64,000 nucleotides of DNA, from the NCBI RefSeq assembly GCF_001591025.1, contig NZ_BCTZ01000017.1, positions 1-64,000 of the forward strand, given 5' to 3'. The stretch is from Sphingomonas soli NBRC 100801. Lineage in GTDB: Bacteria; Pseudomonadota; Alphaproteobacteria; Sphingomonadales; Sphingomonadaceae. Positions 1 through 64,000 of this stretch are shown here, one piece after another; within the stretch, counting starts at the first letter, position 1; the number at the start of each line of letters is the position of its first letter. Position numbers and translations under genes: made by a program. The notes under the pieces were generated by a model. The model worked only from the letters and a program-made list of their open reading frames with translations, did no database searches and was not told the origin of the DNA.

Positions 1-56
1 GGGGGGGGGGTAGCCTCCACCAGCGATACCGTCTCGCTTGGGGCGAATACCCCTCC

Positions 57-92
57 ACCAGCTTCGCTGGTCCCCCTCCCCCTCCGGGGGAG
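57..92. terminator. Two adjacent hairpins downstream of the 75-aa gene
   Basis: Two short stem-loops lie side by side: arms ACCAGC/GCTGGT at 57-71 with loop TTC, and CTCCCCC/GGGGGAG at 76-92 with loop TCC. They sit just past the stop of the minus-strand gene at 108. There is no clear T-run, so termination is an inference. The same hairpin style recurs in other intergenic gaps of the window, so this may be a dispersed palindromic element instead. Confidence 0.45.
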
Positions 93-107
93 GATTTGGA
101 AGTCGCG

Positions 108-335
108 CTATGCGCTGATGATCGGATGTTCGCCGCGGAGGCGATCGGCGAGGCGTTCGACGGCGGCGTTTTCGTAATGGTCGCCGTCGGGCGTGATCGA
201 CCAGTTGCAATGGGGATGGGTCTCGACGCTGTAGAGGCGAACCTCGCCCAGCACCGCGCGCCAATGGCGGCGGTTCTTGCCGAATTCGCGGATCAGCGAT
301 TTGACGAACAGATCGATCAGGTCGCGATCGGTCAT
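108..335 (-). CDS. Conserved small protein, coupled to mutS
   Basis: A 75-residue protein of unknown function. It starts with MTDRDLIDLFVKSL and holds a WRAVLGEVRLYSVETHPHCNW segment rich in aromatic residues, with no signal peptide or membrane segment. Its ATG overlaps the mutS stop by 4 bases (ATGA), so it is probably translated by coupling from the mutS message. I recognise no domain. The opposite-strand frame over the same bases looks like a shadow. The protein-like composition and the tight overlap support a real gene; a role in mismatch repair is suggested only by position. Confidence 0.7.
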   Translation of the reverse strand: MTDRDLIDLFVKSLIREFGKNRRHWRAVLGEVRLYSVETHPHCNWSITPDGDHYENAAVERLADRLRGEHPIISA

Positions 336-2935
336 GCTTCCGCCGCCAGCCCCTTGAGCCGGTAGAGCGCGTCGAGCGCCTCGCGGGGGGAAAGGGCGTC
401 GACGTCGATTGCGGCGAGTTCGGTGCGGAGCGTGTCGATCGCTTCCTCCTCGGCCTCGGCGGCGGCGGCGAAGAGGGGGAGATCGTCGAGCCCGGCTGCG
501 AGGCCACCCGTCTTGGCGCGGCCGGCCTCAAGCTTGTCGAGCACCGCCTTGGCGCGCTTGAGCGCGGCGGGGGGCATGCCGGCGAGGCGGGCGACGGCGA
601 TGCCGAAACTGCGATCGGCGGGGCCTTCGGCGACTTCGTGGAGCAGGACGAGATCGCCCTTATATTCGCGCGCGCGAACATGGTGGAGGGTTAGCGCGTC
701 GCAGCGTTCGGCGAGGCGGGTCAGCTCGTGATAATGCGTCGCGAAGAGGCAGCGGCAGCGATTATCCTCATGGATCGCCTCGACCACTGCCCAGGCGATG
801 GCGAGCCCGTCATAGGTGGAGGTGCCGCGCCCGACCTCGTCGAGGATGACGAAGCTGCGCGGAGTGGCCTGGGCGAGGATCGCGGCGGTCTCGACCATCT
901 CGACCATGAAGGTCGAGCGGCCGCGCGCGAGATTGTCCGACGCGCCGACGCGGCTGAACAGGCGATCGACGAGACCCAGCGTTGCGCGCGCGGCGGGGAC
1001 ATAGCTGCCCGCCTGGGCGAGTACGGCGATCAGCGCGTTCTGGCGCAGGAAGGTGGATTTGCCGCCCATGTTCGGGCCGGTGACGAGCCAGAGTCGCGAG
1101 CTTTCGGAGAGCGCGCAATCATTGGCGACGAAGCGCGCGCCCGAGCGGGCAAGCGCATCCTCGACCACCGGATGGCGACCGCCCTCGACTTCGAAACAGG
1201 CGTGATCGACGAGCGACGGGCGTGCCCAGCCGCCCTCGGCGGCGCGCTCGGCAAGTGCGGAGGACACGTCGATCCGGGCAAGCGCATCGGCGGTGGCGGC
1301 GATTTGCTCCCGATTGGCGAGCGCCTGCGCGGTCAGGTCTTCGAGATGCGCGGCTTCGGCGGCGAGCGCGTGGGCGCCGGCCTGCGTGACCTTGATCGCG
1401 ACTTCGTGGAGATCGGGGGCGTTGAAGCGGACGGCGCCGGCAAGCGTCTGGCGGTGGGTGAAGCCGCTGTCCGCCGCCATCAGCGGATCGGCACTCTTTG
1501 CAGCGACCTCGATATGATAGCCGAGCACGCCATTATGCTTGATCTTGAGGCCCGAAATGCCGGTGCGCTGGCGGTAATCGGCCTCCAGCGCAGCGATGGC
1601 GCGGCGGCCCCCTGCGCCCGCATCGCGCAGATCGTCGAGCGCGGCGTCATAGCCCTCGGCGATGTAGCCGCCCTTATCGGCGTCGATCGGCGGCTCGGGG
1701 ACGAGCGCGCGGGAGAGCAGATCGATCAGCGCGCCGTGCCCGCCCAGTTGCGGGACCAGTTCGCCGAGCAACGCCGGGCTGTCGCCGATCCGGCCTAGCC
1801 GTTCGCCCAGCCGCCATGCACCATCGAGCCCATCGCGGAGCTGGCCGAGATCGCGGGGTGATCCTCGCCCGGCGGCGAGGCGTCCGAGCGCACGGCCGAT
1901 ATCGGGGAGCGCGCGGAGATTGCCGCGCACCATGTCGCGCAGCCCGCCATCGTCGTGGAAGCGCTGGACCAGATCGAGCCGCGCATCGATGGCGGCGCGA
2001 TCCATCAGCGGCGCGGCGATATCCTGCCCGAGCAGGCGCGCGCCCGCGCCGGTGACCGTGCGATCGACCGCGTCGAGCAGGCTGCCCTTGCGCGCGCCCG
2101 AAGCGGTCTGGCACAGTTCGAGGCTTTCGCGCGTGGCCGCGTCGATCGCCATGGCGGCTTCGGTGCGGGTGACGCGCGGGGGGCGCAGGAATGGGAGCGA
2201 TCCCTTTGCCGTGTGATCGAGATAGGCGACGAGGCCGCCCGCCGCCGCCAGCGCGGCGCGCGAGAATTGACCGAAGCCATCGAGCGTCGCGACCTGGAAC
2301 AGGCGCTTGAGCCGCGCCTCGCCCTGGGCGCTGTCGAAATCCACGCGCGGGCGCAGCGCCGTTGCCAGCTGGGCGAAGTCGGAAGCTTCCGAGGCGATGA
2401 TCTCGGCAGGGGAAAGGCGAGCGAGCTCGGCATCGGCGCGGCTGGCATCGGTTTCGATGATTTGGAAGATGCCGGTGGAAATATCGGCGCAGGCGATGGC
2501 GACCTGGCCGCCCGCTTCGCCGATCGCGGCGCACCAGTTTGCCGCGCGGCTGTCGAGCAACGTCTCCTCGGTCAGCGTGCCGGCGGTGACGACGCGGACG
2601 ATGGCCCGGGCGACGAGCGCCTTCGATCCACCGCGCTTCTTCGCTTCCTCGGGCGTCTCGGTCTGGTTGGCGATGGCGACGCGGTGCCCCGCCTTGATCA
2701 GCCGGGCGAGATAGCCCTCCATCGCATGGACGGGCACGCCGCACATCGGGATGCGCTCACCCGCATGCTCGCCGCGCGCCGTCAGCGCGATATCGAGCGC
2801 GGCGCTGGCGATCTTCGCGTCCTCGAAGAACAGTTCGAAGAAATCGCCCATCCGGTAGAAGAGCAGGCAATCCTCGGCCTCGGCCTTGAGCGCCAGATAT
2901 TGGGCCATCATCGGGGTGGGGGTGGCGGAGGACAT
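332..2935 (-). CDS. mutS: DNA mismatch repair protein MutS
   Basis: MutS binds base mismatches and small loops and, with MutL, starts methyl- or nick-directed repair. The 867-aa length is usual for the family. The mismatch-reading motif GDFFELF lies near residue 31 (the Phe-x-Glu that stacks on the mismatch). The C-terminal ABC-type ATPase shows a Walker A loop TGPNMGGKSTFLRQ, a signature segment around FMVEMVETAAIL, a Walker B stretch FVILDEVGRGTSTYDG and the switch FATHYHELT. The start chosen gives MSSATPTPMMAQYLALK; an internal start at MMAQY is possible. The 75-aa gene follows with a 4-base overlap. No inactivating change is visible. Confidence 0.97.
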   Translation of the reverse strand: MSSATPTPMMAQYLALKAEAEDCLLFYRMGDFFELFFEDAKIASAALDIALTARGEHAGERIPMCGVPVHAMEGYLARLIKAGHRVAIANQTETPEEAKKRGGSKALVARAIVRVVTAGTLTEETLLDSRAANWCAAIGEAGGQVAIACADISTGIFQIIETDASRADAELARLSPAEIIASEASDFAQLATALRPRVDFDSAQGEARLKRLFQVATLDGFGQFSRAALAAAGGLVAYLDHTAKGSLPFLRPPRVTRTEAAMAIDAATRESLELCQTASGARKGSLLDAVDRTVTGAGARLLGQDIAAPLMDRAAIDARLDLVQRFHDDGGLRDMVRGNLRALPDIGRALGRLAAGRGSPRDLGQLRDGLDGAWRLGERLGRIGDSPALLGELVPQLGGHGALIDLLSRALVPEPPIDADKGGYIAEGYDAALDDLRDAGAGGRRAIAALEADYRQRTGISGLKIKHNGVLGYHIEVAAKSADPLMAADSGFTHRQTLAGAVRFNAPDLHEVAIKVTQAGAHALAAEAAHLEDLTAQALANREQIAATADALARIDVSSALAERAAEGGWARPSLVDHACFEVEGGRHPVVEDALARSGARFVANDCALSESSRLWLVTGPNMGGKSTFLRQNALIAVLAQAGSYVPAARATLGLVDRLFSRVGASDNLARGRSTFMVEMVETAAILAQATPRSFVILDEVGRGTSTYDGLAIAWAVVEAIHEDNRCRCLFATHYHELTRLAERCDALTLHHVRAREYKGDLVLLHEVAEGPADRSFGIAVARLAGMPPAALKRAKAVLDKLEAGRAKTGGLAAGLDDLPLFAAAAEAEEEAIDTLRTELAAIDVDALSPREALDALYRLKGLAAEA

Positions 2936-3013
2936 GCTGCCCTTCGCTAGCCAGCCGCGCCCGATATTCCAAGAGAGCGTGACAGCGTGGTTGTGGACCG
3001 ATAACGCCGAAGG

Positions 3014-4573
3014 ATGGACAGGCAGCCAGGCGCATCAGGCAGATCGGGTGGAGGCCCGTGGCTTTTGCGCTGGCCGGCGATCGCGCTGTTCGCCTGTGCC
3101 GCAGTGCTGCCGCTGCTCTTTACCGCGATCCCGCCGCTGATCGACGTGCCCGGCCATCTCGGCCGCTATGCGATCCAGGCGGCGGGGCCGGAGAGCCCGC
3201 TGCGCAGCTATTTCGATTTCCGCTGGGCGCTGTCGCTGAATCTGGGCGTGGATCTGGCGGTCGAGGCGCTGCGGCATGTATTCGGGCTGGCGGGGGCGCT
3301 GTGGGTGGTGGTCGCGGCGACGACGGCGCTGACCGTGCTGGGCCTGTTCCTGATCGCGCGGGCGGGCAATCCCCAGGGCGCCTATGCGCTGAGCTGGGCG
3401 CTGCCCTTCGTCCACGGATTCGCGTTCCGGCACGGGTTCGTCAATTTCTCACTGGGCATGGCATTGTCGCTGCTGGGATTTGCGGGGTGGCTGCATCTGG
3501 CCAAGCGGCAAAGGCTGCGCGCGGCGCTGATCCTGCCGTTCGCGCCCATGCTGCTGGTGGTGCATGCGGTGGGCGGCGGGCTGCTGATCGTGATGGCCGG
3601 CGGGCGCGAGGCCTGGCGGGCGTGGCGCGCGCGCGACTGGCGGCTGGCGCTGGCGGCATGGCCGCTTGCGCCCGCCATCGCCTTTGCCGCTGCGTTTCTG
3701 CTGTTTGGTAATGCGGGCGGCGGGGAGACGCGATGGGTGCTGGAGCGGAAGCTGGACGGGCTGATGATGCCCGTGCGCGACCAATATATCCTGCTCGATA
3801 TCGGCACGGTGCTGCTGACCATCGCGGTCTTGATGACCGGGTGGCGGGCAGGCGCGCGGATGCGCGAGCCGGGCGCGGTGATCGCGATGGCATTGCTCTT
3901 CATCGCCGCCCCGGCGCTGCTGTCTGGCGTCGCGCATGTCGATTCGCGACTGGTGCCCGTGCTGGCGATGCTCGCGCTCGCCTTGCTCGACTGGAGCATG
4001 GTGAGAGCCCGGCTGCGGCTGTGCGTGATGATCGCGGGGCTGGTGCTGTTCGCGGTGCGGCTGGCGGTCACGACCACGGCCTTTGTCGGCTATGGCGCGA
4101 GCTATGCCAGCGAGATGCGCGCGCTGGACCATATCGAGCGGGGAAGCCGGGTGCTGGCGCTGACCCAGGTCGAATGCGGGCTGGCGGGATGGCGCGAGGC
4201 GCGGCTGGACCATGTCTCCAACCTGGCGAGCGTCTATCGCGACGCCTGGGTCAATTCGCACTGGGCGGCGGCGGGCGTGCAATTGCTGGAGATACGCTAC
4301 CGCCCCTCAGCGGCTTATTATGCCGATCCGTCCGAGTTCGTGTGGCCCGATCGCTGCGTGGACAAGGCCAAGCCCTTTGAAGCGCGTTCGCGGCACATGC
4401 TGGCCGAGACGATGGCGCGGCTGCCGATCGATCGCGTCGACTATCTGTGGCTGATCGGCGCCCGCCTGCCCGCCGGTTTTGCCGATCCGCGCCTCGTTCC
4501 GATATGGTCGAACGGCGGCAGCACGCTATTTGCGGTGCGCGCGGCGGTTCCCAATCCGCCTTCGCGCCTCTAA
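3014..4573 (+). CDS. Polytopic membrane protein, unknown function
   Basis: A 519-aa protein with about ten hydrophobic segments, beginning with one at residues 18-42 (LLRWPAIALFACAAVLPLLF). A soluble C-terminal part of about 150 residues carries conserved-looking acidic and aromatic residues (DRVDYLWLIGARLP). An early loop reads PPLIDVPGHLGRY, placing an Asp and His just after the first segment, as in GT-C type glycosyltransferases and mannosyltransferase-like proteins. That resemblance is only topological and I do not assign an activity. It is divergent from mutS, and maeB follows 29 bases later. The ATG at 3014 has only a weak ribosome site, so the start is uncertain. Confidence 0.75.
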   Translation: MDRQPGASGRSGGGPWLLRWPAIALFACAAVLPLLFTAIPPLIDVPGHLGRYAIQAAGPESPLRSYFDFRWALSLNLGVDLAVEALRHVFGLAGALWVVVAATTALTVLGLFLIARAGNPQGAYALSWALPFVHGFAFRHGFVNFSLGMALSLLGFAGWLHLAKRQRLRAALILPFAPMLLVVHAVGGGLLIVMAGGREAWRAWRARDWRLALAAWPLAPAIAFAAAFLLFGNAGGGETRWVLERKLDGLMMPVRDQYILLDIGTVLLTIAVLMTGWRAGARMREPGAVIAMALLFIAAPALLSGVAHVDSRLVPVLAMLALALLDWSMVRARLRLCVMIAGLVLFAVRLAVTTTAFVGYGASYASEMRALDHIERGSRVLALTQVECGLAGWREARLDHVSNLASVYRDAWVNSHWAAAGVQLLEIRYRPSAAYYADPSEFVWPDRCVDKAKPFEARSRHMLAETMARLPIDRVDYLWLIGARLPAGFADPRLVPIWSNGGSTLFAVRAAVPNPPSRL

Positions 4574-4602
4574 GAGGCGCCAAAGACCCCAAGGAAGTTA
4601 GA

Positions 4603-6858
4603 ATGACCGAAGCGAGCAGCGTCCAGTTTTCCGAGCGCGAGGCGCTGCTCTATCACAGTGAGGGCCGCCCGGGGAAAATCGAGATCGTCGCGTCGACGCC
4701 GATGGCGACGCAGCGCGATCTGGCGCTGGCCTATTCGCCGGGCGTAGCCGTGCCGGTGCGCGCGATCGCCGAGGATCCGGCAACCGCTTATGATTACACG
4801 GCAAAGGGAAACCTTGTCGCCGTCATCTCAAATGGTACCGCTATCCTGGGGCTGGGCAATCTGGGCGCGCTGGCTTCCAAGCCTGTGATGGAAGGCAAGG
4901 CGGTGCTCTTCAAGCGCTTCGCCGATGTCGATTCGATCGATATCGAGCTGAAGACCGAGGATGTCGACCGGATCATCGACGCGATCGAGCTGATGGAGCC
5001 GAGCTTTGGCGGCATCAATCTGGAGGACATCAAGTCCCCCGAATGCTTCGTGATCGAGCAGACCCTGCGCGAACGCATGAACATCCCGGTGTTCCATGAC
5101 GACCAGCACGGCACCGCGATCATCGCTGCCGCGGGGCTGATCAACGCGCTGCACCTGACCGGGCGCGACATCAAGAATACCCAGGTGGTGATGAACGGCG
5201 CGGGCGCGGCGGCGATCGCCTGTGCCGAGCTGATCAAGGCGATGGGGCTGCCTTCGGGCAATCTGCTGATGCTCGATCGCACCGGCGTGATCTATCAGGG
5301 GCGCGAAGGCGTGAACCAGTGGCAATCGGCGCATGCCGTGGCCACCGAGCGCCGCACCCTGGCCGACGCGCTGAAGGGCGCGGACGTCTTCATGGGCCTG
5401 TCGGCGGCGGGCGCGCTGCCGGCCGAGCTGCTCAAGACCATGGCCGACAAGCCGATCATCTTCGCGATGGCCAATCCCGATCCCGAGATCACCCCGCCGG
5501 AAGCGCGCGCGGCGCGGCCCGATGCGATCATCGCCACGGGGCGTTCGGACTATCCGAACCAGGTCAACAACGTGCTGGGCTTCCCCTTCATCTTCCGCGG
5601 GGCGCTCGACGTGCGCGCGACGACGATCAACGACGAGATGAAGATCGCGGCGGCGACCGCGCTCGCCGAACTGGCGCGGCAGCAGGTGCCCGAAGAAGTG
5701 GCGGCGGCCTATGGCGTGAAGCATTCGTTCGGCCCCGAATATATCATTCCGGCGCCGTTCGACCCCCGGCTGATGGAGATCGTGCCCGCCGCCGTCGCCA
5801 AGGCGGCGATGGATTCGGGCGTGGCGACCAAGCCGATCACCGACTTTGCCGCGTATCGCCAGTCGCTGCGCGCACGGCTCAACCCGACCACCTCGGTGCT
5901 GAGCCTGGCCGATGAAGGCGCACGGGCGAACCCCAAGCGCGTGATCTTCGCCGAGGCCGAGGAAGAAGTGGTGCTGCGCGCGGCGATCGCCTTCAAGGCG
6001 GAGGGCTATGGCACGCCGGTGCTGGTGGGGCGCGAGAGCGTGCACGAAAAGCTGCGCGCGCTAGGCGCCAACCCAGACGATTTCGAGCTGCACAACAGCG
6101 TCAATTCGCCGCTCGTGCCCGAGATGGTCGATCTGCTCTACACGCGGCTGCAGCGCCGCGGCTATCTGCGCCGCGACGCCGAGCGCATGGTCAATCGCGA
6201 CCGCAACATCTTTGGCGGGCTGCTGCTCCAGATGGACAAGGCCGATGCGATGATCACCGGCGTGACGCGCACCTGGGCCGAATCGATGCGCCAGGTGAAG
6301 CGGGTGATCGATCCCCAGCAGGGGCAGACGCCGTTTGGCATGCACATCCTGGTCGGCCAGTCGCACACCGTGTTCATGGCGGATACCACCGTCAACGAGC
6401 GGCCCAGCGCCGACGAACTGGCGGACATTGCCGAGGGCGCAGCCCTGGTCGCGCGCCGCATGGGGCACGAGCCGCGCGTCGCGTTCCTGAGCTATTCCAA
6501 CTTCGGGAACCCCGAGGGGCGCTGGCTGGAAAACCTGCGCGGCGCGATCAAGGTGCTCGACGGGCGCGGGGTCGAGTTCGAATATGAAGGCGAGATGTCG
6601 CCCGACGTGGCGCTCAACCCCAAGCAGCTCGCCAATTATCCCTTCGCGCGGCTATCGGGTCCGGCAAACGTGCTGATCATGCCGGGCCTGCAATCGGCCA
6701 ACATCTCGGCGAAGCTGCTGCGCGAGCTGGGCGGCGATTCGATCATCGGCCCGATCCTTATGGGCATGGAGAAATCCGTGCAGATCGCGCCGATGACCGC
6801 AAGCGCAAGCGAGCTGGTGATGCTGGCGGTGCTCGCGGCGGGTGGGATCGCGCGCTGA
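4603..6858 (+). CDS. maeB: NADP-dependent malic enzyme with phosphotransacetylase-like domain
   Basis: Oxidative decarboxylation of malate to pyruvate, supplying NADPH and linking the TCA cycle to pyruvate. The 751-aa product has the two-part MaeB layout. Residues 1 to about 430 hold the malic enzyme, with SPGVAVP, the metal/substrate segment FHDDQHGTAIIAAAG and the nucleotide fold MNGAGAAAIACAEL. Residues about 440-751 hold a phosphotransacetylase-like domain, probably regulatory, with VGQSHTVFMADTTVNE. The start was set at ATG 4603 (MTEASSVQFSEREALLYH) after AAGGAAGTTAGA; an open frame extends upstream into the previous gene but has no family similarity. The convergent neighbour's stop codon lies one base past this stop. 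Confidence 0.96.
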   Translation: MTEASSVQFSEREALLYHSEGRPGKIEIVASTPMATQRDLALAYSPGVAVPVRAIAEDPATAYDYTAKGNLVAVISNGTAILGLGNLGALASKPVMEGKAVLFKRFADVDSIDIELKTEDVDRIIDAIELMEPSFGGINLEDIKSPECFVIEQTLRERMNIPVFHDDQHGTAIIAAAGLINALHLTGRDIKNTQVVMNGAGAAAIACAELIKAMGLPSGNLLMLDRTGVIYQGREGVNQWQSAHAVATERRTLADALKGADVFMGLSAAGALPAELLKTMADKPIIFAMANPDPEITPPEARAARPDAIIATGRSDYPNQVNNVLGFPFIFRGALDVRATTINDEMKIAAATALAELARQQVPEEVAAAYGVKHSFGPEYIIPAPFDPRLMEIVPAAVAKAAMDSGVATKPITDFAAYRQSLRARLNPTTSVLSLADEGARANPKRVIFAEAEEEVVLRAAIAFKAEGYGTPVLVGRESVHEKLRALGANPDDFELHNSVNSPLVPEMVDLLYTRLQRRGYLRRDAERMVNRDRNIFGGLLLQMDKADAMITGVTRTWAESMRQVKRVIDPQQGQTPFGMHILVGQSHTVFMADTTVNERPSADELADIAEGAALVARRMGHEPRVAFLSYSNFGNPEGRWLENLRGAIKVLDGRGVEFEYEGEMSPDVALNPKQLANYPFARLSGPANVLIMPGLQSANISAKLLRELGGDSIIGPILMGMEKSVQIAPMTASASELVMLAVLAAGGIAR

Positions 6859-6859
6859 T

Positions 6860-7882
6860 TTAGGCTGGCGGCGTCCCTTCATCCTCATCGGTGACGGGTA
6901 GCACGGCGGCAATGCGCCGCTGGTGCCGTTCGATCGCGATGAGGAGGAAGAAGAACATCAGCGCCAGGAAGCCGCCGAAGATGCGTAGCGCTGTGGCTAG
7001 ATCGACATGGCCCTGCACATTGCCGTCCATGATTTGCATCCGCTTCAGCTCTGCGTCGGCTGCGTTGCTGCGGCGGCGTTCTTCCAGCAGGGTGAAATAT
7101 CTGTCCTGCATCGCACGGAATATCTGTGAGTGTGATTGGGTGCCCTTGGGGAACTCCATTGCCGTGACGGTGTCTGTATAGGGGACCTCAACCGCCCGGT
7201 TTTCGGCGCATCCCATCGGCGAATAATACCAGCCTTCGCAAGCTGTGCTGTAGGTGTTCCAGCCGCGCCGATACTCGGTTCTCGTCCGGCGCACTTCGCG
7301 CTGCACTGCCACCTTTTTCGCGCTTCTATATCGCCGCAGCCGCTCGGCGGCTTTGGGCTCGCCCGAAGCCGTAGACATCGTGGCCAAGAGTGCCTCCAGA
7401 TCGCTTTGATCCTTTTCGAAGTCGAGTTCGCCACTGGTCACCGCCCGCAGACGCTGGGCCGACTTCACGAAGTTATCGTCGAATTCGTCGCTGCTGAGCG
7501 TCTTGTCCTCGGGTTGGCGGAAGGGCTCGAACTTCGTGCGAAACAGCGCATAATAGCGCTTAACGAAATCGGCGTAGTATTTTTGGCGCGCGGCATCCAC
7601 GGCGGGGGACCCATCGCCCTCTGCGGCTTTCGTACTAACGTCTTCCGCATCGACGATCTCGCTGGCCGTCACATTCGCAACTGCCTCCTTCACCGATGCA
7701 GGCGATTGAGCGATCCGGTATAATCCCGCTACCGCGAGATAGAATGTGTAGAGGATCAACAGCGTGGCGATGATCAGCACGGTCGCCCGCAGCACACGCA
7801 GATAGACCTCCTCGGCCCGATCAAAAAAATCGGCCATTCGACTGGCTACCGGCCGCGTCGCGGCCTGCGTCTCGCTTTCCAT
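6860..7882 (-). CDS. Two-TM protein with large central domain, unknown function
   Basis: About 340 residues with one membrane segment near the N-terminus (residues about 22-45, VLRATVLIIATLLILYTFYL) and one near the C-terminus (about 295-317, IFGGFLALMFFFLLIAI). Between them is a charged domain of about 250 residues. Two Cys (ACEGWYYSPMGCAENRAVEVPY) could form a disulfide if that domain is periplasmic. I recognise no family. The start is set at ATG 7882 (MESETQAATRPV); the frame runs upstream but the residues there are not protein-like. It is convergent with maeB, with a single base between the stop codons, and lies downstream of the SDR gene on the same strand. Confidence 0.7.
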   Translation of the reverse strand: MESETQAATRPVASRMADFFDRAEEVYLRVLRATVLIIATLLILYTFYLAVAGLYRIAQSPASVKEAVANVTASEIVDAEDVSTKAAEGDGSPAVDAARQKYYADFVKRYYALFRTKFEPFRQPEDKTLSSDEFDDNFVKSAQRLRAVTSGELDFEKDQSDLEALLATMSTASGEPKAAERLRRYRSAKKVAVQREVRRTRTEYRRGWNTYSTACEGWYYSPMGCAENRAVEVPYTDTVTAMEFPKGTQSHSQIFRAMQDRYFTLLEERRRSNAADAELKRMQIMDGNVQGHVDLATALRIFGGFLALMFFFLLIAIERHQRRIAAVLPVTDEDEGTPPA

Positions 7883-7972
7883 TGCATTGCCCCCAATCCC
7901 TTCGCTTAGCGTGGGGGAAAACCGGGGCGCGTCAACAGCGGAACCGGGAGACCGGCCGGATCGGACCAAATT

Positions 7973-8761
7973 CTACCCGTCGATGCTGCCGCTCAGGCTG
8001 GCGTTGACGATGCCGCCGTCGACGGTGAGGGTTTCGCCGACGACGTAATCGCCTGCGCGCGACGCCAGATAGATTGCGGCACCGGCCATGTCTTCATCGA
8101 CACCGATGCGGCCAGAGGGGATGCGCTTGGCGACGCCATCGGCATGATCGCGGGCGGCCTTGTTCATGTCGCTGGGGAAAGCGCCGGGGGCGAGCGAGGA
8201 GACGACGATGCGATCGCTGATGAGGCGCGCGGCGAGGCGACGGGTGAGGTGGATCAGCGCAGCCTTCGACGCCTGATAGCTATAGGTCTCCCACGGATTG
8301 ACGCGCTGGCCGTCGATCGAGGTGATGTTGATCACCTTGGCGGGCTGGGCCTCGCTGGCGGCGGCCTTGAGCAGGGCGTGGAGTGCCTGGGTGAGGAAGA
8401 AGGGCGACTTCACGTTGAGGTCCATCACCTTGTCCCAGCCGCTTTCCGGGAATTCGTCGAACGGCACGCCCCATGCCGCGCCGGCATTGTTGACGAGGAT
8501 GTCGAGCCTGGGTTCGCGCTCGGCAATGGCGGCGGCGAGCGCGCGGCAGCCTTCGACCGTCGAGACGTCCATGGGGAGCGAGATGCAATTTGGGCCGAGC
8601 GCTTCGGCGGTGGCGTTGCAGGCGTCGGCCTTGCGCGCCGAAATATAGACCTTGGCCCCCTGTTGGATGAAGCCGTCGGCAATCATCCGGCCGATCCCGC
8701 GCGACCCGCCGGTGACAAGCGCGACGCGACCGTCGAGGCGGAAGAGTTTGCTGGTGTCCAT
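7973..8761 (-). CDS. RhlG-like short-chain dehydrogenase/reductase
   Basis: A 262-aa NAD(P)-dependent oxidoreductase of the classical SDR family. The cofactor motif TGGSRGIG is near residue 17, with NNAGAAWG near residue 91. The active-site Ser is in ITSIDGQ and Tyr/Lys are in YSYQASKAAL, with the C-terminal VDGGIV segment. From memory the sequence runs parallel to Pseudomonas RhlG over its whole length (LVTGGSRGIG, ILVNNAG, LNVKSPFF, VINITS, LAPGAFPS), so a beta-ketoacyl or 3-hydroxyacyl substrate is plausible. The acyl-CoA dehydrogenase upstream on the same strand, separated by a hairpin-rich gap, fits fatty-acid related metabolism. The exact substrate is not determined. Confidence 0.88.
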   Translation of the reverse strand: MDTSKLFRLDGRVALVTGGSRGIGRMIADGFIQQGAKVYISARKADACNATAEALGPNCISLPMDVSTVEGCRALAAAIAEREPRLDILVNNAGAAWGVPFDEFPESGWDKVMDLNVKSPFFLTQALHALLKAAASEAQPAKVINITSIDGQRVNPWETYSYQASKAALIHLTRRLAARLISDRIVVSSLAPGAFPSDMNKAARDHADGVAKRIPSGRIGVDEDMAGAAIYLASRAGDYVVGETLTVDGGIVNASLSGSIDG

Positions 8762-8811
8762 GATGCTCTCCTAACTGCGCCCGAGCTGGCCGGGCGGTGA
8801 TCTGATCTCGT

Positions 8812-8900
8812 CTTCCCGGCGAAAGCCGGGATCTTGTGCCGCGTGCGCGACATAGACATTCAATCCCGCTTGAGATGCCAGCTTTCGCTGGCATGACGGG
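8812..8900. repeat. Intergenic double-hairpin element
   Basis: Two perfect stem-loops with GAAA/TTTC loops lie in the gap between the acyl-CoA dehydrogenase and SDR genes: CCCGGC/GCCGGG at 8815-8830 and TGCCAGC/GCTGGCA at 8876-8893. The same design (GC arms around a GAAA or TTTC loop, followed by GATGACG-like sequence) appears at 14931-14948 and 19419-19436. That points to a dispersed palindromic element of this genome and not to a gene-specific terminator. Confidence 0.6.
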
Positions 8901-8908
8901 CTTTGGCT

Positions 8909-10054
8909 TCAGCCTCCCCGCTTGATCGTTTCGCGGGCGATGATGAGTTGCTGGATCTGGCTGGTGCCTTCGTAGATCCGGAACAGGCGCACGTCGCGGT
9001 AGAACCGCTCGATGCCGTAATCGGCGATATAGCCCGCGCCGCCGAAGATCTGCACCGCGCGATCGGCGACGCGGCCGACCATCTCGCTGGCGAAATATTT
9101 GGTGGCGGCGGCCTCCATCGTGGTGTTCTCTCCCGCATCCTTGCGCGCGGCGGTTTCCATGACGAGCGCCTTAGCGGCCAACACCTCGGTCTTGCTGTCC
9201 GCGATCATCGCCTGGATGAGCTGATGCTCGGCAATGGGCTTGCCGAACTGATTGCGTGTCGATGCATAAGCGACGGAATCGGCGATCAGCCGCTCCGCGA
9301 TGCCGACGCAGACCGCCGAGATGTGGAGCCGCCCGCGATCGAGCACGCGCATCGCGATCTTGAACCCTTCACCCTCCGCGCCGAGGCGGAGCGAAGCGGG
9401 GACCGGCGTGTCATCGAACACGACATCGGCAACCTTTGCGCCCTTTTGCCCCATCTTCCTTTCGGGTTCCCCGACGCTGACCCCGGGAAGATCGCGCGGC
9501 ACGAGAAAGGCGGAGACGCCGCGTGCGCCGGGCTCATCCCCGGTGCGCGCCATTACGGTGAAGACATGCGCCCTGTCGGCATTGGTGATGAAGCGCTTGG
9601 TGCCGGTGAGGCGATAGGCATCGCCGTCCCTGATCGCCCGCGTCTTCACCGCGCCACTGTCCGACCCGACATCGGGCTCAGTCAGTGCGAAGCTGGCGAT
9701 CACTTCGCCGCTGGCGATGCGCGGCAGCCAATCGGCCCGTTGTTCGGGCGTGCCCGCCATGACGAGCGCCTGGGAGCCGATGCCGATATTCGTGCCAAAG
9801 GCCGAGCGGAATGCTGGCGTGGTGCGGCCCAGTTCGACCGCGACCTTGGATTCCTCGAGCATCGTCAGGCCCAGCCCGCCATATTCCTCGGCGATCGAAA
9901 GGCCGAACAGGCCGAGCGCCTTCATCTCCTCGATGATGTGCGCCGGGACGGCATCGGCCTCCTCCACTTCACCCTCAAGCGGACGGAGCCGCTCGGCGAC
10001 GAAGCGGCAGATCGTCCCGATCAGCGTGTCGAAGATCTCAGGATCTAGCGCCAT
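8909..10054 (-). CDS. Acyl-CoA dehydrogenase
   Basis: A flavoenzyme that alpha,beta-dehydrogenates acyl-CoA thioesters, passing electrons to ETF. The 381 aa are the usual family size. N-terminal helices lead to EEYGGLGL, followed by the flavin-contact segment FALTEPDVGSDSGA. The C-terminal part carries QIFGGAGYIADYGIERFYRD and the catalytic Glu in IYEGTSQIQQL. The start is set at ATG 10054 (MALDPEIFDTLIG); the longer open frame upstream reads like non-coding residues. The short/medium branched or cyclic acyl-CoA subfamily is possible, but specificity cannot be read by eye. It is divergent from the transporter gene at 10199. Confidence 0.93.
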   Translation of the reverse strand: MALDPEIFDTLIGTICRFVAERLRPLEGEVEEADAVPAHIIEEMKALGLFGLSIAEEYGGLGLTMLEESKVAVELGRTTPAFRSAFGTNIGIGSQALVMAGTPEQRADWLPRIASGEVIASFALTEPDVGSDSGAVKTRAIRDGDAYRLTGTKRFITNADRAHVFTVMARTGDEPGARGVSAFLVPRDLPGVSVGEPERKMGQKGAKVADVVFDDTPVPASLRLGAEGEGFKIAMRVLDRGRLHISAVCVGIAERLIADSVAYASTRNQFGKPIAEHQLIQAMIADSKTEVLAAKALVMETAARKDAGENTTMEAAATKYFASEMVGRVADRAVQIFGGAGYIADYGIERFYRDVRLFRIYEGTSQIQQLIIARETIKRGG

Positions 10055-10198
10055 GGATACACCGTGCTTTGAGTTCGAAGCCCAGCGGCTATCACGCGGA
10101 CAAGGGATCGAGCAAGCCATACCCGATCTTCCAATAAGCGCGATTGACGCGCCTTCGCCCGCACTTATGGTAGCCCGGACAAGCGTTTGGAGAAGATG

Positions 10199-11626
10199 AT
10201 GACCGATGGCCCCGGCGTGCCGCCGATCCGACAAGTCGGGCGCCGTTCGACGCTGGCTTATGGCTTTGGCGCAGTTGCCTATGGCGTGAAGGATTTCGGT
10301 TTTTCGACCTTCCTGCTGCTATTTTACAGTCAGGTGCTGGGCCTGCCCGCCGCGAAGGTGGGCTTCGCGATCATGTGCGCGCTGATCCTCGACGCGTTTC
10401 TGGATCCGCTGATCGGGCTGCTTTCCGACAATACCCGCAGCCGATGGGGCAGGCGGCATCCGTGGATGTACGCCGCCGCGCTGCCGATCGGGCTGGGGTG
10501 GCTGTTGCTGTGGAACCCGCCCGCAGTGTCGGAGAGCATGCAATTGCTCTGGGTGTTCGCGACCTCGGTGATCGTGCGCAGCGCAATCTCCGCTTATGAA
10601 GTGCCATCGCAGGCGCTGACCCCCGAACTATCGGCCGATTATGACGAGCGGACCCGGCTGACCGCCTATCGATACCTGTTCGGATGGATGGGCGGGATGG
10701 TGACGCTGTTCGTCACCTATGCCTGGCTGATGGCGGGCCCGGGCGGGAAGCCGGACCAGCTGAATCCGGCAAATTACCCGGCTTTCGCACTTTTCGGCGC
10801 GGGGGCGATGGTGTTGGCGATCCTGGTTTCCGCCATCGGCACGCACGGCGAAATCGGGAGGCTCCCAAAGCCCGAACTAGCGCGGCAATCGCTGGGCCAT
10901 CATTTCCGGGACCTGTGGCAGACCGTGCAGAACCGGGCGTTTGCCGTGCTGATGCTTGCCGGGCTTTGCTATTACACCGCGCAGGGCGTGTCCTTTGCGC
11001 TGGCCAATTTGCTCTATCTGCACGTCTGGCGCTTTGACACGGGGGCGTTCACGCTGCTTGCGCCCAGCCTGTTTCTGGGGGCGGCGCTGGCGTTCATCTT
11101 CGCCCCGCGCGTAGCGGCGCGGCTGGGCAAGCGCGCAGCGGCGATGGGGTTCATGATCGGCGCGACCGTGATGATCTCTTCGCCCTATGCGCTGCGGCTG
11201 GTCGGAATGTTCCCAGAGCCCGGAGATCCGGTGATGCTGCCGTTGCTGCTGGTGATCTTTTGCATCAACACCGCGTGCGCGGTTTCGACCACGCTGCTGG
11301 GCGCATCGATGATGGCCGATGTGGTGGAGGATTCAGAAGCCAAGACAGGGCGGCGATCCGAAGGCGTGTTCTTTTCGGGCGCGTTCTTCATCCAGAAATG
11401 TTGCGGCGGGCTGGGCATCTTTGGCGCGAGCCTGATCATGCATTTCGCTGCCTTCCCCGATGGCGCGAAGGTGGGGACGGTCCCGACAGCCTCGATCGAC
11501 CGGCTGACGCTGTATTTCATCCTGGCCTATATCGCGCTGGGCTGGCTGGCGGCCTATTTCTACCGCCGCTTCCCCTTCGGCAAGGCGGAGCATGATGCGC
11601 GGGTTGCGGCGCTGGCAAAGCGCTGA
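10199..11626 (+). CDS. GPH-family (MelB-type) sugar:cation symporter
   Basis: A 12-helix transporter of the glycoside-pentoside-hexuronide family within the MFS fold, 475 aa. The family signature region near the N-terminus is clear: LAYGFGAVAYGVKDFG, then DAFLDPLIGLLSDNTRSRWGRRHPW (residues about 66-90, broken by the loop), which holds the Asp residues used for cation binding in MelB. Substrate is probably a glycoside or uronide taken in with Na+ or H+. The start was put at ATG 10199 because GGAG at 10189-10192 is 6 bases upstream; ATG 10196 and TTG 10187 are in frame alternatives. A strong hairpin follows the stop. Confidence 0.88.
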   Translation: MTDGPGVPPIRQVGRRSTLAYGFGAVAYGVKDFGFSTFLLLFYSQVLGLPAAKVGFAIMCALILDAFLDPLIGLLSDNTRSRWGRRHPWMYAAALPIGLGWLLLWNPPAVSESMQLLWVFATSVIVRSAISAYEVPSQALTPELSADYDERTRLTAYRYLFGWMGGMVTLFVTYAWLMAGPGGKPDQLNPANYPAFALFGAGAMVLAILVSAIGTHGEIGRLPKPELARQSLGHHFRDLWQTVQNRAFAVLMLAGLCYYTAQGVSFALANLLYLHVWRFDTGAFTLLAPSLFLGAALAFIFAPRVAARLGKRAAAMGFMIGATVMISSPYALRLVGMFPEPGDPVMLPLLLVIFCINTACAVSTTLLGASMMADVVEDSEAKTGRRSEGVFFSGAFFIQKCCGGLGIFGASLIMHFAAFPDGAKVGTVPTASIDRLTLYFILAYIALGWLAAYFYRRFPFGKAEHDARVAALAKR

Positions 11627-11657
11627 TGGGCGTTCTTTCCAATCTGCTCGAACGGTA

Positions 11658-11690
11658 ATGCCCGCCGGGGCCTGAGCTCCCGGCGGGCAT
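11658..11690. terminator. Bidirectional terminator hairpin
   Basis: A perfect 12-bp stem (ATGCCCGCCGGG / CCCGGCGGGCAT) with a 9-base loop lies between the convergent ends of the symporter gene (stop 11626) and the small gene (stop 11719). On the plus strand it is followed by CCTTTCCTCC. Position and symmetry suit a terminator for both transcripts. Confidence 0.75.
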
Positions 11691-11718
11691 CCTTTCCTCC
11701 CCAGGAAAGTCGGTTCCG

Positions 11719-11877
11719 TCAGCCGCCGACGCGGCCGAGACGGTGATAGAGATTGGCGAATTTCACCGATTCCGGCTGATCCTTGATCGCCTGAAGATGC
11801 GTGCCGACGGCCTCGCGGATCAGGCGGAAGTCTTCGGTGGAGAAGACAGCGCGGCTGCGCTGGGGTTCATTGGTCAT
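11719..11877 (-). CDS. Small 52-aa protein downstream of aceA
   Basis: A short open frame of 52 residues, starting MTNEPQRSRAVFSTEDFRLI and ending YHRLGRVGG. It has a strong ribosome site (AAGGAG, 7 bases before the ATG) and begins 12 bases past the aceA stop, so it is very likely co-transcribed with isocitrate lyase. The sequence is charged and probably helical, with no membrane segment. I know no function. Its tie to aceA and the good start signal make it a credible real gene; a modulator of the glyoxylate shunt would be a guess. Confidence 0.75.
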   Translation of the reverse strand: MTNEPQRSRAVFSTEDFRLIREAVGTHLQAIKDQPESVKFANLYHRLGRVGG

Positions 11878-11889
11878 CGCAAATACTCC

Positions 11890-13170
11890 TTACGCTGCTT
11901 GACTGTGGAACTGATCGGCTTCGGTGGATTCGGAATAAGCGGTAGTCGAGCTCTCGCCGCCGGCCACGGCCTGGGCGATCAGATCGAAATAGCCGGTGCC
12001 GACTTCGCGCTGATGCTTGGTCGCGGTGTAGCCATTGGCCTCCGCTGCGAATTCGGCCTGCTGGAGCTCCGAATAGGCCGCCATGCCGCGATCCTTGTAG
12101 CCGCGCGCCAGTTCGAACATGCCGTAATTGAGCTGGTGAAAGCCAGCGAGGGTGACGAACTGGAACTTGTATCCCATCGCGCCGATCTCACGCTGGAAGC
12201 GGGCGATATCGTCCTTGTCCAGCTTGGCCTCCCAGTTGAAGCTGGGCGAGCAATTATACGCCAGCATCTTGTCCGGATATTCCTTCTTGATCGCCTCGGC
12301 GAAGCGCCGCGCGTCTTCCAGATTGGGATAGCTGGTCTCCCACCAGAGCAGATCGGCATGCTGGGCGAAGCTGAGGCCGCGCTTGATGCAGTGATCGACG
12401 CCAGTGCCTTCCTTGAGGCGGTAAAAGCCCTCGGCGGTGCGCTCGCCGGTCAGGAATTCATGGTCGCGCTCGTCGATGTCCGAGGTGATCAGCTTGGCGC
12501 TCTCGGCATCGGTGCGAGCGCAGATGATCGTCGGCACGCCGCAGACGTCCGCCGCGAGGCGCGCGCTGTCGAGATTACGGATATGCGCTTGCGTCGGGAT
12601 CAGAACCTTGCCGCCCAGATGGCCGCACTTCTTTTCCGAAGCGAGCTGGTCCTCATAATGCACACCCGCGGCACCCGCAGCGATATAGGCCTTCATGATC
12701 TCGAAGCAGTTGAGCGGGCCGCCAAAGCCGGCCTCGGCATCGGCGACGATCGGCGCGAACCAATCGCGCGTGGCGCCGCCTTCCGAATGCTCGATCTGAT
12801 CGGCGCGCTGCAACGCGTTGTTGATCCGCTTGCACAGCTCCGGCCCAGCGTTGGCGGGGTAGAGCGACTGATCGGGGTACATCGCACCGGCGGTGTTGGC
12901 GTCGGCGGCAACCTGCCAGCCCGAGAGATAGATCGCCTGAAGCCCGGCGCGGACCTGCTGCATCGCCTGATTGCCCGACATGGCCCCCAGCGAATTGATA
13001 TAGGGCTCTGACTTGAGCAGTTCCCAAAGCTTGAGCGCACCCTTGCGTGCCAGCGTGTGCTCGACCGCAACAGACCCGCGAAGCTTTGCCACGTCATCGG
13101 CGCTGTACGGACGGACGATGCCGTCAAAGCGGCCAGCGGGAGCGGGGATCAGATCTTCGAACGTGGTCAT
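11890..13170 (-). CDS. aceA: Isocitrate lyase
   Basis: Cleaves isocitrate into glyoxylate and succinate, the first step of the glyoxylate shunt needed for growth on acetate or fatty acids. The 426-aa product carries the active-site loop [14 protein letters not shown] around residue 190 with the catalytic Cys. It also has [20 protein letters not shown] and the [19 protein letters not shown] region. The ribosome site AAGGAAA lies before ATG 13170. A ScfR/RamB-type regulator is divergent, and palindromes lie in the shared upstream region. No malate synthase gene is in the window. Confidence 0.97.
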
Positions 13171-13197
13171 GTTTGTCGTTTCCTTGACTGAACTGAC

Positions 13198-13209
13198 CGT
13201 TACGTAACG
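13198..13209. promoter_or_regulatory. 12-bp palindrome upstream of aceA
   Basis: CGTTACGTAACG is a perfect palindrome ending 28 bases before the aceA start on the minus strand. Its position in the 5' region suits an operator or a site within the transcribed leader. No bound protein can be named from sequence alone. Confidence 0.4.
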
Positions 13210-13289
13210 CGGATTGGCGGCGTGGGCAGCGATTCGCGCAGGGGTTTGGGGTTTTGTTGTCGGGGTGCGGCGATGGTTGCATGTCGTGA

Positions 13290-13304
13290 TGTAAATAATT
13301 TACA
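13290..13304. promoter_or_regulatory. AT-rich palindrome, candidate operator for aceA / regulator
   Basis: TGTAAATAATTTACA is a perfect dyad (7-bp arms around one A) in an otherwise GC-rich gap between aceA and the divergent ScfR-type regulator. It lies 120 bases upstream of aceA and 171 upstream of the regulator. Sites of this AT-rich, dyad type are bound by several XRE-like regulators. That the adjacent regulator binds here is an inference. The rest of the 13171-13474 gap holds the two palindromes and one inverted repeat and no gene. Confidence 0.5.
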
Positions 13305-13314
13305 AGGCAGTATC

Positions 13315-13420
13315 GTCACCCCGGACTTGTTCCGGGGGCCACGGTGCGGCGGGCGGTTTGGCTAGAGGCTCTAGTTTCGCGCGTGCGGTTGGGTGGACCC
13401 CGGAACAGGTCCGGGGTGAC
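13315..13420. repeat. Long inverted repeat between aceA and its regulator
   Basis: Two 26-base arms (13315-13340 and 13395-13420) are reverse complements at 24 of 26 positions, with a core CCCCGGAC..GTTCCGGGG. The spacer is 54 bases. It could fold into a long hairpin or cruciform. The arms resemble the other GC-rich intergenic palindromes in this window and are probably a genomic repeat, not a binding site. Confidence 0.65.
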
Positions 13421-13474
13421 GGTGAAGGGTATTGGGCGGCGCGTGTTCGCGACGAGCCTGGCAGGAGCGTTTGA

Positions 13475-14845
13475 ATGGCCGAGGGCAAGCTTTTCGCGGG
13501 GCATCCGATACGGCGGCTGCGGCGGCAGATGGGGCTTACCCAGGCCGCGATGGCGGAAGCGCTGGGGGTGTCCCCAAGCTATCTCAATCTGGTCGAGCGC
13601 AACCAGCGGCCGGTGTCTGCGGTGCTGATGCTGCGGCTGGCAGAGACCTATGATTTCGACCTCCGCACGCTTTCCGCGAGCGAGCCGGGCGGGGGCGCGG
13701 AGGCGATCCGGCGGCGGCTGGCCGATCCGATCTTCGCCGATCTGGAGATCGATCGGCACCAGATGGAGGAGTGGCTGGCAGGCGCGCCGGGCGGAGCGGA
13801 GGCCTTTGCGCGTGCCTATGACCGGATGGGGCAGGGCGGCGCAGCGGAGGGTTCGGGCCCCGATGCGGCGGGACAGGTGCGCCAGGCGATCGAGCGCTGG
13901 CGCAACCACTTCGCCGATCTGGATGCGGCGGCGGAAGCGCTGGCGGACGAATTGCGGATGCGCGGCGACCTGTATGGCGCGGTGACCGAGCGGCTGCGGG
14001 TGAAACATCAACTATCGGTGCGCATCCTGCCGGCCGACGTGCTGGGTGGTACGCTCAAGCGGCTCGACATGCATGCGCGGCAGTTGCAGCTTTCCGAGAT
14101 GCTCGACGCAAGCGCGCGCAGCTTTGCGGTTGCAGAGCAGCTGGCGTGGGAAGCACGTGAGCAGATCGACGCGCTGGTGCGCGGGGCGGGACTCGACCGG
14201 CTGGGCGAGCGGCTGTTCCGGCGGCATCTGACCGGCTATTTCGCGGCGGCGGTGATGATGCCCTATGCGCGTTTCCTTCGGGCGTGCGAGGCGACGGGCT
14301 ATGACCTGGATATACTCCAGCGGCGCTTTGGCGCGAGTTTCAGCCAGGTGGCGCACCGGTTGACCACGCTGCAGCGCGTGGGGGCACGCGGGCTGCCCTT
14401 CTTCATGCTGCGGGTGGATCGCGCGGGGCAGATTTCGAAACGCTATGGCGGGGCGAGCGGATCGCCCCTGGCCGAAGGGCCGGGAATCTGCCCGCTATGG
14501 GATGCGTTCGCCGCGTTCGCGCGGGCGGACATGACGGTGACCGATCTGGTCGAGACGGAGGATGGCAGCCGCTGGTTCACGCTGGCGCGCAGCGTGACGC
14601 CGCAGGGTGCGGGGCAGATGCATGCGCGCTTCGCGGTGATCCTCGGGCTGGAATCGGGCGATGCACACGGGCTGGCGGCGGCACGCGGGCTGGATCTGGC
14701 CGGGCGCGCCACGCCGATCGGGCTGGGCTGCCGGGCATGCACGCGGGTCGATTGCCCGCAACGATCCGCGCCGCCTGCCGGACGCGCGCTGATCGTGGCC
14801 GAACGCGAGAGCGGGGTTACGCCGTTTGGGTTTGCGGGGGATTAG
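13475..14845 (+). CDS. Short-chain fatty acyl transcriptional regulator (ScfR/RamB/PccR type)
   Basis: A 456-aa regulator. Residues about 10-65 form an XRE-type helix-turn-helix (IRRLRRQMGLTQAAMAEALG, VSPSYLNLVERNQRPVS). The middle is an IrrE/DUF955-like domain (residues about 150-290) without a complete zinc-protease HExxH motif. The C-terminal DUF2083-like part shows the Cys-rich GLGCRACTRVDCPQR. Proteins of this build sense acyl-CoA and control acetate, propionate or glyoxylate-shunt genes (RamB in Corynebacterium acts on aceA). Here the gene is divergent from aceA, which supports the same role. The start ATG 13475 directly precedes the HTH. Confidence 0.92.
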   Translation: MAEGKLFAGHPIRRLRRQMGLTQAAMAEALGVSPSYLNLVERNQRPVSAVLMLRLAETYDFDLRTLSASEPGGGAEAIRRRLADPIFADLEIDRHQMEEWLAGAPGGAEAFARAYDRMGQGGAAEGSGPDAAGQVRQAIERWRNHFADLDAAAEALADELRMRGDLYGAVTERLRVKHQLSVRILPADVLGGTLKRLDMHARQLQLSEMLDASARSFAVAEQLAWEAREQIDALVRGAGLDRLGERLFRRHLTGYFAAAVMMPYARFLRACEATGYDLDILQRRFGASFSQVAHRLTTLQRVGARGLPFFMLRVDRAGQISKRYGGASGSPLAEGPGICPLWDAFAAFARADMTVTDLVETEDGSRWFTLARSVTPQGAGQMHARFAVILGLESGDAHGLAAARGLDLAGRATPIGLGCRACTRVDCPQRSAPPAGRALIVAERESGVTPFGFAGD

Positions 14846-14871
14846 AGCTTGATCCATCCGGATTGAATAGC

Positions 14872-14952
14872 CGTCATCCAGGTCGAAGCGGGGAGCCGGA
14901 GCCGGGAGCGGCATCCCCTGTCGTCCTGGGTCCCCGCTTTCGCGGGGATGAC
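14872..14952. repeat. Dispersed palindromic element (copy A)
   Basis: The hairpin TCCCCGC-TTTC-GCGGGGA is at 14931-14948, and outer arms CGTCATCC (14872-14879) and GGATGACG (14945-14952) pair around it. A stretch of about 30 bases around the inner hairpin is identical to copy B at 19414-19443. It lies between the convergent ends of the regulator and beta-helix genes and could also stop transcription. Confidence 0.65.
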
Positions 14953-14973
14953 GATTCAGTGTGGGGCCTCGTT

Positions 14974-17946
14974 CTAGATCGCGACCCGGTACAAAGCGTG
15001 GTGGGTGAGGATGAACAGGGTTCGCCCATCCCGCCCGCCGATCACCAGTTGCAGCGGGCGTTCGGGCACGTCGATGCGGCGGATCGGCTTGCCGGCCGCG
15101 TCATAGACGAACACCTGCCCGTTCGCGACATAGAGCGTGCCGTCGGTCGCGCGCGCGACGCTCTCCCCGCCGCGATCGGCGACGACCTTGAGATCGGTAA
15201 GCGTGCCGTTCGCGCCGACGATCCCGCTATAGGTGCGGTTCTCGGAAGAATTGGTCAGCACGACGCGCTCGCCCGGGCGGCCGGTGACGAAGCCGTAGGT
15301 GTCGAGCGTATCGGACCAGCGCCAGCCGAGATGATCATCGGGGCCCTGGTTCCAGACGCGGAAGGCGGGGAGGACGAGGCTGCCATCGGGCGAGACATAT
15401 TCGCGCGGCTTGGGCGTCGCCATCGCGCGGGTGAAGAACTCCGAGATCGGCGGATATTCATATGTCTTCCGATCGATGCGGTCGGCGAATTCGCCATTGG
15501 CCCACATGTTGACCGGGAAGGCTGTCAGCGCATCGGGACGCGGCTTCGCGTCGGTCGGCGCGATCACCTGAACCTCGGCGGGCTTTGCGGGATCGATGCT
15601 GTATACGCTCGCGTCATGCCCGGCTGACGACAGGACCAGCAGGCGCCCCGAACGATCGACCGCGAGGTTGACCGGATCGAGCGGCGCGTCGGCGAGGATC
15701 GAAAGCCCTTCCTTCTCCGACCAGCCATGGATGCGATGGAAGAAGCGGTCGATGAAATAGAGCTTGCCGCTCGCATCCACCGCGCCGCCGGCGATCGAAT
15801 AAAAGCCGTCGGCCAGCTTCTCGACGCCGGGGGTGACCGGAAGCGCCGTCTTGCCCGGAGGCACAGGGCCGAGATCGAACCGCGCGAACTCGCGCTCGCG
15901 CACTTCCTGGCCGCCGGTCATGTCCCGAATCGCATTCTGGAACGGATATTTGCTGGCGCGCAGAAAGGTGCCGCAGCCCTTGGAATCGCAGCTCGCAAAG
16001 GCGCTTTCGGCGTTCACATGGACGTTGCGGAAGCGGATATGGCTGGAGTTGTAGAGCTTCACCGCTGCGTCCATCGGCTTGGCGGTTCGGGTGACGCGAT
16101 AGCCGTGATAATTGGCGAACAGGATGTTCTTCGAATTGCGGAATTCGGTGGAGACCGCGTTCACGCCATCGCGTACCTCCTGTTCGGTCTGCGGCGCGTG
16201 GAATTCCCAATTCTCAACATTCTCCAGCACGACCTCGGCACGGTAATGATGCTCGGCCGACAGCTCATAGACATAGCCGGGGGTCTTGGTGTCCGAGACA
16301 TAGAAGCCCGCCGACATCAGCGTGTTTGGCGACCAGATCGCGGCGAAGGTGCCGCCGCCGCCATCGGTCACCCAGATGCTCGGATGCTGGCCGTCCTGCC
16401 GCGCTGTGGGGATCGAGCCGTTATGCCCGGTGATCCGCACATCGTTGACCATCGATGCTTCGCCGGCCTTCCACAGCAGGGCCGTGGCGCGCGGATTGGT
16501 GTTGCCGGTGTTGAGGCCGACGCTGAGGACGATCGCGTTGCCGCCCTTGGCGCTGGCCAGCAGCGGATATGCGCTGCCGACGCCGCGAAAAGCGGGCGTG
16601 TCGTCGGGCAGGACCAACTGAGTGTGATTGGGGTGGAGCGCGATCAGCACGCTGTCGGGCCGCAGTCGGATCGTGTCGGTCACGCGGTAGCGGCCCATGG
16701 GGAGATAGACGACGCGGTGCGTGTCGATCGCCTTTTGCAGCGCTGCGGTGTCGTCGGTCGCGTCATCGCCCTTCACGCCTAGATCATGGGCGTTGGTCCA
16801 TTCGCTCACCGGCGGCAGTGCGGGGATGGCCGGACTGCGGCGCGGCGGCAGCTTTGCCAGCGCATCGATCTTCGCGATCGTGCCGAAGCTGCCCGGGGTG
16901 CCGAGGCCGGATAATTGGAGGCCATAGGAAAAATCGGCGACGCGATAGTTGCGGCCCTTTCCATCGACCGTTTTGCCACTGTCCCGGAAGCGGGCGAAGA
17001 CCGGGGTGTTGGTGGCGAGCACTTCCTCGAAGCCGATCTGGGTGAAGACGCTGTCTTCGTTCGAGATCAGCACCGCGGCCTTGGATATATTTTCGAAGCG
17101 GACATGCTTGCCCCACAGCGAATCCGAATAGCCGCGATCGATCTCGACGCCGACCGGCGTGTTCTTCATCAGCACGTTGACCAGCGTGAGGCGAACCTCA
17201 TGCTCGCGGATCGCGGCTTCGCGCTGGCCGTCAAATTCGGAATCGATCAGCGTGAACTGCCAGGCGGGCGATGTCTTCTCGGTGAGGATGCCATAGCGGC
17301 CGCCGTAGAAGCGCAGATTCTCACACTCATTGCCGGCCTGATAGATGCCCGCCAGTCCGGAACCGAGGTGAAAGTCGATGTGCCTGAGGAAGCCGTGCTG
17401 CGCGACGCGGAAACGCACCGCGACCGCGCCGCCATTGCCCTTGCCGATCTCGAAATCCACGTTGGAGAGCGTGGAATAAAAGGTCGTCGATGTTGCATCG
17501 AATTCCTTTTCGGTTGCAGGTACGCTGGTGGGAGGTGGAACAGGTACACGCCCCGATCGGTACTGATCCTCGCCCGTGAACGCGATCATCGCGGCTATTC
17601 CGGCGCCATAGCCGGGCGTGTTGTCGTCCAGCACGATCACCGGCCGGCTTTTCCCCACGCCGAACACGCGCACGCCCGAGCGCAGGAAGATCGTGCGGCT
17701 GATCCGGTAGCGGCCCTCGGGCAGGAAGACGATGCCGCCCTTGAACTGCCCGGCCGAGGGATTGGCGGCGCGATCGATCGCGGACTGGAGCGCATCGCTG
17801 TCATCGGCCCGGCCATCGCCGACCCCCTTCACGGTGATCGCGCGCGGATCATTGGGCTGGCTTTTATAGACCGAATTGGAGCCCGCGAAGGCGGAGAGGG
17901 GGCTCAGCAGCAACAGCGCCGCGAACAGCAGGCGGAAGGCCATCAT
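14974..17946 (-). CDS. Secreted double beta-helix (GH28/GH55-related) plus SMP-30-like propeller protein, copy 1
   Basis: A 990-aa exported protein with signal peptide MMAFRLLFAALLLLSPLSAFA. Two pectate-lyase-superfamily starts are visible. One is at residues about 37-110 (VKGVGDGRADDSDALQSAID, FLPEGRYRISRTIFLRSGV); the other at about 388-455 (LGVKGDDATDDTAALQKAID, YLPMGRYRVTDTIRLRPDS). This is the tandem right-handed helix layout of GH55 exo-beta-1,3-glucanases and relatives. Residues about 700-990 look like a beta-propeller of the SMP-30/gluconolactonase type (GGAVDASGKLYFIDRFFHRI). It probably acts on a poly- or oligosaccharide in the periplasm or outside. A LuxR-type gene lies just upstream on the same strand. 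A paralogue is at 20169. Catalytic residues were not identified. Confidence 0.82.
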   Translation of the reverse strand: MMAFRLLFAALLLLSPLSAFAGSNSVYKSQPNDPRAITVKGVGDGRADDSDALQSAIDRAANPSAGQFKGGIVFLPEGRYRISRTIFLRSGVRVFGVGKSRPVIVLDDNTPGYGAGIAAMIAFTGEDQYRSGRVPVPPPTSVPATEKEFDATSTTFYSTLSNVDFEIGKGNGGAVAVRFRVAQHGFLRHIDFHLGSGLAGIYQAGNECENLRFYGGRYGILTEKTSPAWQFTLIDSEFDGQREAAIREHEVRLTLVNVLMKNTPVGVEIDRGYSDSLWGKHVRFENISKAAVLISNEDSVFTQIGFEEVLATNTPVFARFRDSGKTVDGKGRNYRVADFSYGLQLSGLGTPGSFGTIAKIDALAKLPPRRSPAIPALPPVSEWTNAHDLGVKGDDATDDTAALQKAIDTHRVVYLPMGRYRVTDTIRLRPDSVLIALHPNHTQLVLPDDTPAFRGVGSAYPLLASAKGGNAIVLSVGLNTGNTNPRATALLWKAGEASMVNDVRITGHNGSIPTARQDGQHPSIWVTDGGGGTFAAIWSPNTLMSAGFYVSDTKTPGYVYELSAEHHYRAEVVLENVENWEFHAPQTEQEVRDGVNAVSTEFRNSKNILFANYHGYRVTRTAKPMDAAVKLYNSSHIRFRNVHVNAESAFASCDSKGCGTFLRASKYPFQNAIRDMTGGQEVREREFARFDLGPVPPGKTALPVTPGVEKLADGFYSIAGGAVDASGKLYFIDRFFHRIHGWSEKEGLSILADAPLDPVNLAVDRSGRLLVLSSAGHDASVYSIDPAKPAEVQVIAPTDAKPRPDALTAFPVNMWANGEFADRIDRKTYEYPPISEFFTRAMATPKPREYVSPDGSLVLPAFRVWNQGPDDHLGWRWSDTLDTYGFVTGRPGERVVLTNSSENRTYSGIVGANGTLTDLKVVADRGGESVARATDGTLYVANGQVFVYDAAGKPIRRIDVPERPLQLVIGGRDGRTLFILTHHALYRVAI

Positions 17947-17999
17947 GCGTACCTCTCCCGAAGATATGCGGCTGGCGGGCGGCGCGCCGCCGCCCGGAT

Positions 18000-18266
18000 T
18001 CAGGACAGGTGCGCCAGGCTTTGCGCCGCGATCGCGACCTGGGTGCGGTTGCGCACGTTGAGCTTGCGCATCAGCGCGGTCATGTGCGCCTTCACCGTGG
18101 CTTCGGCGATGCCGAGCTCATAGGCGATCTGCTTGTTGAGCTGGCCCGAATGGACCCCGCGCATGACCTTGATCTGGGTAGGCGTGAGCCGCACGCCATT
18201 TTCCGCGCCCGGTATCGACACGGATACGGTGCCCTTCTGGGTCGCTTCCTGGACGGTCGCCTTCAT
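18000..18266 (-). CDS. Stand-alone LuxR-type DNA-binding protein
   Basis: An 88-aa protein consisting almost only of a GerE/LuxR helix-turn-helix (LTPTQIKVMRGVHSGQLNKQ, YELGIAEATVKAHMTALMRKL). There is no receiver or ligand domain, unlike NarL or LuxR proteins of over 200 aa. The start is set at ATG 18266 (MKATVQEATQKG) behind GGGAGAGG; upstream codons of the longer frame are not protein-like. It precedes the first beta-helix gene by 53 bases on the same strand, so it may be its first operon partner and local regulator. How it would be modulated without a sensor part is unknown. Confidence 0.82.
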   Translation of the reverse strand: MKATVQEATQKGTVSVSIPGAENGVRLTPTQIKVMRGVHSGQLNKQIAYELGIAEATVKAHMTALMRKLNVRNRTQVAIAAQSLAHLS

Positions 18267-18611
18267 CGATCCTCTCCCAAAGATCCCTGTTCCATCGCGT
18301 GGAATCAGTTGGACAGGTTTTAGTATGTTCTTCAAGCAACCACTGTAGCAAGCCTTTTTTATTGCCGGATCGCAGAAATCTGTCCAACAGATACCAGCAA
18401 GCTTCACGGTCAAGTGAATAAAGTGAGGAAATCCGCGGGAGACAGCGATGTCAGGGGGAATCGGGCGCTCGCGCCAAAGCGGGCGAAACCGGGTGACCGG
18501 AAAAGGCATGGGGGACCGTTCGCGGGGACCGGACTGGCCAGCGCGGCGGCTCTTGGTTACACTGGGTCAACAGCGGGAGAGGGTCCGCATAGCGGCATAT
18601 AGGGGGTTGCC
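18267..18611. other. Divergent promoter region between luxR-type and gntR-type genes
   Basis: This 345-base gap holds no gene that I can support. It carries the start signals of both flanking genes and a pair of near-identical 21-base boxes described separately. A T-run CTTTTTTATT lies at about 18353-18362. Base composition of the middle part is clearly more AT-rich than its surroundings, as expected for a regulatory region. Confidence 0.6.
18301..18395. promoter_or_regulatory. Pair of inverted 21-bp boxes, candidate GntR/FadR operators
   Basis: The reverse complement of 18301-18321 and the direct sequence 18375-18395 agree at 17 of 21 positions, sharing the core CTGTCCAAC followed by GAT and CC. 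The two boxes face each other 53 bases apart in the divergent promoter region. This is the arrangement expected for a regulator binding at two sites, and the adjacent GntR-type protein is the natural candidate. I did not find the same core upstream of the TonB receptor at 23361 or the gene at 20169. Confidence 0.55.
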
Positions 18612-19289
18612 GTGAAAGAAGGCAGGCTGGCGGATCGCGCCTATACGGCGATCGTCGAGATCATCAACGAGGACGATCTGGCGACGGGCGACCGGCTTCC
18701 GTCCGAATCGAAGCTGGCGGAATTGTTCGGCATGTCGCGCACCATCGTGCGCGAGGCGCTGGTGCGTCTGGCGGCGGACGGGATCACCGAGGCGCGGCGC
18801 GGCGCGGGTTCCTATGTGAAGCGGCGGCCGTCTTCGCGGCTCGGCTCGCACGTGCCGATGGACGAACTTGCGGCGACGCTTGGCACCTATGAGGTCCGCT
18901 TCGTCCTGGAGGCCGAAGCCGCGCGCCTTGCCGCGCTACGCCGCTCGAACGAGCAGATGGATGCTATCGAGGAAGCGCTGGAGGGCTTGCGCTCGTCGCT
19001 GCTATCGAGCGCGCCCGCGCATGACGAGGATTGGCTGCTCCACCGCGCAATCGCCGAGGCGACGGGCAACACCGCCTTTGTCGAGATATTCGATCATCTG
19101 CAGCAGGAAGTGATCCCCATCCTGCGCGCCGGCGTGGATATTTCGCGCTCGCGCCCGCCCGAGGTGATCGGCGCGATGATGGACGAGCATGATGCCATCG
19201 TCGACGCGATCCGCGCACAGGACGGCGACGGCGCGGCGCTGGCGATGCGCTGGCATCTGTCGCAAGGGCGCAAGCGGCTGATGCCATAA
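18612..19289 (+). CDS. GntR-family regulator, FadR/FCD subgroup
   Basis: A 225-aa transcription factor. The N-terminal winged helix-turn-helix is at residues about 8-75 (DRLPSESKLAELFGMSRTIV, REALVRLAADG). The C-terminal FCD all-helical ligand domain has metal-site type residues (HDEDWLLHRAIAEATGN, then DEHDAIVDAIRAQDGDGAAL, RWHLSQG). Such proteins usually repress sugar-acid or organic-acid genes until a small acid binds. Start is GTG 18612 with AGGGGG 6 bases before it. The neighbours (gluconokinase, beta-helix hydrolases, TonB receptor) suggest control of this sugar locus, with gluconate or a related acid as a possible ligand. Confidence 0.92.
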   Translation: MKEGRLADRAYTAIVEIINEDDLATGDRLPSESKLAELFGMSRTIVREALVRLAADGITEARRGAGSYVKRRPSSRLGSHVPMDELAATLGTYEVRFVLEAEAARLAALRRSNEQMDAIEEALEGLRSSLLSSAPAHDEDWLLHRAIAEATGNTAFVEIFDHLQQEVIPILRAGVDISRSRPPEVIGAMMDEHDAIVDAIRAQDGDGAALAMRWHLSQGRKRLMP

Positions 19290-19413
19290 GGGGCCCTCGC
19301 TGCCCTGCGAAGGCAGGGTTGTTGGCGGGCGCAACCGGGCGATGGGCTGATCGGTGGCTGCCCTATCCCGCGACAGAGGGAACCTGAAGCCGAGAGCGGT
19401 TTCCCGAACGACC

Positions 19414-19461
19414 CTGGGTCCCCGCTTTCGCGGGGATGACGAAGAGCGGGGATGACGAAGA
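19414..19461. repeat. Dispersed palindromic element (copy B) with 16-bp tandem duplication
   Basis: The hairpin TCCCCGC-TTTC-GCGGGGA at 19419-19436 matches copy A at 14931-14948, with identity extending to about 30 bases. Its right arm runs into a perfect tandem duplication of the 16-mer GCGGGGATGACGAAGA (19430-19445 and 19446-19461). It lies just past the gluconokinase stop and convergent with the gntR-type gene. Confidence 0.7.
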
Positions 19462-19481
19462 GCCGTGGCGGTTGGGTTGCG

Positions 19482-20027
19482 TCAGGCGGGGACCTGATCC
19501 TGCGTCCATGCCAGCACTTCGCGGCGAAGATCCTCGATCGGCTGGTAGCAGTGGAGCACCAGCGCGCGCTCGTCGGGCGCGGGGCGCTCGAGCGTGGCGA
19601 ACTGGCTGTCGAGCAGGCTGGGTGCCATGTAATGCCCCTCGCGCGAGGCGAGGTGGGGGGCGATCTCGTCGCGTTCGCCGTCGAGCAGGACGAATACCAG
19701 CGGCACGCCGGCGGCCTTTGCCAGGCGCTCGCGATAGCTGCGCTTGAGCGCCGAGCAGGCGGCGACCGCCACGCCTTCCCCGCGCACGGCCACGCCGATC
19801 GCCGCGCCCAGCCGGTCGAGCCAGGGCCAGCGGTCTGCGTCTTCGAGGGGCTGGCCTGCGCGCATCTTGGCGACGCTTTCGGGCGAGTGGAACGCGTCCC
19901 CTTCGAACGCCGGGACGCCGAGATGCCCCGCAAGATGCGCGACCAGGGTGGACTTGCCGCAACCGCTGACGCCCATCGCGACGATGGCGCAGCGGGGCAG
20001 TCCGGTGGTTTTGCGCTGTGCGTGCAC
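19482..20027 (-). CDS. gntK: Gluconokinase
   Basis: Phosphorylates gluconate to 6-phosphogluconate, feeding the Entner-Doudoroff or pentose phosphate route. The 181-aa product has the P-loop MGVSGCGKST near residue 16, the family segment FEGDAFHSPESVAKMRAGQPLEDADR (two parts around residues 39-64) and ACSALKRSYRERL. It also has HYMAPSLLDSQFATLE near the end. No ATG precedes the P-loop in a sensible place; GTG 20027 has GAGGAA a few bases upstream and gives VHAQRKTTG, the length expected. The much longer open frame upstream on this strand is antisense to the next gene. It is divergent from the second beta-helix gene. Confidence 0.93.
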   Translation of the reverse strand: MHAQRKTTGLPRCAIVAMGVSGCGKSTLVAHLAGHLGVPAFEGDAFHSPESVAKMRAGQPLEDADRWPWLDRLGAAIGVAVRGEGVAVAACSALKRSYRERLAKAAGVPLVFVLLDGERDEIAPHLASREGHYMAPSLLDSQFATLERPAPDERALVLHCYQPIEDLRREVLAWTQDQVPA

Positions 20028-20168
20028 GTCGTTCCTCAAAGCTTCGGCTGCCACGCTAATGTTATTCGGCGGCCGCTTTGACCATTGCGACCTTTGTCGC
20101 GGTCGCCGGGTGCACCGGGCATGCGTATCGGGCGTATCCGTGGGCGAACAGCGACTGGGAGAGACGGC

Positions 20169-23100
20169 ATGACCCGCACGGCGATGCGCAGGCTCGCGAT
20201 CTGGATGGTTGCCGCCGCGATGCAGGTCGCCGGCGCGCAGGCCCAGCCGGCCCGTTCGGTTTCCGTCTATACCACCGCGCCAAGCGACCCCGCCGCGGTG
20301 ACCGTGAAGGCGAAGGGCGACGGCGTGGCCGACGATACGCCGGCAATCCAGGCGGCGATCGATGCGGCTTCGATCAAGCCGGGCGGCGGCATCGTGTTCC
20401 TGCCCACGGGCCGGTACCGGATCACGCGCACCGTGTTCATGTGGCCGGGCGTCCGACTGTTCGGCGTGGGCAAGACGCGGCCGGTGTTCGTGCTGGCGCC
20501 CAGCACGCCGGGTTTCCAGAAGGGCGTGGGCAGCATGGTGTTCTTCACCGGCAACAATCCGCATGTGACGGTGACAGGCGCGAACGGCGCGGTGATGCGC
20601 GGCAAGGTGCCGGTGCCGCCGCCGACCAGCGTGCCATTCGACCCCAACATCGCCGATGCCAATTCGGGCACCTTCTATCCCGCCATGGCCAATCTGGATT
20701 TCGAGATCGGCGCGGGCAATCCGGCGGCGACGGCGGTGCGGATGCACACCGCGCAGCACTCCTATCTCGCGCATATGGATTTCCGGCTCGGATCCGCGCT
20801 GGCGGGGATTTATCAGGTCGGCAATCTGGGCATGAACCTGCGTTTCTTCGGCGGGCGCTATGGGATCCTGGCCGAGAAGACGTCGCCCGCATGGCAGTAC
20901 ACATTGCTCGATTCCTCCTTCGAGGGGCAGCGCGACGCGGCGATCCGCGAGCATGAGGCGGGGCTGACCATGGTCAATGTCGCGATCCGCGACACGCCTG
21001 TCGGGATCGAGATCGACAAGGGCTATGGCGACTGGCTGTGGGGCAAGGATCTGCGCTTCGAGAATGTCTCGAAAGCAGGGATCATCATCAGCAACGAAGG
21101 CAATGCCTATACCCAGATCGGCTTCGACAATGCCGTTGCCAGCGGTACGCCGGTGTTCGCGCAGTTTCGCGACAGCGGGAAGACAGTGGCGGGGCCGGGG
21201 CCGCGCTACCGGGTCAAGGAGTTCACTTATGGCCTGACGCTCGTCGGGCTGGGCCAGCCCGGCAGCTATCAGACGCGGATGCACGCCGCGCCGCTCGCCT
21301 CACTGCCCGCGCGCCGCGCGCCTGCGATCCGTGCATTCCCGATGGTCACCGCATGGAAGAATGTCCGCGCGCTGGGCGCGAAGGGCGACAATGCGACCGA
21401 CGATACCGCCGCGATCCAGCGCGCGATCGATACGCAGCGCGTGGTCTATTTTCCCACCGGCTTCTACCGCGTCACCGATACGCTGAAGCTCCGACCGGAC
21501 AGCGTGCTGATCGGCCTGCATCCGGGCCTTACCCAGATCGTGCTTGCAGACGATAGCCCGGGCTTTCGCGGCGTGGGCCCGGCCAAGGGGCTGATCGAAA
21601 GCGCGAAGGGCGGGGATGCGATCGTCACCGGGCTGGGGCTTTTCACCGGCGGGATCAATCCGCGCGCGGCGGGGATCATCTGGCGCGCGGGCGAGAAATC
21701 GCTGGTGGACGATGTGAAGTTCCAGGGCGGGCACGGAACCACGCTCGCCGATGGCAGCCGCTTCGATCCCTACAACGCCAATCACACAGCCGACGCGGAT
21801 CCGAAGAAGCGCTGGGACGGCCAATATTCGAGCCTGTGGGTGACCGATGGTGGCGGCGGCACGTTCAACGGGCTGTGGACGCCCAACACCTATGCCCAAT
21901 CGGGCATGCACGTCACCGACACCAGCACACCGGGCTATGTGTACGAAATGTCGGCCGAGCATCATGTCCGCGCCGAGATCGTGCTCGACAATGTCCGCAA
22001 CTGGGAATTCCTGGCACCGCAGACCGAGGAGGAGGCGGGCGAGAGCCGCAACACGGTCGCGCTCGAAGTGCGCAATTCGCGCAACATCCTGTTCGCCAAT
22101 TTCCACGGCTATCGCGTCACCCGCTCGCTCCAGCCGGCGCCGGCTGCCGTGAAGCTGTTCGGATCGACGGATATCCGGTTCCGCAACGTGCATGTGAACG
22201 CCGAAAGCGGCTTCGCGACCTGCGACGCCAATGGCTGCGGCACCTATTTGCGCGCGAGCAAATATCCCTATGAGAATGCGATCCACGACGTGACGCGCGG
22301 GATGGAAGTGCGCGAACGCGAGTTCGCGGTGCTCGACGTGAACGACGCGCCGGTACCGATATCCGCGCCCGTGGCGGTGGCGGAGAAGCTGGCGGGCGGC
22401 TTTTATTCGGCGGGCGGCGGCGCGGTGGATGCGAACGGCAAACTCTATTTCATCGACCGCCAGTTTCACCGCATCCATGGCTGGGCGGAGAAAGAGGGGT
22501 TGTCGATCCTGGCGGATGCGCCGCTCGACCCGATCAACCTGGCGATCGACAAATCGGGCAAGCTGCTGGTGCTGTCGTCCGACGGCCCCGAAGCGACGGT
22601 GTACAGCCTCGATCCGGCCGCGCCCCGCGACGTGAAGGTCATCGCGCCGACACCGGCCGGGGCCTCGGCCGCCGCACGCGTCGCGCTGCCCGGCAGCTTC
22701 TGGAACAATGGCGAGTTCCGCGACCAATATGACGCGGCGGCCGACCATTTCACCACGCTGGCCGAGATGTTCGCGCGAGACATGGCGCTGCCCAAGGCGC
22801 GCGAATATGTGTCGCCCGATGGCAGCCTGGCGCTGCCCGCCTTCCGCGTGTTTCAGCAGGGGCCGCCCAACCATCTCGGCTGGCGCTTCTCCGACACGCT
22901 CGACACCTATGGCTGGGTGACCGGCAGGGTGGGCGAGCGGATCTATATCGCCAACGGTTCGGAGAACCGCACCTATTCGGGGCTATTGGGCGCGGGCGGG
23001 GCGGTGACCGATCTCACGCCGTTTGCGCCGCGCGGCGGCGAAAGTGTGGCGGTGGACCCCGATGGCCGGGTCTATGTCGCGAACGGGCAGGTGTTCATCT

Positions 23101-23231
23101 ATGACGCGGGCGGCCGCGAGGCGGGACGAATCGATGTGCCCGAGCGTCCGCTGCAATTACTGTTCGGCGGTGCTTCGGGACGGACGCTGTTCATTCTGAC
23201 TCATCACGGGCTTTACTCGGCGCATCCCTGA
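20169..23231 (+). CDS. Secreted double beta-helix plus SMP-30-like propeller protein, copy 2
   Basis: A 1020-aa paralogue of the protein at 14974, alike over the full length. The signal peptide is MTRTAMRRLAIWMVAAAMQV then AGAQAQ. The first beta-helix starts near residue 42 (VKAKGDGVADDTPAIQAAID), the second near residue 407 (LGAKGDNATDDTAAIQRAID). The propeller at about 745-1020 shows GGAVDANGKLYFIDRQFHRI and VNAESGFATCDANGC before it. Compared with copy 1 it has a longer insert after the second helix start (ADPKKRWDGQYSSLWVTDGG). Start ATG 20169 follows GGGAGAGACGGC. It is divergent from gluconokinase and followed by a TonB receptor on the same strand, consistent with a polysaccharide or glycoside uptake locus. 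Confidence 0.82.
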   Translation: MTRTAMRRLAIWMVAAAMQVAGAQAQPARSVSVYTTAPSDPAAVTVKAKGDGVADDTPAIQAAIDAASIKPGGGIVFLPTGRYRITRTVFMWPGVRLFGVGKTRPVFVLAPSTPGFQKGVGSMVFFTGNNPHVTVTGANGAVMRGKVPVPPPTSVPFDPNIADANSGTFYPAMANLDFEIGAGNPAATAVRMHTAQHSYLAHMDFRLGSALAGIYQVGNLGMNLRFFGGRYGILAEKTSPAWQYTLLDSSFEGQRDAAIREHEAGLTMVNVAIRDTPVGIEIDKGYGDWLWGKDLRFENVSKAGIIISNEGNAYTQIGFDNAVASGTPVFAQFRDSGKTVAGPGPRYRVKEFTYGLTLVGLGQPGSYQTRMHAAPLASLPARRAPAIRAFPMVTAWKNVRALGAKGDNATDDTAAIQRAIDTQRVVYFPTGFYRVTDTLKLRPDSVLIGLHPGLTQIVLADDSPGFRGVGPAKGLIESAKGGDAIVTGLGLFTGGINPRAAGIIWRAGEKSLVDDVKFQGGHGTTLADGSRFDPYNANHTADADPKKRWDGQYSSLWVTDGGGGTFNGLWTPNTYAQSGMHVTDTSTPGYVYEMSAEHHVRAEIVLDNVRNWEFLAPQTEEEAGESRNTVALEVRNSRNILFANFHGYRVTRSLQPAPAAVKLFGSTDIRFRNVHVNAESGFATCDANGCGTYLRASKYPYENAIHDVTRGMEVREREFAVLDVNDAPVPISAPVAVAEKLAGGFYSAGGGAVDANGKLYFIDRQFHRIHGWAEKEGLSILADAPLDPINLAIDKSGKLLVLSSDGPEATVYSLDPAAPRDVKVIAPTPAGASAAARVALPGSFWNNGEFRDQYDAAADHFTTLAEMFARDMALPKAREYVSPDGSLALPAFRVFQQGPPNHLGWRFSDTLDTYGWVTGRVGERIYIANGSENRTYSGLLGAGGAVTDLTPFAPRGGESVAVDPDGRVYVANGQVFIYDAGGREAGRIDVPERPLQLLFGGASGRTLFILTHHGLYSAHP

Positions 23232-23253
23232 TCCGCAGGCACCCAATACTCTG

Positions 23254-23265
23254 CGACCATGGTCG
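23254..23265. promoter_or_regulatory. 12-bp palindrome upstream of the TonB receptor
   Basis: CGACCATGGTCG is a perfect palindrome in the 129-base gap between the beta-helix gene and the TonB receptor, flanked by CCCAA and TTGGG at roughly symmetric distances. It could be an operator or part of a terminator-like dyad. No protein is assigned. Confidence 0.35.
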
Positions 23266-23360
23266 TAGATGTTGGGCGTTCTCCGATGCGTTAATGAGTG
23301 ATCGCAATGGCGCATAGCCTGTCGAAGCGGCGGCGCTCAGAAAACAAGCACAGGGGATGG

Positions 23361-26345
23361 ATGATGATCGCATTTTCACTTGATCGCCGCACACTGACGG
23401 CCCTTCGTGGTACCGCTACCAGTCTTGTCGCGCTCGCGGCGGCGCTGGCTTCGGCCCCCGCGGCGGCGCAGACCGCGCCCGCCGCGCAGGATGTTCCGGC
23501 CGCGAGCAGCGACGACGCGGAACGGCAGGATCCGGGGATCGTCGTCACCGGCACGCGCATCATCTCGAGCGGGTTCAACGCGCCGACCCCGACCACCGTG
23601 ATCGGCACCGAGGAGCTTGAGCGGACGGCGCAGCCCAACATCTTCAACACCGTGATCCAGCTGCCGTCGCTCCAGGGCTCGACCGGCGCGGCGACGGGCA
23701 CGTTCAGCACGTCGAGCGGCCAGCAGGGCCTCAGCTCCTTCTCGCTGCGCGGGCTGGGCCCGATCCGCACGCTGACCCTGCTCGACGGCCAGCGCGTCGT
23801 CGGCGCGAACGTGACCGGCGTTCCCGACATCAGCATGTTCCCGCAGCTGCTGGTGACGCGCGTCGATGTGGTGAATGGCGGCGCATCGGCCTCCTACGGC
23901 TCGGACGCGGTTGGCGGCGTGGTCAACTTCATCACCGACACGCGCTTCAAGGGGTTCAAGGCGAACGTGCTCGGCAGCATCACCCGCTATGGCGACGACA
24001 AGACCGGGCTGGTCCAGGCCGCCTATGGCACGTCGCTGTTCGACGATCGTCTCCATGTCGTGCTGAGCGGCGAATATGACAATGAAGAGGGCGTGGGCCC
24101 CGGCAATTTCGGCATCGACCTGGCCGGCGACCGCGACTGGCACCGCGCCTCGACGCTGGTGAATACCGGCCAGGCGAACAACGGCACGCCGCAATTCCGC
24201 TACCGCGACTATGCCCAGCCCTATCAATATGCGCTGTACGGCCTGATCAACAACGGCCCGCTCCAGGGCATCGCCTTTGACCGCAACGGCCAGCCCTATA
24301 ATTTCAACTATGGCTCGGGCGGCGTTCCGAACGGAACGGGCGGCGTCACCAATTGCTTCCCGGGCAACGCCTTCTGCGTCGGCGGCGATTTGTCGGGCGC
24401 GGTGGGTTCGGGCGCATCGCTCAAATCCTCGCTGGAGCGCATCAACGGCTTTGGCCGGATCGGTTTCGATTTCGCGCCGAACAACGAAGTCTATGCCACG
24501 GTCAACATCGCGCAGGTGCTGACCAGCAACCAGCCGAGCCCCGGCTATAACCGCGCCAGCCTGACCGTGCAGTGCGCCAACCCCTATGTGCCGCAACTGA
24601 TCAAGGATCGCTGCACCACGGCGGGCATCACCTCGTTCGGCTTCGGATCGAGCAACGGCGCCTTCCCCTCGCCGCTGGTTTCCACCGACCGCAAGCAATA
24701 TCGCTTCGTCGGCGGCGTGAAGGGCCAGTTCGATCTTGGCGGCACCAACTGGCATTATGACGCCTATTACCAGCGCGGCACGACCATCTCGCACATCGAT
24801 GTCGACACGATCGTGCTCCAGAACCGCTATGTCGCCGCGACCAACGTGGTGCTGCTGAACGGCGTGCCGGCCTGCGCCGATGCAGGCGCGCGGGCGCTGG
24901 GTTGCCAGCCGATCAACGTCTTCGCCGGCGCCACGCGTCCCTCTGCCGGCGCGCTCGAATATGTGATGCCGGGCAATGGGCCGTTCCAGCACAGCCGGAT
25001 CACCCAGGACGTCGCCAGCATCAACTTCTCGGGCGAGCCGCTGGATCTGTGGGCGGGGCCGCTCTCGTTCGCGTTCGGCGGCGAATACCGCAAGGAATAT
25101 TATGAGGTGACGGCCGACCCCTATGGTGCCGGGGTCTCGGCGCTGAGCCCGAACAGTTCTGCCTATCCGGCCGACGCGCTGCTCAATTCGGCGCAGGGAT
25201 CGAACTGGGCGGCCGGCAATTACAAGAATGGCAGCGGCAAATATGACGTCGTCGAAGGCTTTGCCGAGGTCAATCTGCCGCTGATCAACAGCGAAGGCGC
25301 GGGCAAGGCCAATATCAACGGCGCGGCGCGCGTGACCCGCTACAGCACCTCCGGCACCATCTGGGCCTGGAAGATTGGCGGCACCTGGGATCTGCCGCTC
25401 GACGGCTTCCGTCTGCGCGCAGTCACCTCGCGCGACGTGCGCGCGCCGAACCTGTCGGAGCTGTTCGCCGCCCCGACGGTGACGACGCTGCCGAGCTTCA
25501 ACGATCCGTTCCGCAACGTTGCGGTGCAGGCGTTCCAGAACACGATCGGCAATGCCAATCTGAAGCCCGAAATCGCCCGCAACACCGAAATCGGCATCGT
25601 GCTTTCCCGACCGTCCTGGCTGCCGGGGCTCAGCATCTCGGTCGACTATTACAACATCAAGCTCGATGGGGTGGTATCGAGCCTGTCGGCGGCGCAGATC
25701 GTCCAGTTCTGTAAGGACGGCAACCAGACCTTCTGCGGCGGCTTCGTGCTCGACAGCCCCGTGCAGGGCGGCAATTTCATCAACGTCCAGCCGTTCAACC
25801 TGGCATCGTGGAAGACCAGCGGTTTCGACATCGAGGCCAGCTATCAGTGGCAGCGTCCGCTGGGCCTGCCCGGCAGCTTCACCGTCCGCGCGCTGGGCAC
25901 GCATGTGAAGGAGTTCCTGGTCGATGCGGGTGTCAAGGGCGTCGATGTGGTCGATCAGGCCGGCGCGAACACCGGCAACACGCCCGACTGGAAGTGGCTG
26001 GCGATGCAGACCTACAGCAATGACAGATTCAGCCTGACGCTCCAGCAGCGCTGGTTCAGCGACGGCGTGTTCGGCAACCAATATGTCGTCTGCCAGACCG
26101 GCTGCCCGGCATCGACCGGCAACCATCCGACGGTCGACTTTAACAAGATGAAGGGCGCCTTCTATTTCGACGTCGGCGGAACGGTGAACCTGACCGGCAA
26201 CATCACCTCTTATTTCAAGATCGACAATCTCTTCGACCATGATCCGACGCCGTCGCCACAGACCAATACCGGGCTCGACGTCAATCCGGCGCTCTATGAC
26301 ACGCTGGGCCGCACCTATCGCCTGGGTGTTCGCCTGAAGTTCTGA
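23361..26345 (+). CDS. TonB-dependent outer-membrane receptor (carbohydrate locus)
   Basis: A 994-aa outer-membrane active transporter energised by TonB/ExbBD. The signal sequence is followed by a typical Sphingomonas-type segment DPGIVVTGTRI that may serve as the TonB box. The plug domain is at about residues 65-200 (FSLRGLGPIRTLTLLDGQRV, GGASASYGSDAVGGVVNF). A 22-strand barrel follows, ending with an aromatic residue (YRLGVRLKF). Start ATG 23361 has AGGGG just upstream; ATG 23364 is equally possible. Position after the beta-helix hydrolase suggests import of its oligosaccharide product. An unusually long antisense frame covers it, taken as a composition effect. Confidence 0.93.
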   Translation: MMIAFSLDRRTLTALRGTATSLVALAAALASAPAAAQTAPAAQDVPAASSDDAERQDPGIVVTGTRIISSGFNAPTPTTVIGTEELERTAQPNIFNTVIQLPSLQGSTGAATGTFSTSSGQQGLSSFSLRGLGPIRTLTLLDGQRVVGANVTGVPDISMFPQLLVTRVDVVNGGASASYGSDAVGGVVNFITDTRFKGFKANVLGSITRYGDDKTGLVQAAYGTSLFDDRLHVVLSGEYDNEEGVGPGNFGIDLAGDRDWHRASTLVNTGQANNGTPQFRYRDYAQPYQYALYGLINNGPLQGIAFDRNGQPYNFNYGSGGVPNGTGGVTNCFPGNAFCVGGDLSGAVGSGASLKSSLERINGFGRIGFDFAPNNEVYATVNIAQVLTSNQPSPGYNRASLTVQCANPYVPQLIKDRCTTAGITSFGFGSSNGAFPSPLVSTDRKQYRFVGGVKGQFDLGGTNWHYDAYYQRGTTISHIDVDTIVLQNRYVAATNVVLLNGVPACADAGARALGCQPINVFAGATRPSAGALEYVMPGNGPFQHSRITQDVASINFSGEPLDLWAGPLSFAFGGEYRKEYYEVTADPYGAGVSALSPNSSAYPADALLNSAQGSNWAAGNYKNGSGKYDVVEGFAEVNLPLINSEGAGKANINGAARVTRYSTSGTIWAWKIGGTWDLPLDGFRLRAVTSRDVRAPNLSELFAAPTVTTLPSFNDPFRNVAVQAFQNTIGNANLKPEIARNTEIGIVLSRPSWLPGLSISVDYYNIKLDGVVSSLSAAQIVQFCKDGNQTFCGGFVLDSPVQGGNFINVQPFNLASWKTSGFDIEASYQWQRPLGLPGSFTVRALGTHVKEFLVDAGVKGVDVVDQAGANTGNTPDWKWLAMQTYSNDRFSLTLQQRWFSDGVFGNQYVVCQTGCPASTGNHPTVDFNKMKGAFYFDVGGTVNLTGNITSYFKIDNLFDHDPTPSPQTNTGLDVNPALYDTLGRTYRLGVRLKF

Positions 26346-26369
26346 TCGCTCTTCACCGGCCTCCCCTGG

Positions 26370-26448
26370 GTTGGCGACTGATTGGGACTCCATCGCCGCG
26401 ATGCATGCGCCGCGGCGGTGGGGCTCCAAGCTTCGCCAACTCCTTTTT
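26370..26448 (+). terminator. Long imperfect hairpin with T-run after the TonB receptor
   Basis: Outer arms GTTGGCGA (26370-26377) and TCGCCAAC (26433-26440) enclose an inner imperfect stem built on CCATCGCCGCG / CGCGGCGGTGG. The right arm is followed by TCCTTTTT, as in a factor-independent terminator. It lies 25 bases past the receptor stop and ahead of the tetR gene. Confidence 0.65.
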
Positions 26449-26538
26449 GCGTGCGGCGCGCGGGGAGCACGGGGCAACCGTAGCTAAGCGACTTTTGCGG
26501 CTGGTATTTTCAGCAAAGCACATTATGTATCGCTCGTT

Positions 26539-27147
26539 ATGAAAGCCGATGTCTGCACTGCCAGGGGCCGCCCGCGCGAGTTTTGTCCGGATGCCGCGCT
26601 CGCTTCCGCGCTGCGCGTGTTCTGGAGCAAGGGTTATGAAGGCGCGTCGATGACCGACCTGACCGAGGCAATGGGGATCACCCGTCCCAGCCTCTATGCG
26701 GCGTTCGGCAACAAGGAATCGCTCTTCCGCAAGGCGCTCGATCTCTATGAGCGCGAGAAGCTCGATTATATCAGCACCGCGCTGGATGAACCGACGGCAC
26801 GCGCCGTCGCGGAAGCGCTACTGCGCGGTGCGCTCGAGAACCAGATGGCCCAGGATGAGCCGCATGGCTGTCTCGGCGTGATCAGCTCGGTCGCGTGCGG
26901 GGCGGAGGCCGAATCGATCCGCGCCGAGGTTCTTGAACGCGGCAAGACGGCGAAGAGCGCTCTGATCGCACGTTTCGAGCGGGCCAAGGCGGAAGGCGAT
27001 ATTCCCGCGCATGTCGATGTCGAGGGGCTGACCGGATATCTGTTCGCGATCATCCAGGGGATGGCCGTGCAGGCGGGCGCGGGCGTGAGCCGCGAGGATC
27101 TGGAGCGCCTGATCGAGACCAGCCTGATGGTGTGGCCGAGCAACTGA
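26539..27147 (+). CDS. TetR-family repressor of the efflux operon
   Basis: A 202-aa regulator. The N-terminal helix-turn-helix is at residues about 18-60 (ASALRVFWSKGYEGASMTDL, TEAMGITRPSLYAAFGNKES). The C-terminal ligand domain resembles the group with HGCLGVISSVACG (residues about 105-120), often found in regulators of RND pumps and of solvent or drug responses. It is encoded just upstream of and parallel to the efflux genes. Two related 14-bp boxes flank and overlap the promoter after its stop, which supports direct repression of the pump. The ligand is unknown. Confidence 0.92.
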   Translation: MKADVCTARGRPREFCPDAALASALRVFWSKGYEGASMTDLTEAMGITRPSLYAAFGNKESLFRKALDLYEREKLDYISTALDEPTARAVAEALLRGALENQMAQDEPHGCLGVISSVACGAEAESIRAEVLERGKTAKSALIARFERAKAEGDIPAHVDVEGLTGYLFAIIQGMAVQAGAGVSREDLERLIETSLMVWPSN

Positions 27148-27178
27148 CCGTCTGCCGCCAGAAATCATTTGGCGAAAT

Positions 27179-27240
27179 ATAACGGTCGGTATAAAAAGCT
27201 GTTGACGCGAGCCTTCCCCGACTTATATACCGCTTGGTAT
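27179..27240 (+). promoter_or_regulatory. Efflux operon promoter with two TetR-type operator boxes
   Basis: A -35 TTGACG (27202-27207) and -10 TATATA (27224-27229) are 16 bases apart. Two related 14-mers frame it: ATAACGGTCGGTAT at 27179-27192 and ATACCGCTTGGTAT at 27227-27240, the second a clean ATACC-N4-GGTAT dyad overlapping the -10. This is what a repressed promoter looks like, and the adjacent TetR-type protein is the obvious binder. Transcription would start near 27236 and leave a leader of about 240 bases. Confidence 0.7.
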
Positions 27241-27290
27241 GAAATGGAAGGCGCCCGATTCGAGCGCCGTCCCCCAACCAAGGGGAATAG

Positions 27291-27311
27291 ATGATGCGCT
27301 GTAGTCACTGA
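27291..27311 (+). other. Possible six-codon leader ORF in the efflux operon leader
   Basis: ATG-ATG-CGC-TGT-AGT-CAC-TGA encodes MMRCSH. It is preceded by AAGGGG at a good distance and followed within 6 bases by a hairpin GGGCG-AATTA-CGCCC (27318-27332). It lies in the long leader between the TetR-boxed promoter and the first operon gene. It could be an attenuation or translation-coupled leader peptide; chance cannot be excluded for so short a frame. Confidence 0.35.
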
Positions 27312-27476
27312 CCCTCCGGGCGAATTACGCCCAGACCCTATGTTCCTCCATCGATAGCGATCGCGCACCTGCGGCCATGATGCCGCCGGATGAGGCCGCG
27401 CGCCTTCGATAGGGGAATCGACAAAACCGAACGCCTGGCCGGGGTGCGCGCACGCGCTTCCGGAAAGGGGAAACGC

Positions 27477-27917
27477 ATGTCCGACCCAGTCGAGACCAGA
27501 AAAGGGAGCCGAACCATGGCCTATGTGAACTTTGCCGAAATCCAGGGCGGACCGGAGGGCGCAGCCGGCGTTTACGGCGAAGCGCCCGCCGCGCATCGTA
27601 CCGGCTTCTCCGCGCTCGAATGGCAGGTGATCGCGCTTGCGCAGCGCGACAGCCTTTCGACGCTCCACGCCCCGAGCCGGCTGACGCTGGCGATGGATGC
27701 CGTGTTCGGCATGAAGCGGATCAATCCGGAGCTCGCCAATCCGGCGCTGGAAGTGCTGCGCCGCATCTCGGTCCTCGCCTGGCATCGCGGGTTCGCGCTG
27801 CCCCAGTCGCAGATCGAGGCATTCTACGCCGCAGGCTATTCCGAAGACCAGCTCGAAACGCTGCTGGGCAGCATCGGTGCCGGCCGCGTCGCCGCCAAGC
27901 GAAAGGCATTCTCATGA
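27477..27917 (+). CDS. Small cytoplasmic protein, first gene of the efflux operon
   Basis: A 146-aa protein of unknown function. The conserved-looking core reads FSALEWQVIALAQRDSLSTL, then RLTLAMDAVFGMKRINPEL, and the end FYAAGYSEDQLETLLGSIG is helical. There is no signal peptide or membrane segment. Two starts are credible: ATG 27477 (MSDPVETRKGSR) behind AGGGGAAACGC, and ATG 27516 (MAYVNFAEIQGG) behind GGGAGCCGAACC. Its stop overlaps the adaptor start by 4 bases, so it is coupled to the pump genes. A regulatory or accessory role in efflux is inferred from position only. Confidence 0.72.
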   Translation: MSDPVETRKGSRTMAYVNFAEIQGGPEGAAGVYGEAPAAHRTGFSALEWQVIALAQRDSLSTLHAPSRLTLAMDAVFGMKRINPELANPALEVLRRISVLAWHRGFALPQSQIEAFYAAGYSEDQLETLLGSIGAGRVAAKRKAFS

Positions 27918-29185
27918 ACATGATCAGCAAGATCGAGGCCCCTGAAGGGGCAACACCATTCAGCGTCGGCGCGCGCTTCCGGAAGCTGAGCCGCTGGCAA
28001 AAGGGCGGGTTGCTCGCCACGCCCGTGGCGCTGCTGGTGGCGGGGGTGACGCTCGCCAAGAACGATGCGCCCGCAGCCGCTGCCCCGCCGCCGCCGACCG
28101 TGACGGTTGCCCAGCCGCTCGCCGGCCAGGTCAATGAATGGGACGATTATGTCGGCCGCTTCGAAGCCAGCCGATCGGTGGAGGTGCGTCCGCGCGTTTC
28201 CGGTGCGGTGACGGCGGTCCACTTCACGGATGGCGCGGTGGTAGCGAAGGGCCAGCTGCTCTTCACGATCGATTCGCGCCCCTTCGCGGCGGCGCTTGCC
28301 GAAGCCCGCGCGGGGCTGGCCTCTGCACAGAGCGAGCTGGCGCTGGCCAATGCCGATCTGGGCCGCGCCAACCGTCTGCTCGATGTGGAAGCGGTGTCGA
28401 AGAGCGATGTCGACCGGCTGCAGGCACGCGTTCGCGCGGCGAGTGCGGCGGTTGCCGCTGCGCAGGCGCGCGTCCGCGCTCGCGCGCTCGACATGGAATT
28501 CACCCAGGTCCGCGCGCCGATTGCCGGGCAGATCTCGGACCGCCGTGTCGATGCCGGCAATCTCGTCGCCGCCGGCGAAGGCGCGGGCAGCACGCTGCTG
28601 ACGACGATCAACGCGCTCGATCCGATCTACTTCACCTTTGACGGTTCAGAGGCGCTGTTCCTGAAGAACAAGCGGGCGAAGCAGGCGGGCGCGACCGCAT
28701 CGCCGGTAGAGGTCCGCCTTCAGGACGAGACCGATTATCGCTGGAAGGGGGCGCTCGACTTCACCGACAACACGCTCGATCCGCGATCGGGAACGATGCG
28801 CGGCCGCGCCGTGCTGCGTAATCCGGGGCTGTTCCTCACCCCCGGCATGTTTGGCAATATGCGGTTGTCGAGCGGCGGCACCGAAAGCGCGCTGATGGTG
28901 CCCGATGCGGCAATCCAGACCGATCAGGCGCGCAAGCTGCTGCTGGTCGTCGGGCCGGACGGAACGGTCGCGCCGAAGGAAGTGGTGCTGGGGCCCGTCG
29001 TCAATGGCCTCCGCATCGTCCGTAGCGGCATCACCGCGCAGGATCGCGTGATCATCAGCGGCACGCAGATGGCGATGCCGGGCGCCAAGGTGCAGACCAA
29101 GGCCGGAAAGATCGTCCCCGTCGAAGCGCCGCCCGCACCCGTAACCAGGGCACCGACGACCGGCGAAGCCACGCTGGCGCGCTGA
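27914..29185 (+). CDS. RND efflux periplasmic adaptor (membrane fusion protein)
   Basis: A 423-aa adaptor that links the inner-membrane pump to the outer-membrane channel. One N-terminal membrane anchor lies near residue 35-50 (GLLATPVALLVAGVTLA). It continues with the lipoyl/barrel half-motif (VGRFEASRSVEVRPRVSGAV), a helical hairpin at about residues 115-185 and the second half (RAPIAGQISDRRVDAGNLV). The beta-barrel and membrane-proximal domains end with ALMVPDAAIQTDQ. ATG 27914 overlaps the previous stop. This corresponds to AcrA/MexA-like proteins. It lacks a lipobox, so it is held by the N-terminal helix. Confidence 0.94.
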   Translation: MNMISKIEAPEGATPFSVGARFRKLSRWQKGGLLATPVALLVAGVTLAKNDAPAAAAPPPPTVTVAQPLAGQVNEWDDYVGRFEASRSVEVRPRVSGAVTAVHFTDGAVVAKGQLLFTIDSRPFAAALAEARAGLASAQSELALANADLGRANRLLDVEAVSKSDVDRLQARVRAASAAVAAAQARVRARALDMEFTQVRAPIAGQISDRRVDAGNLVAAGEGAGSTLLTTINALDPIYFTFDGSEALFLKNKRAKQAGATASPVEVRLQDETDYRWKGALDFTDNTLDPRSGTMRGRAVLRNPGLFLTPGMFGNMRLSSGGTESALMVPDAAIQTDQARKLLLVVGPDGTVAPKEVVLGPVVNGLRIVRSGITAQDRVIISGTQMAMPGAKVQTKAGKIVPVEAPPAPVTRAPTTGEATLAR

Positions 29186-29264
29186 ACCAAGCTTGTGCCG
29201 GGCGGGAGCCCCTAACCCGCCCGGCGCATCCAGTTTCCCAGGATTCCTCACACGGAGAAGGTCC

Positions 29265-32200
29265 ATGCGCCTCTCGCGGTTCTTCATCACGCGCCCGATC
29301 TTCGCGGCCGTAATCGCGATCGTCATCACGATCGTCGGCGGGCTTGCCTATCTGGGCCTTCCCGTTTCGCAATATCCCAACATCGTGCCGCCCACGGTGA
29401 CGGTCACCGCCGCCTATCCGGGCGCGTCGGCCGAGACGGTCGCTGAGACCGTCGCCGCGCCGATCGAACAGGAAATCAACGGCGCGGACGGCATGCTCTA
29501 TCAATCGTCGCAATCGACCGGCGACGGGCGGGTGACGATCACCGTCACGTTCAAGCCGGGCACCGATCTGGATGCGGCGCAGGTGCTGGTGCAGAACCGC
29601 GTGGCCATCGCGGTGCCGCGCCTGCCGCAGGAGGTACAGCGGCTCGGCATCGTTACCAAGAAGACGAGCCCCGACTTCCTGATGGTCGTCAACCTTGTCT
29701 CCCCCGACAAGTCGCTCGATCGCACCTATCTCTCCAACTATGCGCTGACCCGGGTGAAGGATCGCCTCGCGCGGATCGACGGCGTGGGCGATGTGCAATT
29801 GTTCGGCGCGCGCGATTATTCGATGCGGGTCTGGATCGATCCGGGCCGGGCGGCGGCGCTGAACCTGACCGCAGGCGATGTCGTCGCGGCGTTACGCGCG
29901 CAGAACGTGCAGGTCGCGGCCGGTACGCTCGGCCAGCCGCCTTATAATCAGGGCAACGCGTTCCAGCTCAACATCGAGACGCAGGGCCGGCTGACCGAGC
30001 CACAGCAGTTCGCGAACGTCGTGATCCGCACCGACCCCGATGGTCGCCAGGTGCGCGTGTCCGATGTGGCGCGCGTCGAGCTGGGTGCGGCGGACTATTC
30101 CACCAACACCTACCTTTCGGGCGAACCGACCGTGCTGCTCGGCGTCTTCCAGCGCCCGGGCTCGAACGCGCTCGCCGCCGCACAGGCGATCGAGACGGAG
30201 ATGCAGACGCTTCAGAAGACCTTCCCCAAGGGGCTGGCTTATGAGGTGATCTACAACCCCACCGAGTTCATCGCGCAATCGATCGACGAGGTGATGAAGA
30301 CGCTGGCCGAGGCGATCGTGCTCGTCGTGCTGGTGATCATCGTCTTCCTCCAGCGCTGGCGCGCTGCGATCATTCCGGTGGTCGCGATTCCGGTGTCGCT
30401 GATCGGCACCTTCGCGGTGCTGCTCGCGGTCGGCTATTCGCTCAACAATCTCTCGCTGTTCGGACTGGTGCTCGCGATCGGCATCGTCGTCGACGACGCG
30501 ATCGTCGTGGTCGAGAATGTCGAGCGCAATCTGGCCAAAGGCATGACGCCGCTGCAATCGGCCTTCACCTCCATGGACGAGGTGGCCGGGGCGCTGGTGG
30601 CGATCGTCGCGGTGCTGTGCGCCGTGTTCATCCCGACCCTGTTCATGAACGGCATCTCGGGGGCGTTCTACCAACAGTTCGCCGCGACGATCTCGACCGC
30701 GACGGTGATCTCGTTGATCGTGTCGCTGACGCTTTCTCCGGCGCTGGCCGCACTGCTGCTCAAGGGACATGCCGAGGACAGGCCGATCACCAACCGCTTC
30801 ATGCTCACCCTTCGCCGCGCGGGCGACTGGTTCAACCGCGGCTTCGAGCGGATGAGCGCGGGCTATAGCCGCCTGACGCGGGCGCTGGTGACGCGGCCTA
30901 GAAGGGTGATGGTCACCTATGCGGGCCTGATCGCGGCAACCTTTGGAATTCTCTGGGCGACGCCCACCGGCTTCATCCCGCAACAGGATCAGGGCTATTT
31001 CCTGACCGTGATCCAGCTGCCGCCGGGCTCCTCGGTGGAGCGCACCGATGCGGTGATGCGCAAGGTCGCCGATCGGATCCTGCCGCTGGAGGGCGTGAAG
31101 GGCGCGGTGATGCTTGCCGGGTTTGACGGCCCCTCGCAGACGCTCGCTCCCAATGCGGCGGCGGCCTATATCCCGCTCAAGGACTTCAAGGACCGCAAGG
31201 GAATCCACGTCAACCAGATCATGGCCGAGGCGCAGAAGGCGACCGCGGACATTACCGAGGCGCGGCTGATGATCGTGCCGCCGCCAGTGATCCAGGGGAT
31301 CGGCGCGGCCGGCGGCTTCCGGATGATGATCCAGGATCGCGGCGGGCATGGCTATGAGGCGCTGGCGCAGCAGGCCTATGGCCTGATCGGCAAGGCCAAT
31401 CAGGCGCCCGGGCTGGCCGGAGCCTATACCTTCTTCGACACGGCAACGCCGCGCGTCTTCGCCGATATCGACCGGCGCAAGGCCGATATGCTGGGCGTGC
31501 CGCCGGAGAGGGTGTTCGAAGCGCTCAACGTCTATCTGGGCTCCGCCTTCGTCAACGACTTCAACCTGCTGGGGCGCACCTATCGCGTGACCGCACAGGC
31601 TGACGCCCCGTTCCGCGCGACCGAGGCGGATATCGCCAACCTCAAGACGCGGTCGAACTCCGGCGCGATGGTGCCGATCGGATCGGTCGCGACCTTCGAG
31701 GACAAGACCGGACCCTATCGCGTGGTGCGCTACAACATGTTCCCCGCGGTCGAAGTGGACGGCAATACCGCGCCGGGCTTCTCGTCGACGCAATCGCTGC
31801 GCACGATGGAGAAACTGGCGAGCGAGACGCTGCCCGCCGATTACGGCACCGAATGGACCGACATTGCCTTCCAGCAGGAGCTGGCCGGCAACACGGCGGC
31901 GATCGTCTTCGCGCTAGCTGTGGTCTTCGTCTTCCTTGTGCTCGCCGCGCAATATGAGAGCGTAACGCTGCCGCTGTCGATCATCATGATCGTGCCGATG
32001 TGTTTGCTCGCGGCAATGGCGGGCGTGAACCTGCGGGGGATGGACAATAATGTCCTGACGCAGATCGGGCTGGTCGTGCTGATCGCGCTGGCGGCGAAGA
32101 ATGCGATCCTCGTGGTCGAGTTCGCGCGGCAGGCAGAGGCCGAGGGCGGCCTCTCGCCGATCGAGGCGGCGGTGCGCGCGGCGGGTGATCGTCTGCGGCC

Positions 32201-32444
32201 GATCCTGATGACTTCGTTCGCCTTCGTGCTCGGCGCGGTGCCGCTGCTGATGGCGAGCGGGGCAGGGGCCGAGCTCCGCCAGGCGCTGGGCACCGCCGTG
32301 TTCTTCGGAATGCTGGGCGTCACCGGCTTCGGCCTGATCTTCACCCCGACTTTCTACGTCGTGTGCCGCGCGCTGGGCGATCGTCTCGCCCGGCTGCGGC
32401 CGCAGAGCCGGAGCGGCACAGCGCCGCTCCAGCCCGCCGAATAA
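29265..32444 (+). CDS. RND efflux pump, inner-membrane transporter (HAE-1 type)
   Basis: A 1059-aa proton-driven drug/solvent exporter of the AcrB/MexB class. It starts MRLSRFFITRPIFAAVIAIV, the usual first helix. Two porter domains alternate with two sets of membrane helices. The fourth helix shows GIVVDDAIVVVENVER (residues about 404-419), with the two Asp used for proton relay. The tenth-helix region carries LIALAAKNAILVVEFA with the matching Lys. The start codon follows GGAGAAGG. The outer-membrane factor follows 11 bases after its stop. Substrates cannot be predicted from sequence by eye. Confidence 0.96.
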   Translation: MRLSRFFITRPIFAAVIAIVITIVGGLAYLGLPVSQYPNIVPPTVTVTAAYPGASAETVAETVAAPIEQEINGADGMLYQSSQSTGDGRVTITVTFKPGTDLDAAQVLVQNRVAIAVPRLPQEVQRLGIVTKKTSPDFLMVVNLVSPDKSLDRTYLSNYALTRVKDRLARIDGVGDVQLFGARDYSMRVWIDPGRAAALNLTAGDVVAALRAQNVQVAAGTLGQPPYNQGNAFQLNIETQGRLTEPQQFANVVIRTDPDGRQVRVSDVARVELGAADYSTNTYLSGEPTVLLGVFQRPGSNALAAAQAIETEMQTLQKTFPKGLAYEVIYNPTEFIAQSIDEVMKTLAEAIVLVVLVIIVFLQRWRAAIIPVVAIPVSLIGTFAVLLAVGYSLNNLSLFGLVLAIGIVVDDAIVVVENVERNLAKGMTPLQSAFTSMDEVAGALVAIVAVLCAVFIPTLFMNGISGAFYQQFAATISTATVISLIVSLTLSPALAALLLKGHAEDRPITNRFMLTLRRAGDWFNRGFERMSAGYSRLTRALVTRPRRVMVTYAGLIAATFGILWATPTGFIPQQDQGYFLTVIQLPPGSSVERTDAVMRKVADRILPLEGVKGAVMLAGFDGPSQTLAPNAAAAYIPLKDFKDRKGIHVNQIMAEAQKATADITEARLMIVPPPVIQGIGAAGGFRMMIQDRGGHGYEALAQQAYGLIGKANQAPGLAGAYTFFDTATPRVFADIDRRKADMLGVPPERVFEALNVYLGSAFVNDFNLLGRTYRVTAQADAPFRATEADIANLKTRSNSGAMVPIGSVATFEDKTGPYRVVRYNMFPAVEVDGNTAPGFSSTQSLRTMEKLASETLPADYGTEWTDIAFQQELAGNTAAIVFALAVVFVFLVLAAQYESVTLPLSIIMIVPMCLLAAMAGVNLRGMDNNVLTQIGLVVLIALAAKNAILVVEFARQAEAEGGLSPIEAAVRAAGDRLRPILMTSFAFVLGAVPLLMASGAGAELRQALGTAVFFGMLGVTGFGLIFTPTFYVVCRALGDRLARLRPQSRSGTAPLQPAE

Positions 32445-32455
32445 GGAGCAATTCC

Positions 32456-33856
32456 ATGCATCGCTTCCTGCTGCTTTCCGCATCCGCCCTGGCGCTTTCC
32501 GCCTGCGCGGTGGGGCCGGATCACCTGGCGCCGCTGCCTCCCGCCGCCGCGAACGGCCCGTTCGTCTCGGCCCAGGATCCGGCGGTCGCCACGCCTGCGC
32601 CGGTGCAGGGCGATTGGTGGCGGCTCTATGACGATCCGGTGCTCGACGGGCTTGTCGCCGACGCGCTGACCGCCAACACCGATATCCGGGTGGCGGTGGC
32701 GCGGATCGCGCGTGCACGTGCAGCGCTCCGCGAAGTGCGTGCAGACCGCGCGCCCAAGCTGGGGGCAGGGGCATCGGCCGACTATGGTCGCTTGCCCGCC
32801 GGCCAGCGCGCGCCCGGTGCGCCGCCTGAGGATTGGCAGGTCGATGTGGGACTCGACGTCGCGTACGAAGTCGATCTGTTCGGGCGCGCTGCACGCGGTG
32901 TCGAAGCAGCGCGGGGAGATCTCGCAGCGAGCGAGGCCGATGCCGATGCGGTGCGCGTGGCGATTGCTGCGGAGACGGCGCGCGCCTATTTCGACGCCGC
33001 TTCCGCCGCCGAGCGGCTGGAGGTGGCGGAGCGCATTGTCGCCCTGCTCGACAAGTCGATCGTGCTAACCGGACGGCGGCAGGAGGTGGGGCTAGCCACG
33101 CGATTGGATACCGCGCGCATCGGTGCGCTTCGCAACCAGCGCCAGGCAGAAGTGCCCGCGCTGCGCGCCGAGCGACAGGCGGCGCTGTTCCGTCTCGCGA
33201 CGCTGACGGGGCGCACTCCGCAGGATCTGCCCGCAGAAGCCGGCCGCCGCACGAGCTCGCTTCGGCTTTCCCAGCCTATTCCGGTGGGCGACGGGGCGGC
33301 CTTGCTGGCGCGGCGGCCCGATGTGCGTGCGGCCGAGCGGCGCCTGGCGGCGGCCTCCGCGCGGATCGGCGTGGCGACGGCGGACCTTTATCCGCGCATC
33401 ACGCTGGGGGGATCGGCGGGATCGAGCGGCGCGGGCTTTGACGACATCTTCGGCGGCGGGCCGCTTCGCTGGCTGGTGGGCGGGCTGCTCAACTGGACGG
33501 TGAACCAGGGCCCGGCGCGCGCGCGCATCCAGGCGGCGGAGGCAGATAGCCAGGCCGCGCTCGCAACATTCGACGGCGCGGTGCTTCGCGCGATCGAGGA
33601 AACCGAGACGGCGCTTTCCAATTATGCCCGCGCGCTCGATCGGCGGACCGCATTGCAGGCGGCGCGCAACGATGCTGAGGCCGCCGTTACGATCACCCGC
33701 GCCCGCCAGCGCGAAGGCCAGATCGATTCGCTGGAGTTGCTCGATGCCGAGCGCACCTTCGCCGATGCCGAAGCCCAGCTCGCCGCAGCCGATGGCGCGA
33801 TCGGGGCCGCGCAGATCGATCTGTTCCGCGCATTGGGCGGGGGCTGGGGCCGATAA
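32456..33856 (+). CDS. Outer-membrane efflux lipoprotein (NodT/OprM type)
   Basis: A 466-aa outer-membrane channel of the TolC class. The signal peptide ends with the lipobox LSAC at Cys17, so the mature protein is lipid-anchored like OprM. Two repeated halves of long alpha-helical hairpins are visible (LRADRAP, AYFDAASAAERLEVAERIVA; then FDGAVLRAIEETETALSNYA). The motif LLARRPDVRAAERRLAAASA, typical of NodT-type proteins, lies near residue 280. The start ATG 32456 follows AAGGAGCAATTCC. It completes the adaptor-pump-channel set. A perfect hairpin starts right after its stop. Confidence 0.93.
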   Translation: MHRFLLLSASALALSACAVGPDHLAPLPPAAANGPFVSAQDPAVATPAPVQGDWWRLYDDPVLDGLVADALTANTDIRVAVARIARARAALREVRADRAPKLGAGASADYGRLPAGQRAPGAPPEDWQVDVGLDVAYEVDLFGRAARGVEAARGDLAASEADADAVRVAIAAETARAYFDAASAAERLEVAERIVALLDKSIVLTGRRQEVGLATRLDTARIGALRNQRQAEVPALRAERQAALFRLATLTGRTPQDLPAEAGRRTSSLRLSQPIPVGDGAALLARRPDVRAAERRLAAASARIGVATADLYPRITLGGSAGSSGAGFDDIFGGGPLRWLVGGLLNWTVNQGPARARIQAAEADSQAALATFDGAVLRAIEETETALSNYARALDRRTALQAARNDAEAAVTITRARQREGQIDSLELLDAERTFADAEAQLAAADGAIGAAQIDLFRALGGGWGR

Positions 33857-33892
33857 GGGCACGCGCGAGGGAAGGGGGGCTCGCGCGTGCCC
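33857..33892 (+). terminator. Hairpin at the end of the efflux operon
   Basis: A perfect 13-bp stem (GGGCACGCGCGAG / CTCGCGCGTGCCC) with a 10-base purine loop begins directly after the stop of the channel gene. There is no T-run behind it, so it may stop transcription with help or protect the mRNA end. Confidence 0.65.
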
Positions 33893-33981
33893 TGCGCACT
33901 ATTTCAAACTTCGCGCCGCAACATCGCCAAGACCGGTTGACAGCCCCACCCGCCGCCCGTAGTGGCCACCGCCTACCCCGT

Positions 33982-34068
33982 GCCCAGATGGCGGAATTGG
34001 TAGACGCACCAGCTTCAGGTGCTGGCGCTCGCAAGGGCGTGGAGGTTCGAGTCCTCTTCTGGGCACCA
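33982..34068 (+). tRNA. tRNA-Leu (anticodon CAG)
   Basis: An 87-base gene including an encoded CCA end. Acceptor arms GCCCAGA and TCTGGGC pair. The D-arm region reads TGGCGGAATTGGTAGACGCA, the anticodon stem-loop CCAGC-TTCAGGT-GCTGG places CAG at 34014-34016, there is a long variable arm, and the T-arm holds GGTTCGAGTCC. The long variable arm and anticodon fix it as leucine. The integrase gene lies just downstream in the same direction, so the 3' part of this tRNA is the likely integration site of the neighbouring island. Confidence 0.97.
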
Positions 34069-34296
34069 TTTCCCTGTGTCAGGGCATCCCAGCACATCGA
34101 CAAAAACGGCAGAAATCTGCCACTTTTGCTCGGTTCTGTGCGAAAATGTCCGAGCAGGTTCCAGTCGATCCCAGGGCCATATTGGGCCACGAACGGGGCC
34201 TAAAATGGCCCCGGAAAAACGATGGCCCGGTGGGCCATTTCGACCGGAAAAATGGGCGCCATCCGAACAGAACCGATCGAATCGGGAGTTTGGGTT
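34069..34296. promoter_or_regulatory. Palindrome-rich region between tRNA-Leu and integrase
   Basis: Three perfect short dyads lie in 131 bases: GGCAGA-AA-TCTGCC (34108-34121), GGGGCC-TAAAAT-GGCCCC (34195-34212) and ATGGCCC-GGT-GGGCCAT (34222-34238), with additional GGGCC-containing half-sites between them. In tRNA-associated islands this stretch usually carries the attachment core, the integrase promoter and accessory protein sites. I could not locate the second attachment copy downstream. Confidence 0.5.
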
Positions 34297-35575
34297 ATGG
34301 CTTTGAAAGATCTGGAAATACGCGCCCTTCAGCCGAAGGAACGCATCTACAAAAAGGCCGACGAGCGCGGGCTCTATATCGAGGTGCATCCGAGCGGCTC
34401 GAAGCTCTGGCGCTTCAAGTACGGCTATCTTGGCAAGGACAAGCGCCTGGCATTCGGCCGCTACCCGGAGGTCACTCTCGCGGAGGCAAGACAGAAGCGC
34501 GACGAGGCCCGGCAGAAGCTGCGTGATGGCATCGACCCGCTTGCAGAACGCAAGCGCGAGAAGCTCATGGCCCACTATAAAGCGGCGAATACCTTCGGCG
34601 ATGTGGCCCAGGAATATATCGAAAAGATGATCGCCGAGGGGCGAGCCGATACGGCGACGGCGAAGGCCGGGTGGCTGCTCGAGCAGCTTCGGCCGCTTTG
34701 CAGCCAGCCAATCGCGGACCTCAAGCCGATCGACGTCTTAGCAGCGCTGAAGCGGCTCGAAGCTAAGGGGAAGCTCGAGACGGCCCGGCGCTGTCGATCA
34801 TTCGCCGGTCGCGTGTTTCGCTATGGCGTGGCGACTGGCCGGGCAGAGGCGATCCAATCTCACTCCTGCGTGGCGCGTTGATCACCCCGAAGACGACGCA
34901 CCGCGCTGCGATCCTCGATCCCGCGGCGTTCGGGAACTGTTGCGCGCAATCGACGCCTATCCTGGCCATCGGATCACCCGGCTCGCGGCGCAGATATCGC
35001 CACATGTGATGGCCCGACCGGGTGAACTAAGGCAGGCGGTATGGCCCGAGATCGACTTCGACAATTCGGTCTGGCGCATCCCGGCTACGAGGATGAAAAT
35101 GCGGCGACCGCATTCGGTCCCGCTGTATAGGCAGGTGAAGGCTTATTTGTCGGAGCTCCACGAACTGACCGGTCCCGACGGCTATATCTTCCCGGCGTTT
35201 CACACCTCTCGACGGCCGCTTAGCGAGAACACGGTCAACCAGGCGTTTCGCCGCATGGGCTATGCGGCCGGGGAGGTTACCGCGCATGGCCTGCGGACCA
35301 CCGCATCTACCCTGCTCAACGAAAGCGGAAAGTGGAACCCGGACGCGATCGAGCGCTCGCTGGCGCACGCGGACAAGGATGCAGTTCGCGGCACATATAA
35401 TCGCGGCGCCTATTGGCACGAGCGTGTCGCGATGCACCAATGGTGGAGCGATTATCTCGATGAGCTACGCGACGGGCCGGCAGGAGGACATATTGCTGTC
35501 GCTCCGACCCCTTGCCGAGACAGCATCCGGAGCATCGCCGCGAGATCGTCCCGAAAAAAAGAGCGAGAGGGTTAG
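34297..35575 (+). pseudogene. P4-type tyrosine integrase broken by two frameshifts
   Basis: The N-terminal part (MALKDLEIRALQPKERIYKK, then the DUF4102-type fold with LWRFKYGYLGKDKRLAFGRY) is intact to about 34848. From 34851 the homologous reading continues in the next frame (DPISLLRGALITPKTTHRAA), and from about 34934 in a third frame (ELLRAIDAYPGHRITRLAAQ). Both changes fit single-base losses about 85 bases apart. The C-terminal catalytic part keeps its residues: Arg in ARPGELR, HGLR, the His in SLAHADK and the Tyr in TYNRG. Read through, it would be about 400 aa. It lies next to tRNA-Leu, as P4-like integrases do. Either the gene is dead or the assembly has two indels. Confidence 0.88.
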
Positions 35576-35694
35576 ATAACCCAGGATAGTGACAACGTAG
35601 TAAGGGCGTCGGGGACCGGCGCCCTTTCCAATCTGCAATTCTGCATACCGCCACGGCTCGATTGTCTGCGCGCACGCGGTCGGCGAAGGGGCCT

Positions 35695-36594
35695 TCACCG
35701 CTTGAAGCAATGCTTGCGGTGCCATTCTAGGAAATGTGGATGGGGCCGCTCGATCAGGCGATCTGGCTGGAGAGCGTAACCGCCTTTGTTGATGACGCCG
35801 CGTATGCTGTCGGGGTCGTTGGCTTGGCGCGAGATCAAGATCTCCAGATCGTCGCCAAGGCTGATCAAGCCCCGGTCGAACATCCAATGCGCAATACCGG
35901 AAAGCGCCAATCCGTTGCTGACGATATCAGGGCCGTTCGCTTCGACCGGTTTAATGTGGGCGGCCTCGACCTCGGCGCGTCCGCCGCCGTTGATCAGCTT
36001 GAGACCGGTGATCGCGCACCGTTGATCGTAAGCACGCAGGACGGTGCGTCGGAAGATCCGGTCCCTGACTAGCCGGGAGGTCAGCACCGGAACGCGGATA
36101 CGGTCTTGTTCGAAGATGAAAGGCACCGGCTGCTCCCGCAGTCTGTCGCCCTCTGCAATTGCGTCGGTTCGCGGCAGCAGCGGCGCGTCGTCACTCAGCC
36201 CAATGTTGATGATGCGATTAAAATCCGCTGCGGAGATCGGGCGCACGGCAGATTGCGCGCGCCCGGAAATACGTCCCTCTTCGTTCAGCACGCCAGTTTC
36301 AATCGGCCCTTGCGGCCCAGCAAAGGGCACGGGATTGGCGAAATCGAGGTAGGAGCCCGGTTCGATCAGCGCGAGATACATACCGGATGTTGAAGGGTCA
36401 GGGGTGATGCGCTCCACCTTAGCGACCGCGAAATAGCCCCGCGTGCCGGGGACCTTGCGTGGCTCGTAGTAAATGATCCAGTCGCCCTCGGTTGGCTGGG
36501 CGCGGCTCAGATACTGCGCAGGAAATTGATACCGCTCGGCGGGGCTATCATCATAGATTGAGTCGGATCGGTGGATGAAAACGCCGAAAGCCAT
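35695..36594 (-). CDS. HNH endonuclease with N-terminal PUA/EVE-like region
   Basis: A 299-aa protein. Residues about 190-262 form an HNH nuclease (RAYDQRCAITGLKL, EAAHIKPVEANGPDIVSNGL, then ALSGIAHWMFDRGLISL), with H, N and H in place. The first 100 residues are beta-rich (TEGDWIIYYEPRKVPG, GYFAVAKVERITPDP, YLALIEPGSYLDFANPVPF) and remind me of PUA-like (EVE/ASCH) modified-base readers; that link is an inference. Such fusions occur in stand-alone modification-dependent restriction enzymes. No methyltransferase gene is nearby, which agrees with that idea. It sits in the tRNA-Leu island, facing the integrase remains. Confidence 0.82.
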   Translation of the reverse strand: MAFGVFIHRSDSIYDDSPAERYQFPAQYLSRAQPTEGDWIIYYEPRKVPGTRGYFAVAKVERITPDPSTSGMYLALIEPGSYLDFANPVPFAGPQGPIETGVLNEEGRISGRAQSAVRPISAADFNRIINIGLSDDAPLLPRTDAIAEGDRLREQPVPFIFEQDRIRVPVLTSRLVRDRIFRRTVLRAYDQRCAITGLKLINGGGRAEVEAAHIKPVEANGPDIVSNGLALSGIAHWMFDRGLISLGDDLEILISRQANDPDSIRGVINKGGYALQPDRLIERPHPHFLEWHRKHCFKR

Positions 36595-36608
36595 TGGTTG
36601 AGAATAGA

Positions 36609-36661
36609 CACTTCGGCGTCCGACGCTAGCGGTCGCCCGACGGGAGCAGGACGCCGAAGTG
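36609..36661. terminator. Perfect 13-bp inverted repeat between nuclease and excisionase genes
   Basis: CACTTCGGCGTCC (36609-36621) and GGACGCCGAAGTG (36649-36661) are exact reverse complements with a 27-base spacer. The element lies just past the stop of the excisionase-type gene and just before the start of the HNH gene on the same strand. It may terminate the first transcript or be an operator for the second. Confidence 0.5.
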
Positions 36662-36670
36662 CGAGCACCA

Positions 36671-36940
36671 TTAGCCTATCTGCTGCTCTCTGAGGCGTTG
36701 CACCAACGCGTGCAGGCGGGCGACAGGAACGAGTGTCGTGCGGCCGAGCTTGATGACCTCAATGTCTCCTGATGTGATCAACTCATACACCCTCGACCGA
36801 CTAATCCCGAGCAATCTCGTCGCCTCGGGAATGCGCACCGTTATGGGTTCGAGGGATGATCGATTGTGTGCATCGAAAGAATTGTCGGTCGCCTCTTTGC
36901 CATAAGCGGTCCGATCCAAGCGTAGTGTCGTAGCAATCAT
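36671..36940 (-). CDS. Excisionase-family / MerR-like helix-turn-helix protein
   Basis: An 89-aa DNA-binding protein. The C-terminal two thirds match the short 'excisionase family' HTH (ITVRIPEATRLLGISRSRVY, ELITSGDIEVIKLGRTTLVP). The last helix VARLHALVQRLREQQ is also typical. ATG 36940 is preceded by AGGAGG; the frame runs 9 codons further up without a ribosome site. It likely bends DNA or regulates island genes such as the integrase. Confidence 0.85.
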   Translation of the reverse strand: MIATTLRLDRTAYGKEATDNSFDAHNRSSLEPITVRIPEATRLLGISRSRVYELITSGDIEVIKLGRTTLVPVARLHALVQRLREQQIG

Positions 36941-37035
36941 TCCAAGCCTCCTATTTGGCCAGAGCACGACGACGGATGGGCGGGTCTACCCCCCGTAAAA
37001 AATCAAGCTGGACGGAAAGGGGGCTGGCGGGAGTG

Positions 37036-37245
37036 CTACCGGCCCGCTTCGACGGAGTAGAACATCGGATTGTGCAGCCAGGCATTGATGGCGGATCCCC
37101 GCCAGCCCGCGCAGCGGGTGCTGATCTGCACGTTCTTCGGGAAGGTGCCGTTCTGAATCTTCCGATACATGGTTGAGCGGCTAAGGCCGGTGCGTTCGAG
37201 AACGGTCTTGATCCGGAGGATACGGTCAGGAGTGTCGGTCAGCAT
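37036..37245 (-). CDS. AlpA-family phage-type regulator
   Basis: A 69-aa helix-turn-helix protein (ILRIKTVLERTGLSRSTMYR, KIQNGTFPKNVQIS), the AlpA/DUF1233 type that activates excision or integrase genes of P4-like elements. The usual C-terminal Trp-containing motif is present (CAGWRGSAINAWL). ATG 37245 has AGGTGA 6 bases upstream; ATG 37260 is in frame but without a good site. The long open frame further upstream is not convincing. Together with the integrase remains and the excisionase-type protein it marks the mobile origin of this stretch. Confidence 0.85.
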   Translation of the reverse strand: MLTDTPDRILRIKTVLERTGLSRSTMYRKIQNGTFPKNVQISTRCAGWRGSAINAWLHNPMFYSVEAGR

Positions 37246-38131
37246 TGATATCACCTGCATCGCTTGCCTTGAGTGGTCCTCCCCCCGAGACATGTTGGAC
37301 AGGCTGCACGAAGTCGTGGGCGGGGACGTAGAAGGCTTGGCAACCGCCGATGCGGGAATTGGATCCCGCTCGCGGCGATGACGGCTTCGGCGACCGGTAC
37401 GATCTCGCGTTCGGGCAGCGGGGTGGGATCGGCGGCGAGGCCGGGGCGCCGCAGGAGCCGTTCGCTGTCCGAAGCCGGCCGGGCGCTCTTCGCTGCTTCG
37501 CGCGCGCGCCGGACTTCCGCCAATGACGCCGACCGACTGCGCAAATATCTGGCGAAGTTCGGGCTCGAATGGGCGCAACTCACTAAGGCCTGAAGCCAAC
37601 GCCCCAAGCACCGCGCACAGCCCTACGGGCGCCATCCTCGGCAAGGTTCACGCCCTGAATGCCCAATTTGGACGTCGTGGCTTCATCAACGTAACAATCT
37701 GGCCTGTCCACAGCGAAGCTAAGGTTATTCGCGGCTATGGCGAGGAGATCGACGAGATCGAGCCGCGCCTGAAAACGCCGCGCTCACCGCGCACCGCCCG
37801 TGCCGCTCTGATCGCGAGCCCCGCGCCGTCCGACGGCGTGATCCACAGGCCGTGGGCGGCGAACTCGGGATTAATGCGCCACCTCACGACTTAGGTGAGC
37901 CACCACAGAATAGCGATGCGAGGCGAGCACGCCATCGCCGGCCAAGGGTTGAAAAGCCGGAACCCATCTGTTAGAGGATTTCCTTAGATAGAATGACGTT
38001 CCGATCAACGGAATTTTGTAGAGCAAGTTAGGAGTACGTCGCGGTAGCCGCCTAGGGCCTTTCGTGAGGAAAGATGGCGCAGCGGGTGGTGCGAATTGAA
38101 ACGAGAAAATGAATGTTGGGAGGAGAGGGTT
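37246..38131. other. Gap with no supportable gene between the island and the TonB receptor
   Basis: This 886-base stretch holds several short open frames on both strands (for example minus 37251-37607 and plus 37273-37593, the latter ending DADRLRKYLAKFGLEWAQL). They overlap each other and none shows a recognised motif or a good start. They could be remains of island genes. The last 250 bases (37895-38131) are non-coding, clearly AT-richer, and contain the ribosome site GGGAGGAGAGGG of the next gene. Confidence 0.5.
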
Positions 38132-41026
38132 ATGACTATTCGGCTGAACGGATCGGGTTCGACTATCGCCATAATGTTGGCCGCCTCGTCTCTCGGGATC
38201 GCGCCCGCGTTTGCGCAGGAAGCCGCGGGGGACCGGGTAACCGTACAGAAAACCGAGGAGGGCGAGACACCCGCTGAGGAAATCGTCGTCACGGGCACCG
38301 CGATTCGCGGCGTCGCTCCAATTGGATCGAACCTCGTCACGCTGGACCAGGAAGCTATTGCAAAAACGGGCGCAACCAACCTGAGCGAGCTGATCAACAC
38401 CGTGCCGGCAATAACCACGGCGGGCGCGGAAGGGATCGGTGAGAACGTATTTTCCTATTTCTCGCCGCAAATCCACAGCCTGTCGGGGAGCGCGAGCAAC
38501 ACGACTCTGGTTGTGATTGACGGTATGCGCGTCCCCGGCGCCGGCATACGCTATGGCCAATCGGATCCCAACATCCTTCCGGTCAGCGCGATCCAGCGGG
38601 TCGAGGTGCTGGCGGACGGAGCGTCGTCCATCTATGGCTCCGATGCTGTCGCGGGTGTGGTGAACTACATCACCCGGCCATCGTACAGCGGAGCCAAATT
38701 AACCGCCCGAGTTCGGCTCGCGGACAAGTGGCACAGCATCGACGTCAACGGCATCGTGGGAACGAAATGGGCCACCGGCGGCATCTATTTCGCGGTCCAG
38801 CATATGTATGCCTCTCCGCTGTGGAAGAAGGATCGGGAAATCCTGGCCATGGGCGATTACCGTCCGCTCGGCGGCCGCAATACCAACACGTTCAACTGCA
38901 TGCCGGCCACGATTCGTACGACCGCGACCGGGACGACGCGGGCCTATCTGTCACCCTCGGCGACGACACCCACAGAACTGATTACGGAAAACGCGCCTTG
39001 CAACAATTCGATCTATGCGGGTGCGCTTGGAAGCATGGAGCGCACCAATGGGTTGATACGCTTAAACCAGTCCTTCGGTGACCGGCTGACGGTGACTGCC
39101 ACCGCCAATTACAATGTGCAGGAGAACAGTTACGACTTCGGTCCCGCGAACGTCAACAACGTGACTGTCTTCGGTCCCGGGTCGACTCGCGTCACCCAGC
39201 GCAATCCATTCTATGTGGCGCCGGCAGGCGAGCCCAATGTGACGCAGCAGATCGTATCCTTTGCCGCGATCAAACCCGACAATTATTACGGCACGCAAGA
39301 CCTAGAGAACGAATCAGTGTATCTCTACGGTAACGCCGAATACAAGCTGTCCGATAGCTGGAGTGTAACACTCAGCAATGCGTACGGGGATAGCACCAGC
39401 TTCACGCGCGAAAGGGATACGATCTGCACCGCCTGCGTACGGCGGGCGCTGAACGGCACCACGGCCGCGAACGGTAGTGTCAGTGCCGCTAATCCAGCCA
39501 TCCCGTTGACGACGGAGAACGCACTGGACGTCTGGCAGCCCAATGCCGGCAGGACCTCGGCTGCGGTTCTGAATAGCCTCTACGTCAACCAAGGCTACAC
39601 CCGGCATATCAACAGATTCAACCAGACAAAGCTGGAGGCGCAAGGCGTGCTGTTCGCACTGCCGGCCGGCGACGTGCGTCTTGCGTTTGGCGGCGAATAT
39701 TATTGGGCCGAACAGAGAGTCCTGGATGTCGATGCGGCCGGAGAAGTTGCCTTCAACCTCGACCGGAATGTCCTCTCGGGCTATGCCGAGGTTGCGGTTC
39801 CGCTCGTCTCGGAGGCCATGGGAATACCGCTCGTGCGGCGGCTCGACCTGAGCCTCTCGGCTCGATATGACCGATTCAGCGACGTCAGAGACACCACCAA
39901 TCCCAAGATCGCGGCCACTTGGGAGGTGGCCAAGGGGCTGAGGCTGCGCGGTAACTATGCAACCGCGTTTGTCGCGCCGCCTATGGCTACGATCGGGATT
40001 CCGGAACTCGGCTATCGGCGGAGAGCAGTCGGAGTGACGAACTCCCAGGCCTTCTACGTTCCGGTTGAAATTTATCCGGCTGTTAAGCTGTTGCCCGGTT
40101 GCGCGACTGCGGTCGTCGTGTGCCAGATCGGCACTTCCGTTAATCCGGGCCTGACCCGCGACTATGGCATCGGGCCTGACGCCGAGCCGCAGACGGGTAA
40201 CAGCTGGTCCATCGGCGTCGACTTCGCGCCGGCGCAGGTCCCCGGCCTTCGAACATCGGTGACATTCTGGAGCAATAAGTTCTTCGGCGGCGTAAACCGG
40301 CTTGAGGTCACGCAACAGTTTTATTCCACCACGATGCGGGACCGCCTGACAATCTGCCCAACAGGTTGCACGACGACCCAAATAAACGAGTTTGGCAATG
40401 TCGCCAATGGCGGCTCGATCGACGTGACGCCGCCGGCCGTAACCTATTTCATGATCAACAACGATATGGCCAATGTGCTCAACCTGTTCGTCCAGGGAAT
40501 CGATGCCGACCTCAAATATCAATTTAGAACCAAGAATATCGGCAAATTCACGTTCGGCGCCACGGGCACATATTATACGCGCTTTGACCAGAATACCGGC
40601 GGCGAGCCGTTCAGTATTCTCAACACCTCGGGCTTCAACTCCGGCTTCCCCTCGATCCAGACTCGCTTACGGTTCCAGCTTGGCTGGGATCTGGGCGGGC
40701 TTTCGGTCGACGGGTTCGTGACTCATACCGGCTCCTACAGGAACTGGGACAATGATGCCGTTACGCCGCTGATCCTCGATGCGAACAACCGGCCCATCGG
40801 GGGAGGCGACGTGGTCGAATCGGATACGAGGCTGGATCTGAACGTCGCATACCGGCTGAAATTCGGTAAGACCGCTGACGCCAGGCTGTTCCTGAACGTC
40901 AACAACGTGTTCGATAAGGCTCCGCCATTCTATAGCGGCACACTGGGCCGGACGCATGGCATCAACCGTTATGTATCGAACCCGTACGGACGGACCGTGT
41001 CGCTGGGCTTCAGTGCGGAATTCTAA
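38132..41026 (+). CDS. TonB-dependent outer-membrane receptor (catabolic region)
   Basis: A 964-aa TonB-dependent transporter. The signal peptide (IAIMLAASSLGIAPAFAQ) is followed by EEIVVTGTAIRG, a likely TonB box. The plug domain (residues about 60-190) has LVVIDGMRVPGAG and GASSIYGSDAVAGVVNYITR. The barrel ends GRTVSLGFSAEF with the usual terminal Phe. It differs in detail from the receptor at 23361 and is not a recent copy. The start follows GGGAGGAGAGGGTT. It heads a plus-strand series with a phosphatase, a hydrolase and a glycoside hydrolase, so its cargo may be a glycosylated or phosphorylated compound. Confidence 0.93.
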   Translation: MTIRLNGSGSTIAIMLAASSLGIAPAFAQEAAGDRVTVQKTEEGETPAEEIVVTGTAIRGVAPIGSNLVTLDQEAIAKTGATNLSELINTVPAITTAGAEGIGENVFSYFSPQIHSLSGSASNTTLVVIDGMRVPGAGIRYGQSDPNILPVSAIQRVEVLADGASSIYGSDAVAGVVNYITRPSYSGAKLTARVRLADKWHSIDVNGIVGTKWATGGIYFAVQHMYASPLWKKDREILAMGDYRPLGGRNTNTFNCMPATIRTTATGTTRAYLSPSATTPTELITENAPCNNSIYAGALGSMERTNGLIRLNQSFGDRLTVTATANYNVQENSYDFGPANVNNVTVFGPGSTRVTQRNPFYVAPAGEPNVTQQIVSFAAIKPDNYYGTQDLENESVYLYGNAEYKLSDSWSVTLSNAYGDSTSFTRERDTICTACVRRALNGTTAANGSVSAANPAIPLTTENALDVWQPNAGRTSAAVLNSLYVNQGYTRHINRFNQTKLEAQGVLFALPAGDVRLAFGGEYYWAEQRVLDVDAAGEVAFNLDRNVLSGYAEVAVPLVSEAMGIPLVRRLDLSLSARYDRFSDVRDTTNPKIAATWEVAKGLRLRGNYATAFVAPPMATIGIPELGYRRRAVGVTNSQAFYVPVEIYPAVKLLPGCATAVVVCQIGTSVNPGLTRDYGIGPDAEPQTGNSWSIGVDFAPAQVPGLRTSVTFWSNKFFGGVNRLEVTQQFYSTTMRDRLTICPTGCTTTQINEFGNVANGGSIDVTPPAVTYFMINNDMANVLNLFVQGIDADLKYQFRTKNIGKFTFGATGTYYTRFDQNTGGEPFSILNTSGFNSGFPSIQTRLRFQLGWDLGGLSVDGFVTHTGSYRNWDNDAVTPLILDANNRPIGGGDVVESDTRLDLNVAYRLKFGKTADARLFLNVNNVFDKAPPFYSGTLGRTHGINRYVSNPYGRTVSLGFSAEF

Positions 41027-41053
41027 GTCTGAACTGTAGACATGCCGGGCTAG

Positions 41054-41078
41054 CCCTCACCGCTACGCGCGGTGAGGG
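41054..41078 (+). terminator. Hairpin between TonB receptor and PhoD-like gene
   Basis: A perfect 10-bp stem (CCCTCACCGC / GCGGTGAGGG) with a 5-base loop lies 27 bases after the receptor stop. No T-run follows, so it may only partly stop transcription and set lower expression of the downstream enzymes. Confidence 0.6.
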
Positions 41079-41132
41079 ATCTCCCATTGGATTGGCGTGC
41101 AGGCGGACGACAGCCACGAGAAGGAGGTCATC

Positions 41133-42683
41133 ATGCATAGCAGACGAACCGTCCTGCACCGTGCCGCTGCTGCGAGCCTCGGCGGGGTATTATTCGGCGG
41201 TGTCTCCTGGTCGCGTGCGAGCACCGCCGAAACCCGCACCGTCAGAGCGTTGCTGCCTTCGGCGAGCCATGACACGCTGGCGGTTAAAGTGCTGCTCGAC
41301 ACGCCGCCGTCCGCAGCGCCGGTGCTGACGATCGACGGGCGACGGGTCACGGCGCAACAAATGGATGTGGACGGCTATTCCTGGGGCTTCGTTCAGAGAG
41401 GCCTCAAAGGCGGCACCACGCACGAGCTGACCCTGACCGATGAATATGGTGCCGCGCTGCGCGCACCGTGGCGGCTCAAGACGCTGCCCGACTTGGACGA
41501 CCGGCCCGAGCGGTTCCGGATTCTGTTCTTCACCTGTGCGGGTGGCGACGAGGCCAAGAGCGCGCTGGCGGTGAACGTGCGGCGCGCGCTGTTCGATCGT
41601 GCGTTGAGCTTCTCGCCCGATCTGGCGGTGGCGAATGGCGATCACATCTACTGGGACCTCGACACCGCACTGAAAATCCGCGGAAGTGCCCGGAGCCGGG
41701 CGCGCAACGAAGAAATCTATCGCAGGATCGCGTGGATCGACCAGGATCTGAGATTCGATTCCGAGACCAACCGCCGTTCGCTCAACACGGTGATCGGACG
41801 GCAGATCGCGTCGATTTATGAGGACCGGTTCGCCTCGGTGCCGCTGGTCTTCATCAGCGACGACCACGACTATTTTGAAAACGACAATGGTGGCACGTGG
41901 GGGTACACCTTCCCGCCGCGTGCCTTCACCCTCAATCTGCAACGCCGCGCATCGGCAATCGCCTATCCCTTCGCCCTGGGTCGTCCGCAATTGCCCGGTG
42001 GGGCCTTGACATCCGAAACGGTCGAGACGGTCAGAATTGGAAAGCTCGCCGAGCTGGCATTGTTCGATTGTCGCCGCGGATTGGATACCAGGACCGCTAA
42101 CGGCATGCTGTTTCCGGACGTCGAACGATTCCTGATTGAACGGCTGCGCCGATCGGAGGCCCGTCATTACATTCACGTCCCGTCGGTCCCGTTCGGCTGG
42201 ACTGCGGGCAAGCTTGGCGATTGGTACGAGGACCCACCGCCAGCAGGCACTAGGGACAGCGACAAGGAATTCTGGCGGACGAGCTGGTTCGACCAGCACC
42301 AGCGGCTGATCAAGGCGCTGACCGAACAGCGGGAGCGCCCTGCGATTACCATATCCGGCGATATCCACGCGAGTGGCGCCAAGCATTTCACGCGCAGCGG
42401 CAACATCGATCTTACGGCCAATCCGCTCGAGGCGGTCCTTGCGGGCACGATCGGCACGGCCACCGGCTGGCCTAGCCACGGACGCGGAATGTTTCCGAGC
42501 ACTCCGGGCAAACTGATGGGCACCGACACGGCGGAAACCCAGGAGAAAAACGGCTTCACACTATTCGATGTCACGCCGGGCCACATCGAGGTGCGTCAGT
42601 TCAACTGGCGTCCGCCCGAGCCGATCGAAGTGATCGCCTCGCTCAAGCCTTATGCCACCTTCCGGATGGAGCGTCGCGCATGA
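41133..42683 (+). CDS. PhoD-like alkaline phosphatase / metallophosphoesterase, Tat-exported
   Basis: A 516-aa predicted phosphodiesterase/phosphomonoesterase of the PhoD group. The N-terminus MHSRRTVLHRAAAASLGGVL carries a twin-Arg export signal. Metal-binding motifs are in order: LFFTCAGGDE (the usual position of SCsd), VANGDHIYWD, ISDDHDYFENDNGG and the late ISGDIHASGAKHF. An N-terminal beta-sandwich of about 100 residues precedes the catalytic domain. It begins after AAGGAGGTCATC. The substrate is unknown; in this locus it may strip phosphate from an imported compound. The stop overlaps a possible 45-codon ORF. Confidence 0.88.
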   Translation: MHSRRTVLHRAAAASLGGVLFGGVSWSRASTAETRTVRALLPSASHDTLAVKVLLDTPPSAAPVLTIDGRRVTAQQMDVDGYSWGFVQRGLKGGTTHELTLTDEYGAALRAPWRLKTLPDLDDRPERFRILFFTCAGGDEAKSALAVNVRRALFDRALSFSPDLAVANGDHIYWDLDTALKIRGSARSRARNEEIYRRIAWIDQDLRFDSETNRRSLNTVIGRQIASIYEDRFASVPLVFISDDHDYFENDNGGTWGYTFPPRAFTLNLQRRASAIAYPFALGRPQLPGGALTSETVETVRIGKLAELALFDCRRGLDTRTANGMLFPDVERFLIERLRRSEARHYIHVPSVPFGWTAGKLGDWYEDPPPAGTRDSDKEFWRTSWFDQHQRLIKALTEQRERPAITISGDIHASGAKHFTRSGNIDLTANPLEAVLAGTIGTATGWPSHGRGMFPSTPGKLMGTDTAETQEKNGFTLFDVTPGHIEVRQFNWRPPEPIEVIASLKPYATFRMERRA

Positions 42684-42817
42684 CGACGATGATTAGTCGG
42701 GCGGCGCTCGCCTCCCTCGGCATCACCACCGCCAGCATCGACTTCACCAACGAAGCGCGAGGCGCCCGAAGTGTGAGATCGACCCGGTCAAGAAAGGAAA
42801 CGCGATGCGCTATCTGA
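42680..42817 (+). CDS. Possible 45-aa ORF bridging two genes
   Basis: ATG 42680 overlaps the phosphatase stop by 4 bases, and the frame ends 13 bases inside the next gene. The product (MTTMISRAALASLGITTASI followed by a charged tail) begins like a truncated signal sequence and then loses any protein character. It may be a translational bridge, a relic of a deleted gene, or chance. Confidence 0.2.
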   Translation: MTTMISRAALASLGITTASIDFTNEARGARSVRSTRSRKETRCAI

Positions 42818-43653
42818 TTGCCGCTACCCTCGTGACAATCGCCGCCCCCGCCGTGGCACAGGAGGTGAAGGTGGAAACCGTGACCTTCCCCAGCCGCGAC
42901 GGAAAGACCCAAGTTAAGGGCTATTTGTTCAAGCCGGCCAAAGCCCGTGCCAAACTCCCCGCTGTCGTGATGATGCACGGTGGCGCCGGCGCATACGCGT
43001 CATCGGCGAAGGGCAAGTATGACGCCTCCACATTGTCCAGCCGCCACAAGGCGTGGGCCATGCTGTTGGCGCGCAACGGCTATGCTGCCCTCATGGTCGA
43101 TGATTTCGGCTCGATCGGCTTCCCCGCTGGGTTCGCCGGCACGTCTGCCGGTCGCCCTGCCGCCATCGACCCTGTCGATTTCCGCCCGCTGCATGCCTAT
43201 GGCGCGCTCGATTTCCTCCGGTCGCGTGCCGACGTCATCGCAAATCGCGTCGCGCTGTTCGGCTGGTCTCACGGCGCGATCACCACACTCGCCGGGATGG
43301 CCGACGACAAGCCCGGCGACATGCGCACACTCGGCTTTACGGTGGGGGTCGCAATCTACCCCGGCTGCGTCCTCAACAAGCGGTTCGAGAAGGACGGTTA
43401 CAAGCCCTATAACCCCGTCCGCGTGTTCATGGGCACGGCGGACGAGAAGGTCTCGCCCAAGGTTTGCGAAACCTTGGTCGAACGCAGCAGGGCGGCGGGC
43501 AACGACATCGCGATCCGCATGTTCGAAGGTGCCACCCACAGCTACGACACCCCCGCCCAATCCCGGCAATCGATCACAGCCAACGCGGCGGCGAAGGCCG
43601 CGACCGAGGCCGATGTGCTGCGGTTTCTGGCAGCGAAGTTGAAGGATCAATAG
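42805..43653 (+). CDS. Dienelactone-hydrolase-family alpha/beta hydrolase, exported
   Basis: A 282-aa hydrolase with a short signal peptide (MRYLIAATLVTIAAPAVAQE). The fold shows VVMMHGGAGAY (oxyanion region), the nucleophile elbow GWSHGA near residue 154, Asp in MGTADEKVSP and His in FEGATHSYD. The nucleophile is Ser, where classical dienelactone hydrolase has Cys, so an esterase activity is more likely than a lactone-specific one. ATG 42805 follows AAGGAAACGCG. It is part of the plus-strand set after the TonB receptor and probably acts in the periplasm. Confidence 0.88.
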   Translation: MRYLIAATLVTIAAPAVAQEVKVETVTFPSRDGKTQVKGYLFKPAKARAKLPAVVMMHGGAGAYASSAKGKYDASTLSSRHKAWAMLLARNGYAALMVDDFGSIGFPAGFAGTSAGRPAAIDPVDFRPLHAYGALDFLRSRADVIANRVALFGWSHGAITTLAGMADDKPGDMRTLGFTVGVAIYPGCVLNKRFEKDGYKPYNPVRVFMGTADEKVSPKVCETLVERSRAAGNDIAIRMFEGATHSYDTPAQSRQSITANAAAKAATEADVLRFLAAKLKDQ

Positions 43654-43703
43654 CGAGTCCCCCGATGGGGAAGGTGGCATCGCACAACGCGGGAGGGAAT
43701 GGC

Positions 43704-45749
43704 GTGAATTATATCGGAACCTTGTTGTTGGGTCGTCCATTGCGGTGGTTGACCCTCCTCGCCTTAGCCTTTGGCACACCGCTGGCGGCACAGCCCACCG
43801 TCACTGCGCGCGATGCCGGGGGGATCTACGACCCGGTTACGATCGACGTGGAAGGACCTGAGCTCGATCAGGCAGCCGGTCCCAACCCCTTCGCTGACTA
43901 CAGGCTCGATGTCACGTTTAGTCGTTCCGGTCGCGAATACTCGGTGCCGGGCTATTTCGCGGCGTGCGCCGAGGCTGCCGATCGCGGTTGCACGAACGGG
44001 AAGCTGTGGCGCGCGCATTTTGTGCCCATGGAAGCGGGCGAATGGACCTATCGGGTCAGCTTCCGGACCGGCAAAGATGTTGTGGCAAACGACGAGCGTG
44101 GCGAAGCCGTTGTTGGGATTGATGGGACGACCGGCGGTTTCGCGGTATCCGCCACGCCCCGAAACAATGTCCGTGCCCGCGGGCTGCTGCAATATCGCGG
44201 AGAGCAATATTATCGCTGGTCCGGCACTGGCCGCCCATTCTTCAAGCTCGGGGTGGATTCACCGGAAAACATGCTGGCTTACGTCGATTTCGATCGCACG
44301 CCGAACGCGAGGGGTATGCGGCACGACTGGCAGCCTCACGTTCGGGATTATGACGTCCGGGCCAAGTCGTTCACCTGGGGCAACGAACGCGGCAAGGGAT
44401 TGCTGGGCCGCTTCGCCTATCTGCAAGGGGCCGGGGTCAACAGTGTCAGCATGCTCTTGTTCAACGTCGGCGGCGACGATCAGAATGTCATTCCTCAGGT
44501 CATGCGCGTGTCCGTGGACAGCTATGCAAAACTCTCGACCGCCGATCAGTGGGCTAAGGGCGTGGAGCACGACCGCTACGACGTTGTGAAGCTGGCCCAG
44601 TGGCAGCGTGCGCTTTCGTATGCCGACGAGCTTGGACTCCAGGTGCATTTCAAGATGCAGGAGGTCGAGAACAACTTTTTCATGGACGGCGGCAAGCTGG
44701 GCCGCGAGCGGAAGATCTACATCAGGGAGATGGTCGCACGCTTCAATCATTTCCTCGCCGTGTCCTGGAACATGGGCGAGGAGAATACGCAGGAGCCGGA
44801 TGTTGTTCGGGCGCAGGCGAAGTACATCGATTCCCTCGATCCCTATGACCACCCGCTCGTTATGGCGACCTATCCGCGCCAGAAAGAGCGCTTCCGGCCT
44901 CACCTCTCCAGCGGATCGTCCATGAACGGACTGGCGATGCAGGGGGCAACAATAGACTTTTCCGACATGCGTCCCGATATCGTGAAATGGACCAACGCCT
45001 CCATCAAGGCGGGGCGCCGCGTCGTGATCGGCTATGACGAATCCGGCACGGCGGGCCCGGGTGCGCCCATCGATGCCGGATTCGACCTGGACACACTGCC
45101 TACCAAGGGCGTCCTGTCGTTCAGTCCGGGCGACATCCCCCCCGGCCAGCCGGGCGCGGAGCCGATGTTGTCCAAAGATGCACTGGCGGGAGCACCGCCG
45201 AAGTTTCAGCCCGAAATTGCCCCGACGCGGGAGACCTACCGCCGGCACTCCATCTGGAATGCGCTGCTCGCCGGGGCGGCGGGGATGGAAATGTACTATG
45301 GCTGGACGAATAAGTGCCACGACCTGGGATGCGAGAACGACCGCACGCGCGCGCTGAAGTTCAGCGATGGCAGAAACGCAATCGCGTTCTTCAACGAACA
45401 TGTCGGTGAGCGTGCCCTCGGGATGGTTGCGGATGACGATCTGACCATCACCAGGACGGAATATGTCTTCGCCGATCACGGCAAGACCTACATCGTCTAT
45501 ACCCGCGCCGGCACGCCCGCTGCTCTGTCGCTGCTCGGCGAAAGCGGGCGCTACAGCGTCGATTGGTACGACGCCGTCGCGGGCGGCCCGTTGCGCAAGG
45601 GCAGCGTGAAGGAGATCTCCGGCGGACCCGCTTCGCTGGAATCGGGGGCCAGCCGGTCCGTCCGCAATTCGCGCTTCGCCCCGCTCGGGACGCCGCCGTC
45701 CGGCGGATCCGACGATTGGGTCGCGCTGGTTCGCAGGATTGCCGATTAG
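43704..45749 (+). CDS. DUF5060-containing glycoside hydrolase (clan A-like TIM barrel)
   Basis: A 681-aa secreted enzyme. A signal peptide (WLTLLALAFGTPLAAQ) leads into a DUF5060 beta-sandwich at about residues 30-125 (WRAHFVPMEAGEWTYRVSF). A TIM barrel follows (FFKLGVDSPENMLAYVDFD). Likely catalytic carboxylates are the Glu in NMGEENTQEP and the Glu in GYDESGTAG. A C-terminal sandwich of about 90 residues (YIVYTRAGTPAALSLL) is of the putative collagen-binding type. Start is GTG 43704 behind GGGAGGG; ATG 43665 is in frame but has no site. Relatives include apiosidase-like and other plant-sugar hydrolases; specificity is open. Confidence 0.85.
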   Translation: MNYIGTLLLGRPLRWLTLLALAFGTPLAAQPTVTARDAGGIYDPVTIDVEGPELDQAAGPNPFADYRLDVTFSRSGREYSVPGYFAACAEAADRGCTNGKLWRAHFVPMEAGEWTYRVSFRTGKDVVANDERGEAVVGIDGTTGGFAVSATPRNNVRARGLLQYRGEQYYRWSGTGRPFFKLGVDSPENMLAYVDFDRTPNARGMRHDWQPHVRDYDVRAKSFTWGNERGKGLLGRFAYLQGAGVNSVSMLLFNVGGDDQNVIPQVMRVSVDSYAKLSTADQWAKGVEHDRYDVVKLAQWQRALSYADELGLQVHFKMQEVENNFFMDGGKLGRERKIYIREMVARFNHFLAVSWNMGEENTQEPDVVRAQAKYIDSLDPYDHPLVMATYPRQKERFRPHLSSGSSMNGLAMQGATIDFSDMRPDIVKWTNASIKAGRRVVIGYDESGTAGPGAPIDAGFDLDTLPTKGVLSFSPGDIPPGQPGAEPMLSKDALAGAPPKFQPEIAPTRETYRRHSIWNALLAGAAGMEMYYGWTNKCHDLGCENDRTRALKFSDGRNAIAFFNEHVGERALGMVADDDLTITRTEYVFADHGKTYIVYTRAGTPAALSLLGESGRYSVDWYDAVAGGPLRKGSVKEISGGPASLESGASRSVRNSRFAPLGTPPSGGSDDWVALVRRIAD

Positions 45750-45756
45750 ACTCTTG

Positions 45757-45784
45757 GGTGAGGCGAGCGCGCGCTCGCCTCACC
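45757..45784. terminator. 28-bp perfect palindrome between convergent operons
   Basis: A perfect 28-base palindrome (centre between 45770 and 45771, core GAGCGCGCGCTC) lies 8 bases past the glycoside hydrolase stop and about 90 bases past the paoC stop on the other strand. With a 4-base loop it forms a 12-bp stem in RNA of either strand, so it can serve as a bidirectional terminator. Confidence 0.7.
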
Positions 45785-45874
45785 GCAATCTGATGTGACA
45801 CATTTGGTGCCTGGGCCGGCACGAAAGCCGGGGTCAGCGGCCTTGTTCACATCCACTGGGTAAATGTCCGCTGG

Positions 45875-48091
45875 TCAGGCGATGCGGGGCAACCGGTCCA
45901 AAAGCTTGTCGAGCGTGAGTGGGTAATCGCGTACCCGCACGCCGCACGCGTTGTAGATCGCATTGGCAACCGCAGCAGCCACACCGGTGATGGCGAGCTC
46001 GCCTAGCCCCTTCGCCTTCATCGGGTTGGCCATCTCGTCCGCCTCATCAAGAAAGAGGACTTCCTGTTCCTGAATGTCGGCATGCACCGGCACCTCGTAA
46101 CTGGCGAGATCGTGGTTCACGAAGAAGCCGAACCGCTTATCGACGACCATCTCTTCCATCAGAGCCGCGCCCACGCCCATCGTCATCGCGCCGATCATCT
46201 GGCTGCGCGCCGATATCGGGTTGAGGATCCGTCCCGCCGCGCACACCGCAAGCATACGCCGCACCCGAACCTCGCCTGTGTAAGCATGAACCGCAGCCTC
46301 CACGAAGTGGGCACCAAACGTGGAGAGATGTACACTTCTGCTCATGTCGCCATATTCGATGGCGTCCTCGCCGGTGAGTGCGCCACCCCTAGCCACGTCG
46401 GCGAGACTTACCCGGCGCCGGTCGGCAACGACATGCCCGCTCTCGAACACGGCTCGATCGGGCTCCATGTTCAGCTGTCGGGCCACGGCTTCACGCAGCT
46501 TCACGCACGCCGCGTACACGCCAGAGGTCGAGTTCGACGCACCGAACTGCCCGCCGGACCCTGCCGCCGCCGGGAAGTGCGAGTCCCCGAGCCGCACCTC
46601 CACCATGTCGAGCGGCACGCCCATCATCTCCGCGGCGGTCTGTGCGATGATAGTATAGCTGCCCGTGCCGATGTCGGTCATGTCGGTCTCGACCAGGATG
46701 CGGCCCGACGGTTCCAGCCGCACGCGTGCGGCCGACTTCATCGCCGGGCTGTTGTGGAAGGCCGAGGATACACCGAGACCGACCCACCAGCTGCCATCGC
46801 GCCGCTGGGCGGGTCGCATCGGGCGCCGGCTCCACCCGAACTTCGCCGCACCGTCGCGGAGACAGCGCACCAGCTGGCGCTCGGAGAAGCGCTTGTCCGG
46901 CTTCTCGGGATCCACCTGCGTGTCGTTGCGAATACGGAACTCGACCGGATCGAGCCCCAGCTTCTCGGCCATCTCGTCCATGGCGATCTCGAGCGCCATC
47001 ATGCCAGGCGCCGCTCCGGGTGCGCGCATTGAGTTGCCCTCGGGCAGGTCGAGTACCGCCTGGCGCATCGACGTGAGCCGATTGAGTCCTGCATAGAGAA
47101 GGCGCGTCTGTGCGGTGGCTGTTACCGGCCTTCCACCCTCCAGATTGCCCGAAAGGCTCTCATGGGCGATCGCGCCGATCCGCCCCTCTCGGTCGCAGCC
47201 GAGCCGAATGCGCTGGATCGTCGCTGCACGGTGCACCGTGTTGTTCATCGTCTGCGGACGGGTGATCGCGACCTTCACCGGACGCCCGACCGCACGCGCG
47301 CCCAGCGCCGCGAGCACGACGTCGGCTCGGATGCGGAGCTTCGCTCCGAATCCCCCGCCCACATAGGGCGATAGCACGCGGATTTTCTCCTGCGGGATCA
47401 GGAAGGTATGCGAGAGGTCTTGCACCGCCCAGGCGACCATCTGGGTGGATGTCCAAACGGTAAGCTCGTCGCCAGACCATGCCGCGATGGAGGCGTGTGG
47501 CTCCATCATCTGGTGGCTCTGGTCTGGGGTCGAGTAGGTGGCGTCCAGCTTGACCGGGGCGGCGGCGAACGCCGCCTCGAAATCCCCGGTGCGCAGAGCT
47601 GCTGCTGCGCTTCCCTCGCCGCTGCTCCCGCCCACCAAAGGCGCCGTATCCTTCTGCGCCGCCAGGTCGTAGCGGCCCTGAACACGGGCATAGTCGACAC
47701 GGATCAGCGTCGCGGCCGCCCGTGCCTGCTCGAAGGTTTCCGCTACGATCAGGGCGATTGCCTGGTCGTAGTGCTGGATCTCGGGGCCGGCGAGCAGCCT
47801 GGCGGTGTTGTGCCGCGACGTCGCGAACGGTCCGGCATTGGCGGCGGTGACGATCTTAAGCACGCCCGGCGCCCGCTCGGCATCGGCCGTATCGATGCGC
47901 TTGATCCGGCCCTTGGCGATCGCGGATCCCAGCATATAGCCATAGGCCTGGTTCGCCACGACGTCGTGCCGCTCGTAAGCATACGGCGCAGCGCCCGTGG
48001 TCTTCACGGGACCGTCGATCCGGCTGGTGGTGCGGCCAACCACCTTCATGCGGTCGATCGGGTTGGGGCCGGATGGCGCGTCGAACTTCAT
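45875..48091 (-). CDS. paoC: Periplasmic aldehyde oxidoreductase, molybdenum-binding subunit PaoC type
   Basis: The catalytic subunit of a xanthine-oxidase-family enzyme, 738 aa (E. coli PaoC is close to this length). It begins with the usual [21 protein letters not shown] segment. Molybdopterin cytosine dinucleotide contact regions include [30 protein letters not shown] and [12 protein letters not shown]. The conserved catalytic Glu is in [10 protein letters not shown] near residue 700. It oxidises aldehydes to carboxylic acids in the periplasm, exported together with the Tat-bearing small subunit. ATG 48091 overlaps the paoB stop by 4 bases. The maturation chaperone gene paoD is not next to it. 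Confidence 0.92.
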
Positions 48092-49041
48092 GCTGCGCTC
48101 GCTTTGGTCATAACCGCGGCGAGCGTGCGCTCGACCAGCGGAACCTTGAATGCGTTGTCCTCGGTCGGTCGCGCGCCCGCCATCAGCCTGGCGGCAACGG
48201 TGCCGGACCCCTGCGGGATGGCGGCATCGGCCGCGGGAACGCGCCAGGGCTTCGGGGCGACGCCGCCAACGGCAACGCGCCCGGTTCCGCCCCGCTGTAG
48301 GACAGCGGCAACGGAGATGAGCGCGAAGGCGTAGGACGCCCGATCGCGCACCTTTTGGTATATATGCCGGCCGCCGAGCGGACGCGGCAGGGTGACCGAA
48401 GTGATCAGCTCGCCGGGTTTCAGCTCGGTCTCGATGTGGGGCGTGTCGCCCCATAGCCGGTGAAAATCGGCGATCGGAATCGCACGGGTTGCGCCCTGCG
48501 GATCGACCGTCTCGATGGTCGCATCGAGCACGCGAAGAGCTACGGCCATGTCGCCAGGATATGTCGCGATGCAAGCGTCGGACGTGCCGATCACGCCGAG
48601 CTGGCGCGAGAAGCCACCGATCGCCGCGCACCCGGAACCGGGCTGCCGCTTGTTGCACGGCTGGTTGGGGTCATAGAAATAGGGGCAGCGGGTCCGCTGG
48701 AGCAGGTTGCCAGCAGTCGTTGCCCTGTTGCGGAGCTGACCGGATGCGCCAGAGACGATTGCGCGTGCGAGCACCGCATAGTCGCGGCGGACACGAGGGT
48801 CCGAAGCCAGCGCGGTGTTTGTCACGAGCGCACCGACCCGCATGCCTCCCTCCGGCGTCTTTTCGATCCGGTCCAGCCCAAGATCTTGCAGGTCGACCAG
48901 ATGCGTCGGGATCTCGATCTGCAACTTCATCAGGTCGAGCAGGTTCGTGCCGCCAGCGAGGAACTTGGCGCCCGGCGTGCCGGCGACGGCTGCGGCAGCC
49001 TCCGACGGCGACTTGGCCCGCTCGTAGGTGAAAGCCTTCAT
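48088..49041 (-). CDS. paoB: Periplasmic aldehyde oxidoreductase, FAD-binding subunit PaoB type
   Basis: A 317-aa FAD subunit of the xanthine-oxidase family. The FAD segment is [15 protein letters not shown] near residue 27. A PaoB-specific stretch [20 protein letters not shown] followed by SGC supplies the Cys residues that hold a [4Fe-4S] cluster in the E. coli enzyme, which most family members lack. That insertion is the main reason for the Pao assignment. ATG 49041 overlaps the paoA stop by 4 bases. Confidence 0.93.
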
Positions 49042-49673
49042 GTGCGTGCACCAGCGACTTCCGCCATTGCCTCGACAATGTTGGAATAGGCGCCGCACCG
49101 GCAGATGTTGCCGCTCATGCGCTCGCGCAGCTCAGCGTCGCTCGGGTCTGGCCGGGCCGCGATATCGACCTGCGCATGGCTCGGAACGCCGCGCTTGATC
49201 TCGTCCAGCACCGCTACTGCCGAGCAGATCTGCCCAGGGGTGCAGTAACCGCACTGGTAGCTATCGTGTTTGATGAAGGCGGCCTGCATCGGATGCAGCT
49301 GTTCGATCGTGCCCAGCCCCTCGATCGTGGTCACCGCGTCGCCGCTATGCTGGACCGCCAGGCTGAGGCAGGCGTTTATCCGCTCGCCGTTCACCAGGAC
49401 GGTGCAGGCACCGCACTGGCCATGGTCGCATCCCTTCTTCGTGCCGGTGAGCTTCAAATGCTCGCGTAACGCATCGAGGAGCGTCGTGCGGGTATCCAGG
49501 TCCAGATCGTAACGCGTTCCATTGACCTCGAACGAGACCGGCATCGTGGCGGGGTTCGGCCGCAGCGGCGTCGCTTGAGTACCAGCACTCGGCACTGCGG
49601 TGGCCGCCGCCGCCGCGGCGCTGCCGACGAGCAGTCCCCGCCGCGAGAGTTCCAGCTTCCTGTCGTCGTCCAT
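49038..49673 (-). CDS. paoA: Periplasmic aldehyde oxidoreductase, [2Fe-2S] subunit PaoA type
   Basis: A 211-aa iron-sulfur subunit that passes electrons from the Mo site to FAD. A twin-Arg signal ([20 protein letters not shown]) precedes two [2Fe-2S] domains: the plant ferredoxin-like one with [12 protein letters not shown] and a later Cys, and the helical one with [11 protein letters not shown] and GNICRCGAY. The twin-Arg signal sends the folded three-subunit complex to the periplasm. Start ATG 49673 follows AGGGATGG at a rather long distance. Its upstream region lies within 90 bases of the MFS gene stop, so it is probably the distal part of the operon. Confidence 0.93.
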
Positions 49674-49762
49674 GTACAACCATCCCTGCGGCGCTGAGCT
49701 GCGTGTCCCGGAGATGAGAACCCAAGAGCGCGATGCGACGTTTGCCCGGTGATATGCCTGTT

Positions 49763-51022
49763 CTACGCTGAACTGGTGGAAGCTTCGGGTCCGGACCGCC
49801 TGGACCGTATGAACATCCAAAGCATCGCTGCGGTGAGGTTCAGCGCAACGGCGGTGAGGAAGAACGGGGTCACTGAATTGAAGGCGCTGTACAAGTAGGG
49901 AAAGGCAAGTCCGGTTGCGAAGGCACCGAATGCACCGACCATGTTCATCTGACCGGTGACCGTTCCCGCCCTTTCACCGCCAACATCGATGCAGAATGCC
50001 CAGGATGGCGGGAGGGTCATGTCGGCACCGAACACGGTAAGGCTTAGAAAAGCCACTGCCACTATTGCCGTTTCGGCATTGAGGCTTCCGACAAGCCCGA
50101 TCGCCGCCAGGACGAAACCAGTGATAGCCACATAACGCAGCGATGCGATGCTGCCTGTCCTTCGTACCGCGAAATCGGATCCCACTCCGCCCAGCCAGTT
50201 GCCTGCCGCGCCGGCCGCCAGAGGGATGGCGGTCATGACGCCGGTTTCGACCGTGGTCAGACCGTAGGTCTTCTGCAGATATGGGAACAGCCAGGACAGC
50301 GCGAAGAAGAAGGTGAAACACGACGCGAAATACTGCGTGACGACGAGCCACAGGCCGCCCTGATGCGACGCGGACCCGTGCCTGCTCGGATCGGCGTGCG
50401 GCGTGGCAAGTGTTCGCCCCGCGACGATCTGCTGGACTTCCGCTTCGGGCATTCCGAAATGGTCTTCAGGCCGATCCCTGAACAGCACGTACCAAGCGAA
50501 GACCCATAACAGGCCGGCTGCGCCCATGATGACAAAGGTTTGCCGCCACCCAAAGGTCGAAAGCATCCAGGCGAGGCCGGGAAGCGCCAGCGCAGCGCCG
50601 ACGCGCGTACCCGATAGGTTGATGCCGTTGGCAATGCCGCGTTCGGCGGTGGGAAGCCAGCTGTACACAGCCTTGGCACAGGCCGGCATCGCGCCGGCTT
50701 CCGCCGCGCCGAACAAAAAGCGGAACACCAGCAGGGAGAGAAAGCCCCAGGCTGCCCCGGTCAGCGCGGTGAACCCGGACCAGAGGACGACGATCGCAGC
50801 CAGCGTCTTGCGCGGCCCGATGCGATCGGCAAGCTGGCCGGAGGGTACCTGAAACAATGCGTAACCGAGCGCGAACGCGGAGATCACCCAGCCGAACTGG
50901 GTGTCGCTCAGTTGGAGGTCGCCCGTGATCTGCTCCTTCGCGGCGGAGATCACGACGCGGTCCACGTACAGCAGCATGGTGAGGAGGAACGTCCCCACCA
51001 ACAGGAAATGTCGCCGTCCCAT
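49763..51022 (-). CDS. MFS transporter, anion:cation symporter-like
   Basis: A 419-aa carrier with 12 predicted helices. The MFS loop motif appears as GQLADRIGPRKT after helix 2, and the fourth-helix region FRFLFGAAEAGAMPACAKAV plus WLPTAERGIANGI are typical of the ACS group (tartrate, glucarate, phthalate and other organic acid uptake). It lies between the dehydroquinase-like gene and paoABC on the same strand. It probably imports the organic acid that the operon degrades. Confidence 0.9.
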   Translation of the reverse strand: MGRRHFLLVGTFLLTMLLYVDRVVISAAKEQITGDLQLSDTQFGWVISAFALGYALFQVPSGQLADRIGPRKTLAAIVVLWSGFTALTGAAWGFLSLLVFRFLFGAAEAGAMPACAKAVYSWLPTAERGIANGINLSGTRVGAALALPGLAWMLSTFGWRQTFVIMGAAGLLWVFAWYVLFRDRPEDHFGMPEAEVQQIVAGRTLATPHADPSRHGSASHQGGLWLVVTQYFASCFTFFFALSWLFPYLQKTYGLTTVETGVMTAIPLAAGAAGNWLGGVGSDFAVRRTGSIASLRYVAITGFVLAAIGLVGSLNAETAIVAVAFLSLTVFGADMTLPPSWAFCIDVGGERAGTVTGQMNMVGAFGAFATGLAFPYLYSAFNSVTPFFLTAVALNLTAAMLWMFIRSRRSGPEASTSSA

Positions 51023-51119
51023 AGTTCAGATACCCCCTACCCTTCGAGCATTGTGGCTGTTCCGGTCGAAGCTCTCTGTCGGAGCCATGGGCCGGCGTCG
51101 GACTGCTTATGCGCAGGAC

Positions 51120-51665
51120 TCAGGCCGTCTCCGGGTCCGCGAGTTCGCCGCCGAGAAAACCCTTGTCGTCGAGTGCCATCACCAGGCCCACCAAAGCGGC
51201 GATGTAGCTATATTGGCGCAACCCCATGCAGAGGCCGGTCGCGGTGTGCGTGAAGGTCGAGATCAACTTGCCGCTGGCCAGACCGCGCGGGGTTCCCGGT
51301 GCGCCGGAGATGTTCGCGAAATGCACCTCGATGGCCGGTTTGGTCGTATCCTCAAGCGCGTGACGGACGGCCTCGCCCATCGTCGTCAGACCCGCCGGGT
51401 TGATGATATAGCCGTCGACCCGATTGGCCGATCCGTGGATATATTCAAGAATCTCGCCCATGTGGTTGGACGAGAAGGTCTCGACCTCCACGCCGATATC
51501 CGAACCCGCGGACACGACAAAGGCCTTGAGGTCGTCCAGCGACCGGATCGTCCCGTAAACCTGTTTGCTGCGGGCGCCCAGGCTGGACATGTTCGGCCCG
51601 TCGATCAGGGCGATCCGGTGGCGGCGGGAACCGGTTCGGTTCAGGGTGAATGGGTGGGTTGTCAT
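51120..51665 (-). CDS. Divergent type II 3-dehydroquinase homologue
   Basis: A 181-aa protein of the AroQ fold. Family hallmarks are clear: IDGPNMSSLGARSKQVYG (Arg32 and Tyr37 retained), SSNHMGEILEYIH, IINPAG and AIEVHFANIS with Glu113 and His115. Aligned to ordinary dehydroquinases, the active-site His after INPxxYT is Thr95 and the Asp after LR is His102. The lid/second half (GAPGTPRGLASGKLISTFTH) is also unlike the usual REPFRHHS. Its place in a catabolic operon and these changes argue against a shikimate role; a dehydratase or isomerase on another ring acid is possible. ATG 51665 follows GAGAGGACCAAG. Confidence 0.8.
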   Translation of the reverse strand: MTTHPFTLNRTGSRRHRIALIDGPNMSSLGARSKQVYGTIRSLDDLKAFVVSAGSDIGVEVETFSSNHMGEILEYIHGSANRVDGYIINPAGLTTMGEAVRHALEDTTKPAIEVHFANISGAPGTPRGLASGKLISTFTHTATGLCMGLRQYSYIAALVGLVMALDDKGFLGGELADPETA

Positions 51666-51702
51666 CTTGGTCCTCTCGCTTTTATCGTTTTGAATTAGTC
51701 TG

Positions 51703-52479
51703 TTAGCTGCGTAACGTCCGCAATGAGGCCAGGCCGCCATCCACCACGACGAACGATCCGGTGACGGAGCTACATGCGGGGTTGATCAGGAAGGACACGG
51801 CGTGCGCGACCTCGGTCGGATCGACCATCTTTGCCGTAGGTTGTCGCTGCTCATATTCGCGGCGCTGCGCGGCAGGGTCGCTCGCCGCGTCGATCAGCGC
51901 GTGCATGAAGGGCGTTTCGACGGTGCCGGGGACGACGCCGTTCACGCGAATGCCTTCGTGTACCAGGTCGGCCGCGATACTAAGCGTCATGCTGTGAATC
52001 GCACCTTTGGACGCCGAATAGGCTGCGCGTTGGGTGATGCCGGACGTGGCCGAGCATGACGAGATGTTGACGATCGCGGGCGAGCGCGAGGTTCGCAGCA
52101 GCGGCAATGCACAGACGGTGGCGCGCCGGTACCCCATCAGGTTCACGTTCAGCAGCTCGAGCCATTGTTCGTCGCTGCCATCTTCGACGCCGCCAACGAA
52201 CGCGACACCGGCGTTGTTCACCAGCGCGTCGAGACCTCCCGCAGCCTGCCCGATCTTCTCGAACGCCTGGCGAACGCTGTCCGACGAGCGGAGGTCGGTG
52301 TGGATAAAGGCTTCCGCGCCGCCCGCCGATCCCTGTTTCAGGTCGAGATTGAAAACCGTGGCGCCCTGAACATTCAGCAGGGTGCAGATCGCATGCCCGA
52401 TTCCGGCGCTGCCGCCCGTCACCGCGACGCGCAGGCCGCGCGGCAGAGATCCGGACGACGCGGTGGCTGTGACGCTCAT
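51703..52479 (-). CDS. Short-chain dehydrogenase/reductase
   Basis: A 258-aa classical SDR. Motifs: VTGGSAGIG near residue 21, NNAGVAFVGG, the Ser in NISSCSATSG, YSASKGAIHSMTLSIAADL with Tyr/Lys, and VVVDGGLASLR at the end. It probably oxidises or reduces a hydroxyl/keto group on the pathway intermediate. Its start (ATG 52479) overlaps the upstream hydrolase stop by 4 bases. A 37-base gap separates its stop from the start of the dehydroquinase-like gene, so co-transcription is likely. Confidence 0.92.
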   Translation of the reverse strand: MSVTATASSGSLPRGLRVAVTGGSAGIGHAICTLLNVQGATVFNLDLKQGSAGGAEAFIHTDLRSSDSVRQAFEKIGQAAGGLDALVNNAGVAFVGGVEDGSDEQWLELLNVNLMGYRRATVCALPLLRTSRSPAIVNISSCSATSGITQRAAYSASKGAIHSMTLSIAADLVHEGIRVNGVVPGTVETPFMHALIDAASDPAAQRREYEQRQPTAKMVDPTEVAHAVSFLINPACSSVTGSFVVVDGGLASLRTLRS

Positions 52480-53285
52480 TGCTGGGGCACCTTCCAATAT
52501 TGCATGAGCTGCCGCGCGAGCCGATCCGGATCGGTCAGCGGCAGCATGTGCCCGCCACGCGGCAGCACTTCGAGCTGAAGCCCGTCACGCGCCTTCGCGC
52601 CTCCGGCAAGTACGCCGTCGAACGACGAGACCGGGACCGAGGCATCGTCGGCGGCAGCGATGCAGAGCGTCGGCGGCAGCTCCGTAGCTTCCAGCGGGAG
52701 GCGTCCGAACCCTGCTAGCGACCGCCAGCCATCAGCATATCCTGTGGCGGAAACCGCCGAGATCGCGTCGCGCCCATAGGCGAATGCGCTGTGGTAGGCG
52801 GGTAGGTCTTCAAGGCCGGCGAACCACCGTTTCAGCGATTGTTCGACGGTGTCCGCCATGCCACCAGCTTCGATCTGTCGTGCCCGTTCGGCAAAGCTCG
52901 GCATGGATTCGAGCGGGGTGGCAACGAGCGTGAGGCTTTGCACGTCACTGCGCAGGGACACTGCCGCAAGCGTGGCGACAACACCGCCAAGGGCGTGGCC
53001 CAGCAGGTGAACCGGCCGGTCGACCCAGCGGATCATGGCCAGCGCATCGTCGACCAGCGCCTGAAGCGTGAAGCCCGTGTCGCCTGCACGGCTGCCATGG
53101 CCGCAATGGTCATAGGAAATGACGTCCAGCGATCCGCCAAGCGCATCGCGAAGCGGATCGAATGCGCGCCGGTCCAGACCCAGCGCGTGCAGGAGCAATA
53201 TGGCCTGTCCCTCAGGCGTTCCCGACCTGCGCACGATCATGCTTCGCCCGCCCACAAGGATGGTGCCGTCCTTGTACCGGCTCAT
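52476..53285 (-). CDS. Alpha/beta hydrolase-fold protein lacking the nucleophilic Ser
   Basis: A 269-aa member of the fold (3-oxoadipate enol-lactonase-like size). It has LLLHALGLDRRAFDPL, YDHCGHGSRAGD, Asp in AAADDASVP and His in PRGGHMLPL. The nucleophile elbow reads GHALGG, with Ala98 where Ser, Cys or Asp is expected; the codon at 52992-52994 is GCC. Classical hydrolase chemistry should therefore be lost. The neighbour at 53282 keeps GHSFGG, and the two look like diverged tandem copies. It may bind, isomerise or act as a partner of that enzyme. Stop and start overlap neighbours by 4 bases on both sides. Confidence 0.88.
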   Translation of the reverse strand: MSRYKDGTILVGGRSMIVRRSGTPEGQAILLLHALGLDRRAFDPLRDALGGSLDVISYDHCGHGSRAGDTGFTLQALVDDALAMIRWVDRPVHLLGHALGGVVATLAAVSLRSDVQSLTLVATPLESMPSFAERARQIEAGGMADTVEQSLKRWFAGLEDLPAYHSAFAYGRDAISAVSATGYADGWRSLAGFGRLPLEATELPPTLCIAAADDASVPVSSFDGVLAGGAKARDGLQLEVLPRGGHMLPLTDPDRLARQLMQYWKVPQQ

Positions 53286-54079
53286 GCGCGCGCCCCCGCT
53301 GGCACGATGTCTGCGCCTTCAACGGCGACCCAATGCGCCTCGAGCAATCGAGCGGCATCGGGTGCCATGGTCAGGGGAAAGAGGTGCCCGCCCGTCAGCA
53401 GCGTCTCGAGTCCGGCACCCGCCCCGGTCGCGTTGCCATTGATCGCATCCACGATCCCCGACATCACCGAGGGCGGCGTCGACAGGTCGTCCGCAGAGGC
53501 GATGCACAGAGTTGCCGGCGGAGAATCCAGACTGGAGAAATCGCCGAAAGCGGCGAGTGCCAGCCAGGTCGATGCGATGGCGTCGGCGGGCAGGGAGGTC
53601 AGCGAGCGCGATGCATAGTCGATATGCGGCTGCCAGTGCGGCGGCGGCGCATCGCCGAACCAGCGGGCGAGGGTGGCTTCCCTGAACGCTTCGACACCGT
53701 TGAGGCGGGTAGCATCGGCGCGATCGGCATAGAGTTTTCCTCCCGCCGAAGGCGTGGCAAGAAGCGCGAGCGACGCGATATCATGGCCATCCCCGCGAAG
53801 CCGCTGGCAGGCGAGTGCCGCGACCGCGCCGCCGAACGAATGTCCCAACAGATGGACCGGGCCGTCCGCTACCTGCCGGATACGCTCTGCGGCGTGGGTG
53901 ACATGATCCTCAAGGCGATCGCTCGCACGATCGCGCATCGTTCCATGGCCCAGAAGATCGACCGCAATCAGGGGCCGATCGTCCGACAGGCTTCCCCGAA
54001 GCGGCTCGAACGAATGGCCGTCGAGGCCAAGCGCGTGGAACGCGATCACAGGGATCGCTGGCCGCGCCCGGCCATTCAT
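53282..54079 (-). CDS. Alpha/beta hydrolase
   Basis: A 265-aa hydrolase with complete triad elements: VIAFHALGLDGHSFEPL (oxyanion region), nucleophile elbow LLGHSFGGA with Ser81, Asp in IASADDLSTP and His in LTGGHLFPL. Start ATG 54079 overlaps the CoA-transferase stop by 4 bases; an upstream in-frame ATG exists but is antisense-like. It probably cleaves an ester, enol-lactone or C-C bond in the operon's pathway. It is similar in layout to the next gene, which lacks the Ser. Confidence 0.9.
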   Translation of the reverse strand: MNGRARPAIPVIAFHALGLDGHSFEPLRGSLSDDRPLIAVDLLGHGTMRDRASDRLEDHVTHAAERIRQVADGPVHLLGHSFGGAVAALACQRLRGDGHDIASLALLATPSAGGKLYADRADATRLNGVEAFREATLARWFGDAPPPHWQPHIDYASRSLTSLPADAIASTWLALAAFGDFSSLDSPPATLCIASADDLSTPPSVMSGIVDAINGNATGAGAGLETLLTGGHLFPLTMAPDAARLLEAHWVAVEGADIVPAGARA

Positions 54080-55290
54080 GCCGAGCCATTCCCCAGCACA
54101 CCGTCGGCCAGCAGGTCGTCCGCGACGGATCGCGGTATATCCAGCCACGCCGACAAGACGGAAACATTGTCCTGGCCGAGGGTGGGCGGATAGGTCGGCT
54201 CCGGGCCCCTGCCACTGGCGAACTTGATGGGATTGCCCACCACCTCGATCCGCTTCCCCTTGGGCGTTTGCATCTCGACGATCATGCCGCGATTTGCGGC
54301 ACGCGCATCGTCAAGGGCCTCCGGAACGCGCTTGATCAGCGCGGCGGGGACGTCGTTGCTCTGGAGGTTGTCGACATGCTCGACTGCATCCTTTTCAAGG
54401 AATGCCGCCTCCAGCAACTCCCACAGTTCCACACGATTCTTCAGTCGGTCGGAGGCGGTCGCGAAACGCGCATCACCCGCCAACTCTGACAGATCGAGCG
54501 ATCTGCACAGCCCCTGCCACATCTTTTCGGTGTTCGCCGTCACGACCAGTTCGCGGCCATCCCGGGCCTTGAACGTTCGATAGGTCGGGATCGAATCGTG
54601 CCCCGCGCCCTGAGGGCCCGGATCCGTTCCTGCGACAAGCGAATAGGTACCTTGATACGAGAGCATCGCGAGCTGGCAATCGAGCATTGCGACATCGATA
54701 ATCTCAGCGCGTTCCGTAGAATTTCGGCGATGCAGGGCTGCGCAAATGGCGATGCAGGCATAGAGACCCGCCACCGTGTCACCAGCCGGGATGCCAAGCC
54801 TGACCGCGGGTCGGCCCGGCTCCCCGGTAATGCTCATCACGCCCGACAGCGCCTGCACGATCATGTCGTAGGCGGGCTTTGTGCTGTCCGGCCCGGCCTG
54901 ACCGAAGCCGCTGATCGACGCCCAAATCAACCGCGGATGGCTGGCCGCGATCGTCTCGATGTCCAGTCCGATCTTGCGCGCGACGCCGGGCCGGAAGTTC
55001 TCGACCACGACATCTGCTTTCGCGACGAGATCCAGCAGCAACTGCCGCCCGCGATCCTTCTTCAAGTCGAGCGAGACGCTTTGCTTGTTTCGGTTGATCC
55101 CGAGAAAGTACAGGCTTTCCCCGTCCAGGAAATGAGGGGGGATGTGTCGGCTGGAATCGCCGTCGGGCGATTCGACCTTGATCACCTCGGCACCAAGGTC
55201 CGCAAGAATCTGCGTGCAAAAAGGTCCGGAAAGAAATGTGGTGAGATCGAGGACGCGTACACCATGTAGCGGCTGGCCGGGCGAACTCAT
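54076..55290 (-). CDS. CaiB/BaiF family (class III) CoA-transferase
   Basis: A 404-aa enzyme that moves CoA between a donor thioester and an acid. It starts GVRVLDLTTFLSGPFCTQIL then ADLGAEVIKVE, the family N-terminus. It has GINRNKQSVSLDLKKDRG and ENFRPGVARKIGLD, and the catalytic Asp in DVAMLDCQLAML. In this operon it would activate the acid substrate for the thiolase step. ATG 55290 overlaps the IclR stop and its own stop overlaps the hydrolase start, by 4 bases each. Confidence 0.94.
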   Translation of the reverse strand: MSSPGQPLHGVRVLDLTTFLSGPFCTQILADLGAEVIKVESPDGDSSRHIPPHFLDGESLYFLGINRNKQSVSLDLKKDRGRQLLLDLVAKADVVVENFRPGVARKIGLDIETIAASHPRLIWASISGFGQAGPDSTKPAYDMIVQALSGVMSITGEPGRPAVRLGIPAGDTVAGLYACIAICAALHRRNSTERAEIIDVAMLDCQLAMLSYQGTYSLVAGTDPGPQGAGHDSIPTYRTFKARDGRELVVTANTEKMWQGLCRSLDLSELAGDARFATASDRLKNRVELWELLEAAFLEKDAVEHVDNLQSNDVPAALIKRVPEALDDARAANRGMIVEMQTPKGKRIEVVGNPIKFASGRGPEPTYPPTLGQDNVSVLSAWLDIPRSVADDLLADGVLGNGSA

Positions 55291-56066
55291 CTGGCCGCTC
55301 CGAGAAACCGCGAGATCTCGTCGCTCTTTTCCATGATATCCTTAACGATGGCATCGATACTGGCGTGGGGCATGCGCTCCTGTGGAGAGGTCATGCAGAG
55401 GCAGCCGAAAACGCCTTTTGCGTCGAAGACCGGAGCGGCGACGCCTCGCGCACCGCGCAGTTTTTGCCCTTCGCTGATCGCGTATCCCCGCTCGCGCACT
55501 TCGCGTAGTTCCGCCATTCTCGCACGCAAGGACGGCGGCTTCTCTCCCGACACCGACGGGGCGGCCTCGCGAAGCAGGATTTGCTCGATTTCATTCTCCG
55601 GCAAGAATGCGAGGATCGCCTTGCCAGACGCTCCCCAATATAACGACAGCGGCCGGTGAAGATCGATCTGGTAGGTCAGCATCTGGCTACCGTCAGCACG
55701 GTAGACAAAGTTCATCGCCCGATCAGCGGCGACATACCGTCCAAGCAGAACCGTCTCATTATACTTTGCGGCCAGTGCATCCACGATGGGCTGGGCGATA
55801 GTGACCTGGGACATGCCCTGGATCACGCGCGCCGAGATCCGGTAGAAGCGCGGCCCGATGCGATAGATGCCGCTGCCCGACGCGGCTACAAACCCTTCAG
55901 CGGCGAGCGCGTTGAGCAGCCGGTGGGCGGTAGATGGCGGCACCTTCAGATCGGCGCTGACCTGCTTGACCGTTACCGGGCCCGGCGCGTCGGCCAAGTG
56001 CGCCAACAGGTAGAGGGCGCGGCTGATGCTGCTCGTGCCCGGTCCTTCGTCGCTGTTCCCCGTCAT
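55287..56066 (-). CDS. IclR-family transcriptional regulator
   Basis: A 259-aa regulator. The N-terminal winged HTH is at residues about 15-70 (SSISRALYLLAHLADAPGPV, KVPPSTAHRLLNALAAEGFV). The C-terminal effector domain has ETVLLGRYVAADRAMNFVYR, LYWGASGKAILAFLPE and RERGYAISEGQKLRGARGVA. IclR proteins often control aromatic acid catabolism and sense the substrate. Unusually, it is embedded inside the operon, with 4-base overlaps on both sides (thiolase before, CoA-transferase after), so its level follows operon expression. Confidence 0.94.
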   Translation of the reverse strand: MTGNSDEGPGTSSISRALYLLAHLADAPGPVTVKQVSADLKVPPSTAHRLLNALAAEGFVAASGSGIYRIGPRFYRISARVIQGMSQVTIAQPIVDALAAKYNETVLLGRYVAADRAMNFVYRADGSQMLTYQIDLHRPLSLYWGASGKAILAFLPENEIEQILLREAAPSVSGEKPPSLRARMAELREVRERGYAISEGQKLRGARGVAAPVFDAKGVFGCLCMTSPQERMPHASIDAIVKDIMEKSDEISRFLGAAR

Positions 56067-57214
56067 ATTCTGTCCAGTGCATTCAAGATGTGGATGGCAC
56101 ATGCGCCATGATCGAGGCGAGCTATGCCACCGCCGGTGACGTGCGTCATGCCGACGCGCGCATTCGGCACCTGTCGTGCGCCCGCCTGACCCGTCAGTTG
56201 CCAGTAGAGTTCGACAATTTGCGCGACACCGCTGCAGCCAACAGGATGCCCTTTCGAAAGCAGCCCGCCGCTGGGATTGACGACGACGGCGCCGCCGAAA
56301 CTGCTCTGGCCCGAGGTCAGAAAGGATGCGGATTCACCGGCTTCGCAGAGCCCTAGCGCTTCATAATATACAAGCTCTGCTATCGAGAATGCGTCGTGGA
56401 GTTCGACGACATCCAGGTCCTGCGGCCCAATTCCCGCCTGCTCGAAGGCATCGCTCGCGGAGTGCCGGGTAATCTCCGGTTGCAACATGTTGCGGAAGCC
56501 CGATGTCGGCGTTCCGGAGTGGAGCACAGATCCGCTAATTTCCACCGTCGGCAACGCTAGCCGCTTGCGAATGTCGTTGTTCACCACGATGACCGCGGCC
56601 GCGCCGTCGCCAGTCGGGCAGCATTGCAGCAGTGTAAGCGGGTCGGAAATCATCCGAGACGCGAGAACCTCTTCGACGCTGGTCGGTTTGCGCAGCTGTG
56701 CGAAAGGATTCATCGCGCCATGGCGCCGCGCCTTTACGCTAACCTGCGCCAGCACGTCGGTCGACACGCCCCGTTCGTACAGGTATCGCCGGGCCCGCAT
56801 CGCATACAAAGCGGGCATGACCATGCCGCTCTGCACTTCGATATCTTCCGCGACCAGCGGCAAGGTGCCCCCACCGAACTGGGTGAGCTTATCGACCCCG
56901 ATTACGAGCGCCGCAGCATGTTCCCCGCTGCACACGCTCTTCCAGGCGAGATGCAAGGCGCTGGCACCGCCCGAACACGCATTGTCGATGTTGAAGATCG
57001 GAACGCCGCCGATCCCCACCTCCTTGACGATGCGTTGGCCCGTAAGCATTCCGCCGAAGGCATGACCGCAATACACGGCGTCGATTTCGCTCGCTTCGAG
57101 ACCAGCGTCTCGCATTGCCTTGCGGACCGGCGGCACCGCCAATCCGCCGTAGCTTGAATTACGATGTTTCCCCATCGGGATCATCGCGCCGCTCACGATG
57201 AAGGCGCGGCTCAC
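56063..57214 (-). CDS. Thiolase-family protein (acetyl-CoA acetyltransferase / SCP-x like)
   Basis: A 383-aa thiolase. The nucleophilic Cys80 is in IDNACSGGASAL, followed by VELHDAFSIAELVYYEALGL and the C-terminal KGHPVGCSGVAQIVEL, both typical of the SCP-x/thiolase group that pairs with DUF35 proteins. It probably cleaves (or retro-aldol splits) a CoA thioester. Start is GTG 57214, overlapping the DUF35 stop by 4 bases (GTGA) and giving MSRAFIVSGAMIPMGK. Its partner gene lies directly upstream, as usual for this pair. Confidence 0.92.
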   Translation of the reverse strand: MSRAFIVSGAMIPMGKHRNSSYGGLAVPPVRKAMRDAGLEASEIDAVYCGHAFGGMLTGQRIVKEVGIGGVPIFNIDNACSGGASALHLAWKSVCSGEHAAALVIGVDKLTQFGGGTLPLVAEDIEVQSGMVMPALYAMRARRYLYERGVSTDVLAQVSVKARRHGAMNPFAQLRKPTSVEEVLASRMISDPLTLLQCCPTGDGAAAVIVVNNDIRKRLALPTVEISGSVLHSGTPTSGFRNMLQPEITRHSASDAFEQAGIGPQDLDVVELHDAFSIAELVYYEALGLCEAGESASFLTSGQSSFGGAVVVNPSGGLLSKGHPVGCSGVAQIVELYWQLTGQAGARQVPNARVGMTHVTGGGIARLDHGACAIHILNALDRI

Positions 57215-57612
57215 TGGCCTTCCCCCGCGACAGGCTCGACGAACCATTCGGAACCCTCGCTGGCAAGGCGAACGGCACAGTCACAGCCCAATGCGTGATG
57301 GGAGCCCCGCACCTTTGCCAAGACACGGACATCTCCGGGAAAATCTACATAGCCGATCGTGTACGGCACGGACTGCGAAGAGGACACATGGACTGTCGAG
57401 AAGCTGTAAAGGACGCCTTCAGGACCGACCTCGGCGTGCTGTGCGCCAGCCGTGTGGGGAAAACTGCGCCGCCCTTGCGCAGTGATCGCGCAGAGCAAGA
57501 ATGTCGCGCCATCACGCACGACAAAGGTGGGCAGATCGGACCCATCCAAATCTGGAATCGGATGTCCCTCGCTGGGTACGCTCTCACCAGGGGGACACTG
57601 ATCGGTGTTCAT
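57211..57612 (-). CDS. DUF35 OB-fold protein with degenerate zinc ribbon
   Basis: A 133-aa member of the Zn-ribbon/OB-fold family that forms complexes with thiolase-like partners. The OB part is clear (GVLYSFSTVHV, PYTIGYVDFPGDVRVLAKV, then GCDCAVRLASEG). In the usual rubredoxin-like N-terminal section only Cys41 remains (FLLCAITAQGRRSFPHTAGA); the other three expected Cys positions are Ala, Ala and His. Zinc binding is therefore doubtful. It is the first gene of the minus-strand operon. ATG 57612 is chosen; the longer frame upstream is not protein-like. Confidence 0.85.
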   Translation of the reverse strand: MNTDQCPPGESVPSEGHPIPDLDGSDLPTFVVRDGATFLLCAITAQGRRSFPHTAGAQHAEVGPEGVLYSFSTVHVSSSQSVPYTIGYVDFPGDVRVLAKVRGSHHALGCDCAVRLASEGSEWFVEPVAGEGQ

Positions 57613-57929
57613 ATAATTCCATTCAATGGAAAGGCTTTCCAACAGAAGAAATAAATAGCAGCGCCGTCGCGCCAGTTCAACCCTGAAGATGACGGTGGAT
57701 TTGAAACCTGGGGGCAAAAGGAATCGATGCGCGGCCGCCCATTCTCGTTCGCGCTAGTTCCCGGGTCGGCTCTGCTCGGGTTTGAGCATTTGTGATCGAG
57801 GCTGCGTGTGCCCAATGCCTACCCAGGCCCGATCACTGGCGCCCGGCTAAACCAGCGCCAGCTTTTTGCGGCTCGCCTGAAAGCTGACCGTCAGTTCCCG
57901 GCCCAAAAGGCCGATTTCCAAACTCCGTT
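57613..57929. other. Non-coding stretch upstream of the catabolic operon
   Basis: This 317-base stretch should contain the operon promoter on the minus strand, with AT-rich sequence near 57640-57665 close to the first gene. I see no convincing open frame and no clear dyad for the IclR protein. The part nearer 57930 is next to the transposase relic and may be left from the same insertion. Confidence 0.45.
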
Positions 57930-58064
57930 GAAAGGCAGATCCGGACCACGAGCCATCGACGCGACCTATTTGAAGGCGCACCGCACGGCATCGACTGGCA
58001 CCGCGTCGCCACCCGCTACGACCGCTGCCACCGTTATCTTCTGGCTCTGATCAGTGAGTTCTGA
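57930..58064 (+). pseudogene. Transposase relic (IS5-like), internally deleted
   Basis: A segment reading GPRAIDATYLKAHRTA matches the start of the catalytic core of IS5-family transposases (the Asp of DDE followed by KAHR). Within the same repeat-like GCATCGACTGGCACC stretch the frame shifts. The rest reads GIDWHRVATRYDRCHRYLLA and ends LISEF with TGA at 58062-58064, like the end of such transposases. The whole middle, including the second Asp and the Glu, is missing. Terminal inverted repeats were not found. It is a small scar of an insertion sequence beside the operon promoter. Confidence 0.65.
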
Positions 58065-58129
58065 CCCCAGGCAAGCGCCGCTTCCTGCTACCCAGCGCCC
58101 AATTCCGCGCCTTCGAAGCGCCGGATTAC

Positions 58130-60157
58130 TTAGCCGGAAGCTTCCAGCATCTCGGTTGGCAGGGTGAAGTTGAAGGTCACTCCGGCCTGGTCGTTCGGAG
58201 AGATCCATATCCTGCCCGCATGCGCCTCGATGATCGACTGGCAGATCTTCAGGCCGATGCCCATTCCGTCGCTCTTGGTAGTGGTAAAGGGCTGGAAGAG
58301 CCGCTTCATCACCTCGCCGTCTATGCCCGGCCCGGTGTCCGAAACCGATATTAGCGCCGAGCGGCGATCATCGAGCCGCGTTGCGATCGTCAGCACCCGC
58401 TGCTGGCTGCGGCGCATCGCCTCCATCGCGTTGCGGCACAGGTTCACGATAACCTGTTGGATCTGGACCTTGTTGAGCAACATCGGCGGAAGCCCTGGGG
58501 CAAGATCGACCTCGAGCCGGGTGCTCGAATAGGCGGTGCCCACCGTGCCGAGCGCGATGGCTTCCTCGACAACCTTGTTCAGGTCCTCGACCGTGCGGTT
58601 CGTCTCGCGCTTCTCGATGAAATCACGGAGGTTCCGGATGATATCGCCCGCGCGCGCCAATTGGCGCGATGCGTTTTCCACCATCTCCGCTGCGGCATGG
58701 TCCATGTCCTCGACGTTCAAGCGACGGCGCGCGACTTCCAGGAAGTTCATGCCCGCGGTCAGGGGCTGGTTTAATTCGTGCGCCAGCGTCGCCGCCATCA
58801 TGCCCATCGCGTTCCACCGCGATACGTGCGCCAGCTCGCTCTGCAACTGGCTTACCGCGATCTCGTTGCGCCGCCGCTCGACCAGCACGGCCTGCATCGC
58901 ATCCAGCTCGCGCGCTGCGCGAGCCTCCACGGCTTCGAGTTCCTTCTGCGCCAATTGCTCCCGGATCAGGCGCGCTTGGTCTTCAAATTGCTTGCGGCGG
59001 AGTTGCGCCAGCACGCGCGATCGCAGGATGTCGAAGTCGCTGGACTTGCAGATATAATCGTCGGCGCCGGCGTCCAGACCCCGCACCATCGATTCCCGGT
59101 CTTCCATCGCAGTCAGCATGATCACCGGGGTGCCGCGCAGCAGCGGAACCGATTTGATCTGCCTGCATGTGTCGTGGCCGTCCATGCCGGGCATCATCAG
59201 GTCCAGCAAAATGCAATCCACGGGCTGCTCTACCAGCAGTTCGAGCGCCTCTTCGCCGGAGCGCGCAAGCGCAACATCATATCCCTCGGCGCGCAGCTCG
59301 CTGGCGAGATGCTGGAGATAGGTTTCGCTGTCGTCGACGGCGAGAATCTTCTTGGGGCCAAGCAGGCTGGGACTGGCAAGCTCGCCGGCGTCCAGCCGTT
59401 CGGCGCTGCGCAGCACGGCTCCGAGCCTTGCCAGCAGGATTTCGATCTCGTCGCTCTTGCGAACGAACGCATCGGCCCCCGCGTCGAGCGCGCGGACCTC
59501 CGCCGCCAGATCGGTCGATGCGGTCAGCAGGATGCACGGGATGCGGCGCAGCGCCGCATCCAGCCGCACGCGCCGGATCACCGATGGGCCGTCAATGTCT
59601 GGCAGCACGCCATCCACCACCATTGCCGTGGGCCGCGCGGCGGCGGCGAGCCGCAGGCCGTCTTCGCCCGAACTGGCCGTCAGCACATGATAGGCTGCAT
59701 CCTCAAGCGCCTGCTTCAGCTGCTCGCGATAGGTGGGGCTGTCGTCGATCACCAGGATGGTCTGGCCGACCAGTGTCTCGTCGGTCTGGGCGCGGCGCAG
59801 CAATTCGCCCGCGCGCGCGACGACATAGCTCAGGTCATAGGGTTTGCCGACATATTCGTCGGCCCCCGTCCTCAGCCCGCGCAGCCGGTCCTGCACCTCG
59901 GTCTCGCTCGACAGCAGCATGACTGCGACGGCGTTCGTCCCGGGGGCTGCCTTGATCTCGGCAAGAAACTCGACCCCGTCGCCGTCAGGCAAGCGCACGT
60001 CGAGTACGATCAGGCCAAACTCCTCGCGCGAAAGCACCTCCCGGGCTTCGCCGAGCGTGGAGCAGGCTTTGACGGTGAGGTTGGCTTCCTCGAACGCTTC
60101 CTTGAGGTTCATGCGAACCGTGAAGCTGTCGTCGACGATCAGGACCCGGGTGTTCAT
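58130..60157 (-). CDS. Triple-receiver hybrid histidine kinase
   Basis: A 675-aa signalling protein with three receiver domains in a row at the N-terminus: about 3-118 (IVLDVRLPDGDG), 133-248 (MVVDGVLPDIDG) and 273-388 (ILLDLMMPGMDG). All keep the phosphoacceptor Asp and the Lys late in the domain. A coiled-coil (about 390-440) leads to a kinase core with the phospho-His in TLAHELNQPLTAG, N-box NLCRNAMEAM, SDTGPGID and DGMGIGLKIC. The HELNQPL box is FixL-like. There is no membrane segment, so it acts in the cytoplasm, probably receiving phosphate from the neighbouring CheA. Its ATG overlaps the cheB stop by 4 bases. Confidence 0.93.
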   Translation of the reverse strand: MNTRVLIVDDSFTVRMNLKEAFEEANLTVKACSTLGEAREVLSREEFGLIVLDVRLPDGDGVEFLAEIKAAPGTNAVAVMLLSSETEVQDRLRGLRTGADEYVGKPYDLSYVVARAGELLRRAQTDETLVGQTILVIDDSPTYREQLKQALEDAAYHVLTASSGEDGLRLAAAARPTAMVVDGVLPDIDGPSVIRRVRLDAALRRIPCILLTASTDLAAEVRALDAGADAFVRKSDEIEILLARLGAVLRSAERLDAGELASPSLLGPKKILAVDDSETYLQHLASELRAEGYDVALARSGEEALELLVEQPVDCILLDLMMPGMDGHDTCRQIKSVPLLRGTPVIMLTAMEDRESMVRGLDAGADDYICKSSDFDILRSRVLAQLRRKQFEDQARLIREQLAQKELEAVEARAARELDAMQAVLVERRRNEIAVSQLQSELAHVSRWNAMGMMAATLAHELNQPLTAGMNFLEVARRRLNVEDMDHAAAEMVENASRQLARAGDIIRNLRDFIEKRETNRTVEDLNKVVEEAIALGTVGTAYSSTRLEVDLAPGLPPMLLNKVQIQQVIVNLCRNAMEAMRRSQQRVLTIATRLDDRRSALISVSDTGPGIDGEVMKRLFQPFTTTKSDGMGIGLKICQSIIEAHAGRIWISPNDQAGVTFNFTLPTEMLEASG

Positions 60158-61224
60158 CTGCGCAACTTTCCCGGCGCCAGCGCGATCAGCGCCCGTCCGA
60201 TCTCGGCCAAGGGAAGGATGCGTTCGGCGGCGCCGATCTGCGCCGCTTCGCGCGGCATGCCATACACCACCGAACTTGCTTCATCCTGCGCGATGGTGCG
60301 GCCCCCGGCGCGCCGGATGTCCAGAAGCCCGGACGCGCCGTCGCGCCCCATTCCCGTCAGCAGGCATCCGATCGCGGCGCTGCCATATTCGCGCGCAACC
60401 GATTCAAACAGCACATCCACCGATGGGCGGCACGAATAGCGCTCCGCCGCCGAGCTCAGCCGCAGCACGCCGTCTTCTATCAGCATGTGGCGATCGGGCG
60501 GCGCCATCACGATACGGTGCTGCGATCCCAGCCTTTCGCCGTCGCGGGCATAGGCCACGGGGTGCTGCGTTTGCGCATCGAGCCAGTCGGCGAACAGGGT
60601 TCCGAACGGTTCGCCGATGTGCAGCACCAGCAATATCGGCAGGGGATAGTCTGCGGGCAGCGCGCGAAGGATCTCGACGACGGCACCCGGACCGCCGGTC
60701 GATGCGCCGATGGCGACGACATCGCTGCCTCGCGCGGCCTTTCTCGGAGCGGCCGCGGCCGTCGGCCTGGGGCTGCGATTTGCGTCCCCCAACGCGCCGA
60801 TCCGCAGGCGCGGATGCGTGATCACCTTGATGCGCGAAACCAGCTTCACCGCCGCTACGAACCGCGCCTCCCATTTGCCGTCTTCCTCGTCACCCAACGG
60901 CTTGTCGAGCACGTCGACGGCGCCTGCGGCCAGCGCGTCATAGGTGCGGAACAGCTCGCCGCGATTGGTCGAAGCGGAAACCACCAGGATCGGCGTGGGG
61001 AAATGCGCCATGACATATTCGGTCACCGCGACGCCGGTCATCAGCGGCAGCATCATGTCGACCGTCATCACGTCGGGCCGCAGATCCTGGCACAGCTCGA
61101 TCGCGCGCTTGCCGTCTTCGGCGGTGCCGACGACTTCGATTTGCGGGTCGCTTGACAGCACTTCGACCAGCCGTTCGCGGACGGTCAGCGAATCCTCGAC
61201 GATCAGGACGCGGATCTTCGCCAT
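60154..61224 (-). CDS. cheB: Chemoreceptor glutamate methylesterase CheB
   Basis: A 356-aa CheB that removes methyl groups from chemoreceptors for adaptation. The receiver is at about residues 4-120 (IVEDSLTVRERLVEVL, VMTVDMMLPLMTGVAV with the phosphoacceptor Asp). The esterase domain at about 165-350 has the Ser in GASTGGPGAV, a His in LVLHIGEPFG and the Asp in LTGMGRDGASG. The linker is of normal length. It starts 2 bases after the cheA stop and overlaps the triple-receiver kinase start. No cheR gene is visible in the window. Confidence 0.95.
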   Translation of the reverse strand: MAKIRVLIVEDSLTVRERLVEVLSSDPQIEVVGTAEDGKRAIELCQDLRPDVMTVDMMLPLMTGVAVTEYVMAHFPTPILVVSASTNRGELFRTYDALAAGAVDVLDKPLGDEEDGKWEARFVAAVKLVSRIKVITHPRLRIGALGDANRSPRPTAAAAPRKAARGSDVVAIGASTGGPGAVVEILRALPADYPLPILLVLHIGEPFGTLFADWLDAQTQHPVAYARDGERLGSQHRIVMAPPDRHMLIEDGVLRLSSAAERYSCRPSVDVLFESVAREYGSAAIGCLLTGMGRDGASGLLDIRRAGGRTIAQDEASSVVYGMPREAAQIGAAERILPLAEIGRALIALAPGKLRR

Positions 61225-61226
61225 CG

Positions 61227-63281
61227 CTACTTCACCAGCCCGCGGATCATCTCGAGAACCCTGCGCTGATCGAATTCGCTTTTGACGACATAGCCGTGTG
61301 CGCCGGCATCCGTGCCGCGCTGGCGGTCCTCGGGCGAGTTGCGCGAGGTGACCAGGATCGCCGGGACCGCGCTCAGCTTCGGATCGGCGCGCGTCGCTTC
61401 CACGAACGCAAAGCCATCCATGCCGGGCATCTCGACATCCACCATGAACAGAGAATAGCGTCTTTTCCGTGCCTTACCCAGCGCTTCTTCGGCCGAATTG
61501 GCCGTCTCTACCTCATATCCCGCAGATTCGAGGATGCTCTGCTCGAGCATGCGCGTCGTCAGCGAATCGTCGATGACCAGAATGGGCGCGAGCCGACGCC
61601 GTTTGCCCGCATTTTCCACGGGCTTGCTGCGCAGCGCTGCCGCGACGGCCGCCTCGGCTTCGATGACCGGCCGGGGCACGCCGTTGGGATCGAGATAGAC
61701 GCCCGCCACCACGGGTTCTGCATGCGCGAGCGCCGGCGCGGGGCGCACCACGATGCCGGCGGTGCCCTTCAGACCGTGCACGCCGATCGCCGCGCGCTGC
61801 GATTCATTGCCGATCACCACCGCGGTGGTCATTTCGCTCGTGTTCGCCCCGAGCCGGTGCGCCGGGTCGAGGATCTCTGGCAGGGCGATGAACGGGATGA
61901 CTGTGTCCTCGTCGACGATCGATGCTCCATCTGCGGTGAGCGACACCGCGCCCGGGGCGAGCCATACGGTGCGGCGCGTGGCCGTTATCGGGATTGCAGC
62001 GGTCAGCCCCTCGGCTTCGACGAGCAGAGCATCCATTGCCGCGAGCGAGACGGGCACCAGCAGTTCGATCGTGGAGCCGCTCCCCCTCGCGGTTCGCGCC
62101 GCAACGCTACCCTTCAAAAGCGTGGTGACCTCCCGGACGACGCCCAGACCCACGCCCCGGCCCGAGGCCTCGGTTACTCCCTGCGCGGTCGAAAGGCCGC
62201 CATCGAACAGCAAATCCAGAAGCTGGGCCTCGCCGGCGGCGTCCGCGCCAGGGGGCAGCGCGCCGCGCGCTTCGGCCGCCCGGCGAAGCGCATCGAGATC
62301 GATGCCGCCGCCATCGTCGCTGCACAAGAATGCGATCCGGTTGCCCCGGCGGACGACCTCGATCTCGATGCGTCCCGCTTCGGGCTTGCCCGCCATGATG
62401 CGTTCCGCCGGAGCCTCGATGCCGTGGGCGATCGCGTTGCGGACGAGCTGCACCAGCGCGCGGTGGACAAGCCCCAGGACCTTGCCGTCGAGCCGCACGT
62501 CGCCTCCCCGGAAACTAAGCTCGGCCTTTTTGCCAAGCGCCTGCGCGGAGTCGCGCACCGCGCGTTCGAGCGCGCCGAATGCCGTGTGGCACGCGATCAA
62601 ATGAAGCCGGTCGGCAGCGTCGCGCGCGGTGCGCAGCTCGCGCTCGGCCTGGTCGGTGGTCGACTTGAGGCGCTGCTCGAGCTCGGCGAGCAGGCGGGGC
62701 AGGTCCTCCACGATCTGTCGGTGCCGCGCATCCGGCACGAGCATCGCGCGCGAAGCGTCCCGCCCGTCCCCGGCGAGCGCGCGGGACATGTCGCGCGCCT
62801 GTTCTACCAGCAGCGCGGCGTCACGAAATCCGTGCAATTGCACGGTCGCCTCCGATATGCCGCGGGTCAGCGCATCCAGTTCGTCGGGGTCGGCGCTTAG
62901 CCCTCCCAGATATTCGTCGCTGGCGGCGGGCGCTGCGTTCTTCGGCGCGGCGGCGGGGCTGGCCGGGGCAGGGGTTAGCGCTTCCACCTCGGCCGCAATC
63001 GCATCGACATGCGCTAGGATTGCGTCGATCGCCGCGCGGGAGGGACGCTTCTGCCCCTCAAGAGCCGCGAGCGAATCTTCCAGCGCATGCGTCAGGTCGG
63101 CGATTACGCGCTGCCTGACGACGCTGGCGGCACCCTTGAGCGTATGCGCGAGCCGCATGAGCCGCGCGACCGCCTCGGGCGTGATCTGCCGCTCGATCTC
63201 CAGCGCGCCGCGGCCCAGCTCTTCCGAGATTTCCCGGGCCTCGACGCGGAAGAACCGCAACGGATCTTTTGGGGGTGTCAC
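61227..63281 (-). CDS. cheA: CheA-type histidine kinase with C-terminal receiver
   Basis: A 684-aa chemosensory kinase. An Hpt domain lies at the N-terminus with the phospho-His in RLAHTLKGAASVV (near residue 46). A low-complexity Ala/Pro linker and a helical dimer region follow. The ATPase has LVRNAIAHGIE, DDGGGIDLDAL and GRGVGLGVVREV, then a CheW-like part (about 410-545) and a C-terminal receiver (about 567-684) with Asp in MVDVEMPGMDG. No separate CheY-binding P2 domain is evident. CheA-receiver fusions are usual in alternative chemosensory systems that control functions other than flagella. Its ATG overlaps the chemoreceptor stop by 4 bases. Confidence 0.93.
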   Translation of the reverse strand: MTPPKDPLRFFRVEAREISEELGRGALEIERQITPEAVARLMRLAHTLKGAASVVRQRVIADLTHALEDSLAALEGQKRPSRAAIDAILAHVDAIAAEVEALTPAPASPAAAPKNAAPAASDEYLGGLSADPDELDALTRGISEATVQLHGFRDAALLVEQARDMSRALAGDGRDASRAMLVPDARHRQIVEDLPRLLAELEQRLKSTTDQAERELRTARDAADRLHLIACHTAFGALERAVRDSAQALGKKAELSFRGGDVRLDGKVLGLVHRALVQLVRNAIAHGIEAPAERIMAGKPEAGRIEIEVVRRGNRIAFLCSDDGGGIDLDALRRAAEARGALPPGADAAGEAQLLDLLFDGGLSTAQGVTEASGRGVGLGVVREVTTLLKGSVAARTARGSGSTIELLVPVSLAAMDALLVEAEGLTAAIPITATRRTVWLAPGAVSLTADGASIVDEDTVIPFIALPEILDPAHRLGANTSEMTTAVVIGNESQRAAIGVHGLKGTAGIVVRPAPALAHAEPVVAGVYLDPNGVPRPVIEAEAAVAAALRSKPVENAGKRRRLAPILVIDDSLTTRMLEQSILESAGYEVETANSAEEALGKARKRRYSLFMVDVEMPGMDGFAFVEATRADPKLSAVPAILVTSRNSPEDRQRGTDAGAHGYVVKSEFDQRRVLEMIRGLVK

Positions 63282-64000
63282 GCCCGCGAGCCGGCCTGGA
63301 TCAGCTGCGCCAGATCGCGCGAGAGATTTGCCAGTTCGGATGCGGTCTGGAGTATCTGAGCCGCGCTGGCCTCGGTCTCCTTGGTCGCCTGGGCCACGTT
63401 CGACGTGGCGATGTTCACCTGTTCCACAGCGCTTGTCTGCTGCTTGGTGGAAAGCTCGATCTCCTTGGCTGCGTCGGTCGTGGTCGAGACCATCCCCGAT
63501 ATCTGCTTGAACGCGGCGGCGACATTCTCGAACTCCTGCGCGCCGGCATCCACCGCCTTGGAGCCGCTTTCGGTGGCCATCACGGTGGTGTTCACCGCGG
63601 TGCGTACATCATCGATCAGGACTCGGATTTCCTTGGTCGATCCGGCGACGCGGTCGGAAAGCTTGCGGATCTCGTCGGCCACCACGCCAAAGCGCTTGCC
63701 CGCCTCGCCTGCGCCCGCCGCTTCGATCGTCGCGTTCACCGCCAGGATGTTGGTCTGCTCCGCGAGTTCGGAAACAATGTCGAGGATCGAGCCGATCTGC
63801 TGCGATTTCCTGCCCAGATCGAGCATGTGGCTCACGATCTGGTCGACCTGGCGGCGGATGCCGGAGATCGATGCATTCGCGCTGTCGACGGTCTGCTCGC
63901 CGGCCTGGGCGGCGGTGTCGGTATCCTCGGCCACCTGCGCCACGCGCTGCGCGCTCTCCGCGATCTGCCGCGATGTCGCGATCAGCTCGCGGATTGTCGT
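63278..64000 (-). CDS. Methyl-accepting chemotaxis protein, C-terminal part (cut by window end)
   Basis: The gene runs off the right edge; the visible 240 residues are the cytoplasmic signalling domain. The conserved hairpin tip is present (RFGVVADEIRKLSDRVAGST), flanked by long heptad-rich helices (IRRQVDQIVSHMLDLGRKSQ, TAVNTTVMATESGSKAVDAG). There is no C-terminal pentapeptide for CheR/CheB docking (it ends LIQAGSRA). It is transcribed first among the visible genes of the cluster and overlaps cheA by 4 bases. The sensor part lies outside the window, so the signal is unknown. Confidence 0.93.
   Translation of the reverse strand, partial: TTIRELIATSRQIAESAQRVAQVAEDTDTAAQAGEQTVDSANASISGIRRQVDQIVSHMLDLGRKSQQIGSILDIVSELAEQTNILAVNATIEAAGAGEAGKRFGVVADEIRKLSDRVAGSTKEIRVLIDDVRTAVNTTVMATESGSKAVDAGAQEFENVAAAFKQISGMVSTTTDAAKEIELSTKQQTSAVEQVNIATSNVAQATKETEASAAQILQTASELANLSRDLAQLIQAGSRA

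Follow-up and report, generated by a model that had tools for sequence, protein, structure and literature searches.

Genes of the AQL operon

The gene that we analyzed, AQL (type II dehydroquinase-like), lies on the minus strand of a 64,000-nucleotide stretch of DNA, referred to here in its entirety as the window. It runs from an ATG at 51665 to position 51120 and encodes 181 amino acids; an alternative in-frame ATG upstream, at 51740, would give a protein of 206 amino acids. AQL belongs to an operon in which all genes are on a single strand and are separated by short gaps or overlap, in the order OB, THIO, IclR, CoAT, ABH2, ABH1, SDR, AQL, MFS and molybdenum hydroxylase:

57211..57717, minus strand: OB, a ChsH2/BbsA-type OB-fold protein (Pfam OB_ChsH2_C, 8.5e-11), the presumed partner of THIO
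56063..57247, minus strand: THIO, a thiolase; nearest solved structure, a benzoylsuccinyl-CoA thiolase subunit (7pxp)
55287..56102, minus strand: IclR, an IclR-family regulator (profile matches)
54076..55290, minus strand: CoAT, a class III CoA-transferase (Pfam CoA_transf_3, 9.1e-125)
53282..54148, minus strand: ABH2, an alpha/beta hydrolase with an intact elbow, GHSFGG
52476..53285, minus strand: ABH1, an alpha/beta hydrolase; nearest NCBIfam models of the PcaD type, below cut-off
51703..52497, minus strand: SDR, a short-chain dehydrogenase (Pfam adh_short_C2, 6.7e-48)
51120..51665, minus strand: AQL, with T95 at the position of H81, H102 at that of D88, D22 at that of N9, a loop after H115 that is seven residues longer, and R127-G128
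49763..51022, minus strand: MFS, a major facilitator transporter (profile matches)
45875..49820, minus strand: molybdenum hydroxylase of three subunits (2Fe-2S, FAD, Mo), the Mo subunit recognised by Pfam

AQL matched Pfam DHquinase_II (PF01220; E 1.3e-28, 99.9 bits), which is its sole Pfam domain. A predicted model of a single AQL subunit (mean pLDDT 71.8, with residues 118-136 below 50) matched solved structures with Z of 15.4-17.3 over 118-152 residues; the 50 matches listed were type II dehydroquinases, joined by one designed particle (9clz) with an AroQ-like sequence. The domain match and the fold agree with the first-pass annotation of this gene, made from the DNA letters, as a type II dehydroquinase homologue. 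AQL scored below all five NCBIfam AroQ cut-offs, reaching 97.2 bits vs 169.85 for TIGR01088 and remaining under the cut-offs of 130-195 of the four AroQ subfamily models, and five AQL members that were scanned gave 95-103 bits vs the 169.85-bit cut-off. AQL thus has the fold and the Pfam domain of AroQ and falls short of the NCBIfam equivalog and subfamily scores. The canonical AroQ copy of the same genome (G000:C9:86158-86568, 190.7 bits) passed four of the five NCBIfam models, with 177.3 bits for TIGR01088. AQL is not the biosynthetic dehydroquinase of its genome and, judging from its sequence, is probably not a dehydroquinase at all.

THIO matched the BbsB subunit of benzoylsuccinyl-CoA thiolase with an E value of 4.8e-87 and has the same Cys and His motifs (ACSGG, GHPVG), and OB matched the BbsA model at 4.4e-9, below its cut-off. 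Both scores fell short of the equivalog cut-offs (THIO, 329.8 vs 750 bits; OB, 36.5 vs 250 bits); as judged by these profiles, the THIO/OB pair is of the same kind as benzoylsuccinyl-CoA thiolase and is not its equivalog. The nearest NCBIfam model of CoAT was succinate--glutarate CoA-transferase, below cut-off, and the operon hydrolases scored best against PcaD-type models, all below cut-off. The nucleophile elbow of ABH1 (GHALGG) has Ala for Ser, as does that of its counterpart in the same-genus genome G026 (locus L111), and ABH1 is the second protein of the operon with an altered active site. Neither an acyl-CoA dehydrogenase nor an enoyl-CoA hydratase was recognised among the nine window proteins scanned, and the operon has no obvious marker that names the ring.

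The 2Fe-2S and FAD subunits of the molybdenum hydroxylase were named by similarity to annotated genes at two plasmid loci (L048 and L049) and by their conservation in L111. This enzyme is common to the window and G026 and was not found in distant AQL operons; it is peripheral and may not belong to the pathway. Elsewhere in the window, upstream, positions 43464-45746 encode a large DUF5060 protein, near PhoD-like, dienelactone-hydrolase-family and TonB-dependent receptor genes. On the other side, positions 58130-64000 adjoin the operon and hold open reading frames whose translations read as a multi-receiver response regulator/kinase and as CheB-like, CheA-like and methyl-accepting-protein-like proteins.

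Active site and neighbouring loop of AQL

According to PMC6011038, the M. tuberculosis enzyme depends on Arg19, on Tyr24 and on Asp88 of the neighbouring subunit, all three being essential. There, Asp88' generates the tyrosinate that takes the C2 proton, the carboxylate is held by Asn75, Ser103 and backbone 102-103, and the leaving hydroxyl is protonated by His101. The C5 hydroxyl is held by His81 and Arg112 and the C4 hydroxyl by Asp88', while the tyrosine pKa is proposed to be lowered by Arg108 and Arg112. The first-pass annotation had treated the Asp as the partner of a His in the same chain; this was mistaken, since PMC6011038 describes it, for both the M. tuberculosis and the H. pylori enzymes, as one of three essential residues and as coming from the neighbouring subunit.

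Residues were counted, in M. tuberculosis numbering, in a 91-row alignment of 16 AQL rows, five plasmid relatives and 70 others, which are presumed dehydroquinases; L044, a fragment of 87 amino acids, was left out of the alignment and the trees. It was found that Arg32, Tyr37, Asn89, Glu113 and His115 of AQL correspond to R19, Y24, N75, E99 and H101, as had been claimed, and that these five residues, together with N12, are kept in all 16 AQL rows. The alignment also bore out the two substitutions that had been noted, Thr95 for the catalytic His and His102 for the Asp. Position D88 is His in 14 of the 16 AQL rows and Phe in the other two (L043 and L045), vs Asp in 70/70 of the comparison rows. 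Position H81 is Thr in 15 AQL rows and Ile in one; 62 of the 70 others have His there and eight have another residue (four Phe, two Thr, one Gln and one Asn), so that the missing His, although real, does not by itself mark AQL.

Furthermore, R108 is absent from every AQL row and present in 70/70 others, R112 is absent from every AQL row and present in 66/70 others, and position N9 is Asp throughout the AQL rows (D22 in the window); the first-pass annotation had overlooked these three changes. Position S103 is Ala in 12 AQL rows and Ser in four. All contacts to the C4 and C5 hydroxyls of dehydroquinate (His81, Arg112 and Asp88') are therefore replaced in 16/16 AQL rows. More telling than the noted pair of substitutions as such is that the essential Asp has gone and, with it, R108 and R112. 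Because the substitution pattern is conserved across the clade, it reflects neither chance nor sequencing error.

The lid, which the first-pass annotation had described as rebuilt, is six residues long and retains its Arg and Tyr in all 16 AQL rows, reading R-S-K-Q-V-Y vs most often R-E-P-E-I-Y. What is rebuilt is instead the loop after His101: from this residue to the next conserved Ser there are 19-20 residues in AQL (seven extra in the window) vs 13 in 70/70 others, and Arg127-Gly128 of the longer loop is invariant in a 12-row alignment. The structure model holds one chain; in the oligomer, His102 would lie next to Tyr37 of the neighbouring subunit.

Two observations concern other altered AroQ-like proteins. 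Four rows from the window's class (L055, L057, L060 and L076) share Phe in place of H81 and His in place of R112 and keep Asp88; the tree places the four together (100/97), and they may represent a further altered subgroup. In the product of an AroQ-like gene of a Pseudonocardia plasmid (L047:11992-12513), Phe replaces the catalytic lid Tyr24 and Trp replaces H81; the gene adjoins FAD oxidoreductase, fumarylacetoacetate-hydrolase-family and betaine-type ABC transporter genes.

Distribution, phylogeny and gene contexts of the AQL family

The contigs of 84,980 species genomes were scanned with six peptide patterns, which recovered 13 AQL members (L033-L045) and one canonical AroQ (L046); since only exact short matches are picked up in this way, there are more members than this count. 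Searches of smaller sets found one further AQL, in G026 and 97% identical, among 60 relatives of the window's genome; that of the window alone among 385 genomes of its class (E 3.3e-94, next match 5.9e-28); four, one of them new (G549), among 394 genomes from the family of L033's genome; and two, one of them new (G1194), among 394 genomes from the class of L042's genome. The AQL family is rare. It was found in both Pseudomonadota and Actinomycetota, the named hosts being Oceaniglobus, Marivita, other Rhodobacteraceae, Achromobacter, Aeromicrobium, Rhodococcoides, Nocardioides and Amycolatopsis, in addition to metagenome bins. Each of 11 whole genomes (G000, G026 and G444-G452; those of L035, L041, L043, L044, G549 and G1194 were left out) contains exactly two DHquinase_II genes, a canonical one scoring 181-201 bits and an AQL scoring 91-110 bits.

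In a 90-row tree, one branch set the 15 AQL rows apart from all other rows (100/88), and a long branch divided AQL plus the five plasmid rows from the 70 others (100/99); bootstrap support had not settled in this tree (correlation 0.975), and long branches met at L050. A quick second tree gave the same two splits, the SH-aLRT support being 99 on the canonical side and 86 on that of AQL. L040, whose protein is near-identical to that of L039, was dropped from both trees, and the long rows L050, L094 and L074 from the second only. Because the five plasmid rows did not form one group in the second tree (two changes), their branching order is unsure. Aeromicrobium (Actinomycetota), Achromobacter and other Pseudomonadota rows were mixed in one group (98/94), which points to horizontal transfer, and we infer that AQL spread in this way. 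The L035 contig was binned as Verrucomicrobia, yet its AQL groups with Rhodobacteraceae-type rows (97/43), and it may be misbinned.

Three sequence pairs demonstrated purifying selection on AQL. The dN/dS ratio was 0.04 (0.017/0.418) for the window vs G026 and 0.08 (0.090/1.09) for L034 vs L036; for L039 vs L040, dN and dS were 0 and 0.26, with 24 nucleotide changes and no amino acid change in 150 codons.

We then compared the neighbourhoods of 16 AQL genes, with L044 left out and L035 cut on one side, counting tblastn matches at E <=1e-8 as homologues; gene calling at the neighbouring loci relied on a crude rule of codon position, and some frames may be wrong. A CoAT homologue was found in 15 of the 16, at 55% or more in 12 and at 30-34% in three (L041, L045 and L113). 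The THIO and OB pair was present in 11/16 and SDR, at 46% or more, also in 11/16; in the ten loci other than the window's, SDR matched at 46-55% in nine and at 90% in L111. TRAP transporter homologues occurred at eight of the 15 loci other than the window, and every locus with an aligned hydrolase had at least one hydrolase with an intact nucleophile Ser. As a control, nine 20-kb stretches around canonical aroQ in the same genomes contained OB, THIO or CoAT in 0/9 cases; weak matches (27-34%) occurred in three of the nine, with SDR in two and TRAP, Mo hydroxylase, IclR and ABH3 in one each. The check proposed in the first-pass annotation, an AroQ tree with a clade tied to CoA-transferase/thiolase operons, thus came out favourably for the tree, with AQL outside the canonical rows twice, and in part for the operon link, since CoA-transferase and thiolase accompany 11 of the 16 members rather than all.

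Four contexts differ from the rest: L041 has an AMP-ligase, a PF04199 cyclase, an ADH, a 29% thiolase and an OB_ChsH2 gene; L113 an AMP-ligase, a cyclase and an isochorismatase-family gene; L045 an AMP-ligase and HMG-CoA-lyase-like and CitE-like genes; and L043 a P450 and a CMD family gene. CoA activation appears to be the theme of L041, L113 and L045, with carbon-carbon cleavage in addition in L041 and L045. Because these four contexts differ, no single pathway may explain all members.

Several other features of these loci were recorded. In G026 (L111:4387-7557), the THIO and CoAT matches each fall in two overlapping frames, so that both genes look frameshifted, through assembly error or decay. 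At two Rhodobacteraceae-type loci, an Apiosidase-family gene directly follows the TRAP genes beside AQL (L033:13553-14953, by Pfam; L034:13516-14919, a 77% homologue). This lead towards glycosides was dropped, as the window's own genome gave no PF13204 match, and the DUF5060 protein was rejected as a counterpart, as it had no BLASTP similarity to the Apiosidase-family protein of L033.

Finally, tandem AroQ-like genes were found on plasmids of Mesorhizobium sp. WSM4875 and Shinella zoogloeoides Teo12 (L048:11560-12498 and L049:4125-5019). One of the two chains retains the lid with its Arg and Tyr but carries Leu at 88; its partner has no lid and carries the Arg-His motif of AQL at 87-88. Since position 88 serves the site of the neighbouring subunit, a mixed oligomer would rebuild the Arg-Tyr-His set of AQL, and the plasmid sequences suggest an active site divided between two gene products, as if split between subunits. 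CoA-transferase and thiolase homologues were not found at L048 or L049. Neither chain, when used as a query, turned up another clear example of the pair: the lidless chain matched the window's AQL alone among the 385 genomes of its class at an E cut-off of 1e-20, and, beyond the two known plasmid records, the lid chain had eight plasmid matches, all at 41% or less, and the lidless chain 34, all below 60%, the best 12 of the 34 being at 40% or less. Public records name the plasmid relatives 'type II 3-dehydroquinate dehydratase', a label that is probably wrong.

Possible function and comparison with known systems

In AQL, an old scaffold has probably acquired a new enzyme activity, in a conserved cluster that appears to degrade an organic acid. 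We lean towards the interpretation that AQL is a paralogue of type II dehydroquinase with a catabolic role, removing water from a cyclic hydroxy-keto acid distinct from 3-dehydroquinate. The replacement of the 4,5-diol contacts favours another substrate; as most of the residues for elimination are kept, it is simplest to suppose that the dehydration chemistry is unchanged and acts on another acid. The first-pass annotation had suggested a new reaction on a related ring acid; the replaced contacts speak for the different substrate, but a new reaction exceeds the evidence, since the elimination residues are kept.

In the proposed mechanism, the lid Arg32 and Tyr37 would take the proton next to the ketone, and His102 of the neighbouring subunit would stand in for the Asp that makes Tyr37 a tyrosinate. 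The carboxylate would be held by Asn89 and the backbone after His115, and the leaving hydroxyl would be protonated by His115. Thr95, His102 and the longer loop with Arg127-Gly128 would replace the pocket that reads the 4,5-diol, and it is there that the substrate would differ. In the pathway, SDR would supply the ketone, AQL would form the enone, an alpha/beta hydrolase would open a ring or lactone, and the beta-keto acid so formed would be activated by CoA-transferase and then cleaved by the OB/thiolase pair, much like the PcaD, PcaIJ and PcaF steps of the beta-ketoadipate pathway. This route is a hypothesis modelled on the lower beta-ketoadipate pathway, and both the order of its steps and the identity of the substrate are conjectural. 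Several points count against this interpretation, among them the diverse contexts of the four outlying members. The Phe at position 88 in L043 and L045 means that the idea of a His base does not cover the whole clade; Ser103, given as a side-chain carboxylate ligand of known enzymes in PMC6011038, is Ala in 12/16 AQL rows; and ABH1 of the window lacks the nucleophile Ser.

A different chemistry on the dehydroquinase scaffold (isomerisation, hydration, or lactone or C-C hydrolysis), with Tyr37/Arg32 as general base and no loss of water, is unlikely but deserves consideration. AQL has lost the essential Asp base as well as the two Args that tune the tyrosine, the hydrolases and thiolase of the operon could use an isomerase, and gene contexts vary among members; however, Arg19, Tyr24, Asn75, Glu99 and His101, to which PMC6011038 assigns roles in the enolate and water-elimination steps, are kept in 16/16. 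We consider it improbable that AQL is an ordinary 3-dehydroquinate dehydratase of quinate/shikimate catabolism whose substitutions are tolerated. Catabolic AroQ copies are known from quinate use, AQL retains the catalytic Arg, Tyr, Asn, Glu and His, and H81 is also replaced in 8/70 other rows. However, D88, which PMC6011038 describes as essential in two characterised enzymes and which is present in 70/70 rows outside the clade, is absent in AQL, and the C4/C5 hydroxyl contacts are replaced. In addition, AQL is placed outside the canonical rows, and neither a shikimate/quinate dehydrogenase nor a dehydroshikimate dehydratase was recognised among the neighbouring genes scanned. It is more doubtful still that AQL is a non-catalytic partner or sensor binding a pathway metabolite: the essential base is lost and a lidless AroQ-like partner is present on two plasmids, but all 16 AQL rows have kept the acid His and, in the lid, the Arg and Tyr, and dN/dS is 0.04 for the window vs G026.

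Dehydration of another cyclic acid can be extended into a broader proposal, which we put forward tentatively. The dehydroquinase scaffold may have given rise to a new catabolic dehydratase with a neighbour-subunit His in place of the Asp, and a sister branch may split the site between a lid Arg/Tyr gene and a lidless His gene; together with the conserved CoA-transferase/thiolase operon, this would represent an undescribed mobile route that degrades an alicyclic acid. A literature search for a catabolic or altered AroQ or for this gene combination, with most subscription papers outside its scope, gave no title describing such an enzyme among those listed. Type II dehydroquinase is the textbook example of an enzyme of a single pathway, that of shikimate, and a drug target. 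A clade in which the diol pocket and the essential Asp are replaced would show how the dehydroquinase fold takes new substrates, and the AQL operon provides a handle on a catabolic pathway common to bacteria of at least two phyla.

Compared with AroQ (PF01220), AQL has the same fold, lid Arg/Tyr, Asn12, Asn75, Glu99 and His101, but differs in Asp88 to His, His81 to Thr, Asn9 to Asp, the lack of Arg108 and Arg112 and the loop with seven extra residues, as well as in its separate clade, catabolic operon and scores below cut-off. The plasmid pair (L048 and L049) is among its nearest outside relatives, and the lidless chain has the same Arg-His at 87-88, but the pair consists of two genes and its neighbours are molybdenum hydroxylase and semialdehyde dehydrogenase. 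The operon resembles the Bbs module of benzylsuccinate beta-oxidation, which uses a class III CoA-transferase, in this transferase and in the BbsAB-type thiolase/OB pair; unlike that module, it has dehydroquinase-like and PcaD-like proteins instead of an acyl-CoA dehydrogenase or hydratase among the nine proteins scanned. The lower beta-ketoadipate pathway, consisting of PcaD, PcaIJ and PcaF, is likewise similar in its PcaD-like hydrolase, CoA-transferase, thiolase and IclR-type regulator, whereas the CoA-transferase and thiolase of the AQL operon belong to other families and a dehydroquinase relative has been added.
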